A stretch of DNA of 64,000 nucleotides from Terfezia claveryi (Eukaryota > Ascomycota > Pezizomycetes > Pezizales > Pezizaceae), in the NCBI GenBank assembly GCA_015179025.1, contig WHUX01000103.1:124001-188000 (forward strand), read 5' to 3'. This document shows positions 1-64,000 of the stretch, piece by piece (position 1 is the stretch's first letter; each line of letters begins with the position of its first letter). The notes under the pieces were generated by a model. The model was given only the letters and a program-made list of their open reading frames with translations. It had not been told where the DNA came from and did not search any database. Position numbers and translations under genes: made by a program.

Positions 1-1598
1 TTTCTGGTGCCTCCTCTCCTTGACATTCCCGCCTCAACACCTACTACTCTCGTTTGGATATTTCTTGTTATATGCTCTGCTTGGATTCATAAGCCTATTC
101 CACAACATTTCCTAGCGCTAGTTAACTTCATTTTATAGTTACCTATTTCCTCTTCCTATAAGCATATATTGGTTACAAGCATATATTGGTTACAAGCATA
201 CTTCTCCCGGTCCGAACGATATGCTTGTATCGAGAATCCTCTGTATACACCTCCATGCCACACTCCGCAAACATCATCATGTACATCTCCCATTGAACTG
301 TAGTCAGCAATTTAACTTTAATATCAAGATGAAACCATGTGTCGGCATGGAAGTAAGTATTGCTTGTGGAAATTTGCAATGGCACCCCAAATATGCATCA
401 AAACTAGGCACCTCCTTTCCTTTTGCAATGCGCTCCTCCACAGCATCGAGTTCACGGGCAAGAAGTTTCTGAATAGGGACTACATAGTAGCTGACCAATT
501 ACCGTATACTGTTTTATACAAACAGCAAGCTTTCGATTTCGCATGATGTATGCCTGGGTTTATCCAGCTCAACATATATATCCTCCATATGATATTCCAT
601 ATGAACTCATATGTCTCTAGATGTTCGTCCATACATGTACCTATATATAGCTTGTGTAATTCCCACTTCACTATGGATAATTAAGTCACATCTCAGCTGT
701 TCCATACAAAGCTATCTATTGCTTTGCCCGCACTCGGCCGTTCATTCATTATTCGTATCTTCCTTCATTGGAATCACGGCTCTCGCTGCTCACCTATTCT
801 CATACTATGTCTTTCAATATCGTCCGTCCACCCGAAATTCTTCATTTCCTGCCAGACCCTCTTTGCTATGTCCCATCCGCTTCCCTTTTCCACGTCCTCC
901 GGTTTCTGATCTCCTTAAAATTCTGGATCCCTGAAGTCCCCTCTTTGCTACTGACTCAAGATGCTCGGAACGGCTGTATGTCCCTTTATTTTCTTCTAGA
1001 TGGAAACAGATTTATCATGACGATGTTGGGTTCATACTGTGTACCCCCTCGGATCTCCGCGCGCCCGCTACATAGGCTTGAATATAGACTACAATATACG
1101 TAGGTTGCATTACTTTGATGCGTTGCTTTGCCCCTGGTAATAGATCAACATATTAAAAACCTACTTCGTTGGAGGTAAAGAGGGGCTGCTTTATAATTTT
1201 TCATACTCTCCTTCGCCACCGCATATTCATCCTCCCTCTCCCTCCCATGTCTTATATATCTTTGGAGCAACAGGGTGGCCAGCATGGGCATGCTGCTTGT
1301 TCACGAAGGGGTTGGCTTGCCCGAACCCATATGATTTGTTGGGGGGCTGGCCTACAGAAGAATAGCTGCCTGCCCGGGTTTGTGTTTACCAGATGTGGGA
1401 ATTTTGCAGCGTGACTAGATGTGGTGTTGCCATATGAGGTATGCGACCATACCACTAGGTAGAGCATTGGCATGGAATATATGTAGGCGAGCTTTAGCAT
1501 AGCATTTAGATAGAAACGTTGGCATGCATGACACGGGGAAGCAGCTAGTACACCCACGGAACGACGGGCAAAATATCCCTACTTCCACCAGGACGCCC
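1..1598. other. No gene recognised
   Basis: Only short overlapping open frames with no recognisable domain. The stretch is moderately AT-rich, and I see no repeat array, tRNA or transposon end in it. Confidence 0.5.
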
Positions 1599-1907
1599 TT
1601 ATGGCCTTTCCCAGAAAAATACCCTCACAGCCTCTGCAAGACGACCTTTAAGGTTCAGCCTCTTGAAGAAACCTTCAACTAGGTCCACGACCACCTCTCT
1701 GTCCCCACCCTTCACCTTCCTCATCCACACCTTCCTGCCATCCGCCTGCCCCCATGAACGCCAACTCCTCCCGCTCCATTCAGCAGCGGAGCAAACCAGT
1801 GCAATATGCTTCCCTGTTTCCACCTGGTCGTATTCAGCACACGAGGGGTCTTCGAATTCATCCAGAATGTGCCTCCATGTGTTAGAATGCCGTTCATTCC
1901 GCGTGCT
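1599..1907 (-). CDS. Unrecognised open frame, possible gene fragment
   Basis: The minus strand stays open for about 100 codons, from a TGA at 1908-1910 to a stop at 1599. The composition looks protein-like: many Trp and Lys residues, and a C-terminal stretch LVEGFFKRLNLKGRLAEAVR that could form an amphipathic helix. No ATG is placed convincingly and I do not recognise the family. It could be an exon of a host gene, a relic, or chance. The opposite strand is also open, which lowers confidence. Confidence 0.2.
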   Translation of the reverse strand, partial: STRNERHSNTWRHILDEFEDPSCAEYDQVETGKHIALVCSAAEWSGRSWRSWGQADGRKVWMRKVKGGDREVVVDLVEGFFKRLNLKGRLAEAVRVFFWERP

Positions 1908-2289
1908 TCATACCTTGCTCGCACTCATATCGTGGCTTCATGCTTTAGATGTACATTCATACATGTATATATATCTCGTTCATATTCCTACTTGTTTGAA
2001 ATAACTAAGTTGAATACAATATATGTGTTCCGCGCCCCCCGCGAGAAAATTAAACTCGCGAGAGGACCGGGCCCCGCGGGAGAATACGGAATGGCCGGGC
2101 CAGCCGCGAGTATGAGAAAAATGGTTCTTTACGATATCTTGATAATTTAGATAATGTGGCTATCGGGTGAGCTTATTACCCTCAACTAAACATATGACCG
2201 TCCACCGGGTCAATATGCAAGTGCAGCAGAGGCCTCAGACGAGTCAGATTTGCTACTAGGCCATACCTATACTTACCACGCAAGATTGC

Positions 2290-2850
2290 TTGCCACATAA
2301 CGTAGGCTCGCCACATAGGAAAGGCTCACTACTCAAGGCATGCTTACCACATAACGAACGTTCAGCTCGCCATACATGTCTGAGTTTATCGAATGTAATC
2401 CAGGTCCATTCTACTACGGGATATACACCATATGAGGTTGTATTCAAAATCAAGCTACGCACATTACCCCTACCAGGATCGCAACGAAATAAAGCAACTC
2501 TTGCTACCAAAAATAGCACATCGGTTAGATGGTTAGCCAGTCTTTAGATAATCATCAGACAGTTCTACCGGTACCTAATGATGGCTCCTCATTATTGACA
2601 AGAGACTCACTGCGTTCCTCAGACAGTAGTTCAAGTCCAGAAAATACACGAAAAGATATTTGGAAGAGTTAGGAGCAGATGCAGAAGTGTCCAAAGCAGA
2701 TGGAGAGGAGTCAGGGGTGGATGCGGAAGAGTCAGAGGTAGATGCGGAAGAGTCTGGAGCAAATATGGCAGGCATAGAGGAGTCAGAAGTACATATCCCA
2801 GGTAATGCCCGATATCTGATAAATTAAAGCTATAATACTAACGAGACATT
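2290..2850 (+). pseudogene. Retroelement pol tail relic (end of integrase core)
   Basis: In the + frame around 2400-2500 the translation contains VHSTTGYTPYEVVFKIK followed by LPLPG. This matches the end of retroviral-type integrase cores, where a conserved H-S-T-x-x-x-x-P-x-E/F block precedes the C-terminal region. After 2650 an acidic linker is coded by imperfect 18-21-bp repeats with the theme DAEESEV. Stops and frame changes interrupt the rest. No LTR was found nearby. This is a dead fragment of an LTR retrotransposon. Confidence 0.5.
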
Positions 2851-2861
2851 ATATACCAGTT

Positions 2862-3109
2862 CAGTGTTCTCAACCGGCCAGGCCGCCTGAAGCCTGGCCT
2901 GGGGGCCGAGGTCTGCGCGGGCCTGAAACCGCCTGGTGACTTTCAGAAGGCCGTCCAGGCTATTCAGGCTATTCAGGCTATTCAGACCGTAGTCCAGGCT
3001 ATTTAGGCCGTGGTCTAGGCTATTCAGGCTATTCAGCCGGCCTTCTTATTCAGGCCGGCCTGCCTTAGAGTGGTCCAGGCCGGCCTGGCCTGGCCTGTTG
3101 AGAACACTG
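2862..3109. mobile_element. GC-rich palindromic element, MITE-like
   Basis: A 248-bp block starts CAGTGTTCTCAAC and ends with its inverted partner GTTGAGAACACTG, a 13-bp terminal inverted repeat. The interior is made of GGCCAGGCC/GGCCTGG palindromes and direct repeats of the unit AGGCTATTC. The CAGTG...CACTG ends recall hAT-type non-autonomous elements, but the 8 bp on either side do not match, so no target duplication is visible. No coding capacity. Confidence 0.5.
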
Positions 3110-3319
3110 TCTAAGACTGCTGTGACCATCTCGCTCTATTCGTACCTTCCTTCGTTGGACACTTGGATCTCTCCGCTCGCCTCTCTCTATAGGTTATAAG
3201 CCCTCTTGCGCTCTGAGCCTCCGACGAACGAGCAACAAAATATCATCTGAAGCTGGACCGTCCAGACAACCTCGAACTCGTTCCCGAGTCAATCAAAACC
3301 AATTTACAGCGATGAAGAG

Positions 3320-4130
3320 ATACTAGACACGGTCGTTGTCAATAAACCTCCTCCACCTCCACCCCAACAGGCTCCACCGCAAGCTCCTCAGCGCTCGCGC
3401 ATGTTCCTCTAGTGCCTGCCCAAGTTCCCCAACCACCCCAAGCTCAAGCTACGCTAGCTCTTGCACCTCAAGCAACGCAAGAGGCGGCTTAAGTACCCCT
3501 TATCGTAGTCTGGTTGGCACAACACCCTCCACACCCTTATCGCACATCGAGACTTTAGGTCAAGTATCAAGATTGAGAAGCTAGCAATCCTAGAAGGCTC
3601 GGAAAATTACGACCTATGGTCGCAGCAAATGCTAATGATCTTCGATGCATTGGACGCCACGCAAGTGGTTGTCAATGGATATAGACCTCCGATGAGCGCA
3701 ACAGCCACTGATCTAGCCCCTCACAAGCTCATATTGGCCTTATGAGCCCTTCTTCGGCTTCGCAAGCTCATATAAGCCATACCTATGAGCACCCCGCAAG
3801 CTTATTAGAATATGGCATCGCGAGCTCAGCAAGCTAATATGAGCAACCCGGAAGCTCATATTAGCCATGCGAGCCGGTCTTCATATACCCATTGGCATGC
3901 TGCATTAGAGCATACAGTTAATATAAATCCAACTGCATATGCAGATGGCGAACTCTTACCCAAGGCACCCGCCAACTTTACTTGCAATGCGTGCATCATG
4001 TCAAAATCAACGAACAACACCCCGTTCTCTCTTCTGCATGCTCGCTCTACTACAGTCGAACCTCTCTTACTGCATAATATCCGTCAGAGCACTTTTGATG
4101 CAGTAAGACAGGTTTATGCGGTACTGGCGA
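3320..4130 (+). pseudogene. Ty1/copia gag-pol relic
   Basis: Three pieces of a copia-type polyprotein are readable. There is a proline/glutamine-rich N-terminus near 3345-3400. A gag block at about 3558-3730 contains EKLAILEGSENYDLWSQQM, typical of the UBN2/DUF4219 gag families. A GAG-pre-integrase zinc motif at about 3885-4030 has His-x3-His (HWHAALEH) then Cys-x2-Cys (FTCNACIMSK). Frames change between pieces, and 3720-3870 holds degenerate repeats of AAGCTCATATTAGCC. RT and integrase are absent, so this is a short dead relic. Confidence 0.6.
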
Positions 4131-4729
4131 AAATGAGAAAAAGAGCTGATATTAAACTAAATACATGACACACCGACTAAATAAATGATATCCCGACTAA
4201 ATCCATGATACCCCGACCCGTTCCCACCCGCTTTAATCAGATCTAAGCCACTTCTCGAGGCGTGATTGCTGCTTGCGTTTCATATTGAGGTCTGCCATGC
4301 GGTTGGTTAGAGTAGTAATAGACTCAATCAAGCCTGATGTTTCTGGTAGTGCTGCAGTACTGGGTGCGGTCTGAATAACATACAATTGAAGAACTTCAAG
4401 TGCATGGTTAACCTCCGTGCGGGTATCAAGATGTGGGACTTCTTTTAAGCTATAACACTGAATCCGAATACCCGTGTTAGTTGCTGTTGACCAGGGCAGA
4501 ATATCCGACTTTTTAGGCTGAACTCATACCCTGCTATGCTATCTCGGAGTGCCTGTACACACTAATCTGAATTTTGGGAAGGCGCCAACAAGTATGCATG
4601 CAATGTACAGTTATGCAGTTTTTAGCCCCTTAGCGTGTCATTTTTACTAACAAAAAAACTTGTCAGGAGCTTGCTATGTATTATCAGAGGATATGCGCTT
4701 ATATAGGATGCAAAGTCATAGGTTGACCT
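4131..4729. other. No gene recognised
   Basis: AT-rich sequence without a convincing open frame or repeat, lying between the copia relic and a pogo-like element. Confidence 0.5.
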
Positions 4730-5422
4730 GAGGCAAACCTCTATAATAGCATAACGTCGGGACCGGGGGGTTCAATGCTATTAGAGGAGTTATGCATTTA
4801 TAGAGGTTTGGCTTGGCATCACGTGAATCTGGTAATATAATGCTTACCCCACTACCTCCATTTCCTCCGCTAACTCGGAATCGTTTAAAATCCCTGAGCT
4901 CATATTAGCTCTACACTTTATGGCTTCTGGACATATAAAGGATACGAGATACAGTGGATTGATTGATTTCCTTCTTGAACTTAACATTAAACCACTGTGC
5001 CAACTCCCACTGTGTTGCCTTTGGATGTCGTTGTGCATGCGAAAACAACTGGAAGCGCTCACTATCTGTTGGATCAACCTCTCGACGGTGGAGTGATTTG
5101 GGGTCTACTCTATGTTGATCAAGCAGGCTAGGTTCGATTGCAATTGAACTGATAGATGTATCCATTATAGATGTAGAGATCAAAGTACAAATCTCCGCAC
5201 TCTGCAAATTTTCATCAGTTGGGTCCGCCCCCATGCTACTATTGTAGGTAGATATGCAGGGTATATTGTTAGCACTTTGCAGGATTGGGACCGGTAAACT
5301 GCAATGCATGCTATTACAGAGTTATGCTATTTTTGCCATAGTCCCAAACTCGGGACCGAGGAGTACTATGCTAATAGCCAAGTTATGCAATTATAGAGGG
5401 TGCTATTATAGAGGTTTGCCTG
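4730..5422 (-). mobile_element. Pogo/Tigger-type deletion derivative with 21-bp TIRs
   Basis: AGGCAAACCTCTATAATAGC at 4731 recurs inverted at 5401-5421, giving an exact 21-bp inverted repeat with the following base. A TA dinucleotide follows the right end, as expected for pogo/Tc1-mariner insertions; the left TA has decayed. Sub-terminal copies of GTTATGC and CGGGACCG are also inverted. The inside codes only for a transposase N-terminus (separate entry), so this is a 0.7-kb internally deleted copy. Confidence 0.7.
4911..5309 (-). pseudogene. Pogo-type transposase N-terminal HTH fragment
   Basis: A 132-codon frame starts at an ATG. Residues about 83-122 contain HPKATQWELAQWFNVKFK followed by STVSRIL. 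This is the psq/CENP-B N-terminal helix-turn-helix pattern that binds the terminal repeats in pogo/Fot1/Tigger transposases. The DDE catalytic domain is missing. It lies wholly inside the 4730-5422 element. It might still give a DNA-binding peptide, but no evidence of function is visible. Confidence 0.6.
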
Positions 5423-5509
5423 TATTGAGTCTGTGGAGTTCGTGTGGTCAGCAGAGGGCATAGCTATGGCTGATAAGAACGAGGACGCAAGCAATGAAAC
5501 TGTGCGGAA

Positions 5510-5930
5510 CTTAGGGCCTTCTTAGGATTGGCGAACCAATTCGGGAACGAGTGCCACCAATCTGACGGCCCCGACGGGGGGTTTATCACCCAAAGACTCA
5601 TCATCCAAAGGCTCACGCCTGTTCCTCACTCCAGAAGCGAAAGGCTCATCGTCCAAAGGCGCATCATCCAAATGTTCCTCACACCAGAAGCGATTATTGA
5701 ATTAGAAAATATGAAAGATGTCCTAGCCTCTCCGGCGGTCTCACAGCAGTTTCGATATGACCGAAAGCCCATTGTGTACACGGATGCATCAGTAGGGACA
5801 CAAGACGGGATGGTGGCAGGAGGTTCAGGGGCTGTAGTGGTGCAAGAGGAAGAAGATGGGAAAGCTTACATTTGTGCTGGTGCCAGTTCAGGGTTATTGG
5901 CGGCACAGAAGAACTACTTACCACATTGAG
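5510..5930 (+). pseudogene. Ty3/gypsy RT tail / RNase H relic
   Basis: One frame reads AFLGLANQFGNE, the 'FLGLANYYRRF' region after the RT palm. It continues after in-frame tandem repeats through VLASPAVSQQF and IVYTDASVG to GAVVVQEEEDGK and a final NY. These are landmarks of the RT-associated RNase H domain, with the catalytic Asp in TDAS. The CCAAAGGCTCATCAT repeats at 5590-5670 have expanded where the tether sequence should be. No LTR or integrase follows. Confidence 0.6.
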
Positions 5931-6605
5931 CCTCAAGGTCAAGTTGATGCCCCGACGTTGTATAAATTCCAAAGTGAGTTGAAGTTGTGTAAAGAGATAG
6001 AGTTGGAGATCGAGTGTGAAGATGGAATGAGGAGAGAATGATCCCCATCTGCAAGATCCCTTTGAGCACGGAGCACGAGTGGGCTCTGGCAGGTGGTGTG
6101 AATAAACTAAATGAGCTTGATGAGCATGAGCTTGATGAGATTGATGAGGTGATGAAGATATCGGACATACACTATAAATGTGATTGCAACCCGAGTTATT
6201 GTAGCAACCATTTGTTAGTAAATTAAAAAAACCGCACTATTATGGTTATGTACCATCAATACCATCTTTGAATAGTTTCCAGAACACTTTCCAAACCTCC
6301 AATATGGCTCCTCAGGATCAAGCTCATCTTCACACTTCAAAGTGCGAGTTATCTTGTGAGGCAAATCAATCACAAATTACCCATATACAACGTCATATTT
6401 TGAGCAATGGAACACCAACCAGAAAGGGTTAAGCTGTCGCTATAGCTAATGTTGCTGCTGCCGATGGCACTTAACATTAACATAACATTAACATCAGCTG
6501 TGAAACCTCTTTTTTGGCCTATTTCTGCTTAGCAACGATAGTCATATCAATAACAAGAAGCTTGCGAAAACCCTCTAGTATCTTATAATTATACGTCCAT
6601 ATGTA
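5931..6605. other. No gene recognised
   Basis: Short acidic open frames only. A direct repeat of AACATTAACAT occurs near 6470-6500. Probably decayed transposon sequence continuing from the gypsy relic. Confidence 0.4.
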
Positions 6606-6920
6606 ATGTGTCTTGCGGAGTATGCTGCATTAGTGACGCATATGCCAAGTTGCTCGGCAAATTCTCGGCCTCACCTACCATTTCAACACAAGCCGGCAGA
6701 CTTCATCCATGGCATTTTCTCAAGCATGGCAAGTAAAATGCCACCCCACGATGTGAAAGGTTATGTCAACATGTTTGATTCGACGGCGGAGGCCCACAGA
6801 CGGTATTATGGAAACGCCCCATGGGACGGTGAAATTGAGTCGGAAGGGTTGTACGATAGGCTCATCGACATCAAGACCGATTTAATTCTAATTTCGTCTT
6901 CTAGAATCCTCAAGCTATAG
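6606..6920 (+). CDS. Unrecognised 104-codon open frame
   Basis: The frame starts at an ATG and runs to a TAG, with a codon composition more GC-balanced than its flanks. The translation has a plausible globular part (KMPPHDVKGYVNMFD, then AHRRYYGNAPWDGEIESEG) but no family I recognise, no signal peptide and no membrane segment. It could be an exon of a larger or broken gene. No intron with good splice signals was found on either side. Confidence 0.25.
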   Translation: MCLAEYAALVTHMPSCSANSRPHLPFQHKPADFIHGIFSSMASKMPPHDVKGYVNMFDSTAEAHRRYYGNAPWDGEIESEGLYDRLIDIKTDLILISSSRILKL

Positions 6921-9378
6921 GGCCCAATATGCTCCCAAGCCATGCTGAATTTTCTCTTGTTTTCTTCCGGTCTGTTTGTTTTTGTTTAATGACCTTATTT
7001 TCGTTTGCCAATTAGTGGTTATACGACTACAATGGGCTGTAATATCCGCGATAGGTAATTGGTCAAGGGGACGTTAAAATCCAAAATAAAGGCTCTCACG
7101 TACTATATGAGTTCCCTTTTTTTAAAAAAAAAACCCATTACTCATATTCGGTTCCAGCAGGGGACCATGATAAGCACGATTGGCCGTGGACAATGTAAGA
7201 ATACAAGGCTATGAGCGAGAGAAGTAAAAGTTTATTTGCTTCGAACTATCTTAGCGATCGCTGCAGTCCTTATGTAGTTTTCCGCCTTCTTGGAAAAGTC
7301 TATGCTTACTTAATTTTCACTGCCTAGCCATTTCCATCGCCTTCCTGATCCTTGATCCCAGTCCATACCGACAACTTTCCTCAGCTTTTCTGAGCTTTGT
7401 TAAGTGCCCTATGCTAGAACCGGTATATCGCTGGTATGCACAGTGGGATGTTGTGTAGTTGGGGTGTTGTGTAGTTGGGGTGTTGTGTAGTGGGGATGTT
7501 CGTGCCATTAATGAATCAAGTGAAATTGAAGCTGAATCAGTAATTGATCGTTCCACGAAATGGGATTAATATTGTGCAAAATTGGAAGGTAAATATCTGT
7601 ATGTATATACATTACCCATAAAGTCGTATTATTCAACCCCAATTAAGATATTATTCACGGTCAATAAACACGTGGATATCATAGAAAGAGTACCGTACAA
7701 TGAAACAATATGCATAAGTGGAATTTTCCACGAGTGACCCACCGGCCTACGAGGTAGGAAAAAAACAGAAGAGGGTTGCTATGCTCACGAACCAATTTCA
7801 GGCAGGTGATGAGAAACACGATTTTAGGTGACTGCAGCATGTATGCATATGACGTGGATAGGTACCCACATTCTCGGGGATTCCCACGTGTTAGCTCATT
7901 GCCAACGACTATGAAAACTCGCAAGAGCAATAAATCTTCAAGCTAGGGCATCTTCCCCAAATTAAGGAAGTCTGCATGCATATGTGGATTTTTCAGACAC
8001 TTCTAGAAGAAGGTTTGGCTATGGACATTGACCTCCAGATGTCATCGTCGACATGCATGTGCTGACGGCTTGGCCGCTAGCGACGTCACAATATCATCCG
8101 GCTGTTTCATCCCCTTGGATCGACACTCTTGCTAACTTCACTGGACCAAGAACTCCCTTCAGCATAACTCGACGTAAATCATATAGAGGAAAAATTCTCG
8201 CAACACACAACTGATTGTGCCGTAAATAATACAGTAAATGTCTTGTTGGGTCTCCCAGCTTGTGATCATGTGTGAGTACTGCCATAGAAAGCTTCTGAAT
8301 GGTCCAAACTGCAGGGAGCAGTGACACCATGAGCGAATTTGATTCTCTCATTCGCAGGACACAAATTTATCTCAACAAACTCGCAACCTTCCCAATAGCT
8401 AGAATGGAAGACGATGCCCGCTTTCAGATCTGAGCCAACTAGAGTTTAGGGGAGATTCTGAAGTTGTTTGGTTTGATCTTGAGACCCAAAACCTCTTAAT
8501 AAACGGGGTTCATTATATAATAGTAATTTCCATTACTACTGTTGTGATCAAAGGAGCTTTTCAACCAGAGGTTTAAGATTATGTACGTAAATTAGGTATA
8601 GGAGAAAGTCGTAGAACCATGTTCCCTGTATATTCATTGACGTTTGATGAAGTGCTGGAATTGTGGCGGGGTACTGCTACTTAGTCCCATTAATTTTGAT
8701 GGGTCAAAAGTAGTCATTTCGCACAGCCAGGTCGTCGGGACCGGCACAAATGAGCTTGTCCCTCTGCGCCGCAATATGGAGTGCAGCAATTCGTGGTCAC
8801 GTTCCTCATGGAAATACAATTTAAATGAATTATACTGTATGTGATCGTAAGCAATGAATATGAAGAATGTTATTGGAAAATTATCGATTACAGGTTACAG
8901 TAACCCTTGAAAGTAGCATGACCTCCGGACGCGCTAACTCTTGAACATCATTATCATTAATACACATTATAATTCTTATAGTAAGAGGGAAACAATTCGA
9001 GTTCGAATCTTTTGAGAAACAGTACTGGTACAAAGGACATGACCGACCACGCGTACGAGGGATTAGAGGGTAATTAATTAATAAATAGAAAACATGATTG
9101 ACGAGAAACCTAGAAGAGGCAGCCCGGTAAAGTCGGCCAACATGATACCCCGCCATGTCATGGCTCAGTGACAAGGAATTAAGTCATCCACCCATTTCCA
9201 TCTCATACTAGCTGCTTGCTGGTAATGTGCTGTACTCATACGGAAAGAAGTCAAAGCACCAAGTGCCGGTCATAGCCCAATTGACCTGCGGAAGGATGAC
9301 TGCTGGTTCTCTTCAACTTTCACCGAAATCCCCTAGACGCGATGACTTGCCTAAATTGTCGAAACAGGCGGGTTGTAC
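6921..9378. other. Non-coding stretch
   Basis: No supported gene. It contains an A/T homopolymer junction followed by CATTACTCATATTCGG at 7117-7156, a motif seen again elsewhere in the window, and the 16-bp minisatellite at 7449. A minus-strand frame at 8094-8351 has no recognisable domain. Confidence 0.45.
7449..7496. repeat. 16-bp minisatellite, three units
   Basis: Three near-identical direct copies of TGTTGTGTAGTTGGGG; the last copy lacks one T. No coding role is evident. Confidence 0.85.
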
Positions 9379-9889
9379 TTAAAGGGACATGACTCCAACT
9401 ACAGTGGCGAGGCCGACAACTGAGGTCCAGATTCCCCATGCTGCAACTGACATGGCACCAGAGTCAGTCTCCGTAGAAGCAGGCGTCTCGGTGGTGTGAT
9501 TTCCGGTATGGTTGGTACCGGTGCTGTTAGTGGGTGCAGGAATGCTGACGCATGTTGCCTGTGCAGTGCTATTGCTTGAAACACACTACAAATAAATCGT
9601 CAATACCGAAAAAAATAACCCATTATGGATAATATATAGATGGAGCTTGACTTACGGTAAGGCCCGCAGCGCAACAAGGCTTCTCAGTGCTTTCCGTTGG
9701 GCAGCAAGCACGGTCATTCTCTGCCACAAAGCTGGAATATTGGAATCGGTCTCCAGGTCGACCGGGAGTTGGCGCACGAGCTGCGAGTCTTCCCTCAGTC
9801 GACTCAGTAGCCACGTGAGGAACAGCAAGAAGTGATGTTGCAAGCATGGCTAACACTTGCGCACGAACTGGCGATCGTGAAGAGATCAT
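9379..9889 (-). CDS. Small cysteine-rich GPI-anchored secreted protein (two exons)
   Basis: Exon 1 is 9656-9889 (ATG at 9889) and exon 2 is 9379-9585. They are joined across a 70-bp phase-0 intron with GTAAGT donor and TTTGTAG acceptor, giving 146 residues. Residues 1-27 form a signal peptide with a hydrophobic core (VLAMLATSLLAV). Six cysteines follow at about 62, 63, 72, 73, 79 and 90 in a CC..CC..C..C pattern that resembles granulin-like or CCP-type motifs of fungal wall proteins. A Ser/Thr/Asn-rich stalk follows, then a small-residue site (DSGA, about 119-122) and a hydrophobic C-terminal tail, the signature of GPI attachment. It probably sits on the plasma membrane or wall; its substrate is unknown. 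There are no nonsense codons, unlike the transposons around it, so I take it as a real host gene. Confidence 0.8.
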
Positions 9890-12800
9890 CGTGTAGGTTT
9901 TAGAAACTGAAGGATCGTGAGGAGTGCTAAACGACTGTAAGTTGATCACTGTCAACGCAAGCTCGAGTCGGGTGAGATTCCGATGAGTGGTGTTAAGGAG
10001 AGTATTGAGGGATGGCGAACTGAGAGGAGGGCAGACAGTGGTAAGTTTAATAACTGGCCTTTCGCTCGACCCTCTGGCTAACCAAGGACTCTTGGGTTGG
10101 CTTAGGGGTTGGGCAAGGGTTTAGGCACTCAGGTATGGCATCCCACCAAACACATAGCTACCCCACGGTGCACTGCACTTTCACTGGCAAGGTCAAGGCT
10201 GGTGCTAATATTTACCAGATCGTCAGAGTCCGCTGAAAAGGAGTGCATTACTAGGGGCTCGAATAAACATACATACAAGCCAATATTATTGCCATTTTTG
10301 GTACGGCGACTAAGACAGGATCATCTACTTAGGTATGTGATATGGAGGTGAAGATGGGCATCGCCGTTGGAGGCTCAGGATGCGTGCACGTGCGTGGGCT
10401 CGTTTACCCCTGAAATGAAGCTAAATTTATTCGTGTGATTTAGCCATTGTGACGATGATCTATGCTGAACTGGGACTCCATCCGAGCGTGCTAACCACCC
10501 ACAGAAAAAAAACCATTACCCCTGGTGTAGTCTGGTTGGCACAACACCCTCCACAGCCCCTGGTGCACCCCTTTCCCCGGTTTTCCAAGTGCGGCCTTCG
10601 CTAACTTTTGAAATGAAAATCCGCTTGTAGATAGATACATAGAGCTGTATAGCTAAGTACAGTTACATAGCGACTGAGTTGACTATAACCTCGGGCTATC
10701 ATAGGTAGCTCTAGGTATCTCCCTCGCACCAACATGCAGCAGTTATGCATACAACAGTCGCCTTGCTTTCAACTACCCTGCACCCATTGATCCGTCCATC
10801 ACACAGTACTGTACAAAAAGCATCATCCACAACATTTGCCCAGATTTAAAGTGTCACCGAGCTCAAACTCAGGGCTTGGCGTGAATGACAATGCGCTCCA
10901 CTCCAAATTGTGGCAAAGCTGGATTACTTTACTACTTAGGGTATACACACCGTCTATGCCGAAGGCAACTTGAATATCAAATTATATAGAAATTTATATC
11001 GAAGGCTTTAGAGTTACATTTACCTACCAATCGCAAGTTTTACATGCAGATCAGCATGATTTGCCCTCTGATCGTCCGACGCCGATTGGCAGCTGCAGTG
11101 AGGGTGGGAGATCGATCCGCGCATGGGGACCCAACATATGGTACGGAGTAGGGACAGGAATCTCGCAGTAGCCGTTGATGAGAAGGCACGAACCGGGTCG
11201 TGATATGTATGATGTCTCGAATTGCGTACGTTAGGTTCAGGTACTAATCAATGAAGCGAGTACTTGTGCATATGTATGTATAAATATGCGAACTGCAGTA
11301 AGCGACAGTGGGATGCCTAAGTATATTTCCATTACTCGAAACCTTCATGCAATTACTGTACACTGTTGGATAATAATACTACCGCAGCGTGTTGCTATAT
11401 TCTTTCTCCCCAAATACCTACTATTGTGCGGCTGGCTTGGTCTAGTACTCAAGTTCCAGCCATGAGCCCACAGTCGCGTACACTTGTTGCGACAACCCAA
11501 AAGAGTGACTTATCCGCCGGTCCATGAGGATTCTTAGTGTGGTAGACTAGAGGTGTCGGATGTCGGACTAAATTGTCCCGCGCTAGACAAATCCGATTTC
11601 TTGGTACACCACTTTGTTCTCATGTCCACAACAAGTGACATTTCCCTTATAATACTCAACAGCCCGTTGTGGGCATCTCCACGTGGGAATTCCTATTATT
11701 CAGAAAGCTAGGTTCCTACGTACATAAGACCGGTGCAGGTATCGGTCTTATTAGTATCCTTTGGTTATGCCAAGAACTTTCAAGGGCGCCGAATGTGAGA
11801 AAAAACCTGACATCTTATTGGATATTCGTTGAATCAGGGGAAGTTGGTCAGGTAAGGTACCTGGCCATAGGACGGCTGCACGTGCACTCGTGACACAACA
11901 CACGGAGCGGAGCAGACTGATCATGATCCAACTCCTTCCCCTCAATACATATGCCCAAGGATATACGTACTCTACCGAGTCGGTGATCTGCCTGCGGTAC
12001 TTAATCGATAGTACAGAGTACAGTACATACAAATACATACCTGTATATTCGATATACGAGTATACGGTTCTCGACTCCTAGCTCCCCTGGGCAAATATAT
12101 ATATATCCCTGACATAATATCCTTCTGTATAGTAACGCGGCCTGAGAATTTCTGGTCTAGAACCAATACTAGGCAGTTAGTTGATAACGTTTATTAGAGA
12201 TGTTACTGAAAGATCATGAATATTCGATTATTACTTGCCTAAGGTGTTGCTTTCATGGTTAGGGTGGAATGCTTAGTAGTCCCGTGCCTCTGATGATTGG
12301 AACAACAGTTAATACAAGAATTCCAAGACTTTTGTAGATTTAGAGTCTGAGGACTCTAATTATTGACATGGCATTAGCGTCATATCGTGCGTATTATATT
12401 CACAGCAAGCAGAAATTCATGGCTTTCCGTGATGCACTGGAACTACCCAGTAAATGGGCGTTGAGAAGTGTTCTCGGTAGTTGCGCACTGACACGAGCTC
12501 CAACTCAATTTAAGGTATCTCATTAAGTGAAGAAGATCGGAAAGTAACCAGGAACCAACAATCATATATAATTGCTTCAACTGATAAAAGGTAAACTTTT
12601 TGAATTTAGGTGCGAAGTAGCTTCAACAATGACTCGAAGTCTGATTATGCAGCTCGTGTTGTCCTTTCAGCTGTTGATAGAACGGGCTGCTGCCTATTGC
12701 AAACATACACTAAGCGATGACTAAGCTAATTGGACCCTTTTACAACCGAGATGCAGTGTTGTCACACAAAAGTACCTTGGTTCAGCTGATTGTTTTACGG

Positions 12801-13110
12801 CCAGAGTACCCTCCATCCATAGGAATTTATATGTGTGCAGCCATATAAACATGTGTAACATGAGATGGTAAAATATACCTCAGACAAGAAAGTACCTATG
12901 TAATACCCTTGCAAGCCTACCTGGCGGTAGTGAGCAGACACTAAGACATGCAGCTGCACTGGCCTCTGCAGGCTTTTTCCAGCCGCACCGGTACCACCCA
13001 AACAAACAGATTGCGTATCAACCTGAATCTGTTGAATCACGGAAGCAAGCGCAAATCACCAAGGGCACCCTTACAATAATACAAACTATACAGAACAACA
13101 GCTGTGAGAT
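9890..13110. other. Non-coding stretch
   Basis: No supported gene. The first few hundred bases should include the promoter of the GPI-protein gene. The sequence TAGTCTGGTTGGCACAACAC, followed by CCTCCACA, at about 10527-10555 is identical to 3505-3533. Near 12000-12120 there are short GTATAC/ATATAT palindromes. Confidence 0.45.
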
Positions 13111-13570
13111 GCAGTCAAGTATGCTCAACGACAGCCAGATATACCTACTCAGCATATTGCAGAGCTCTATGGTGTAGAGTGCACGACATTACGTCAGAGG
13201 GTGCTGGGGACCCACCAGGATAGCTCTATAGATCACCAGAATGAGTAGCTATTCTCTCCTCAAGAAGAGAACAGACTACGTTGGGATCATGGCTCATATT
13301 AGAATTCCCCTAAATCCCGACCTTTTACGGCAGATTGCGAAAGGGATTGTTAATGAAAGACAAATACCCCAACAAGGTCAAGGGAGGGGTATTTTAGGTC
13401 CTCAACAATGTATCGTCAAGCCCGAGACCAGAGAAGCCAGCATATACAATAACAAAGCGCCACCAACACCTCCGCCAGCACATCCACCAGTACCTCAAGA
13501 GTGTCTTGTATTCATTTGGGTGGACTGTGAGGATTACCATATTGTAGAGCGTATTTGTTTCCATGGTTGA
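13111..13570 (+). pseudogene. Second pogo-type transposase relic
   Basis: From 13111 the frame reads DIPTQHIAELYGVECTTLRQ, then RVLG and HQN, a stop, and SPQEENRL. This is the psq HTH followed by the HQxxQ-LSPEEE linker of pogo/Tigger-family transposases. A second piece in another frame (LLRQIAKGIVNERQIPQ) fits the following CENP-B-like HTH region. A stop and a frame change separate the two and the DDE domain is not recognisable. No terminal repeats were located. Confidence 0.55.
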
Positions 13571-15194
13571 GCATATGCTAGAGTTTGGCTGTAGCCCCAA
13601 TGTTGGGTATATCACGAGTTTATATTGCAGGGGAAGTTTTAGAAGTGTGTGCATTAGACGGTGGCTGCTTACTACGGTAGGTACAGGTGGCTATAACGAA
13701 GGCGAATATTCAGACACATTATTTTCGTCACTACCGTATAACTACGCTACAACAAGATATCACATGACTAATTTGTATACTTCCTACTTTAGCTCGATAA
13801 CAACGGTTCAAGCAATATGCCCGCTCACCGCCGATTAGGACGTACTGCTTTCGAGAAATAACAGATATGTCAAGCTCGATAGGCTGAAGGACAATGACCT
13901 AGAGAGATGACACTAGAGGAGTTTTGTAGATTATTTCCAAACTGCGAAGGAATTACAATACCACTATCCACGATGTCAACGATTATATTTGTATATAGTT
14001 TTGTGTTATCTGTTTGTCTTAATATGCGCTGAATATATATCTCAATGCTTTGCTGTATTTTGCCGCACCAGCGACCTCTGCATTTACTATAGCCAATTTA
14101 GCTTCGGTGTAGTTGAATTTATATTGGCCTGAATATTCTCTTCACCCGTCGTTATATGTACTAATTTCAGTATAGCCAGGCAACTTTACCTGAGTGCGGA
14201 ATCAGTCTTGCCAAGTCCTTGAGTACTTAATATATATGAAAGCAATTCCAAATGTGAGGCGGATTTGCCATAGGAATGAATCGCGAATAAGAAAGGAATT
14301 GTACGGTAAAGCCGTGCTAGCTAGAAGTTCAAGTGCCAGTAAGGGCAAACCTATCTCTCAACCTCCCAATGTTCATACACAAATATAAATTTACAACCCA
14401 ACCATCACCACCACCACCACCACCACGGATGATGGCATTGAGGATTACAGCCCTGAAAGCTTTGACTCAGGTCATTCTGACACCATGGACAGTGTTCCTG
14501 AGGCACTACGGCTTCCATCACATATTCAGTTGGGTGAAGAAATCGTTTGAAGGGGTGGCGGGCGCTGGTAGAAACGGTGGCAGGTAGGAAGGGTGGTGGG
14601 CGCTATAGTAGGAAGAATCTGAACATTCTAATTATGTGTTAAGAAGGTAACTACAATGATTAAGAAAGCACCTATGATAAAGAAAGTAACCGTGAAAGAG
14701 GCAGCTTCTACCAAAACCGCCACCATATTAATAAGAACTGCACTCTTGTCCGAGAGTTCTTACGGTATCCGGGCATGGGGAGGCTTGATCGATCATTAAG
14801 ATGTGACTAAGAAGTTAAATGGGTCTGTGCGAGACGTTGTTATTAATATAACGGCCCCGAGACTGGTATTGGGGAAAATTAGAAGAACGTTTATCGGACA
14901 GCATAGGAGTAATGAGTATTTTTTTTTAAAAAAAGGAGCATATTACTGACAAGAGAGATGCATACAAGTGCACGTCTTAAACTGATATCTGTTGAAAAGC
15001 ACGTGAGTCATATGCGAGATGTCCACTCATGTCGCACATCATAGGAGATATGATGTTGTGGCGAGATGCCACTCACGTAACCAACTCCAGCACATACCTG
15101 CTTTCTCGCAATACTTACCTGTAACAGCAATGCTATTCGCATTATCCCTTCATGTACACTGTGGTTCATTAGTTAATATGGGCGCCCATAGTAA
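13571..15194. other. Non-coding stretch with a (CAC)n tract
   Basis: No supported gene. A pure (CAC)n microsatellite of about 22 bp lies at 14405-14426. At 14901-14937 an A/T homopolymer junction adjoins an inverted ATTACTCCTAT motif like those at 7117 and 34881. Confidence 0.45.
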
Positions 15195-16175
15195 ACTTAA
15201 TTAAAAGTTTCAACTTTAGTCCAAGTTTAGGTCTAAGTCGTGAGTTTTCGGCTAAGTTAGACCTGCTGAGGCTTAGCCGTGAAACCTTTGAACCGAAGTG
15301 AGACTTTTCAAGCAAGTTGAGACCTTTAAAAAGCTATGGAGAATAGTTTGAGACTTTGGGGAGGCCTTAGCTACATCGTGAGACCCTATTAAGGTTTCCT
15401 TCTCTACAGAGACCCTATTAAGGTTTCCTTCTCTGCAGAGACCCTATTAAGGTTTCATTTTAAGAGAAGCTACTTGTATCTGTCGTTGTTATCTATCTCA
15501 TTATCTGATATTTTCGTCGGGAATTTGATTTTGCTTTCGGCTTTGGCTCTCCGAGGCCTCCTGTATATATACCTCGATCTCTCGCACTCTCTTTGCCCTG
15601 TATCCAAGGTCTTTGTATTAAGCGTACAGTATTTGGTTCTATTATTTACTTTCCTAAGTGCTTCAAATTTATATATATTTTGCTTCTATTCGATTGAGTC
15701 TTTTGCTAGGTTTCTGTAGGTTTGATTTTATATTTACATGAGACGTTTATTTTGCTTCTATTCGAGTCTTTTGCTAGGTTTCAGTAGGGTTAAATTTAAA
15801 TTCGCATGAGACATTTATTTGGCTTCTATTCGAGGCCTTTGCCAGGTTTCCGTGGAGTGAATTTACATGAGATATTATATTGGCTTCTATTCGAGTCCTT
15901 TGCCAGGTTTCCGTGCAGTGAATTTACATGAGATTTTGCATTGGCTTCTGTCACGAGCCCTAGCAGTGACTTCATTAGTGAGACCTATGTAAAGTTTCCA
16001 TAGGACGGAGACCATAATACACGAAACCTAAAAAAAGTTTTGTTCGAAACCTCAAAAGGTTTATCTAAAACCATCCGAGTAAACCTTTGGTGGTTTCCCA
16101 TACAATTATTGATGCGAAACCTCTTTTGGTCTCACTCTTGAGACCTGACCAAATGAACCACAGTGTGTATATAGA
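15195..16175. repeat. Region of GAGACC / GGTTTC tandem repeats
   Basis: A 1-kb block is dominated by repeated GAGACC, GGTTTC and GAAACC words. At 15380-15460 a 29-bp unit (GAGACCCTATTAAGG core) repeats almost three times. At 15679-15965 a 61-72-bp unit beginning TTTGCTTCTATTCGAG and containing AGGTTTC and ACATGAGA repeats four times. The words occur in both orientations, so the region could fold extensively. It is possibly a degenerate LTR or satellite; no coding sequence is seen. Confidence 0.6.
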
Positions 16176-16895
16176 GCTCTTCTATTGCTTCTCTAGAGAG
16201 GGAGAGCTTGAAGGAATCTTCATATACTCGCACATACTCATATACTCGAACGTCTCATATCTACATGCTCACTCATACGTTTCCACTGTCTTACAGTCAC
16301 ACACACATATATCAGGTGAAGTGTTCCTTTATTGGCCATTCATCTGTCTATTCGCTGTTAGTGTTGCTATGCAAAACCTCTCATTCTAAGAATATCTTCT
16401 AATTGCATGCTAGCTACTAGTCTGGTTGGCACGCTAGCTATATTTAGAATGGTGTTGGCGTCGCCAAGGCTACTATTCATACACTATTTTTCTTCTTGAA
16501 TTTTGAAGTGGTAAGCCCTACTGTAGTGTACATAAGTACATATTATACGTAAGTCCAATTAGAAGTACGAAGAGTTGCTGGTACATGACACTGAAACAGC
16601 ACCTACTTATTTTCGTGCCTGAAGTAGTTCTGTTATTCAATGCGTCGTGAGACCGTACCTACCCTGGCGCCTGAAGTATGTATTCCCATGAATTGTTTGG
16701 TATATTCAAAAGTTAAAACCATTCCCAATATAGTGGGATCGGAATGCAACTGATCACGTAAGCAGAGCTACCGCAAAGCGGACTCCCAATACCTAACAAT
16801 CAGGATAGAGTCAGCAAAGAAGCCACGTATTTTTCGAGCCTCCGTTCAAGAAATAAATTTCATAAATATAAAGTTAGGTTGAAATTAAATTTCAC

Positions 16896-16904
16896 CCACT
16901 CGTT
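16896..16904. repeat. Left 9-bp target-site duplication
   Basis: CCACTCGTT lies directly before the left end of the 13.8-kb element and is repeated exactly at 30748-30756, directly after its right end. Confidence 0.85.
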
Positions 16905-17053
16905 TGTTCTCGGTCCCAGACTCTTGGTGGTGATAACTTTTATCTGCAAGAGTCTGGTACTAAACTGCTCCGAAACTGCACGCGCTAGTATCTCCGAGTG
17001 TTTTGAGCTCGAAGATGCTAGCGTGTGCATAGCCTGTTTTCGGAGCTACTAGC
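16905..17053. repeat. Left terminal region: TIR plus nested hairpins
   Basis: Within the left end, CCAGACTCTT (16916-16925) pairs with AAGAGTCTGG (16948-16957). Next comes CTCCGAAA paired with TTTTCGGAG, enclosing a second stem of GCGCTAGT/GCTAGCG type. The same order of stems occurs, inverted, at 30595-30747, although the loop sequences differ. Conserved stems with diverged loops suggest protein-binding or structural sites at the transposon ends. Confidence 0.75.
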
Positions 17054-17196
17054 GTTGTTTTGAGCTGCATATTTTATAAGCATACACAATTGTCATAACG
17101 ACAACAGCAGAATAAATGTCTACCAAAACATTTGATTGCGGATGCATTTGTTTGGGATTTCGTTTATTTAGTGCATTGTATATTATCTCTAGTTTT

Positions 17197-17226
17197 GAGA
17201 GTTGGACAGGATTTGGTTTGACTCTC
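17197..17226. repeat. 30-nt palindrome, single copy
   Basis: GAGAGTTGGAC...GTTTGACTCTC, 30 nt. It lies about 225 bp beyond the stop codon of gene A. It is a variant of the palindrome that is arrayed at 22544-22963 and found singly at 26997-27026 and in the LTRs of element G3. Confidence 0.8.
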
Positions 17227-17450
17227 GATTTGAAATATGCTCTGCTACGTATCATCTCTACATTTCAGATCTTTTGGCACTCTCCATGAGCTATTCACAT
17301 CGAACCTCAGAATCCAGTTATTGGTGCATGTTTCTATAGCGTAGCAAGCTCAATATCAATCAAAAGTGGCATCTACTAATGGACCTTTCCTCTAAAAAGC
17401 TAATAACATACTACTAATGAGCCAAGAAATAAGAAATTAATCTTGTGTCG

Positions 17451-20400
17451 TTACTCCGGCATCAGATCGTCATCATTATCCACCTCTTCATTCATTGATA
17501 GCATCTTTCGTCCACCATAACAAGCCCACCTAACCCCCTTATCCTCCATCACCTGACTTTTTGTTGAATTTACCTGCTCCTTATCCCCACCTGGAATTGT
17601 AACTGTACTGGCCCCAACTTCCCCCTGATCAACTTCCCCCTGATTAACTTCCCCCTGATCCTCCATCACAGGACTTGTGGTTGAATTTACCTCACCCTTG
17701 TCCCCACCTGGAATTGTAAGTATATTCGCTGTTCTCGGATTTTCCGAGGCTACAATTTGAGAATTAGACCCAGATCTATCACGATCATGATGTAGTTCTT
17801 TGTTCCTCCCCCCTTGCTATTCCCTCTGAGACATAAGGCTTCTACTTCTTGCCCTGAGCCTATCTTCCTTTCCCTTGGCTCTATCCCTTCCCTCTTCGTT
17901 TTCCCGACACCTTCCCCGATCATGATCTCCTTCACGCTGGTCTCCACGTCTAGGGGAACCATAATCACCCCAATGACGATATCTGACTAGATGGTCAGTA
18001 TGATGTCGATCGCCATCCCTTCTACTACTCGAATAATGGGATCTTCTGTCAAGGTTATGGTAATCACCGCTTTCAGGTGAATACCAGTCAGAATTATCAT
18101 CATCGTATCCAGTGCGACCTTCCCAGCGTTCACTTCTATAGTAACCGCTTCCTTGTCGGCCATCTCTATATTCTTCCCTTCCACGCTTTGGTTCTCCCCT
18201 TCCACGCTTTGGTCCTTGAGCGTAACCATCTCTGCGGCTTCTTCCATATTCGTAGTTATCCACATAGTCCTCTTCTTCATCTCCGCCACTCATGCTTTCT
18301 TTATCGGGACTCCAATTCCTGGTTTTCAAAAAGCCACAGCCGCCCCTTCTGTCCCTTACATCCCTTCGACCTTCCGCATCTGCATCTACAGTTTTCTCTC
18401 GCTTAATTACAGTCTTCTCGGGCTTAATTTCGCGCTTGAATGAGAAATTAGGACTAACTTCTACACTTTCCTTGCGCTGAAAGTCCCTTTGGCGCCTAGG
18501 AGTCTCATTCATAGTCAATCCAATGGTAGCGCTACCCAAGTGAGCCAATCTTCCGCCACCTCCGGCAAGGGTTCCAGCAGCACTTGTCCTGGCGTTCTTT
18601 TGTTGCGCAGCCTACTCTTTTGTGTCTGCAAATTTCTTCCGCTCTTTGTGAGCCTCTTCAATCTTATTATTCAACTCTTGCCTCAGCAAATTCAGCCTTT
18701 CCATAGATTGAATGGCCTCGTCCATCGAGAGCTGCAACTCCGTGACCACGTGCTTATATCTTTCAATTTTTTTGTCGACTAGCAAGCATAGTTCATCATT
18801 GCGGTTTACAATCTCCTGACAAGCTAGCGCTGCCTACCGTGCACACCCCATAGGTCCCATCAATGCGATCCTAATTGCCTCACCTGACACATAACTACTA
18901 AATAGATGCATCAGCATGACTCTCCATCAAACCCCTGATTAGGAGAAACAAAAGACTTACTTTGCCATATCCGCCAAACTCAAACTAGGCCTCAACAGTT
19001 CAGCGATCCGATTGTCCAATACCCAATCTTCTTTGTTTTCCCTTTCGATCTCCTCGAATTAAGCTAATGTAACTAGGCCCGATTTGGTCATTTTCTCTTC
19101 TCCAAAAGCTCCAGCTGTCTCTATACTAAACTCATTTCCTAGGTCCATAAGCATGACTGGAATGTGTTCAAGGCCTCCTTCGAGAAACTGTTGCTCTTCT
19201 CCTTTCATGAATTTGAAGAAATTTTTATCCTGTTGCCCCTCGAGAGCCACCATGTTTTCACCATCCTCTCTAGTAAGATCAACAGTCTTCGCCGATTCCT
19301 TTTGACCCCCATCACTTCCATCACCATCCGCTACCTGAATAGTCTCTATATTCTATTTCTCGGGTTTGTCTGGGTTCCCCTCAACAACTTCACTTTCCTT
19401 TCCACTTCCATCTTCTTCTTTATCTGCATTCTCTCGGACTTGCTGGACGTCCCCACCATCATCCTCGAGTTTATTCCCACCAGAAGATCCAACCTTTCTT
19501 TCTTTCTCCACTTTTTCTTCAATTTTCTTGATCATCGCGTGATACTCTTCACAATTTTGATATGCTGTATAGGTCGTAGCACTTGACTCCCAAGCAGTTA
19601 CAGACTGTGGCCGCTCTGCTTTAGTACCAACGAAGGCCACTCACCAACATCCCGCGACGCTGTTGCGTCAAAGATTCTAATTCGGGTGGCATTACTGATA
19701 GCTTGTTGGTTGACCTTGCCTGTACTCAGTACTGTGATGGCCCTGACCAGCATTGCAAGTGTAGAAAGCCGCAATTCTTAGTAAGAGCCTCTCGCAGCGC
19801 TATCAGTGGATCTTCCGAAATTTCCGGGTGTGAGCTACAGTAGAGCATCTGTCACGAAGGTGACCGAGTACCAGATCGCATAATAATCCTGTAATACAAA
19901 ACTAGTTAGCTTAATACCCCAATCAAGAGAATCCTGAACTACCTTATGTCCCAATTCCAACCAACTTTCCACATCCGTAACCTTGAGTTTAGATAAACGT
20001 AACTTTCTTCCCCTCTCACTGCGCAGGGTGCGAGTATATTCCTTTCCAATAGTCCCATTGGTCCAATAGCGTGCTAACTTCAACAAAACCTCGAAGAATC
20101 TGTTTTGTAATTGATTCTGGTAATCCAATAAAGTATGCTTCTCCGAGGTCACATCTATCACACCATCTCTTGCTGGTCTAATGGTCTGGAGCATCTCTTC
20201 CAAGAATGAATCACTAAAGTTGTAGACTTTATACTACACCATAGCGATCAACCATCCTGCTTTCGCTCTCCATTCTTCGGGACTCTAAAATGTATGTGGT
20301 CAGTGAAATCCAAGATCATCCCATCCACCAAAAAAAAACAATACACAACTGACAGCAAGGGCATACATACGACCGAGGATACCAGCATGTCTACGAGAGG

Positions 20401-20601
20401 CTTTGGTAACCATTTCGTCATTTCAGCGGGCATGAAGGCTTCCAATATGCTATCATCATTGATATAGCCGTCTGGATCAATAAGCCCCAAATGCACTGGC
20501 ACTGGTGCTGGTAGAGTGTCGTCGGTTTTGGAACGCTTGCTTCTAGTCTGTGGCCTAACTGCAGGCTGTGAGACCTTCCGCTTTGCTGAGGGACTCGCCA
20601 T
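17451..20601 (-). pseudogene. Element gene A: large coiled-coil, RD/SR-rich protein, interrupted
   Basis: ATG at 20601 (MASPSAKRKVSQ) in a purine-rich context. Exon 1 ends at 20371; an 86-bp intron (20285-20370, GTATGT...TTTTAG) joins in phase 0 to exon 2. Exon 2 reads on past a TAG at a probable Trp codon, through KLARYWTNGTIGKEYTRTLR, to about 19835. A frame change, and perhaps another intron, follows. From about 19640 a single frame continues to 17451, broken only by TAG/TAA codons and one intron (about 18899-18960, GTAAGT donor). It has an acidic Lys/Glu region, a coiled coil near 18620-18780 (ELQLSMDEAIQSMERLNLLR) and an RD/RS/RG-rich tail (18550-17820). A repeat follows with two copies of IPGGDK and several of QGEV. 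The tail suggests RNA or nucleic-acid binding. I do not recognise the family. Confidence 0.55.
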
Positions 20602-21062
20602 TTTTTGTTTACTAAAGATACGCAGGGTTGTGCATGCAGGGGACGGAATTTGTGTTTAGATCATCGTTGAGAATGTGCACGCTTATGCTTATAAGAACGC
20701 TAATACCTGCGAAAATGGGCTAGGTATGCATGCGCTAGCAACGGGATACGCTAGGAGGGTGTTTGTGTTTTGTTTGTTGTTCTAGTGCGGAGATTTTTCA
20801 TTATGGCCTTGTGCATCAGGCCAACTGCATTTGAAGTTTTTTGTCTAGATTTTAGTTTGTGTTTTGGCCCGGGTTTTGGCCTGAAATATGTTAATATAAG
20901 TAGGGAGGGGGCGAGGAGTTACCCTTTCGATCTTTAGAACTGATCATACAGCAAGCGAATCTCATATTTCGATAATCATCCCTCACACTACTACGCTTGC
21001 ACTTCATTTGCATTCAGGAAATCACAGAAACAATATTGGGATCTACAGCTATATCTCGCCCG
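20602..21062. promoter_or_regulatory. Divergent promoter region of genes A and B
   Basis: About 460 bp separate the two start codons. A TATA-like TTAATATAAGTAGGG lies near 20888-20902, upstream of gene B. It is followed by a pyrimidine-rich, CA-containing leader (ATCATCCCTCACACTACTAC), typical of fungal core promoters. No TATA was picked for gene A. Confidence 0.4.
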
Positions 21063-22367
21063 ATGACTATCGCAGCAGGGGAACTACAAGTAAAGTTCAC
21101 AGAAATGATGAGGAGTGAGATCACGGTGAACACGCAATTTGAGGGTGCGGTAAAGTCAATTATTAGGGAAAAGGAATAATGGAACTTTCTCAAGGGAATT
21201 GCTAGATTAACACGACAAGCGGGGGAAAAAGTTGGAGCGTTGGCTGCAGCGCAGTCGACACTAATAGAAGCTGCAATGGAGGCGGAATTACAAGCATGGG
21301 GTGTTACAAGAGAAGACGCTCGAGATGAACTTAGGATGGATGAACTAAACAAGTTTGGCTAGGTGTACAAGGCATCAGTGAAACGGTGTCAGAACTACAA
21401 TATGCTAACAGAAAAGTTTTGGGGTCCAAACTGGATAGCATTGCTAGACAAGCTTCACCCGCCTTGGCCTTCTGTCGAGTTCGCTCGACAATGCTCTCTT
21501 GCAGCGGAACAACTATCATTCGATCATGAAATGGACCTAGTGAGAGACATTCTACCACACTTTGTAATAGAGATTGAGGATAAATAAAGCACGCCAAGAA
21601 CGCAGAAGGACGATTGGCTCATGGTCGAAGACATCAGATGGGTGCTACAGGATAGAGAACTACCACCTGTGTTGCCTACCGAACAAAAGAAATACCATGC
21701 AGAATACGTGGCAAAGATGACGAGTATTGGCGAGGCACAAGGAGTAACGAATACGAGTCAACTAGTCCAGAATGCTGAAGCAAGACAAGCTGGAATACAA
21801 GGGGGACCAGGACCAAGGGGGGCGGCACCAAGTGGAGGAAGTCCAGTGGTAGTAGCTGGAGGAAGTCAAGGGGTAGCAGCTGGAGGAAATCAAGGGGTAG
21901 CAGCTGGAGGAAGTCAAGGGGTAGGAGGAAGTCAAGAGGTAGCACAGGGTGGAGGAGTAGCTACAGGAACCAAGAGAAGTGGTAAGAGGGCGGGAGTAAG
22001 GTCCCGACAGGGAGGGGAGTTAACAAAGAGAAAAAGAGAGAGGACACCAGAGATGAAACTCCCAGCATATCAAAAAGTACGATTTGAGAATGCAGAAGAT
22101 GAAGATTGTGATCCAGAAACCCTGAGATTACTGGAAGTAGCACTACTTGAAGAAATGAGGGCCTTGGATGAAGAAACAAAGGAGGACATCGAGCTTATTG
22201 AGAAGATTAGAGAGATGCTTGGTACAGTTGGCAGTCAGAACGAAGATGAGTGGGTACCTGGAGACCGAATTGCATGCCGTTTGAGAATGCTCATCAGTGG
22301 ATTGAGAATGAAAGCAGTTCCAGTTAAGGAAGAAACTGCCAACGATGAAGACGGAGATGCGGAATAA
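21063..22367 (+). pseudogene. Element gene B: WG-x2-W / P-x-WP-x2-EF family protein
   Basis: A single frame of 434 codons runs from the first in-frame ATG (21063), interrupted by TAA near 21177, TAG at about 21360 and TAA at about 21585. Each is explicable as a Gln or Trp codon after one transition. The N-terminal half is predicted helical and contains WGPNWIALLDKL and PPWPSVEFARQ near 21420-21490. The middle is a Gly/Gln/Val repeat (AAGGSQGV and AAGGNQGV units, 21840-21960) followed by a basic patch (KRKRER) and an acidic helical C-terminus. The domain order and the WG..W...P.WP..EF motif recur in the 3' ORF of gypsy element G2 (50682-51851), so both belong to one family. Function unknown. 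Confidence 0.65.
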
Positions 22368-22514
22368 AGGGGGATTTTTCTTGGAAGTGTTGAGGAGGAT
22401 GTAAGGCGGACAGACATGGAGGGAATGGAGACAATTTAGTTTTTTGAATGTTTAGTTATTGTTTGAATTTTTGGGAACAGAATTGATTTTAGTTTGTCTT
22501 TATAACCCTCATTG

Positions 22515-22978
22515 TGCCTTTGTGGGTAGTAGCTTGTAATATTGAGAGTCGGACGGATTTTGGTTCGACTCTCAATATTACATTACGATTGGTACCTTTG
22601 TGGGTACTAGTAGCTTGTAATATTGAGAGTCGGACGGATTTTGGTTCGACTCTCAATATTACATTATGCTCGGTGCCTTTGTGGGTACTAGTAGCTTGTA
22701 ATATTGAGAGTCGGACGGATTTTGGTTCGACTCTCAATATTACATTACGCTCGGTGCCTTTGTGGGTACTAGTAGCTTGTAATATTGAGAGTCGGACGAA
22801 TTTTGGTTCGACTCTCAATATTACATTACGCTCGGTGCCTTTGTGGGTACTAGTAGCTTGTAATATTGAGAGTCGGACGGATTTTGGTTCGACTCTCAAT
22901 ATTACATTACGCTCGGTGCGTTTTTGTAATATTGAGAGTCGGACGGATTTTGGTTCGACTCTCAATATTACATTCTGG
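22515..22978. repeat. Array of six 30-nt palindromes in 81-bp units
   Basis: The core GAGAGTCGGAC...TTCGACTCTC starts at 22544, 22625, 22706, 22787, 22868 and 22934, a period of 81 bp with a shortened last unit. In each unit TGTAATATT before and AATATTACA after extend the palindrome to about 48 nt. Spacers carry GGTGCCTTTGTGGGTACTAG. The array lies 150 bp after the stop of gene B. Read as RNA on the + strand, the inner stem closes completely if G-U pairs are allowed. Confidence 0.9.
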
Positions 22979-23064
22979 GCTAGACATGGGAGAATCTATA
23001 CAAAGTGTTAGATGGAAAGGTGAGAGTGGAATGAGGAAAAGTTCAGCGTTTTTATATTAACATT

Positions 23065-24407
23065 CCGGACTCTAGATACAGTGATGCATAGGATCACAAC
23101 TATCCACTATATTATAGCTTGGGAGTGGTGATTTGACCTCGGAGGAGGCTTTTCTTTTCCTATTCATAGTGATCTATAAAACTAGAAAGCTAGAAAGCTA
23201 TTCCGGACTCGAGATGTATGTACATGATGGGTTGCTCTGTTCGCAGGGGAGTTATTAGCGGTGATGCATAGGATCACAACTATACACTATATTATAGCTT
23301 GGGAGTGGTGATTTGACCTCAGAGGAGGCTTTTCTTTTCCTATTCATAGTGATCTATAAAACTAGAAAGCTAGAAAGCTATTCCGGACTCGAGATGTACG
23401 TACATGATGGGTTGCTCTGTTCGCAGGGGAGTTATTAGCGGTGATGCATAGGATCACAACTATCCACTATATTATAGCTTGGGAGTGGTGATTTGACCTC
23501 GGAGGAGGCTTTTCTTTTCCTATTCATAGTGATCTATAAAACTAGAAAGCTAGAAAGCTATTCCGGACTCGAGATGTACGTACATGATGGGTTGCTCTGT
23601 TCGCAGGAGGGTTATTAGCGGTGATGCATAGGATCACAACTATCCACTATATTATAGCTTGGGAGTGGTGATTTGACCTCGGAGGAGGCTTTTCTTTTCC
23701 TATTCATAGTGATCTATAAAACTAGAAAGCTAGAAAGCTATTCCGGACTCAAGATGTACGTACATGATGGGTTGCTCTGTTCGCAGGAGGGTTATTAGTG
23801 GTGATGCATAGGATCACAACTATCCACTATATTATAGCTTGGGAGTGGTGATTTGACCTCGGAGGAGGCTTTTCTTTTCCTATTCATAGTGATCTATAAA
23901 ACTAGAAAGCTAGAAAGCTATTCCGGACTCGAGATGTACATACATGATGGGTTGCTCTGTTCGCGGGGGGTTATTAGCGGTGATGCATAGGATCACAACT
24001 ATCCTATATTATAGCTTGGGAGTGGTGATTTGACCTCGGAGGAGGCTTTTCTTTTCCTATTCATAGTGATCTATAAAACTAGAAAGCTAGAAAGCTATTC
24101 CGGACTCGAGATGTACGTACATGATGGGTTGCTCTGTTCGCGGGGGGGTTATTAGCGGTGATGCATAGGATCACAACTATCCACTATATTATAGCTTGGG
24201 AGTGGTGATTTGACCTCGGAGGAGGCTTTTCTTTTCCTATTCATAGTGATCTATAAAACTAGAAAGCTAGAAAGCTATTCCGGACTCGAGATGTACATAC
24301 ATGATGGGTTGCTCTGTTCGCGGGGGGGTTATTAGCGGTGATGCATAGGATCACAACTATCCACTATATTATAGCTTGGGAGTGGTGATTTGACCTCGGA
24401 GGAGGGG
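23065..24407. repeat. 180-bp tandem repeat array, seven full units plus a partial
   Basis: GTGATGCATAGGATCACAAC recurs at 23081, 23261, 23441, 23621, 23801, 23980, 24158 and 24338, a period of 178-180 bp. The units are almost identical; differences cluster in a G-run near TTCGCAGGGG and at GTACGTAC versus GTACATAC. Each unit contains a duplicated CTAGAAAG and a CGAGATGTACGTACATGATG palindrome. The last unit breaks off at about 24407. The array sits about 250 bp upstream of the helicase ATG, so it may act as promoter or binding-site repeats. Confidence 0.95.
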
Positions 24408-24661
24408 TTTCTTGGGCCAGAAATTTGGCCTTGATATTGAAATATTTATGAAAATTCTCCGAGAGTAATTAGGCTCAAGTGGATCTGTTTCTAGAGAATT
24501 GATTCACTCCACCTGTTTTGTGATAGATCTTGGGGCATGGGTATAGCGGGCTTGGCATTTTGGATTGTTGTACTCAACTGACGTTTTGCGGTCCGCTTCA
24601 ATACCTGTATCAAATAGCGTACAACTCAACATCAACCCTAGACATAGGCTTCGGAGTACCT

Positions 24662-26853
24662 ATGGCATCCGAGGGCGAGGTAAGTAATAACAGCCTCACC
24701 TTAAAATCGTTTTCCAGGGAGCTTTTCAAACGGTCGGCTGAGTTGCCTTCGGACCTCTCCATTTTCGGTGGCATCAGGGCTACGATTGGGCAAGTGGCAG
24801 CGCAAACTAGCATGGCACGTGGGGTTACACTTCGAGCTATATCCTGGCAAGTCGAGGCAGCAGCCCGATTCCTAGAGGGCAAAGATCAGATTGTTATATC
24901 TAGAACTGGGGACGGGAAGACATTCTGCTTTATATTAGCAGCTTTGTGTGCACTAGAGCGGACAATTATGGTTTTAACACCTCTGATTGCTCTACAAGAT
25001 TCTCATGTGAGTTGAAGCCAAAACTCTTCCGTTCTCGGGTTAACGAGGATATACAGGTCTCAACGGCACAGAGGTATGGACTCAAGGCTGTCTCTTTGAA
25101 CGCCAAATCCATTCAAGTTGATCCTACGATAGTTAGCAAAATTATTTCTGGCTATTACCAAGTCGTCTTCATTTGTCTAGAAGTATTGACCGGGAACAAT
25201 GAAATGTTTCTGAGATTCGCCAAGTCAAAGGTATTCTCTTCTCGACTGTTGGGTTTCGTAATAGATGAGGTGCATCTCTGCCATCAATGGAGGAACTTCA
25301 CAGCAGATTATATAGGTGTTGGGTTATTACGAATTTTCTTTCCCAAAGTCGCTTTCATGGGGTTATCAGCAACTATCCCTCTACATGTCCGGGGATTCAT
25401 ACATACAACCTTGCGCATGCCTAAACAATGTGATCTAATACAACGATCAATTAACAGAGAGAACCTCTGTCTATTTGCATATCCTATTCATTCTCTATTA
25501 CATAAGTTTGAGGAAATCAAGTTTTTGATACCTCGTAGGTTGATATCTATTCACTCCACTCACCAAATCAATATTCCGAAAACCATGGTATTCGTTGATG
25601 GCCTCCGAGATACGTGCAACATTGCAATAGAGCTATCCAAGCTTATACCTAAGCATATGTTCGAAGAATATCCAGAGGCTATATTAGAGTACAGCACTGC
25701 TATAACAAGCGAGAAAAGAGAATATAATTTGCAGAGATTCATAGAGGGTATATGTTGTATACTTGTCTGTACAGAGGCATGTGGTATGGGTATTGATGTG
25801 CGAGATATAGAACGAATTATACAGTAGAGATTGTCCCCAAGATGCAACCTAACTACACTCTATCAACGCTTCGGTCGTGCTGCAAGGGACCCGGAAATCC
25901 AGGGCATTGGTATCCTTTTCTATACTCCCTACGCCGAGATTACCAGAAACCATGACAGTAATGCTCAGATTTATAAAAGAGCATGGGATGATCCCCTTTA
26001 TGAACAAGTATCTCAGGATATTATCCGCTTTGATATGGGCCTTACTTCTTCAATGGCTCCACGGTCACAGAAACGCAAAGCAGATGCACTAGGTGAGTTA
26101 TTTAGGGAAGCGACCCACTCAGGTTCTGGTGCTGTTGAAGCATCGCAAGATAAACCTGGTTTTACCAAATCTGTACAACCAGGTACCTTCCAAAAGACAC
26201 AAGCACTGAAGCTACCATTAATCTGCAGAGCTATACTCTCCTTTATTAATACTGCCAAGTGTAGACGGCATATCATTCTTAACTATTTCAATGATACCTC
26301 AACACATCCTCATACCCATCCATGCTGTAATCATTGCATGCAAGATGATATCCCTTCTGAGATCAAACGTTTGATTCCGATGACAGTTTACACATTGGGA
26401 ACTGTTGTCAAAACAAAGGGAACTCGGCCTACGAAGCTACCGGAGCATACTAAGGAGGCACTGTATGAACATATAATCACTCTGCGAAATCAGCATTGGA
26501 AGGATCAGAAAGGGAATAATAGATTTGTACCATATTCTGCGAGTGCCCTCTTAACTCAAAAAGAAACCGAAGCGATCGTGGCACGAGCATCTAAGATAAA
26601 ACAACTAGACCAAGTTCATCAAACTTTATTGAAAAGGCCCGCTACCTATAATGGGAAAATGAAACAAGAGTTCTTCGACTGGGTCTTTGACGGAATCCAA
26701 ACAATTGTCAATGATCAGCAGTATATGATACAAAACACTTTAGAGGACACCCAAACGCAGTCGGAACAACACCTTCCACTAACAGAGATATTAGGGAATC
26801 CAATTCACATTAATGTGCCCATAATATCAACCGCGCAAGCCTCACAAGAATGA
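24662..26853 (+). pseudogene. Element gene C: RecQ-type superfamily 2 DNA helicase
   Basis: Exon 1 is 24662-25006 and exon 2 is 25057-26853, with a 50-bp phase-0 intron (GTGAGT...ATACAG, GTTAAC branch site). The product is about 713 residues. Motifs in order: SRTGDGKT (I, ATP binding), LTPLIALQ (Ia), DEVHLCHQW (II, DEVH), GLSATI (III), KTMVFVDG (IV), a motif V region ending CGMGIDVRDIERIIQ, and QRFGRAARD (VI). A RecQ zinc-binding pattern follows (CRRHIILNYF...CCNHC). A 3'-5' helicase of the RecQ family is therefore clear. One TAG (25825-25827) follows IIQ where RecQ proteins usually have Trp, so TGG-to-TAG is likely. The C-terminal 200 residues are unlike anything I recognise. In the element it could assist excision or replication. 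Confidence 0.85.
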
Positions 26854-26996
26854 GTAGATTCACACAATCCCCAGCTGATAAAGAAGAAAAAAACTCGCTC
26901 AGACAAAGGAAAGAGACGAGGACCACGAAATGCAGGCACCCAAGAACAAAACCAATGATAGGAAAGCACAACACAAACAATCAACCAAGTAATTCC

Positions 26997-27026
26997 GAGA
27001 GTCGAACCAAAATCCATCCGACTCTC
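26997..27026. repeat. 30-nt palindrome between convergent genes C and D
   Basis: GAGAGTCGAAC...TCCGACTCTC, the inverted orientation of the array motif at 22544, between the stops of C (26853) and D (27425). The flanks GTAATT and AAATTAC extend it. Confidence 0.85.
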
Positions 27027-27424
27027 AAAATTACAAACCTCTGACATCATCTTATGCCCTTTCAGCGACTCTGTGCGACACCTTATCCCATACATTTATC
27101 TCATTAACCCTCATTGCCCAAATCACTATCCCCTAACATGCTCAATGCATCTTCATCATCAGACATCCCGAGACTATTTATCTCAAATCCCTCCTCCTCT
27201 CTCTGTCCTTCTCGCTATCTCTCTCGACCTTTAATTCCCCATCCATACTCCACTTCACCATAATCAACATCACTATCCTCTTCATCTTCCGAATCCTCTC
27301 TAATATCAACCAAACCTATTCCTTCTTCCTCCGGGGCCATATCCATATTCTGCTCCATTTCCAAATCTATATTCTCATACTCATTACCGGGGGCTCCAGG
27401 TCGTTCTCGCAGATAACGCTCCTC
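27027..27424. other. 3' region between genes C and D
   Basis: About 400 bp without a supported gene. It reads as acidic, low-complexity protein on the minus strand (CTCTT/CATCTTC-rich on +) and may be a further 3' part of gene D beyond its present stop. Confidence 0.35.
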
Positions 27425-30400
27425 CTACTCATGGAACAGTCGATCTTCACTACATTCCGAGCTTGCATCATCGTCTCCTCTTATTCCTCCCACTCTTTCT
27501 TTCATTATGTCATCAAGGAAGGAACCTCGTGTGATTATCCGTTCACCAAGTGTAAACAGGTCCAAGGCTGGCTTAATCTCAACAGGATTATGAACCGAAC
27601 CTGCTTTCCAGCGTCCCTTTCGGAAATTACATACATCATGCTGCAAAAGCGTCCTGAAAACAACTTTACAATCCTCTTTATCGTCCACGGTTCCATGTTT
27701 ATGGGAGATATCCGAAACACCTACATACACGTAAGCTTCTTGGTACCTAAGAATTTCTAGTATACTTACTAGCGAGCGGACTGATGTACTTACTAGCGGA
27801 CTGATGTACTGCCTCCTGCACCGACCGGAATAAGAATGCATTCCTGGATACTGATTTCAAAAAAAAAACCTTACTTTGCCAGTTCTTGTTCGGATTATGT
27901 TGATCTTTGACTTTTCGCACCAATAACTCATTTACCTTATCAATACCCATGAATTTCATTTCTCGGCCACTCAAATTGACCAGGATATTGTTATCCCAAA
28001 TATACCTGAATCTATCCATCCAAACTACCTCTTTATCGATTAACAGATTTGCAGTTGCCTTAGCGTAATGATGTTTCCCAGCCCCACTGAACCACACGCA
28101 TAAAGGTTCTATATTTTTTAGCAAAGCTCCCGAGTCACCAGCACTACGAGAATCAGTATGTCTCAACTTCATATAGATATTTGCTCCAACAAAATGATAA
28201 AAATGTCTTGCAATCGGACAACTTACCTAACATTATAATGCAAGTCTCTTATCACGAAATAATGTTGCAAAAACAGCAGAAAGTTCTCATATGCTAAATC
28301 CCTTTCCCTATAAGCCACCCTCTTTATGAATGCATTCCTATCAAGCTCATCTCCGTGTCTATCCTTCTTCAAATGCTTCTCCTTCAACATTGATCCCCAC
28401 TCTTTAATACCCGCTTCTCTGCTTTCTCTCTCATAATTCTCACTGTTCTAGGAACTAAGAATCTTTGACGACTTTCCTGCACAAATCTACGTAATTATCT
28501 ACTTTTTTCAACTCTCTCTCGAGTTCCTCCAAACAACTTGCCTTAACAATATTAGCATACTATTCTCGAAATTCCAGGTCTCTTATACCTTCAATTCTGA
28601 CGCTACCACTGCTAACGCATGTCCCTCTCCACAGATATTAGTGAATCTCTTACAGGCATTGTATTCGGACATCCCTGCCGTAACTCCTTTAACCGCCAAA
28701 ACATACTTCAACTGACATAGAGAGCCGGGGTCCATTCCATCTTTCCTTCCCCAATGTCCCCGAAACAATAAGTCTTCTGCCGCCATTTCTAAATAGAAAA
28801 TCCCGTCCAGTTTTGCCAGGTAATTTAACTTGTTATGCTCAAAGTCTCTCACACGTAGCTGCTTCAATGCTGACACTTTCAACATAGTTCCCAAATCTCC
28901 CACATGAAGAACCACTCTCCCAGCCAACCTTAACGAGCTCAATCCTGTTTGCTCCAACAGTTCATCAATCACTTCCGCACTGCCTTGAATGGACGTCTCA
29001 TCCTTCTCCAAGGTATCCAAGGCATTAACATCTATTCTTACACACGGAATCCTATGAATCCATTCAAACAATGGTCGGGTGTGCCCAGGTTCCCTTGCAG
29101 CCAACTCCTGCATGACTATGGGAAAATACTTCCACAATATATCGCTCAAATGGACAACTAACCTATTGGGCATATGCTCTGCATATGAGTCCTTTGACAA
29201 CAACCAATATTTATCGATTTTCGTATAGTCTGGACAACTGGCAAATAAGAACCGTCCGTCTAGGCCAGGAACCCCTTCTTCATATGCCTGAAGATCCATA
29301 TAAATCCTCATCTTCTCATCAAATTCTCTCCAACTATTATCTCTAAGATCCGCTCCAATCGTGGCCTCGCCATCTGCCTCTTCTCCATTGTCCAAACCAA
29401 GTTCTACCGATCTCAATCTCTTCTCTGGGCTTTCTTCTGTCTCGACTCTGACCACTGGATGAATTTTCTCAGGTGCTTCTGGCTTCAGTATATGTAGGAA
29501 CTACATAGCAGCACAGGTATACTGAGTCAGCACCCTTTGATTTTTCATACTTTGTCCTGTTTTATTCTCAAACATCGCATTATTATCCCACATAAGCCCG
29601 AACGCATGTCCCTGAATGATACGCTTCTTAATCCGTTCTTTATTCGCGCTTCCATAGCTTTCATAGCATCGCATATAGTGGTATATCCAACACTCAGGCC
29701 CACTCGATTTAAAACACCGATCACCCTTTTAGGAACCCCGCAAGCCTGCAGATAATATCCAATCGGGGTCTGTAAACTGTTGCACATCCTGGATCTCCTA
29801 AATGCAATCATGCTCATAACTACAGTACTTATCAACAATTTATTTCTACTCTTTCTACCCCTTTCACCCCCACCACCACCACTCTTCTTCCTTTTTCTCA
29901 AATTCGAATTGTCTAGCATCGTATCCCTGTCGCTTCCGACTGAGCATACTCCATTGATGAGCTCATATAGGCGCGGACAGTTCTGACGAAACCTCCTACC
30001 AAGTTCTTCAAAGTTGAAATTGGTTGCAATGTCAGGCGTTATCGCCTGTACCGGGCATTTAGCAATGGGTTGCTTGCAATAGGCCCCCAACTCAAGGTCC
30101 AAAATTTGCTGAATGAGCCTCCAGACACCCCCACCTAAACGCCTCTTCACTTCGGAGATTGCTGTTGCCGAGTTCTGTTTCCTTTTGCTGCTACAATTGA
30201 TTACCGATACCATCCTCTCAAACACCTCCTCGACACCATTATTGTCTATGAAGGACCTTTGCTTCTCTCGCATGCGCTTTGACTTTGCTCCAAGGCATCT
30301 AGTAACAAATAGTCTGAGGTCCATGTTACTGCTTCTCAGTAATTCACAAATCTTGAAGACCCTCGGTTCCCATATTTCCTCCTCAGCATCCAATGCAATT

Positions 30401-30447
30401 GCATCCCATTCACCATCTATAACAGTGAACTGTATTTCTGCAATAAC
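27425..30447 (-). pseudogene. Element gene D: DUF6589-like protein, candidate transposase
   Basis: Open from 30447; no ATG is secure. The N-terminal part is helical with a Lys/Gly-rich linker near 29880. Then come family landmarks: a MIAFRRSRMCNSLQTPIGYY region (29830-29760), CGVPKRVIGVLNRVGLSVGY, and after a one-base frame change near 29645, LMWDNNAMFENKTGQ. Next is a TAG at a probable Trp, then VVLHVGDLGTMLKV (about 28900) and a hydrophobic GIFYLEMAAEDLLFRGHWG. After a 65-bp intron (28162-28226), LCVWFSGAGKHHYAKATANL and YIWDNNILVNLSGREMKFMG follow. The order DN...GD...NYA...LVNLSG is what I know of the fungal DUF6589 family. A further 37-bp intron near 27770 may connect to the acidic C-terminus. 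A catalytic Asp/Asp/Glu role is only an inference. Confidence 0.65.
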
Positions 30448-30594
30448 CTAATTCACTGATCTCCCGATGCACTTGAAGATGGTTATTGGTTCTGATTAGC
30501 AGTCTGGATTTCGCCGTGTTCCGGGATGTTTTTGTTGAGATGTTCAAAAATAAATATTTACGTTCCAAAACAAATACTGTATTACATATTCTGC

Positions 30595-30747
30595 TCCGAA
30601 GCCACTAGCGTATTGCATAGTTTCCACGCTAGTTCCTCCGAGCTCGGAGGAACTAGCGTGGCAATTTCGGAGTAGGTTACTACCAGACTCTTAACCGTAG
30701 CACTAAAATAATTACGCGTAGGTACTAAGAGTCTGGTCACGAGAGCA
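30595..30747. repeat. Right terminal region: TIR plus nested hairpins
   Basis: Inverse of the left end. AAGAGTCTGG (30727-30736) pairs with CCAGACTCTT (30683-30692). Inside, CACGCTAGTTCCTCCGAG and its exact inverse form an 18-bp perfect stem at 30625-30660. TTCGGAG/CTCCGAA stems flank it. Confidence 0.75.
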
Positions 30748-30756
30748 CCACTCGTT
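30748..30756. repeat. Right 9-bp target-site duplication
   Basis: CCACTCGTT, identical to 16896-16904. Confidence 0.85.
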
Positions 30757-30957
30757 CACGTCTACAGGCGCCGGAAATACCTTTAACGAATTGACGACTT
30801 TTAAACTGGACTTGCACCTGGAACACTGCCAATTTGGTTTGGTACGCACAGTGCACAAACCTCCATAGCAAATACTTCATTCGGGGCTTCGGGGTGAGCT
30901 AAACCGCCGCAGTTTCAAATACCATACCTCACTCCCTTTCCGCACCTCGCATTCAAC

Positions 30958-33024
30958 CTGGAACCAGTTTCCGCCGCCATCGGAATCACCGGGTTCGCTT
31001 TCTCACTCTTTGCGACTTGTATCAGAGGCTTCCTACTCCTTTCATCTGCGCAAAACCTCGGTCAGGACGCCTCCACACTACGATGTATGCTTCATCTAGA
31101 AGAATACCGCCTTGTGCAGTGGGGTGAGCAGTCGGGATTGTTTCGCTCCCAGGCAGAGATGGTGGCCGGGGTGTTGCACGAGCGGCTAAATCGGGGCTTA
31201 ATTGAGGAGACGCTGTCTGAGCTGGCAACACTGCTTACAGATGCAGATGCAATGAAGCAGAAGTATGGGTTGGAGATTGCAGCGGAGAAGGGTGCGGGGA
31301 AGTTGGTGCCGGAGGATGTCCCGGAGTATGTTGCTCGAGGAGGAGTATTGGGAGGTGCTGTGAGTGCGAAAAAGCGGACTAAGATATTGTATGTTGCGGG
31401 TTTGTTTAAGGATATTCCCCGGAAAATGATATGGATTGTGGCCGATAAAGCAGATTTTGAAAACCTGATTAGGCAGATTGGATTTTTTGTACAGAGGCTG
31501 GTGGATTTGTTGGATGGTCAGCAGCAAGAGATCATGAGGAATGATATTAGGGTGTTGTTGTTGAATGTTGTGGCGTTGAATGATAAACTCGATGAATTGA
31601 AGGCGATTCAGAGCAGTGTGGAGTTGGTGGTGGGGCAGGATAACCCAATGGCATCTTCAGCAGCAGTGAAGCATCTCCGGATGCAGCTTTTGGATGCATA
31701 TGACCAGGCTCCTCCACCATATCTCGCCAACGCCTGTGGACAGCACTTGACCCCCATGGACTCCCCCTCGCACATGTCGGTCTATTCCACCTCTCCAAAT
31801 AGGAATGGCAATAGCGGTGACCGTAGCTCCCTACGATACGAATATGGAACAAGGCCGCGATCAAAGTCTCCAGCTAGACCTCTTAATTACCGGAGGAGAA
31901 ACCCGCTCCCTACAGTTGACCCGAGCCTTATATCTTGCAAGTCTGCTGAGGTTCCTCGTCCGACTCGAGAGACTGCACTCTACACAACACAGCCTGATTG
32001 CCTGGAACCGATCTATATTGAGTGGAAATCCATCAACAAACCATTACGGTCAAAAATCCGCCCCCGAGTCGAGAATCTTGCACACCTACTGCATGCTCCT
32101 AAACACTCGTCTTTCCGCACATTACACTGCAGGGGGTTCTTTGAAGACTACGAGAAGGCTCAATATGCATTTGTTTTTGACCGACCCGCGGAAGCTGACC
32201 CTAATAAGTCCCCGGTCAGTTTATTGCAGATGTTCCGGTTGAAAAATTTTCTTCCATCTCAAACACAGCGGGTGGGGTTGGCGCGAATTTTGGCAAGCGC
32301 GTTGAGTCAGTTGCACAGTGCTGGCTGGCTGCATAAGTCGCTGAGGGCAGACAACATCCTTTTCTTCCCTTCCCAGCCAAAGCCGGGGAGGCACAAGTGG
32401 GGAATAAGCCTTGATCAGCCGTATTTAGTCGGCTATGAGTATGCCCGGTTCGACGGAACCAGTGAGGTAAGCGAGCAGCCATCATCGAATCCGGAGCATG
32501 ATATTTATCGGCATCCCTTGGCTATTGGTGATTTTTCTGAAAGCTTCAATCGGCTCTTTGATATTTACTCACTGGGCCTGATATTCCTCGAGATTGCGCA
32601 ATGGCGCCCCCTGCGGAAGATTGTTTCAAAGGTCGTCCCAGAGTTAGCCTCGATTGCGGGGAATAACGGCGGGTCTGCATCAAAATCGTCGAAATTAAAA
32701 AAACCCATAGCTGGTGTGCTGAATTCTGGCTCTGCTCCGGTGCCCCACGTGCCATTGACACAGATTATGAAGATTAGGGAGTGGTTGCTAGACCCGACGA
32801 CGGAGGAAAATATGCCGGGAACTTTGGATTTCTTGATGGGTGAGATATACCGCGATGTGGTGATGAGGTGTCTGAAGGGCGATTTGGTAGACCGGAGCAG
32901 CGACGAAGTCGAGGAAATGAGGGAAGAGGATGAGTATGAGGATTTATCGGATTTGGGGGGTGCTAGGGTCACGGAGGGTTTTTTTGTGAAGGTTGTGCGG
33001 GAACTGGAGAGGTGTGTAGTTTAG
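30958..33024 (+). CDS. HeLo-domain protein with C-terminal kinase-like (pseudokinase) domain
   Basis: The first ATG (31087) gives 645 residues, but the same frame is open upstream to 30898. It codes the conserved HeLo N-terminus EPVSAAIGITGFAFSLFATC directly after a CTG (30958) with A at -3 and G at +4. I therefore choose 30958 (688 residues), either as a near-cognate start or as a lost ATG. Residues 1-210 are a HeLo (prion-inhibition) domain with LHLEEYRLVQWGEQSGLF. A Ser/Arg/Pro linker follows. Residues about 320-600 are kinase-like: LHKSLRADNILFF replaces the HRD loop and LVGYEYAR replaces DFG, so catalysis is doubtful. Such HeLo/kinase-like proteins belong to fungal incompatibility and cell-death signalling, where HeLo acts at membranes. 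An acidic stretch (EEMREEDEYEDLSD) lies near the end. The frame is uninterrupted and GC-rich, unlike the transposons. The 13.8-kb element ends about 200 bp upstream. Confidence 0.8.
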   Translation: MEPVSAAIGITGFAFSLFATCIRGFLLLSSAQNLGQDASTLRCMLHLEEYRLVQWGEQSGLFRSQAEMVAGVLHERLNRGLIEETLSELATLLTDADAMKQKYGLEIAAEKGAGKLVPEDVPEYVARGGVLGGAVSAKKRTKILYVAGLFKDIPRKMIWIVADKADFENLIRQIGFFVQRLVDLLDGQQQEIMRNDIRVLLLNVVALNDKLDELKAIQSSVELVVGQDNPMASSAAVKHLRMQLLDAYDQAPPPYLANACGQHLTPMDSPSHMSVYSTSPNRNGNSGDRSSLRYEYGTRPRSKSPARPLNYRRRNPLPTVDPSLISCKSAEVPRPTRETALYTTQPDCLEPIYIEWKSINKPLRSKIRPRVENLAHLLHAPKHSSFRTLHCRGFFEDYEKAQYAFVFDRPAEADPNKSPVSLLQMFRLKNFLPSQTQRVGLARILASALSQLHSAGWLHKSLRADNILFFPSQPKPGRHKWGISLDQPYLVGYEYARFDGTSEVSEQPSSNPEHDIYRHPLAIGDFSESFNRLFDIYSLGLIFLEIAQWRPLRKIVSKVVPELASIAGNNGGSASKSSKLKKPIAGVLNSGSAPVPHVPLTQIMKIREWLLDPTTEENMPGTLDFLMGEIYRDVVMRCLKGDLVDRSSDEVEEMREEDEYEDLSDLGGARVTEGFFVKVVRELERCVV

Positions 33025-35793
33025 AAAATTGTATCCGAATATTTTTATATATATACGTATCTTCAGAGCATATGTGTTAGCTCAATAGAGTAGTTTATTG
33101 CTAGAATTCCAGCATGCATATACATATGCTGATACTTCGTGATTCGTAGAACTTGTAATTGAATAAAAATTCAGGTGTTGTAATACAGCTGGTCGTGGGA
33201 GCCAGCCGCAATTATATCGTGACCGCTCCTGATCTTGAAAACCTCGTGGGGGGACGGGGGAGGAGGAGACTGGAAGGTCAAAATTCGAGAGCTAACCAGA
33301 GTATGTTTCATTAAAATATCTAGCCAGTCTCGGAGATATAGGCAATAGCTATATACTGTAGTCCCGGAGCCATTATCTTACAATACAGAATTTCAACACT
33401 GGAAAATTTACCGTTTGCAGCTTGCTATGTGGTTCATATTGCTTTGTGTGAGTTCTGGTTTGTGATCGTCTAGGGCGATTTCCAAGGGAGCTCGAATCAG
33501 GAAGGATGGGATCTCGGTAGCCAGTCATTGAAGACCAATAATGTATGGGGGTCACGTACGCAAGCACGATATAGAAAATTTTTCCCGATATCGATAATGC
33601 TTAAGACTAGTTAGCCCAGATGCTTCTATTTCGTAACTACGAGACTGTCCCATGTCGCACCCAAGGTCTCCAGAACTATGTACTATACGTCACACATACC
33701 ACTCCAAAACTATGCTCAAATACTGGTACCGTATTAATTCACAAGTAAGACAGTATCACTCGGCAGGATAGTATTGGTGTTTAAGACAGGGCACTATGTA
33801 ACAGCCTAAGCTTGGCCGAGATATCCGAATCGTTGTATTAGACAACAAATTTTTCATATATGACAGTAGTGATAGTGTGGTAATCTTGACGTTGACTGAC
33901 GCAGCCGGTTTCTTACATTCATCACCAACCTCACTTGTTCCAACGTCAATGCCGCTGGTACCTCGTGCTGGACCTAATGCGCAAACAAGAAGCCAAAAAC
34001 CTCGAGCAACCTTTGTTTTGCAACTGTAGAAGTCTGGCAAGCGGACACAGATTCCACCACTATCAAAGGCGGATGCTGAAGGACCTGATGTGTGGCACAA
34101 GATATTGTACACTTCAATGTTACGTGAGGCTGGAAAGGATGCAACGGCTTTGAATACTCCAGTCCGAGGACATCAATCCCGGGATTTCAAACTGGCAACT
34201 ACCTCCCTGAAGACCAACCCGACCTGCCAATAGACAGAGAATATGAAGGTTCCGACCTTGAGTTTTTTAGATGATGATGAGGAGGAGGTGGATGGAAGTG
34301 ATGATGAGCAGGGAGAGTATATTAATGAAGAAGAGGCTGTTCAATATGCCAAGATTACGCTTGGAGGAGATCGTGTAACAAGATATCAATTATGCCACTA
34401 TAGGTGTCTTTCCCAAAAGTTTTTTATAAGACAGTATCTCGTATATAAGCTAGTATCGGTAATGACTATTCTCCAAAAAAAAGAAAAAGAAAGATCAGAG
34501 TCAGTGCGTACAAATGTGCATAGGTAAAGGGCGATGTTGAAGTTTGACCAGCAACTATGGTTTTCATGGCTAATGCTTACTAGAATAGTCTACTTTCCAC
34601 AACATATTTCTTATTCGCGTTCCATACCCATAGCATATCCTCCTTACACAGCGTCTTATTGGAGAGTACTTTCTTATACGTTATTACTTTCTGGTCCGCG
34701 AGATTTTACTAAAGATAACGACGCTGAAGGATTTACCTACCTGATGCGTAGGATAGCATATGCGCGCTGCTCGACATTTAAACGGGAGCAATAGCAATGT
34801 GAGAGACATCCGGGATAACTGGACATTACGAGGACCTTGAGGGTTAATCGCAGTCGGAACTCTTCAATGGGGCATGATATCTTTTTTTTTAAAATTTTTT
34901 CTTTAATACTAATTACTCCTATTCGGTCCCAGTGAGGACTTTGAGGAGCCACCCGGAAACCCGGTGAATTCACGGACAAGGCAAGTTAATCTGCCAGGTC
35001 CAACGCTAAATACACCGCAATATAACGAATGACATGAATCTGTTACGAGACTAAGTAATAGATGAAAAAGAAGAAGAATAGCAGTGGCCCTCATGTGTCT
35101 GGTTCTTCTGAGGCATCGTGAAGTATAGGATAGGTGGTATGCTCCTTCACTATCAGTTTTTAACTTTGGTTTTAGGGGAATGTTGATTTCAGCTAGGAAT
35201 TGTTGTGCCCAGGCTGCATCCTTATATTCCAAGTTTATCACATGACTAAGGGTAACGAAATTTACTTATGATCTTATGCTTCGAGCGGAGCTGGGGATGG
35301 ATATGGCCTGGGCTTCCCGACATTTCAGCAAAAGAAACGGGTGTATTGGCAGTGTAAGCCTCGGATAGTAGGATATAAGGGGAGGAAGCAGGGATTAGTT
35401 GTAGTCGAAACTGATGCGGTCATGGGACATCTTATGGAGAATTTAAGGGTGAAGAGTTGGGGAATTATTGCGTAATAAGTATTTTTTTCCTGCCAAGGTA
35501 AATTCCTCAAATTTATCGGCGCTGTTTCAATTCAATGAGAGGGTTCTCGGCCAGCGAGGGGGCCATTACTGTCAATTGCATGGAAATGGGAATCTGGGGC
35601 TTGGAGTATAGTCTAATCCTATAATCACTGTAATAATAAGTTCAGGTAATAGAAGTCCTTCTGTAGGGTCATTTACCTTCAGTAAAGTAACAGGAAAGTA
35701 GAAATGCAAAGCGTCCAAGCGACGTAGTTAGTATTGCCTTAATTAACTAGCGAATGCAACGTGCAGCACTCCACATATTCGACTACGAGTGTT
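33025..35793. other. Non-coding stretch
   Basis: No supported gene. There are short open frames, among them an acidic one at 34243-34527 (LDDDEEEVDGSDDEQGEY) without a recognisable domain. The A/T junction at 34881-34931 followed by ATTACTCCTATTCGGTCCCA repeats the motif at 7117. Confidence 0.45.
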
Positions 35794-35933
35794 CGATATT
35801 CTCGGCGTTGTGCAATGGGCCCCCCTGTGGAAGATTGTGTGAAAAGTCATCCAGAGCTAGCCTCGATCGCAAAATTATGGTGGGACTGCGTCGAGATCAT
35901 CGAAGTTTGAAAAGTCAATACATAGGTAGTGTG
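35794..35933 (+). pseudogene. Relic of a paralogue of the HeLo/kinase-like gene
   Basis: About 140 bp align by eye with 32575-32720 of the upstream gene. Shared stretches include TTG(T/C)GCAATGG, CCCCCTG, GGAAGATTGT, CCAGAG(C/T)TAGCCTCGAT and ATCGAAGTT/ATCGTCGAAATT. Indels and stops break the frame. The relic ends exactly where the LTR of element G1 begins, so G1 inserted into it. Confidence 0.65.
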
Positions 35934-36109
35934 TGTAAGGTGGAAGTCACATGAGATTGCTACATGGGTGGAAACCTCACATGAGAGAAGGGACGGTGCT
36001 CCCTCTTTGGGAAGTGAGGACTGAGGCCCTGGAGGAAGCTTGTACTATAAAGACCTTGAGACTTGTAGATAGAGAGAATCCATCCTGCATTACTCATGTC
36101 TCTTTTACA
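35934..36109 (+). repeat. Candidate 5' LTR of G1
   Basis: Begins TGTAAGGTGG and ends CTTTTACA, giving a TGTAA/TTACA inverted end. It holds a TATA-like ACTATAAAG near 36044. A possible primer-binding site TTGGTAGCAATAC follows after two bases. No second copy is present in the window to confirm it. Confidence 0.5.
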
Positions 36110-36352
36110 ACTTGGTAGCAATACTTCGTTTGAATGGGGAACCCCCTTATTACTTCTATTTTTCGAGAGACTCTCTCCTATCTTAGATTCACAAGTAAGC
36201 TCCCTACTGAGCTAGAGCTCTAGAGCACGAGACTGAGCGGAGCTCTGGCAGAGATTGAGAGTCTGAAAACCTTGAGACATTAAAGAACAACCACTTGAAA
36301 AAGACTATATGGGAGTGTTGGGATTTAGCCTCAGAAACTCTACTTAAAGAAA

Positions 36353-37700
36353 ATGTCAGAAGTAAGGATGTCTTGCCCCTTAGGTCTTCCTAAAACACCT
36401 CCGGGAACGGGAAGAACAGGAACCAGACCAAACGAGACCAGAAATCCTGAACAAGACATATATTCCCTATTGCCATCAGGCAACAAAGATGAAAGTAAGG
36501 ATAGTGAACCTCCAGAATCAAACGACAGAGAAAATAGAGACGATCAACTACTACTAGTGACAAAATTTACGACAAGAACCCTGATGTTCCCTCCTCCTCA
36601 GACAAAAACCCCTTGGACGGCACCCACCCGAAACGTCATATCGAGACAACCTTTGGAAGAGATCAGAACTACTCCTGAAGTGAGAAACAAAGAAGGAAGA
36701 ACAACAAAGGCACAGGACAACCTTAAAGCTCAACAAGATTTACACATAAGTGATAACATGGAGAACTTTAAGAAGTGGTTCATGGAACTGGAAAGGAAGA
36801 GGAACGAGGAAAGAAAGAAAGCTAACAGTAGGCTGAGGGAAGAAATCAGCAAGTTAGGAGACAGAATATTTTGCTTAGAATGGGGGAAAGGAGACGTCCC
36901 CACCACTCCACTAAGTAGTACCGGTATGTCCGCGGGGAATGTATCTGTAGTTGTAGCACATGCAAACATCTGGAACCCCAGACCAGAAGGAATAAGGATG
37001 GGGAATAGAATCAATGACCTTATGAGAAGACAGGAGGGAAGCATGGAGTATCAACTAGATAGGGAAGAATCTATGGATGAAGTCGATGCATCACACAGGG
37101 AACAGCTGGCAGACTGTCACCGGGGAACAAGAAGACATCAGAACGAACCAATAACTGAACACCCATATGCGAATGACTATAAAGGATCACTAAAAGTAGA
37201 GGATGTTGGAGAGTTCAGTAGGAAAGATGTTGAATACTATATACGGTCCCTGGAAGTAATTTCGGAAGTCTACGGGGAAGACAGAGTGATTGCTGTCCTG
37301 CCGAGATGTATGAAAGGAGTGGCAAAGGTATGGTTCATATCTTTATCCCCGAATAATTATTCCATAATAAGGTTCTTGCATGGATGGGCCTACCTATTGA
37401 GAGATGCTTTTGGAGAAGATCTGCAGAGGAGTAAGGAGAGAGCTGAGGCAAGAATCTTCCAACCATAGAAGGAGACGATGGAGGAATACTTCTATGACAA
37501 GTTAGCTCTGCACAGAAGAGCAGAAGCAGATATTACGGAAGTAGAAGTAATTAGAGAAATATGGAAAGAGCTATCGCCACATGCATCAGATCTGATGGTG
37601 GTCTCATAGAAATAACATAACCAGAGGGAATTCAGAGATGAGCTGATCCAAAGATTTAAGATGATGGAAAAGGCGAAAAGAAGAGGAGGAAGAAATCATT
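36353..37700 (+). pseudogene. gag: G1 gag
   Basis: ATG at 36353 opens 371 codons, and the gag frame carries on past a TAG (37466). The N-terminus is Pro/Thr/Glu-rich and low-complexity. A charged coiled coil follows (FMELERKRNEERKKANSRLR). The retrotransposon gag core is readable from 37190: EDVGEFSRKDVEYYIRSLEV, then KGVAKVWFISLS and EEYFYDKLALHRRAEADI. No zinc knuckle is readable before frames are lost near 37700. Confidence 0.6.
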
Positions 37701-37934
37701 ATAAGAAAGAAGAATAAAGGAAGAGACGGAAAATACAATAGTAGTGGTAAAAGTCAATTCTGATACGACCCCCGACAGACTCGAGACAGAGGTGGAAGCA
37801 CTGGGAAATAGATAAAGAGTGAAACAAAAGGGGAGATAGGTAAAAAGAAAAAGGACTCGGATAAAGAGCAGGAAAAGAACTACGACAAGGAAGGGAAAAA
37901 GAGTGAATCTGATCCAGCAAGAAAGTTATATAAA

Positions 37935-39218
37935 ATGACAGTTAAAAAGAATGACAACTATGAAACCAACCCAGATGGAGCTGATTCACTGAGGGAAGAA
38001 GACAACGAAGATGAATTCATGGGTGAGGGAGGCTCTACAACCTTCTACCACATAAAAGTCTGGACATTCTTCTCCTTCCTGAAAAGTAGAGTTGTCTCTT
38101 CTGCAGGAAATATGAAGATAAAAGAACTGCCAATACCCACCTCAATGGGGAATGGACTCTCTTATCTGAATGGACAACCACTACCCTTGAAGGCATGGCT
38201 GAGGAAACCAGATGGGGAAACACCCACTACAATGGGCTGCAGGGATAGTAGAGGTCAATGTTTGATTCACCTAGAAACATTGAGGAAGAATGTACTAAAT
38301 GCCGAAATCAGAAAGGACTCACAGACCCAACCACACTTTAAAGGAATTGGAGGTGGAAAAACTGACACCTTGGGGTTTGCCATAATTCCCATCTACCTTC
38401 CGGACAACCTGGCATTGAAAGGGAATATAAAAGAGGAACGTATTGTGAAGATCTACATCGAGTTCCAAGTAGTAAAGAAATTGGACTACAACTTCTTGAT
38501 AGGAAGGGACGCCACAAGGGCTTACGGTATAGATTTCATAGAAAGCAAAGGAATTATTAGAATTGGGAAAATGGAAATACCAATAGCAGACCGAAAAGAG
38601 AAGGAAATTATGAAGACAGTTCGCAATGGGGTTATTATTACTCGGGATGTAATCATGCCCCCACACAATGATGCCCACATCCCTATAGGAATTTCAGGAG
38701 GATATCCTGAAAGACAAACACTACTATTCTCCTCAAAGGTATTTGTGGATACCTCAAGGGAACTACAAGGAAAGATACCTGCGACCCTGCTATACAAAAC
38801 TACTCCAGTACTGACATTCGCAAACTTATGTGACTCCCCAATCAAGCTAAAGAAAGGGGAACTTGTGGGAACAGTAACGGTAGTAAAGGCGAACACGAAG
38901 ATGACGTATTTTACTACCCTGGCAATCTCACAACTGTCAGTGAGCAAGATCACTAACCCAGTGGTATCAACTGAATCAAACCCGGTCAAAACAAATGTGA
39001 CAATGATCCATACCAAATGGAATGATGACAACACCCCGACATCCAGGCTAGATGAATTTTGGGCAAAAAGCGTGGAACCGAAACTAGTGGAAAAAGCAGA
39101 CAGACTGGTCAGCCAGCACTAGAATACAAAAGAGATGCAACGGAAGGATGTAGGGACAAAAGTATCGAGACAATGGGAAAGGAAGGTGAAGAAGGACGAA
39201 GAAAAGGGGCATTTCCAT
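37935..39218 (+). pseudogene. G1 retropepsin region
   Basis: A 395-codon frame. The protease block reads TTMGCRDSRGQCLIHLETL, where the usual active-site D-S-G is D-S-R, one G-to-A change. It continues to the FLIGRDATRAYGIDF flap/ILG-equivalent region. The frame goes on past a TAG and is cut by the foldback element at 39219. It resumes at 41707 with VNKERDREVAKYLDN. Confidence 0.6.
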
Positions 39219-41704
39219 CAGCAAAAAAAATTGTGCGTCAGGACGTATCACCAAGCGTCCGGACGCGAGTTTGCGTCCGGTGCGTCCTGTGCGTCTGGAC
39301 GCACTAGAACGTTGCCCCCTCGCCTGTGACGCAACACCAATGCTGGGCAGTTGCTCTCGCATCTGGACGCACTGGAACGTTGCCCCCTCGCCTGGGACGC
39401 AACACCAATGCTAGGCAGTTGATCTCGCATCTGGGATGCACTGGGATGTTGGCCCCGTTCCTGGGACGCAAGCATACGTGCAACCTTTGTCCCGACGCAC
39501 TTGGAAACACAACCCGCTTACAGCTTGCATCTGCTACGTTCTTACACCAGCCAGCTATGTAGCCGGGTTTGCAACCTTTGAATATGCATACAGCAGAAAT
39601 ATTCATTGTATTCGCCAATTATTATATACACAGAGAGGTATTTAGCAATAGATATGTACACGGAACATTTGTGCAGCAACACTCGCTCTAACCCTTGGCC
39701 TAACCTTCGCTCTAACTCTCGTTGTATCCATCGCTCTAACTCTCGCTCTAATGCTCGCTCTAATTCTCGCTCTAATGCTCGCTCTAATGCTCGCTCTAAT
39801 GCTCTCTCTAATACTCGCTGTAATATGCTGGGAATAATGAGCAAAGGGAAAAAGCGCGGGGAAGGGAAGTATATATACAGGAAAACCATAGTTGCCAAGG
39901 CCGACTGCTAAGGCCGACAATTTAGACTTTCCGAAGACAATGAGATAAGGGATAATAAGAGAAGTGGCACGACAGTGATCAACGGCGCTCAGCCCCCCAT
40001 TCGCACGCGGGTGCCGTACTACTCAATGCCTGGCGTGGTAATAGTCATATTGGGAAATCGTAGTCGTGGTACTGCGACCGAGACAAGTACTGCGGAGTTC
40101 ACGCTTTGTGATATATCCCGTAGGAATTCATGCATTCACGGGCATATATATATAAGTATCCGAAAGCACGAGTTTCTCGCACATATATATATATGTCTCC
40201 AAAAGCACGAGTTTCTTGCATATATATATAAGTCTCCAAAAGCACGAGTTTCTCGCATATATATATATATAAGCGCGCAAATGCATGGATTTCTCGCACA
40301 TATATATATATGTCTCCAAAAGCACGAGTTTCTCGCATATATATATATATAAGCGCGCGAATGCATGGATTTCTCGCACATATATCTATATGTCTCCAAA
40401 AGCACGAGTTTCTCGCACATATATATATATGTTTCCAAAAGCACGAGTTTCTCGCATATATATATAAGTCTCCAAAAGCACGAGTTTCTCGCACATATAT
40501 ATATATGTCTCCGAAAGCACGAGTTTCTCGCACATATATATATATGTCTCCAAAAGCACGAGTTTCTCGAATATATATATATAAGTCTCCAAAAGCACGA
40601 GTTTCTCGCATATATATATATATAAGCGCGCGAATGCATGGATTTGTCGCATATATATATATATATAAGCCCGCGAATGCATGGATTTCTCGCATATATA
40701 TACTTACTTATATAAGCCCGCGCATGCATGAATTCCTACGGGATATATCACAAAGCGTGAACTCCGCAGTACTTGTCTCGGTCGCAGTACCACGACTACG
40801 ATTTCCCAATATGACTATTACCACGCCAGGCATTGAGTAGTACGGCACCCGCGTGCGAATGGGGGCTGAGCGCCATTGATCACTGTCGTGCCACTTCTCT
40901 TATTATCCCTTATCTCATTGTCTTCGGAAAGTCTAAATTGTCGGCCTTAGCAGTCGGCCTTGGCAACTATGGTTTTCCTGTATATATACTTCCCTTCCCC
41001 GCGCTTTTTCCCTTTGATCATTATTCCCAGCATATTACAGCGAGTATTAGAGAGAGCATTAGAGCGAGCATTAGAGCGAGCATTAGAGCGAGAGTTAGAG
41101 CGATGGATACAACGAGAGTTAGAGCGAAGGTTAGGCCAAGGGTTAGAGCGAGTGTTGCTGCACAAATGTTCCGTGTACATATCTATTGCTAAATACCTCT
41201 CTGTGTATATAATAATTGGCGAATACAATGAATATTTCTGCTGCATGCATATGCAAAGGTTGCAAACCCGGCTACATAGCTGGCTGGTGTAAGAACGTAG
41301 CAGATGCAAGCTGTAAGCGGGTTGTGTTTCCAAGTGCGTCGGGACAAAGGTTGCATGTATGCTTGCGTCCCAGGCACGGGGGCAACATCCCAGTGCATCC
41401 CAGATGCGAGAGCAACTGCCCAGCATTGGTGTTGCGTCCCAGGCGAGGGGGCAACGTGCCAGTGCGTCCCAGATGCGACAGCAACTGCCCAGCATTGGTG
41501 TTGCGTCCCAGGCGTGTGAGCAATGTCACAGTGCGTCCTAGACGCGAGCGCAACTGCCAAGAATTGGTGTTGCGTCCCAGGCGTGTGAGCAACGTCCCAG
41601 TGCGTCAGGACGGTAGCGCAACAAGCGTTCGCGTCCTGATTTTGAGTTATCGTCCCGTGCGTTACATGCGTCTGACGCACAGGACGCAAATATTATTTTT
41701 GCTG
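39219..41704. mobile_element. 2.5-kb foldback element (long palindrome) inside G1
   Basis: The two arms, about 39219-40135 and 40735-41704, are inverted copies of each other; for example GACTTTCCGAAGACAATGAG at 39926 is inverted near 40920. The outer ends are CAGCAAAAA...TTTTTGCTG with AT duplicated on each side. Excision with one AT restores the G1 frame. The arms contain 12-bp repeats (GCTCTAATGCTC type) at 39680-39830 and 41040-41150. They also have about 70-bp repeats built on GGACGCAACACCAATGCTGG at 39290-39440 and 41380-41600. Open frames in it are mirror translations of repeats, not genes. Confidence 0.85.
40135..40735. repeat. Minisatellite loop of the foldback element
   Basis: About 16 units of roughly 37 bp with the core AAGCACGAGTTTCTCGCA followed by (TA)5-8 and AGTCTCCAAA or AAGCGCGCGAATGCATGG. 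Each unit contains CGAGTTTCTCG, an 11-nt mini-hairpin, and a TATATA tract. Confidence 0.9.
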
Positions 41705-41706
41705 AT

Positions 41707-42937
41707 GTCAATAAAGAAAGAGATAGAGAAGTGGCAAAATACTTAGACAACCTAGTGGGGAGAGTACGGAGAGATGAGATATCACTGGAATCAGGTATAA
41801 TAGTAGCAGAACCGACAATCAATAGGAAATTAAGAAGAGCATTAGACCAAACGAGCAAAGGGAAGAAACAAATAATTCAATACAGAGATAAAAAAAGGAA
41901 AGAGAAGGAAGAATGGGAGAAAGCAAAGTCATTGGGAAATCAGGAAACAAGTTCGGGAATAGAAGAAAAAGTAAAAGGAACAGGAATAACAAGAACAGCA
42001 GATCCAGATAGGATGGCGTCAGAGCCATTCGGTCTCTCAAATGAACTGAAAGAAGATGAGAGAGTGGTAGAAAAGATGGAACTACTACTGGACCCCCTAT
42101 AAGACCCAGAAAGGATATGGATAAGCTGACAATACTGATCGACAAGAATCTGATGAAAGAAATGAAGGACCAGCTCGCTGCTCCGATAAGAAGATTTACA
42201 GTATGCTTTAGTTTTGAAGGGAAAAGATTGGGAAAGGTGGAACTTCCTCTAATGAGAATTAAAATTACTAAAGGGAAAAATCCACCATGAGGACACCCAT
42301 ACAGAGAATCACCAAGAACATCGAAACTAATAGCAAAAAGCATAGAAACTTTGAGGGAACTAGATATTATAGAGAAAGGATATGGGCTGATAGCCTCCCC
42401 AGTGGTCATGGTCTTACAGAACGGGAAGTATAGATTCTGTGTAGACTTTCAAGGTGTAAATACAATAACACCAATGGACAGATACCCAATACCTCGACCT
42501 GATGCAGTGTTTACGGCATTAACAGGAGCATTTTACTTTTCTATGATAGATGCAAATAAGGGATACCACCAGTTCGAAGTATCACTAGAATCCCGATGGT
42601 TGATAGCATTCTCGACAGAACGGGAAGGCCAATAGCAATATAAGAGGGTACCATTCGGATTGCAGAATGCTCCAGCTTTCTTTCAAAGGTCAATAGATTC
42701 CCTACTAGGTAGATGGAGATGGAAATTTGTCCTGGCTTACATAAATAATATCATGGTATAGTTTAAGTCTTGGAATGAACACATGAAACATCTAGCAAAG
42801 GTACTGGAAGCATTTGCCTGAGTGGGCCTTACTTTGGATGAAAGGAAGTGTAACTTCGGGTTCTCTAGTATTGACTTGTTAGGATTGAGGGTATCGAGAC
42901 TGAGACTGCGGACTCTGGAGCAGAAAACAGAAGCCGT
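41707..42937 (+). pseudogene. pol: G1 reverse transcriptase, N-terminal and palm region
   Basis: From about 42120, after a frame change, the RT reads continuously: KYRFCVDFQGVNTITPMDRY, FYFSMIDANKGYHQ, PFGLQNAPAFFQR and then WKFVLAYINNIM. The catalytic Y-x-D-D is YINN, both Asp lost by G-to-A. Stops occur at GQ*QYKR, IMV*FK and FA*VGL. It is interrupted at 42937 by G2 after KTEAV and continues at 52500 with RILPFPKTVKELRQILG. Confidence 0.75.
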
Positions 42938-43397
42938 TGTGGTGGCTAGGAAGTTATTTGTGATGAGGGTAGCAGCAAAAGTTTTTTTTAGCTTAGTTTG
43001 TTAGCCTCACTGGAAAGGAGGTATATTATGCGGGGGAATTCTTGTACTTTGACATACTCATTAAGAAATATACACATTGTTTTTACGTGCACAAGGAAAA
43101 GTGCTAGAATCTTCGCTCTGTTACCTTAAGATGATTGATAGCCAGCTTAGTATACCACTGTCGATTGTCTTTTACTTTTTTCTTGAGTCTTAATTCTATC
43201 ACTTATATGTATCGAGACACATAAGTCTTAAGAATCGCTTATCTCTCATTGAGATCGATCCTCGCTTATAGGATTTTCGCTTATCGTAAGAATACTCCTC
43301 GACGATTCTGTAAGATACCAGTGGATTCTGCCAGCTCATTCGACTCTCCGGACATCTAAGACAGTAATAGTCACTCTGACTATTTGCGATCTTCATA
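42938..43397 (+). repeat. 5' LTR of G2
   Basis: Begins TGTGGTGGCTAGG and ends GCGATCTTCATA. A likely primer-binding site TTGGTCCCTTCGACC follows at 43398. The 3' copy is 52033-52495. Confidence 0.9.
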
Positions 43398-43947
43398 TTG
43401 GTCCCTTCGACCGAAGAGCTGAGGCAGTAGGATAATTGGACTTCTGCAGAATTGTCAGAACATACATATCGATATTACTCCAAAAATTGGTATGAAAGAA
43501 GGGGAATTGAAAAAACCCCTTTTAGCCATGATTTTGAGTGCAACCGTTACGTTAAAGCCTCTGGAGGCTTTCCTGGCTTTTGCGGCTTTTGTGGCTTTTG
43601 TCTCTGTGTATTTGTCCCTATTCTTTATTCTTTACTTGTGGCGCACCTAACTCAAAAATAAGGAAAAAGAGGGAGGTGTCAAAATAATTGGCTTCATACT
43701 CAGAATTTTGTACAGAATAGCTGCCCAAAAAAGCATAAGAATGGGGGAAAATCGAGCAGAAAGAAGAGAAAAAGAATCAAGAGAAGACACACCTAAGCTT
43801 GAACGTACACATATTATACATTTTTGTGGGTTGAATTCCCACAGTCAGAATTCTCGAGAGCAAGCATTTTACCCTCTATTTTATCATACACATAGGAAGC
43901 CCTACGTGTGCAATACTGTATCTTTACCTACCAAAATCAAGAAAGCC

Positions 43948-46900
43948 ATGGAATCAAAGTCACAGGCTCAGAATGTTCCTCAACAATCTATGTTAGCTAC
44001 TGCTTTTTCGCTGTTTCCCCTTCTATTTCAGTTAGGATCTCCATATTTTGATGGCACTGATGTTAGTGATTTTTTGGTACAATAGGAGGGATTAACAATG
44101 GATTGGACTGACTCACAGCGTATCAAAAAAGTTCCTCTCTATTGTGAGAAGATAATTGGTAAGTATATTAAGATACTAGATTCATATGTGGCTGGGGAAA
44201 GTTGGGACGATTTCATGGTTGCGCTTAAAGCGGAGTTTAAAGATGATGACAATGAGCAAATCAGGAATACGGAAACGTTCCTACAGAATCTCATCCAGAA
44301 TATGAGAAAAGAAAAAGAACCTTCGTTATCAGCTTATAGGACGTTTATTTTTGAATTTACGGAGAGATCGAATCTTCTAGTGAATAAGCTAGTAATTAAT
44401 AAACATACGCGAGTATTTATGTTTTTGCAGGCTTTTTCTGACAAAATAGGAGATAAGCTTTGCAAACGATGCAAGATTGACATTGACGATACCGATTCAA
44501 CTGCGACTATCTGGCCGGAGCTAAAAAAAGAGGCGTTGAATGTATGTACGAAGGATGATTCACAGATAAGCAAGCTGTGGAAGGCCAAGAAGCAAATAGA
44601 GATGAACCCTTCAGTGAAGAATCTCCCAAAGCTAAGAGAGGAATTGAAACCAAAAATGGAGAGTAAGAGTCATACGAAGGTCGAGCCGCTGGATAAGGTA
44701 ACGAAAATGATGAAGGATCTCCAACTGAGTAACATGGAAGCTCAGAAGAAGTTGAAAACTGACATTTCATTCCTGAAGAATGTCTTCACGAAGACTCCAC
44801 TGTAGGCAGCTCCCTATTACCCACCTCGACAATATGGAAATAGGGATTACCCTCCAAACCAGGCTGCATCATTAGCGAATCAAATTCGAGGATATTATTG
44901 AGACAGTCAAATGCATAGGAAGGAGGAGTATCAAGACTTAAAGAAAGCCATTGAGCGTAGAGAAGTCTACCAAAGAGATCGATTCATGTATCTTGGACAG
45001 CAGGGTGTAGGAGATGAAGTTCTTATCCCTGTTCCACATGAAGTTGAGGAAAGAATGAAGTGGCAAAAGGATTGGGTCCGAGACTACTTGAGAAAGAAGG
45101 AAAGTGAGGTTTCAAAAGCGCAGTGTATTTTTGTGGAAGATTAGGAAGGTGTTGATTGTAATGTCATTGAGGAAAGAATCAATGGTGAACCGGTGGTCTT
45201 CAAAGCATCAAAAGAAGCATTGATTGAGGAGAAAAGAATGAGAGATATTGAGGATGTTAGCGAAAGCAATCGAAAATCGAAACAACCTTTCAACCCTTCC
45301 GTACCTCCCAGAATCCTGAAGCGCGGACAGAAGGATCAAAGCAAGGTTGATTCGAAGCAACCTAGACAATCTCACGATAAGCTATGGGCTACCTTAAGAG
45401 AAGAAGTGGATATTAAAGATCTTAGTAAAAGAACTCTGGATGCACCTATACCAGGAGTAACCGTTCGAGAGCTTCTATTGATTTCGCCAGAACTAATTCA
45501 ATAATGGTTTGGCATTAAGAGAGTTCTACCGATCAAGGAAAAAGCGAACGAACCAGATGCCATAGCATTCACTGTTAGTTGGAAAGAGGCGCTCAGGAAG
45601 CTATATGTGTGTGCTTCCTCTAAGTGCAAGGGTAGAGTTGAAGAGACGGAGTATGAGATGCTGATAGATTCGGGAGCAGAGTTGTATTTGATGAGTAAAG
45701 ATGTCTTTGAGGAGTTAAAATTACCTATTGATTTGGCTGTAGATTGGTCTGTTGGAGCAGCAAACAATCAAAGGACGAATGCATATGGAATTTGTCATGA
45801 TGTTGAGGTAAGGATTGGAGGGATATCAACTAGATATCGATTTTTTGTTATGGAAAACTTATCCCAGGACGTAATCTTGGGAAGGTCTTGGGAGAGGATG
45901 GTCAGGGCGAAGCATGACAATAGAGACGATGGGAGTTGTTATACTACGATACATGACGAAAAAGGAAACGCGGTGACATTCTACTCAGTTCCATCTCATC
46001 ATGAACAAAATTGAAGTGAAGCCAGATGGATGAAGGCTTGCCTGAAGGTCGATAGACAAGTTGACGATACTCCTAAGGATTTGGATATTGAGTCCAGTAA
46101 CCTAGGATGTGAGATATGGGAGGAAGTTCAAGTTGATGAAAACGGGGATATTTTTACCTTAAAGATAGAAAAAGGGAAGCTACCAAAGATTACAGAAGGA
46201 AAAGATAACATTTGCGTAAAGAGCTTTACACGAGTGTCAGATTTGCTTAAAAAGGTGGAAGGATGGACCCTATACAAGAGAAAGCAAGAAAAAATTCGTC
46301 CTGCTAATATTCTACATAAAGGGGGATTGAAACCTGAAGGGTTAGAGAATTGGAAGGAACATCTTATAGGACATCTGTCGCTTGAAAACAAATACCCATG
46401 AACTATCTCTAAGTTTTCTTCTTTGAAAAGAGGGGAAAGGCTCACTCCAGAAAGAATTACCAAGTTGAAGATTGGAGAAACAATTACCACTGAAGAACGA
46501 GATGTTTTTATGGAAGTTTTGTTTAGCAGGGAAGCAGGAATTGCTTTTGATTTTATAGAGAAAGGGGTTTTCAAGTCTGAAGTCGAACCACCCTATAGGA
46601 TTCCTACTATCGAACATGTACCGTGGTAAGCTGCCAATTTTCGAGTCCCGAAAGCACTAGAAGAAGAGGTTATTGATATCGTGAAGAGGAAGCTTGAATG
46701 TAGGGCTTTGGAAAGATGTTGTGGTCCATACCGTAATCCCTGGTTCCTGGTTAAAAAAAAAGATAAGGGATACCGACTCATCAACGCAGCTCAAAGATTG
46801 AATGCAGTAACCATTAAGGATGTGAGCTTGCCTCCATCTGCGGAAGAATATAGCGAGGACTTTGCTGGATTTTCATTGCTATCCTTGCTCGACTTGTTTT

Positions 46901-49400
46901 CCGGGTATGATCAATGTGAGCTAGCGGAGGTTAGCCGAGATATGACAGCATTTCAAACTCCACTAGGACTTCTTAGAATGACTACCCTACCCCAAGGATA
47001 TACGAATGGAGTACAGGTATTCGACAGGATAATGAAGAAGATTTTGAAGGACCAGATAACTGCTAAGAGAAGCAAGCCATTTATTAATGATGTTGGGGTT
47101 AAGCCGCAGACTAGAAGCTTGTTTTTGGATGAGAATGGAAAGCCGATTAAAATAGCGCCAGGTATCAGAAAATTTGTTCTAGATGCCATTATATCTATTG
47201 ATAAGGTGCTAGCAGATATAGAACGAGCTGGAGGAACAATTTCTGGGTTTAAGAGCGAGTTTCTAATGGAACAGTTGAAGGTCATGGCTTATGTGTGTGG
47301 GATGAATGGAAGAATGCCGGAAGAGACGAAGACCCAAAAAATTACTAGTTGGCCCTCATGTGTGGATCTTACCGATGTGCGAGCATTCTTGGGACTATGC
47401 GTCTATTACAGAATTTGGATTAAAGATTTCTCGACGATTGCAGAACCGCTTTTTCGCCTGGGGAAAAAGAATGTAGAATTTGAGTGGACGGGTGAACAAC
47501 AACAAGCAATAGATAAGTTGAAGAAGGTTTTGGTCAGTGCGCCTGCTCTCAAGCCAATTGATTATAACTCAAAAGGAAGAATTGTGCTGTCGGTCGATTC
47601 GTCCTTAGCCGGATGGGTGGCAATTTTGCAGCAGGAAGAACTGGAAACCGGAAAAAGACATCCGGCTCGATATAAATCAGGAATGTGGACTGCTGCTGAG
47701 AAGAAGTATGATTCTGGAAAGTTGGAATGTTGGGGTCTCCTTAAGGCATTGAAAAAGTTCCGTATGTACTTATATGGAGTCAGGTTTTTGGTTGAAATTG
47801 ATGCAAGAATGCTTGTTCATCAGCTAAATCAACCAGCTTCGGACCTGCCAGGGTCCATAGTGAATCGATAGTTGGCATGGATCAAGTTATTTGCCTTCGA
47901 AATCAAACATGTACCCGGTAGCAGGTATAAAGGACCAGATGCATTGTCCCGAAGAAGGTGATCAGAAGAAGACTCTGAGGTGTTGGATGAGGAAGAGTTA
48001 GAGGACGAGATGGATATGGAATTAGCAGCGAATGAATTTGAGGAAATTGAAGTTATTGAGGATGAAGAAGAAGAAAGAGAAATGCCAGAGGAAATAAGGA
48101 AGATTCGGAAATTTTTGCAGGATCTTGAAAAGCCAGAAGTGATGATGGATAAACAGTTTGATTCTTTCAGATTGAACGCCTTGAAGTTTTTGATTCAAGG
48201 AGGTTTGTTATTTCGAAAGGTACGGCAAAACTTGCCTCCAAGAAGGGTCGTGTGGAAAGAGAATGAGCAGAAAGAGATTTTGCAAGAGCTTCATGAAGAA
48301 TGTAGGCATAGAGGATGGAAGGGGATGTATGAGAAGGTAGCCTTATGATACTGGTAGAAAGGATTGTATAGAGAAGTTGAGAAGTGGGTTCGAAGCTGTC
48401 AGCAATGCCAAAAAAGATCCGGAATAAGGGTTACAGAAGAATTGCATCCTACCCTAGAAAACTCATTGTGGTTGAAGGTCGGATTGGATGTGATATATAT
48501 GCCAGCAAATGAAGGAATGACGAGAATTGTGGCGATGAGAGACTACCTATCTGGATGGGTTGAAGGAAAGGCATTGAAGAAAGCAGATTCGAAGAATATA
48601 GCAGCTTTTATCCATGAATGGATAGTTAGATTCGGTGTTCCCAGACAAATAATCCATGATAATAGACCCGAAAACCAGAAGATAACTAAGCTGCTAATCG
48701 ATAGATATAAAATTAAAAATGTCTATATCGCTTTAAACTATCCTCAGTCAAATGGTATTGTTGAGAGGGCCACCAACAAACTGTGGACGGGTTGGCAAAA
48801 CTGGGATCAAGATGGGTAGCGAATCTACCATTTGTTCTGTGGGCAGATAGAGTTATGACTAGGGCTTCAACTGGGTATATGCCGTTTAAACTTGTATTCG
48901 GACAAGATTGGATACTCCCAGTAGAACTTTCTGCGAAAAGCTGGGCTACTGTCAATTGGGATAAGGTGAAAAGTAGGGAAGACCTTTTGGCTGCAAGAGC
49001 GAGGCAACTGGAAAGAAGAGAAGAAGATATAGAGGAAGCAAGGAAGAAAATTAGAGAAAGTCGAGGGAGAAACAAAGCCCACTTTGACAAGAATCGTCGA
49101 GAAAGACAACAGAACTTGGAGATTGGGGATATGGTGCTTCTGTACCACAGTACTCTTGATAAGCAATGGTCTCAAAAGCTCAAGAATAAGTGGAATGGCC
49201 AATATAAGATTAGGGATGTTAGAGAAGATCGGGGAACTTATCTGCTTGAAGAACTTGATAGCACGGAGATGAAAGGGATTTATGCAGGAGATCGAGTTAA
49301 GAGGTTTTTTGTCCTCCATGGAGTTGAAGTGGAAGATGAAGAGATAGTTGAAGAAGGGGATAATGATGAAGAGTATGAAATGGTGGAGCCTGAAGATTAG
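43948..49400 (+). pseudogene. pol: G2 gag-pol polyprotein
   Basis: ATG at 43948 (GCCATGG). One frame runs for about 1,620 codons with roughly a dozen in-frame stops. After one frame change near 48800 it ends at 49400. Order: gag core (YFDGTDVSDFL, WDDFMVALKAEF), basic linker, protease (MLIDSGAELYLMS, DVILGRSW), RT (NPWFLVKKKDKGYRLI, LLDLFSGYDQCEL, LPQGYTNG, then FIND for YxDD), RNase H (VLSVDSSLAGW) and integrase. The integrase has a zinc finger ending CQQCQ, DVIYMP, IIHDNRPEN, SNGIVERATN, and a C-terminal region GDMVLLYHSTLDKQW. An acidic tail follows. The protease DSG is intact; RT Asp-to-Asn would abolish activity. Confidence 0.85.
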
Positions 49401-49445
49401 GAAAATGTTATGTTAACATGCTGGGAGAGCAGGTGTAAGGAACTT

Positions 49446-50130
49446 CTATCGTGTTGTCTTGATCACTTACGTGGGATGTGAACATGTAAGTGACGCTTTA
49501 TGCTCATTTTTTGTTCTTTTTTAATCGTTGTATCGTGTTGTCTTTAATACTTTTATCGTCTTGTTTTGATCACTTATGTGGAATGTGAACATGTAAGTGA
49601 CGCTTTATGCTCATTTTTTGTTCTTTTTTGATCATTGTATCATGTTGTCTTTAATGCTTTTATCGTCTTATTTTGATTACTTATGTAGAATGTGAACACG
49701 TAAGTGATGCTTTATACTCATTTTTTGTTCTTTTTTGATCGTTGTATCGTGTTGTCTTTAATACTTTTATTATCTTGTTTTGATCACTTATGTGGAATAT
49801 GAATACATAGGTGACGCTTTATGCTCGTTTTTTGTTCTTTTTTGATCGTTGTATTGTGTTGTCTTTAATGCTTTTATTGTCTTGTTTTAATCACTTATGT
49901 GGAATGTGAACACATAAGTGATGCTTTATGCTCGTTTTTTGTTCTTTTTTGATCGTTGTATCGTGTTGTCTTTAATGCTTTTATCGTTTTGTTTTAATCA
50001 CTTACATGGAATGTGAACACGTAAGTGATGCTTTATACTAGTTTTGTTCGTTTTATCGTCTTGTTTTAATCACTTACGTGGAATGTGAACACGTAAGTAA
50101 TGCTTTATGCTAGTTTTGTTCGTTTTATAG
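49446..50130. repeat. 107-bp tandem array with internal palindrome
   Basis: CACTTAYGTGGAATGTGAAC recurs at about 49464, 49571, 49678, 49785, 49892 and 49999 (period 107) and 50071 (shortened unit). Each unit holds CACTTACGTG...CACGTAAGTG, an inverted repeat around GAATGTGAA, followed by TGCTTTATGCTC and T-rich tracts. It lies between pol and the third ORF. Confidence 0.92.
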
Positions 50131-50496
50131 ATAAATTAGGCTTTGTATGCGGGTTTTGATTTTAATATAATGCTAGTGATCTCGTGAAATTACTGTTTTG
50201 AAAAAGGAAAGATGGTGGGAGAAGGAAGTAGAATTGACACTCATGTAAAAAGAAGGATAAAGAATATTACTCGAGTATCAAGGGATTTTTTTTGAGGGGG
50301 CCAAAACATTTTTAAGAGGGGGGAGGGATAGAGATTATAAGAAAAAGAAGTTCAGGAAGTTCAGGGTAACGAATGGAAACAAAATTCGAATATTCGGGTA
50401 ACCACAGAATCTTCTATAGAAGGGTCTGGAATGGAACGGAACAAACGAAAAAGGTATCGGATACAAACAGAGCACTGAAAATTTAGTGTTCTATTT

Positions 50497-50507
50497 AGTA
50501 TAAATAC
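50497..50507 (+). promoter_or_regulatory. TATA box of the G2 third ORF
   Basis: AGTATAAATAC about 180 bp upstream of the ATG at 50682, followed by a CT-rich leader. It suggests separate transcription of this ORF. Confidence 0.45.
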
Positions 50508-50681
50508 CTCCAAGCCTCCCATCATTCGTACAAACTCAAATCTTCATTCTTCCTCCTCGAACAAAAGCTCTCTTACGATAACCCTTATCAAGTCGTAATA
50601 TCCTACTCATCCTTCCTAAACGATACCTTCCTCTACTTTACATATTACATATTATTACCCTGCCTCATACCCCGATCTACC

Positions 50682-51851
50682 ATGTCAGAAAATGACAACC
50701 GAATTATCAGTATCGCTGATAGGGTAGTGAGCAGGAGTCAAGATTTGAGGAAGAGGTGTCAAGATGAGATGGCAAAGCAAGAGGGAAGGGACAAATGGGA
50801 GTTTGCCAAAGAAATAGCTTGCCTGACCTAAACTCAAGCAGAAAAGGTAGCTTTTGCTGCCCAAGTCCTCAAAGAAATGGTAGAAGAGTAGACCGATGAA
50901 GACTTTACGAGCATGAAAGCATCCCGAGAAGACATTGAGATGGATCTCAGCTTCTCAAAAACAATCCTACCATTGTCTGAGATTCATACGGAATCTCAAA
51001 GAAGAAAAGCAAATGTACGAGAAAGGCTGAAGAACGCGTGGGGAGATGAATGGGAAGAGAAGCTGGGGGAATTGATACCTTCTTGGCCTGCTGAAGAATT
51101 CCTCAGAGAACTCGCGTGGTTTGTGAAGAGAAATCTAGCATGGAATGATGCAGAGGCGAAAATAACGATAGGGGTAGCAGAAAGGTTAGCTGCTAAGCAA
51201 ACCAAGAAATATAAGTAGGTGATGACAAGGGATATTGCCGAAAAGATGTACATAGAAAAGAAGCAATTGCAGGGAAATAAAATTCAGGTGGAGGTTGCTT
51301 CGCCTGCATCTTCCTCGGCACCTCTTACATCCCCTCTGACAATAACTCTTACTCCTTTTCACAACAACCCTCCTCATGAAATCGACACCCCAAACACACA
51401 AGCAGCTATTGAAATGGTTGCATCTCTTGAGGTGGTATCTCAAGCCACCTCGTCAAGTGAAAAAGCCGAAGCACAGGCTGAGGCGGAAGTTGAGGTTGTT
51501 GAGGGAGAGAATTCAGACAAGGGGAAGAAAGTTATTAGAAAGATTGTTGAAGCAAGGCCTGAAGCGGGAAGGCCGATGACGAGGAATAGGAGGAGAGAAG
51601 AGGAGAAGGAGGAAAAGAAGAGGAAGTTTAAGCTAGACATACCAGTTATCAATCTGGATGTTGATGAGGGGGTAGATGAACTTAAACAGAAGGCTGAGGA
51701 TGAGGAGGATAAAGATGATGCTTTGGCAGTAGAAGGGGCAATCAGATCGTTGACGGCCGGGGAAGGGAGGCTGAATAAGGAGACGTTAGTGTGGAGGTTA
51801 GAAAAGTTGTTGGAAGCTAGTAAGGTGGAAATAGTGGAAGATATGGATTAG
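50682..51851 (+). pseudogene. G2 third ORF, homologue of element gene B
   Basis: One frame of 389 codons from ATG 50682 (MSENDNRIISIAD), with stops after ACLT, MVEE and KKYK. A helical N-terminal domain contains AWGDEWEEKLGELIPSWPAE followed by EFLRELAWF, matching gene B of the 13.8-kb element (WGPNW...LHPPWPSVEFAR). It is followed by a Ser/Ala/Pro linker, an AEAEAEVEVVEGE stretch, a basic patch (KEEKKRKF) and an acidic helical C-terminus ending EIVEDMD. The position downstream of pol recalls accessory or env-like ORFs, but I see no signal peptide or membrane segment. Confidence 0.65.
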
Positions 51852-52017
51852 GGAGGTTTCTTTTATTATTACGCAAGTGCTAGATTGTTTTGGAAATTTT
51901 ATTTATTTCTTTTGTAGATGTATTTTTTTCGCTTTTGCTACAGGGAAAAAGAGTGAAGAATTTGTTGTTTCGAGAGTTGGATGGATATTTAGGTGGCAAT
52001 GGGGCTGCCTAAGTTTT

Positions 52018-52032
52018 AAGAGGGGGGAGGAA
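52018..52032 (+). other. Polypurine tract of G2
   Basis: AAGAGGGGGGAGGAA directly before the 3' LTR, the expected primer for plus-strand DNA synthesis. Confidence 0.75.
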
Positions 52033-52495
52033 TATGGTGGCTAGGAAGTTATTTGTGATGAGGGTAGCAGCAAAAGTTTTTTTTAGCTTAGGTTGTTAGC
52101 CTCGCTGGAAAGGGGGTATATTATGCAGGGGAATTCTTGTACTTTGACACACTCATTAAGAAATATACGCATCGTTTTTATGCGCACAAGGAAAAGTGCT
52201 AGAATCTTCGCTCTGTTACTTTAAGATGATTGATAGCCAGCTTCGTATGCCACTGTCGATTGTCTTTTACTTTTTTCTTAAGTCTTAATTCTATCACTTA
52301 TGTGTGTCGAGACACGTAAGTCTTAAGAATCACTTATCTCTCATTGAGATCGATCCTCGTTTATAGGATTTTCGCTTATCGTAAGAATACTCCGCGATGA
52401 TTCTGCGAAATACTAGTGGATTCCACCAGCTCATTCGACTCTCCGGACATCTAAGATAGTAATAGTCACTCTGACTATTTGCGATCTTCTTCATA
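52033..52495 (+). repeat. 3' LTR of G2
   Basis: Matches 42938-43397 with about 28 differences by eye, mostly transitions, plus a 3-bp TTC duplication near the end. Its first dinucleotide is TA instead of TG. Confidence 0.9.
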
Positions 52496-52499
52496 CCGT

Positions 52500-54035
52500 C
52501 AGAATATTACCTTTCCCAAAAACAGTGAAAGAACTGAGACAAATCCTAGGCCAATTCTTATATTATAGACAATTCATCCCCTATTTTGTATCTATAGCCA
52601 AACCACTGACATCAGCTCTAAAGGCAATAGGGAAGGATGAAATGCAAGGGATGGAAGCAAAACAAAAGGTAAGGAGAATAGGCTGACAAATAGTGGAAGC
52701 GACAAAAGTGAGAGTGGCAGCTCTGGAAAAACTGAAAAAGCTTCTTTGCAACACACTAGTATTGATATACCCAGTGTTTTCAAAACCCTTCTACCTATAT
52801 ACAGATGTATCGAAATGGGGAATCGGTGTGGCACTACATCAGGAACAGGATGGAAAATAGCACCCAATTCTGTTTATATCAAGAGCCCTCTTACTAGCCG
52901 AAAAGAACTACTCAGCGATGGAAATGGAATGCCTTGGAGTATACTGGTTATTCATGAAACTGTCTCACTACCTTGATGGATCCGATGTGACAGTGGTGAC
53001 AGATCATCATGCACTGAAATGGCTGTAGTCTATTAAACAAATGACAAATTCTAGATTACACCGATAGGCAATACTATTGGGCCCCATAGAACATCGGTTG
53101 AAAATCGTCCATAGACTAGGGTTGGCGAATTCAAATATTAACCCACTATCCAGGTTTCCAGTACACAAAACTTTTTGGACCAACGCAACTACAGTGGAAC
53201 CAGAGATTTTGAATGATATCAGGAAAGGTTATGAGACTGATACATTCTTTGCAGGGTATGCCGAAGATGCCAAGAGATCTCAGAATGAGGCTGCTGAAAA
53301 GCAGTTAGGCTGACATGAGAATCTACAGAATGCCACCCAGAGTGAGGCTGTATTAGTACAGTTGGGACGAGTCGGGAAGAGCAATGAGAAGCAAGATCCT
53401 CAGAGTATGGCTCTGATGTCACAGTTGGGCCGAGTTGAGAATCCGAACCTGGAAAACCGTTATGAAATAAGAGAACATTCGGAAGAGGTAAACTCTTACA
53501 CACTAAATGAATAAGAGATACTCATCATGATGGATAAGAAGGGGAAGCAAAGAATATACATACCTGAGACATGTAGAGCACAAGTAATATCCTTAATCCA
53601 TGATGAGCTGGGACACCCAGAATCGAAAAGAGCACTCCTCAAGGCAAAAGAAGATTACTATTGGCCAGAGTTAGCCAGAGATATGGAAAATTACTGCCGA
53701 ACTTGCGATGCATGTTAAAGGGTAAAAACAGATACCAAGAAGAAACCCAGGAATCTCCAATCTATACCAGTAGTGGCACTGCTGCACACAATCTGTGTGG
53801 ACTTTGTGGAAGGCCTGCCACTATGAAAAGGATTTGATTCGATTGCAACCTATATAGATAAATATACCAAAGCAGTGCGCATTATCCTGTGTAAGAAAAA
53901 CAACACGGCGGAACGATTCTCAAAACACTACTTCAAAGTGGTATTTCCAACGTGGGGCATACTGAGGGTTCTAATCATAGACAGAGACCGGAGATTCATA
54001 TCGGGATTCTGGAAGACCTTGATGGCACTAGCAGG
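52500..54035 (+). pseudogene. pol: G1 RNase H and integrase, first part
   Basis: Continues G1 after the G2 insertion: TVKELRQILGQFLYYRQFIP, then RNase H FYLYTDVSKWGIGVALHQEQ and VVTDHHALKWL. Integrase follows: zinc finger HDELGHPESKRALL...CRTCDAC, core CVDFVEGLPL and VLIIDRDRRFISGFW. Stops stand where Trp or Gln is expected (KWL*S, LHR*A, DAC*R). An insert with repeats of SQLGRVG type lies near 53330-53450. It is cut at 54035 by G3 after the codons for LAG. Confidence 0.75.
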
Positions 54036-54533
54036 TGTAACGACGGCTCTAGGGACGGGGCGACCAAGGGGTACGCCGGGGCAGTGGCAAAGGGGAATCG
54101 CATACGTAGGAGCGCTACGTGTGTGATCTGGGGAAAGGCTAGGGACAAGGCAAGGGCAAGAGGCAAGAGAGGCCGAGGGCAAGGGGCACGAGACACGCGG
54201 AGGCAGTTGCCGCGTATATCGGAGGGAGGCAGCTGTACTGCAGAGCTGTTCACGAGACCAGGGGGTGCACAAGGGAAGTGCACAAGCGTTGGGAGAGGCA
54301 AGATCCTGTATTAGGTATACAAGACGTTGGATGGGGATCCAACGAGAGGGCGGAGAGAGCAAGCTATATATACAGGATTCCTTCCTGGCTGGCCAAGGCC
54401 ACCGGAAGGAATAAGGTTCCCGAGACCCCTTATCTCGGGAACAGAGATAACAACAATATCAATCAACAATAACGAGAGTCGGACGAAATCCCGTCTGACT
54501 CTCAAACCCGGCTAGGAAAGGATGGTTGTGACA
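54036..54533 (-). repeat. 3' LTR of G3 (in element orientation)
   Basis: Pairs with 59769-60266. It contains the 30-nt palindrome GAGAGTCGGAC...CTGACTCTC at 54474-54503. In element orientation the adjoining bases 54534-54546 read AAAGGGGGGATAG, the polypurine tract. A CTATATATACAG TATA-like box lies near 54365. Confidence 0.92.
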
Positions 54534-54744
54534 CTATCCCCCCTTTAGGCTCGGAGCCCCAGCGACGAAAGACAAGGCGAAAGGCAAGACAAAAACAAAC
54601 AAATAAAACAGGTGACTAAAACTAATAACCCATAACACAACCCCAACGCCGGAAGTACGTACCAACAATAATCCCAACAACAACAACGACAATAACAACA
54701 GCGACAAAACAACCCTAATAACCAATTCCAGGACGACAAGAACA

Positions 54745-57700
54745 TCATTGGGCGGGGCGAGGCTTCCGGAGGTAACGCTGGTGGAACAGGGTGACCAAGT
54801 CCTGTGCGTTTTCCAGGTCCTCCACTGGTTGCCAGGTTGTCTCCTCATCTCCCAGCCATTTGACCTTATATTGCAGGTGTCCATACCTTCTTCGGGAGTC
54901 CAGCACTTCCTCTACCTCCCATTTCTCCTCACCTTCGATAACCACGGGGGGAGGTGGAGGGTGTTTCTGGCCGGGGAGAGGGTCGCTAGCGGCAGGCTCG
55001 ATCTCGGAGACATGGAGGACTGGATGTCATTTGATGTCTCTGGGGAACCTCAGGTGGTAGGCATGAGTGCCCACAGCGGCCAACACCTCAAATGGACCCA
55101 GGAACTTGTGGTCGAGCTTGCGGGAGGGCCGTTCTATTCAGAAGTGCCGGCTGGAGAGCCATACCTTGTCGCCTGGCTGATATCTGGGGGCTGGCAACTG
55201 TGAGCCGTTGGCATATTCGGCTTGCCTGGCTTGCACATACCTCAGCTCTGCCTTCAGGGTCGAGTGGAGCTCAGGGATTCCGGCTGCGAATTCCTTGGCT
55301 GGGGGTTGGGCTTTCTGCAGGGGAGCTAGGGTGTCTACGAATCGGGGGTGCCAACCGTAATTGGCCAGGAAAGGAGACGTTTTGGAGGATTCCGAGAACT
55401 GGTTGTTCGCGGCGAATTCGCAGGTGGCCAGCAGCGAAACCCAGTTATCCTGCTGGTAGTTGACAAAGGCCCGCAGATATTGCTCCATAATGGCGTTCAT
55501 CCTCTCTGATTGGCCGTCCGTCTGGGGGTGATATGCCGTTGACAGCCGCACTTTGATCCCTAGAAGTTCGCAGAAGGCTTGCCAGAATTCTGAGGTAAAC
55601 TGGGGGCCACGGTCGGATACGATCGATTCAGGGAGGCCATGGTATCGGAATACATTATTGAGGTAGAGATTGGCTAACTCTGGGGCAGAGCAGGTATCCC
55701 GGCAAGGTATAACGTGCCTCATTTTTGTCAACCGATCTACCACCATCAAGATGGCGTTGAATCCCGAGTCTTCTGGCAATCCCGTCACGAAATCCATGGT
55801 CAGATGCAGCCACGGCCGATCCGGAATATCCAGGGGCTTCAGAGTGCCATATGGGGCATGGCGGACAGGCTTAGTATGCTTGCAAACATGGCAGTTCCGT
55901 ACGTACCGCTCCACTTCCTTCCGCTGGTCAATCCATGTGTATTCCCTGGCCAGAAGCTCTAACGTTTTGGCCACTCCAGGGTGACCTGCAACCAGGCTGT
56001 CATGGTGTTCCTTGATCAATCGAAGGCGCAGCTCTCCTTCCGGCACATACAGCCGTTCGAGGTGGTAGAGGAGGCCTTCCTGGATGGTACACTCGGCTAG
56101 GGAGATCTTGTGGTGGCGGTGCTGGCCAGAATCCACTGTGGTGATAATTTCCTTGGCCAGGTGGTCGTCCTCATATGCCTGTCTCACTAGTTGTCGGAGG
56201 TCAGCCTCAGCTTCCGCATCAGCCTCAGCCTCAGCTTCAGCTTCCGCATCAGCCTCAGCCTCAGCTTCCGCAAGGGTATTGGCCGCCAGGTCGAGATTTT
56301 CAGGTTTCAGTACCACCTGATTCTGGTACTTCAGCCTTTCATCCCCCCCTTTAGGGAGATCTCCTGATCTCCTGGTCAGTGCATCCGGCTTACCCCCAGC
56401 CTTTCCCAGCCGATACCTTATCTTGAAGTTAAACCGAGAGAGGAATTCCGACCACCTAGCCTGTTGGCGATTTAGCAATTTGGTGGTTATGAAGTACTCT
56501 AGGTTCTTATGGTCAGAGAGGACCTCGATAACCCCCTTTGCCGATTCCAGGTGTGGTCTCTATTCCTCGAATGCTCGCATAATGGCCATTAACTCCTTAT
56601 CATAGATTTCGTAATTACACTCTGCCGGGGAGTGCTTTTTGGAGAAATAGGCCACTGGGTGAAGGACTCCATTGACATACTGGGACAGGATTCCGGCGGA
56701 GACATAGTCGGAGGCCTCCGTTTCCACGATGCACTCGCTATCAGGGTCAAAATGGAACAGGATTGGGGCTGAGCAGAAGGCTTCCTTGAGGTTCTGGAAG
56801 GCGGATTGGGCTTCTGGATTCCAGTGGAAGGCCCTTTTTGTCAGGTGTGAGCCAGCTTCTACCTTCATTTTCGTTAAGGCCGTCAGGGGTGCCACGATTC
56901 TTAAGTATCCCAGGATAAATCGGTGGTAGAAGTTGGCAAATCCTAGGAAGGCCTGCATATCCTTCAAATTGGCTGGGGTTTCCCACTCTTGGATTGCAGC
57001 AACTTTGGCGGGGTCCATCCTAATACCTTCCGTAGTTATGATCAAGCCCAGGTATTTCACTTCTTGGACATGGAATTCGCATTTTTCAGGCTTAAGGTAC
57101 AGCCCAGCCTGCTCCAGCTTCTCCAAGACTTGCCTGACATGGATTTTGTGCTCTGCCAGAGTATCTGAATAGATCAAGATATCATCGAGGTAAGCCATGC
57201 AGAACACATTCAGGAAGTCTCACAGAGTGTCGTTAATAAAGTGTTGGAAAGAGGCCGGGGCATTGGTTAAGCCGAAGGGCATGACGTTGTACTCGAAGTG
57301 GCCGTAACGTGTCCGGAAGGCAGTTTTCCACTCCTCCCCCTCAGCGATCCGTACCAGGTTGTACGCCCCTCTCAAGTCCAATTTGGTGAACCATTTTGCC
57401 TTAGAAAGCCTGGCTAATGTCTCCTGGATTAGAGGTAGGGGGTACCTGTTTTTGACCGTTATCTCGTTTAGGCCACGATAATCAACACACAACCGAAGAG
57501 AGCCGTCCGATTTCTTCATGAACAGTACAGGAGCACCCGCCGGGGAAGAGCTGTGCCGAATGAAGCTCTTATTCAAGTTTTCCTCCAGGTACTTCTTCAG
57601 GGCCTCCAATTCCACTTGGGACATTCCATAGAGGGGGCCATAAGGGGGAGTTTTTCCTTCAATCAGCGGGATTGTGTGGTCGTATGGTCGATGGGGGGCA

Positions 57701-58566
57701 AGCTTTTCCGCGGCCTTCTCTGAGAACAAATCAATAAACTCATGGTACTCATCCGGAACCAAGGATTTCCACTCCTCCTTGGACCTGGTCTTGTTAATTT
57801 CCAGATTGATCTCATAAATTGAGAGGGTATGCGCCTTGAGCTTATGCCTCCTGGTGAGATGAGCGAAGGCTCCTGCTCCAATAAAGTTAATATTCAGGGG
57901 TTTTGCGAGGGTGGGGGATATCGGGGAGACTGGGGGAACAGGGGTAACCGGGGAAACCGGGGAAACAGAGGGAATGGTGGCATTGATGTGTGCAGGCGGG
58001 AGTACCACCTGAGTCGGGTAGATTATTGGGGGTGGCAATGCGCACAGCCCAGTGACAGTGGTTTTTGGATCTCCACAGTGTTTTTTGCAATAAGGGTTGT
58101 TGAATCGCAGAGTGTAAGAGCCGAAACTGACTGATACATCGTGCATCCTAAGCCAGGGGATCCCAAGGACAATTGGATACTTTAGCTTGGTTACGAACAT
58201 TGGGAGATCTTCCAAGTGATCACCCATGGCGCTGGGCAGGCATGCGAGGTCGGTAATCGCTCCAGAAGAGATAGGACGGCCGTCAATGACATTAAGAAGG
58301 CGGGGGGTTTTTAGCTTGGAGGTTGGTATAGAGTTTCTACTGACGAAGGTCTGGTCAATGAATGCTATTCCTGAAGCACCACAATCTATGAGAGCTGATG
58401 TAACCACTGTTTTATCATTGAACTTGACAGTTATAGGTACAACGAAGTACTCGCCAAACAGGCGAGACTCATCAACAGACATAGATGTAGGCAAAGAAAA
58501 CGCAGACAAAGATAAATGACCCTGGGCAGGTCCCTTGCTAGTGTCAGTAACTAGGCAAGGGACTCC
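54745..58566 (-). pseudogene. pol: G3 pol: protease, RT, RNase H, integrase, chromodomain
   Basis: One frame with four stops (TGA 57220, TAG 56560, TGA 55138, TGA near 55031), each fitting CGA-to-TGA or TGG-to-TAG. Order: retropepsin ALIDCGASGIAF (Cys instead of Ser after the Asp) and YPIVLGIPWL; RT SLRLCVDYRGLNEI, WFTKLDLRGAYNLVR, MPFGLTNAPASFQ and intact [10 protein letters not shown]. RNase H has TEAS in place of the usual TDAS, then [13 protein letters not shown]. An Ala-Glu-Asp repeat linker follows. Integrase: HHDSLVAGHPG...CHVCKHTKP, TMDFVTGLPED, SIVSDRGPQF, YHPQTDGQSERMN. Last comes a chromodomain VEEVLDSRRRYGHLQYKVKW near 54900, which in this clade targets insertion to marked chromatin. 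Confidence 0.9.
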
Positions 58567-59732
58567 CCTTTTCCCGACTCTTTACCAGCTTCTTCGATCC
58601 GTGATTCGGATATGGCGTGGATGGCGAGGGAGCGATTCTTTCGAAGGGGGCAAGCCGCAATGAAGTGGTCGGCCTTCCTACAGGCTATGCATAGCCCATT
58701 ATTCCGGCGGCGTTCCCTCTCTTCTTGGGTCAAGCGGGGTCTGCCTGATGATAAATCCATGGGGGTGGGCCCTCCTGCCACTAACGATGGGTGTGCTAGT
58801 TGATTGGCGGGGGCAGGGGCCGCTATTTTGGTGGCATAGTGTTGCTGAGGCTGATGCTGGGGTTGTGGGAGACGGGGTGCTGGCCTGTATGTGGGGCGGT
58901 TGCGGAGCCGGAACATCCGCTGTTCTACTCGGGAAGCCTGGTCAATGAATTCGTCAAGGGTTTTGGCTTCCGGGAGGCTGACTATGGCCTGCTGGATTTC
59001 GTCATTTAGCCCTTCCTGGAATTGCTCCAGTTTGGACTGGTCATTCCATCGGACCTCCGCCGCCAATCTCGAGAATTCTGCCACATAAGTGGACAGATCG
59101 GTGTTTTTCTGCCTGAGGGCTCGGAGGGCCCTACTGGCAGTGCCAACGGCATCGGGGTCCCCGAACGCCCTATCCAGGATTGTGAAAAGGGCCGAGATAT
59201 CATCAAGCTTGATCCCGGTTTCGAGGACATATGGCTGGATCTGGTCACAAGCTTTCCCCTCCAGCAAGGCGAAAACGTATGCCAGTCGATGTTGTTCCGA
59301 CGGGAACCTGGCAGAATCCCCGTTCAGCTTGAGATTGACTGCATTCTTCCAGGCTCGTAGACGAGCCCGGTCCCCATTGAACTTGGGGGGTGTCGGAATG
59401 CTTTTGGTCTTGTTGCTACTGGCTGCTGTTGTTGTTGGTATTACCAGGTTTGCTAGGGCCCAGCTGAGGTTTTGGACCGTAGTCCGTTCATTGGCCAGGG
59501 CAAGGTTTACATGGTCGAGATCCGTCTGGAAGACCGTGATCTCTTCGTCGGCGGATCTCAGCTTTCGTTCGGCCACGGCCAGGCTGTTGCCGAGTTCTGC
59601 CCCGATAGCATCCATGGCCTCGAAGATGTCGATGATTTCTCGACGATAGGCATTTAATTCGTTCGGGCCTGAGGGTATAGGGGAGTTTCTCCAGGTTTGA
59701 AACCTGACAGCGGGTGGAGGGGTTCCGGACAT
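58551..59732 (-). CDS. gag: G3 gag, intact
   Basis: ATG at 59732 (MSGTPPPAVRFQTW), 393 residues, no internal stop. A coiled-coil N-terminus (LAVAERKLRSADEEITVFQT) is followed by the retrotransposon gag core: FNGDRARLRAWKNAVNLKL, LLEGKACDQIQPYV, STYVAEFSRLAAEVRW, LNDEIQQAIVSLP. A Pro/Gln-rich stretch follows. Then comes one zinc knuckle C-x2-C-x4-H-x4-C (CIACRKADHFIAAC) for RNA packaging. The pol frame overlaps its end in the -1 frame, with a slippery heptamer 16 nt before the stop. It may still make virus-like particles. Confidence 0.88.
   Translation of the reverse strand: MSGTPPPAVRFQTWRNSPIPSGPNELNAYRREIIDIFEAMDAIGAELGNSLAVAERKLRSADEEITVFQTDLDHVNLALANERTTVQNLSWALANLVIPTTTAASSNKTKSIPTPPKFNGDRARLRAWKNAVNLKLNGDSARFPSEQHRLAYVFALLEGKACDQIQPYVLETGIKLDDISALFTILDRAFGDPDAVGTASRALRALRQKNTDLSTYVAEFSRLAAEVRWNDQSKLEQFQEGLNDEIQQAIVSLPEAKTLDEFIDQASRVEQRMFRLRNRPTYRPAPRLPQPQHQPQQHYATKIAAPAPANQLAHPSLVAGGPTPMDLSSGRPRLTQEERERRRNNGLCIACRKADHFIAACPLRKNRSLAIHAISESRIEEAGKESGKGESLA
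58569..58575 (-). promoter_or_regulatory. -1 frameshift heptamer of G3
   Basis: GGGAAAA on the minus strand, placed G-GGA-AAA relative to the gag frame, the canonical X-XXY-YYZ arrangement. It lies 16 nt upstream of the gag stop (58551-58553). The pol frame is open from just upstream of it. Confidence 0.55.
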
Positions 59733-59768
59733 AACAGCGTACCAGTTGGTCGATAAGATCCAACGTAG

Positions 59769-60266
59769 TGTAACGACGGCTCTAGGGACGGGGCGACCAA
59801 GGGGTATGCCGGGGCAGTGGCAAAGGGGAATTGCACACGTAGGAGCGCTACGTGTGTGATCTGGGGAAAGGCTAGGGATAAGGCAAGGGCAAGAGGCAAG
59901 AGAGGCCGAGGGCAAGGGGCACGAGACATACGGAGGCAGTTGCCGTGTATGTCGGAGGGAGGCAGCTGTGCTGCAGAGCTGTTCACGAGACCAGGGAGTG
60001 CACAAGGGAGGTGCACAAGTGTTGGGAGAGGCAAGATCCTGTATTAGGTATACAAGACGTTGGATGGGGATCCAACGAGAGGGCGGAGAGAGCAAGCTAT
60101 ATATACAGGATTCCTTCCTGGCTGGCCAAGGCCACTGGAAGGAATAAGGTTTCCGAGACCCCTTATCTCGGGAACAGAGATAACAACAATATCAATCAAC
60201 AATAACGAGAGTCGGACGAAATCCCGTCTGACTCTCAAACCTGGCTAGGAAAGGATGGTTGTGACA
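59769..60266 (-). repeat. 5' LTR of G3 (in element orientation)
   Basis: Ends are TGTAACGACGG and GGTTGTGACA; the palindrome copy lies at 60207-60236. The target duplication GCAGG follows at 60267. Confidence 0.92.
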
Positions 60267-60271
60267 GCAGG

Positions 60272-61148
60272 TACAAAGCTAGGGATGACAACAGTATACT
60301 ACCCACAGGCAGATGGACAATCAGAGAGGACGAACAGATCTATTGAGGCAATGATACGTATACTGGTTTTGGAATCAGATAAGAAATGGATCGACCTGCT
60401 GGTAAGTGTGGAATTCGCACACAACATATGTATTAACATTTCTACTAGGACGTCCCCTTTCGAAATGCTATACGGCGTTGCACTATGCAACTTCGGAGAC
60501 TTGGTGCCAAAGATGGCAAAAGCCCATTCAGTTTTGGGAGAAGAGATAGCTGCGTCATTGTCAAAATGAAGGAAACTGGCAGAAGAATCAATGAAACGAG
60601 CACAAGAATACCAAAAACGATACTATGACAGAAAACACTCTCCACTGACTTTTCTACCAGGCGACCTGGCATGTCTGAGATCCATGAAAAAGAGAAAACT
60701 AGAACCAGTAAATAAGGTGGTAAGAATCGTGGAAGCAGTATCACCAGTTGCATACAGGATTCGAGTGCCCACAGAATCAAAAATACATGATGTGGTGTCA
60801 ATCGAACATCTGCGGAAATATCACGCAAGACATCCAGACCAAGCAATGGTAGACAAGATAGACCCTGACCAGATTCAAGATAATGAGGATAAAGTGACTT
60901 GAATACTCGGGGAAAGAATGATAAATGGGAAAAAGGAAGTTTTGTGTTTGAGGGATGATAATGACGAAGGAGAAGCAGTATGGGAAGAAGTAGATAAGCT
61001 AGAGTTGGAAAGGAAGCTCCTGAAGGAATTCGAGGATAGATGGAAGACTTAGGTAAAGCCGGTGGAATGGGAAGAGTCGGGAAACCTGGAGGAGGATGAA
61101 AGAAGAGACTATTATGGGCCGATATTTGCCCGGGTTGTTTTTCTGAGT
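60272..61148 (+). pseudogene. pol: G1 integrase, second part, and C-terminal region
   Basis: Resumes TKLGMTTVYYPQADGQSERT after the G3 insertion, which with the preceding piece forms the third catalytic block of the integrase core. RTSPFEMLYGVALCN follows, then the GPY-like FLPGDLACLRSMKKRK and VEAVSPVAYRIRVP, and VVSIEHLRKYHARHP. A TGA precedes ILGERMINGKKEVLCLRDDN, a chromo-like or tail segment. No polypurine tract or 3' LTR is recognised before G4. Confidence 0.75.
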
Positions 61149-61399
61149 TGTTAGATAGATAAGCTAGTGTAGTCATAGTCTTAGTCAGGCCTAAGAGGAG
61201 GTTATAGAGGCCCCTCTTGGCTAGGAGAATCATCATTAAGTCTTGATACGATCACTGAGAAGAAGAAAGAGTCACATTGAACTTAATACAATACTATACG
61301 CCGTCAAGCTACCAACAAGCCAAAAGCCCTATTTTTCGTAAGGGTTTCTTTTGCCACTTAACACTGGAGCCTAATGCGAGGTGGCTGCAGTAACAACAA

Positions 61400-62956
61400 C
61401 AACTACTGAGAACCCGTATCTACAAACTGGATCAGTTCTACCGAGACTCCGAGGAGGAGTGTAGTATCCTACGCAACAACTCCGGTACTTGCGGAGTACT
61501 GGCCAAAGCTGCGTTGAGGCTCTTCTACTTCGGCAAGCAAACTGAGTTCGAGTATAGCAGGTTACCAGCATCTGAGAGAGCAGTTGTTAGAAAGATTGTA
61601 TCAAAGAACTTCACTACGATCACCTTACCGAAGGTGATATTAGAGTTATCAGCAGAGAACCTCAAACGACATCCCGAGTTGTACACAAACCAAGGAAAGA
61701 ACGACCAAGGCCTTATACCCCCAATCTTCTTCCTTGAGTGGACTCAGGACTCGACCACATATCAACGATATCTACAGGCTTTCTGTGAGAATCTAACAAT
61801 AGCCGTATCCTTGCGAGAACACTAACAGCGAGAACACGAATAGCGAGAACACGAACAGCGAGAACACGAGCAGCCCAAGTTTCAGCCAGTATTGAGGAAG
61901 GTAGAAGACAAGTAGGTAGAAGACAAGATGGCTGCCCAGGCCAAACAGTTGTGAACCCAATACATTACGTCCATTATTAACAAAGAGTTTAATAGGACTG
62001 CGAAGTTCAAAGGGTTTCAGAGATCCTTTGAAACTATGGTAAGGCTGTATGATAATGCAGGATCGGTAGAGAACCGAGCAGCTATGGACGATGAAATGAA
62101 GCGAGAACTATTGCTGGCAATATTGAAGGATCCAACCACACCACCAGCCAAAGGAATAGATGGGCAGAAGTTTATAGAAGCTCAGTCTTGGTTGGCAGAA
62201 CAGGAGGAAGATGATATAGCTACTTACCAACAGCTCGTATAATGACTGAACGAGAAATATGGGGATAGAGATGAAGAAACGACACCATAGCTGGTAGCTA
62301 TCCAGCTGAAGATCCTCAAGCAAGAAGGGAAGCCAGTTGATGAGTATGTGGCCTTCTTTGAAGATATCAGGGATAAGGTGTCAGCAACGCAGTTGGCCAC
62401 TATCATGACACCCTATAACCAGATCAAGACGTTTATTTCTGGCCTGGATCCGGCACTAATGAAGTTATATGTGAAGGATAACAGGGAGTTTTAGAGTAAG
62501 ACATGGGAGGAGACGAAGAAGAAGGTCAGAACAGCAGAGGTAAAGCACAAGCTAGGGGAAGACCCAATTTTTGCAGATAACCGGAAGAAGTACAAGGTAG
62601 GCAGCTCTGCTACTAACCCCACGATTAACCCCACGACCAAGGATCTCGACCAATCAGCGAAGCGGCACTGACAACAGGCTGCTAAATACCAACAAGAAAA
62701 GGCCGAACTGCAGAGAAGGCTTGACGAGTCCTTAGGCCGAGAGAAATTGCTAGTCGAATCCCAGAAAAAGCTCATAAGTGGTAATCCGGGAAATGCAGGA
62801 AACCTAGCTGCAGGGAATCCTAGGAATTTGGGTAACCGACAAGGAACTGGAGGTAACCTTAGACAGATCCTGTATTGGAATTGTTGGGAGTTTGGCCACC
62901 ATGCGGGAGCCTGTAAGGAAGCAGCAAGAAATGACGAAGAACAAGAACAACTATGA
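61400..62956 (+). pseudogene. gag: G4 gag with zinc knuckle
   Basis: Pieces in one or two frames: LRLFYFGKQTEFEYSRLPAS near 61514, a QREHE/SREHE repeat near 61830, then FKGFQRSFETMVRLYDNAGS and FIEAQSWLAEQEEDDIATYQ. The gag core follows: LKILKQEGKPVDEYVAFFED, IKTFISGLDPALMKLYVKD. Next are a coiled coil and Gly/Asn repeats (GNPGNAGNL). The zinc knuckle near 62870 reads Y-x2-C-x4-H-x4-C (WNCWEFGHHAGAC), the first Cys replaced by Tyr (TGT-to-TAT). At least seven stops. Confidence 0.6.
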
Positions 62957-63104
62957 GTTCAGAAGGGTGTCCCAGCCCAACCGCATGGCAATAATGGATA
63001 GCTACAGCAAGAATGAGCAATATGACAATCGAATCAGCAGCACACACCCAAGGGTTATATGAAGATGATGAGTATGAGTTTGGGTTTGGTATGACGGTAG
63101 AGGT

Positions 63105-63200
63105 TCATCAGGCCTAAGATACCAGTACTCATCAGGCCTGAGATACCAGTGCTCATTAGGCTCGAGATACCAGTGCTCATCAGGCCCGAGATACTGAGGT
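63105..63200. repeat. 24-bp coding repeat with graded decay
   Basis: Four 24-bp units starting TCATCAGGCC at 63105, 63129, 63153 and 63177, coding HQARDTSA-type octapeptides. The Arg codon reads TAA, TGA, CGA and CGA in successive units; one CAG is TAG. Confidence 0.85.
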
Positions 63201-63659
63201 TCACCAGACTGAGGATAGGGGTGATCTGCAAGCTTACCCAGCTTGAGAAAATCTAGACACTGTATACCCATCACCAGCCGACAGGCGCAAAACCTACCAA
63301 CAACGAGACCAAGAGAGACCATTTGTTCAAGTGGAGAAGTGGATAGAAGATATAGTAGTAACTATACCAATACGTCAGCTGTGTGCAGAATCTACGGAGT
63401 TTAGGGAAAAGCTCTTTAAAACCTTAACCCCAATACAATAAGCACCTCAACCAGAGCCAGAGTTAGAGAATGAATGAGAAGTGCCACAGCCGGCAACCAT
63501 GAGAAGAAACCCACTAAGAAGAAAGGTTCAACATGAAGATTCAGAGTTGGAGTCAGATGAAATGGAGGATACTATAAGAGTGCAGCTACCGAGAAGAGTG
63601 AATGTGGCAGCTAAGAAGAAGAAGAACAGGAATGGTCACCGGCCTTCCTTATAGGGGCT

Positions 63660-63995
63660 TTCTTTGGGAAAACCTTCAACTAAGATATTCTCTTAGATTG
63701 TGGGGCAATATGCTCGTTAGTGAGTCCAGAGCTGTCTACTAAGATCTTGCGGGAGAATACAGGATATATAGTAATCAAGCCAGAACGAGAAATGAGTGTT
63801 ACTGGAATTGGAAGAAAAAGCACTGTGGAAGGGTGGGTGAAGATAGTTGTTGACTTGGGGAAAGGAGTGGTGGCGGAGCACACTCTACTAATTTACAGAG
63901 TTGGCGGAGGCTATGAGGTTTTACTGGGGAAGCCGTTCTTGGCCATGATTGATGCAAAAGTCGGTATGCGCCATGATTATCTCGAAGTCCCATAA
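63660..63995 (+). pseudogene. G4 retropepsin region
   Basis: The frame reads DILLDCGAICSLVSPELSTK, the protease active-site region with D-C-G-A. GYEVLLGKPFLAMIDAKVGM follows, the conserved hydrophobic-G block and the stretch after it. Nonsense codons precede it, and a TAA ends it at 63995. Confidence 0.6.
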
Positions 63996-64000
63996 GTGAA

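Follow-up and report, generated by a model that had tools for sequence, protein, structure and literature searches.

A decayed multigene DNA transposon with DUF6589 and RecQ genes in Terfezia claveryi, probably of the AcademH type

Structure of the element in the window

In a 64-kb stretch of the Terfezia claveryi genome (64,000 nucleotides of contig WHUX01000103.1, here called the window), we found an element of 13,843 bp at positions 16905-30747 that is bounded by exact 9-bp repeats. The repeat, CCACTCGTT, has two copies and no others in the window; these start at 16896 and 30748 and adjoin TGTTCTCGG... on the left and, on the opposite strand, TGCTCTCGT... on the right. The termini read TGTTCTCGGTCCCAGACTCTT... 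on the left and TGCTCTCGTGACCAGACTCTT... inward from the right, and they are identical at 17 of 21 positions (P of about 1e-7 at 25% random identity), the same count as that given in an earlier note on this DNA. A 10-mer, CCAGACTCTT, lies twice in each end in inverted orientation, at 16916/16948 on the left and 30683/30727 on the right. With up to one mismatch allowed, it has no further copy within the element and five in the other 50 kb of the window. From left to right, the genes are A(-), B(+), RecQ(+), and D(-); A and B are divergent, RecQ and D are convergent, and B is separated from RecQ by a palindrome array and a 180-bp satellite. The large multigene TIR transposon with a 9-bp duplication that the earlier note had described was recovered with its ends, its two divergent and two convergent genes, and both arrays. 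Its features are as follows.

16896..16904, no strand: left target-site duplication, CCACTCGTT; exact repeat of 30748-30756, these two being the only copies in the window
16905..16957, + strand: left terminus, TIR and inverted 10-mer pair; same end in 30 left-end loci, a few diverged or offset
17451..20601, - strand: gene A, several exons from ORFs, without a Pfam family; frame interrupted
21063..22367, + strand: gene B, from ORFs, without a Pfam family; frame interrupted
22514..22974, no strand: array of palindromic 81-bp units
23081..24413, no strand: 180-bp satellite of 7.4 units, of which short copies retain a diverged piece
24662..26853, + strand: RecQ helicase gene; exon 1 24662-25006, intron 25007-25056, exon 2 from 25057
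27104..30447, - strand: gene D, for a DUF6589 protein that is likely a DDE transposase; broken frame; exon model from the copy on contig C154
30683..30747, - strand: right terminus, TIR and inverted 10-mer pair; same end in 30 right-end loci
30748..30756, no strand: right target-site duplication, CCACTCGTT; pairs with 16896..16904

The window copy is complete but decayed, since the frames of D, A, and B are broken and RecQ carries an in-frame TAG at codon 372. None of the long copies described below was shown to have all its genes intact. Over 13,637 aligned positions, the copies on C6 and C154 show 341 differences, of which 303 are transitions, and the base after the C/T differences is mostly A or G. 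Transitions in such a context are expected of RIP or methylation decay. The RIP indices of the element resemble those of its own flanks, so it is the transition excess, and not these indices, that suggests decay by RIP.

Other repeats were seen in the window. A 2.3-kb inverted repeat at 39291-41545, 86% self-complementary, encloses an AT-rich tandem array at 40143-40734, and two pairs of dispersed direct repeats, 54035-54533/59768-60266 and 42940-43394/52035-52489, are 97% and 94% identical, respectively.

Copies of the element and their insertion sites

The assembly containing the window comprises 72.56 Mb in 794 contigs, to which the C numbers refer. The left 200 bp of the element had at least 62 matches in the genome and the right 200 bp at least 69, weak and self-complementary ones included, with the best 40 candidates scored for each end. 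Pairing 30 left with 30 right ends that lie on the same contig, face each other, and are at most 20 kb apart gave 27 pairings, of which 17 have exact 9-bp flanks (C6, C597, C446, C412, C379, C297, C62, C24, C784, C218, C286:8079, C46:644431, C63, C26, C10, C151, and C17), 3 have flanks that differ at one base (C42, C154, and C286:26919), and 7 have unmatched flanks (C268, C46:245538, C773, C2, two on C201, and the internal end of the C62 copy). The exact pairings represent 16 sites, because C597 and C379 lie at one common site. The duplications vary in sequence between copies, as the earlier note had anticipated for further copies with the same ends. A search of the genome with the end motif gave 241 matches, compared with 3 for a reversed control pattern. 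These counts, together with the recurrence of the same ends next to different 9-bp duplications, place the element far above chance.

Five copies are long (C6, 13.8 kb; C154, 13.7 kb; C151, 13.1 kb; C42, 14.0 kb; and C62, 16.1 kb), and all of them have exact or one-mismatch duplications. The remaining pairings span 1.2 to 5.2 kb, and in the short copies compared with the window, some 300 bp of the left end, some 240 bp of the right end, and a diverged part of the satellite are retained. Short elements sharing these ends are common, which would suit a host segment with genes A to D that came to be flanked by two of them, by chance or as a composite. This explanation has a negligible probability and is refuted by the five long copies, which share the genes at different sites (C62 without A and B) within exact or one-mismatch duplications.

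Several copies have unusual structures. Inside the short copy at C597:2802-5405 lie a right end, at 390, and an inverted left end, at 2351, which are separated by a long inverted pair of 40-bp repeat arrays. The 16-kb copy at C62:2035-18104 begins like a short copy and has an internal right end at 4179. On C201, the flank CGAGGCTAC is shared by ends of two different copies (C201:355155 and C201:397834), a right end and a left end that lie about 43 kb from each other in inverted orientation, as after an inversion between copies; their reciprocal flanks are unmatched. Very small end-only derivatives, in which a left and a right end face each other at a distance of only about 90 bp, lie at C1:160419-160511 and C56:120127-120217.

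The earlier note had also called for empty sites, and one was found for a relative of the window copy. The copy at C297:1605-5279 is absent from C412, where the joined flanks are identical at 249 of 249 positions and the 9 bp are present once. Where they were read, C297 and C412 have 1,937 aligned columns with 0 mismatches and 2 gaps, and given this near-identity, the difference looks like presence/absence between haplotypes or recent duplicates. The site of the window copy itself had no empty counterpart among the best 40 of 183 candidates. The copy at C286:8079 is inserted in a repeat, and 39 of the 40 matches listed, two of which were read, represent the uninterrupted repeat across the site. 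A tandem repeat like that at 40143-40747 of the window surrounds the sites of C286:26919 and C154, its units spanning the junction, and the C17 site had a match on one side only.

A second family was found at six loci (C313, C792, C224, C784, C31, and C778), whose D is about 50% identical. Homology ends at one sharp point in five of them, C313 diverging earlier, and the sequence there ends in a form related to the window's right terminus, which reads ...CTAGAGTCTTGGCACGAGAACA at three of these five loci and has transitions in C792 and C31. A left end was found at position 37963 of C31, which gives an element at 24866-37963 that contains D, RecQ, and A-like stretches and whose flanks match at 8 of 9 bases. 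Short end pairs of this family have flanks matching at 8/9 (C116), 7/9 (C84), and 5/9 (C190) bases. The second family has its end motif in common with the first. The right flank of the first-family copy at C412:219118-224285 contains a second-family right end, so the two families nest in each other.

Gene D, RecQ, and the accessory genes

A Pfam scan of ten ORF pieces, a profile check that the earlier note had proposed for the four proteins, identified DUF6589 in two pieces of D (E values of 2.8e-24 and 6.5e-21) and DEAD, Helicase_C, and RecQ_Zn_bind domains in RecQ; the scanned pieces of A and B had no Pfam family above the cut-off. RecQ has the motifs GDGK, DEVH, SAT, and QRFGRAAR, and a profile of its relatives matches the RecQ, WRN, and BLM structures by sequence. 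For D, the exon model was made in C154, where the third intron has no in-frame acceptor, and the search query ended before this intron. The closest proteins to D are from Terfezia boudieri (96, 57, and 52% identity), Kalaharituber pfeilii (47%), and two metagenomic sources (36 and 51%). Pattern searches with two short patterns confirmed no relatives of D in viral contigs (138 pattern stretches) or in prokaryote genome contigs (180 pattern stretches), DUF6589 was found in 0 of 14 control genomes, and solved structures gave no sequence match to D.

A D-D-E pattern, in the contexts DN, GD, and EN, recurs in the D of C154, in the DUF6589 proteins P0002, P0003, P0004, and P0005, and at the loci C268, C235, C300, C313, and C792; the corresponding residues of P0004 are D261, D448, and E635. 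C242 has the DN, and the GD and EN were not found in its decayed frames; P0001, P0006, and P0007 stop before the EN, P0007 before the GD as well. As these acids are kept in divergent relatives, D is probably a DDE transposase, a reading to which the linkage and mobility described here also contribute. The earlier note's assignment of D as the transposase is accordingly likely, and that of RecQ as accessory is supported as well. Two AlphaFold2 models of seven sequences each, with P0004 or P0001 first, had pLDDT values of 37.0 and 41.4; both models show a strand immediately ahead of the first and second acids, and the P0004 model shows a helix holding the third, at confidences too low to count.

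DUF6589 and RecQ genes are linked beyond the first family. At 17 of the 22 DUF6589 loci in this genome, a RecQ-like stretch lies within 12 kb (largest gap, 10,024), and the two genes are convergent in all 17. The chance expectation of a RecQ neighbour is about 1% per locus, and the binomial P of about 3e-29, with loci treated as independent, overstates the independence of the 17 loci because copies of a family are not independent. The linked loci comprise five of family 1, four of family 2, and eight others. The five DUF6589 loci without RecQ nearby are C108, C224, C784, C92, and C325; family-2 homology is lost within the stretch read in C224 and C784, and C92 has 21 stops. Of the 35 RecQ-like loci, 18 lack a neighbouring DUF6589 gene. 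A metagenomic DUF6589 protein (P0006, 51%) and a RecQ protein (P0009, 47%) are each on a 9,631-base contig from the same source, probably one and the same contig.

RecQ stretches are present in all five long copies. Gene A, for which one stretch was searched, and the C-terminal part of gene B are each present in four of the five. Relatives of A with 37 to 38% identity lie on C778, C792, and C31, and a weak A-like stretch lies on C218. Relatives of the C-terminal part of B occur at many other loci; those of 21588-22367 lie on many further contigs, and several of them have long open frames. No B match among the 77 listed has a DUF6589 locus within 12 kb unless it belongs to a family-1 copy, and B may belong to another repeat family. 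The C62 copy, with no match for either A or B, retains D and RecQ and carries an exact 9-bp duplication. Barring a loss of A and B since its insertion, this indicates that D and RecQ form the core of the element.

The same copy bears on whether A, or RecQ, catalyses transposition with D as a conserved partner, which we consider very improbable. A as the catalyst would fit the presence of A relatives in the second family and the AlphaFold2 models, whose low pLDDT leaves the fold of D unsupported. It is at odds with the exact duplication of C62, again barring later loss of A, and the conserved acid pattern of D argues against both A and RecQ in this role. Moreover, RecQ helicases are not known to generate target duplications, which also speaks against RecQ.

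Relation to known transposons and a possible mechanism

Several known systems were compared with the element. MULE/MuDR elements likewise have duplications of about 9 bp (range, 8 to 11), and RecQ is not known as a usual part of them; no MULE domain was found in the ORF pieces scanned, DUF6589 being the only family above the cut-off in the D pieces, P0002, P0004, P0005, and P0006. Kolobok elements duplicate TTAA, whereas the duplications here are 9 bp and varied, and membership in KolobokH was rejected on this trait. KolobokH has been described as a fungal DDE transposon that carries RecQ (PMC9587614), which the present element probably is as well. Starships and Helitrons are likewise large multigene fungal elements, and Helitrons have a helicase. 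Helitrons lack TIRs and duplications (PMC4522978), whereas the element has TIRs, 9-bp duplications, and a RecQ-type helicase, with no Rep/Pif1 domain in the ten ORF pieces. The same pieces contained no tyrosine-recombinase captain domain of Starships.

The AcademH lineage of Academ DNA transposons was reportedly described by Kojima in 2020 (Mob DNA 11:15). According to citing papers, AcademH comprises helicase-bearing DNA transposons of fungi and animals (PMC10799480, PMC10045372). Its duplications are 9 or 10 bp, those of AcademX being 3 or 4 bp, and a relation to helicase and nuclease is given (PMC10045372); DEAD and Helicase_C domains are listed for AcademH and KolobokH, and AcademH is reported in Basidiomycota, Ascomycota, and Mucoromycota (PMC10799480). 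The element resembles AcademH so described, by architecture, in its DEAD/Helicase_C helicase, its 9-bp duplications within the 9-to-10-bp range, and its Ascomycota host, the RecQ-type helicase recurring in every long copy and the duplications being those of the 20 exact or one-mismatch pairings. It is a probable AcademH-type transposon on this architecture, and because of the match with these descriptions, the suggestion in the earlier note of a new class is not supported.

We consider it probable, overall, that the window element is a long, gene-bearing, decayed copy of an AcademH-type TIR transposon family with a DUF6589 transposase and a RecQ helper. Common ends, 9-bp duplications, short relatives, an empty site, and the convergent RecQ-DUF6589 linkage favor this reading, and the pairings without a duplication (7/27), the DUF6589 loci without RecQ (5/22), and the RecQ-like loci without DUF6589 (18/35) count against it. 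It is unlikely, by comparison, that the DUF6589-RecQ transposons are a separate superfamily, unrelated to Academ and converging with AcademH only on the helicase and the 9-bp duplications. They would then be large TIR transposons with convergent genes and paired inverted putative binding sites, in up to ten lineages of one truffle-like genome. Such a superfamily would accord with Pfam, which gives DUF6589 alone, the likeness to AcademH being one of architecture, and with KolobokH as a case of RecQ taken up independently by another lineage (PMC9587614). The coincidence of three reported AcademH traits, namely, the DEAD/Helicase_C helicase, duplications of 9 or 10 bp, and occurrence in Ascomycota, argues for the AcademH-type reading instead.

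From the observed end structure and duplications, we infer how an AcademH-type element of this kind might move. D, as an RNase H-like DDE transposase, would bind the paired inverted 10-mers at each end and draw the ends together, cut or nick them at TG/CA, and insert the element at a 9-bp staggered target cut, the repair of which would produce the duplication. RecQ may unwind the ends or help with strand transfer or gap repair, the roles of A and B would be accessory, and short copies could have been moved in trans.

DUF6589, unnamed in Pfam, thus gains a probable function as a DDE transposase. A literature search found no mention of DUF6589, so its link to transposons may be new in print. Since DUF6589 genes adjoin a convergent RecQ gene at every linked locus across divergent lineages of one genome, a role of RecQ in DNA transposition becomes testable. 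Caution is also advisable with RecQ-like genes in fungal annotations, which may be transposon genes; the RecQ-like gene on C788, with an open frame of 1,403 residues and no DUF6589 neighbour, is presumably a host RecQ.
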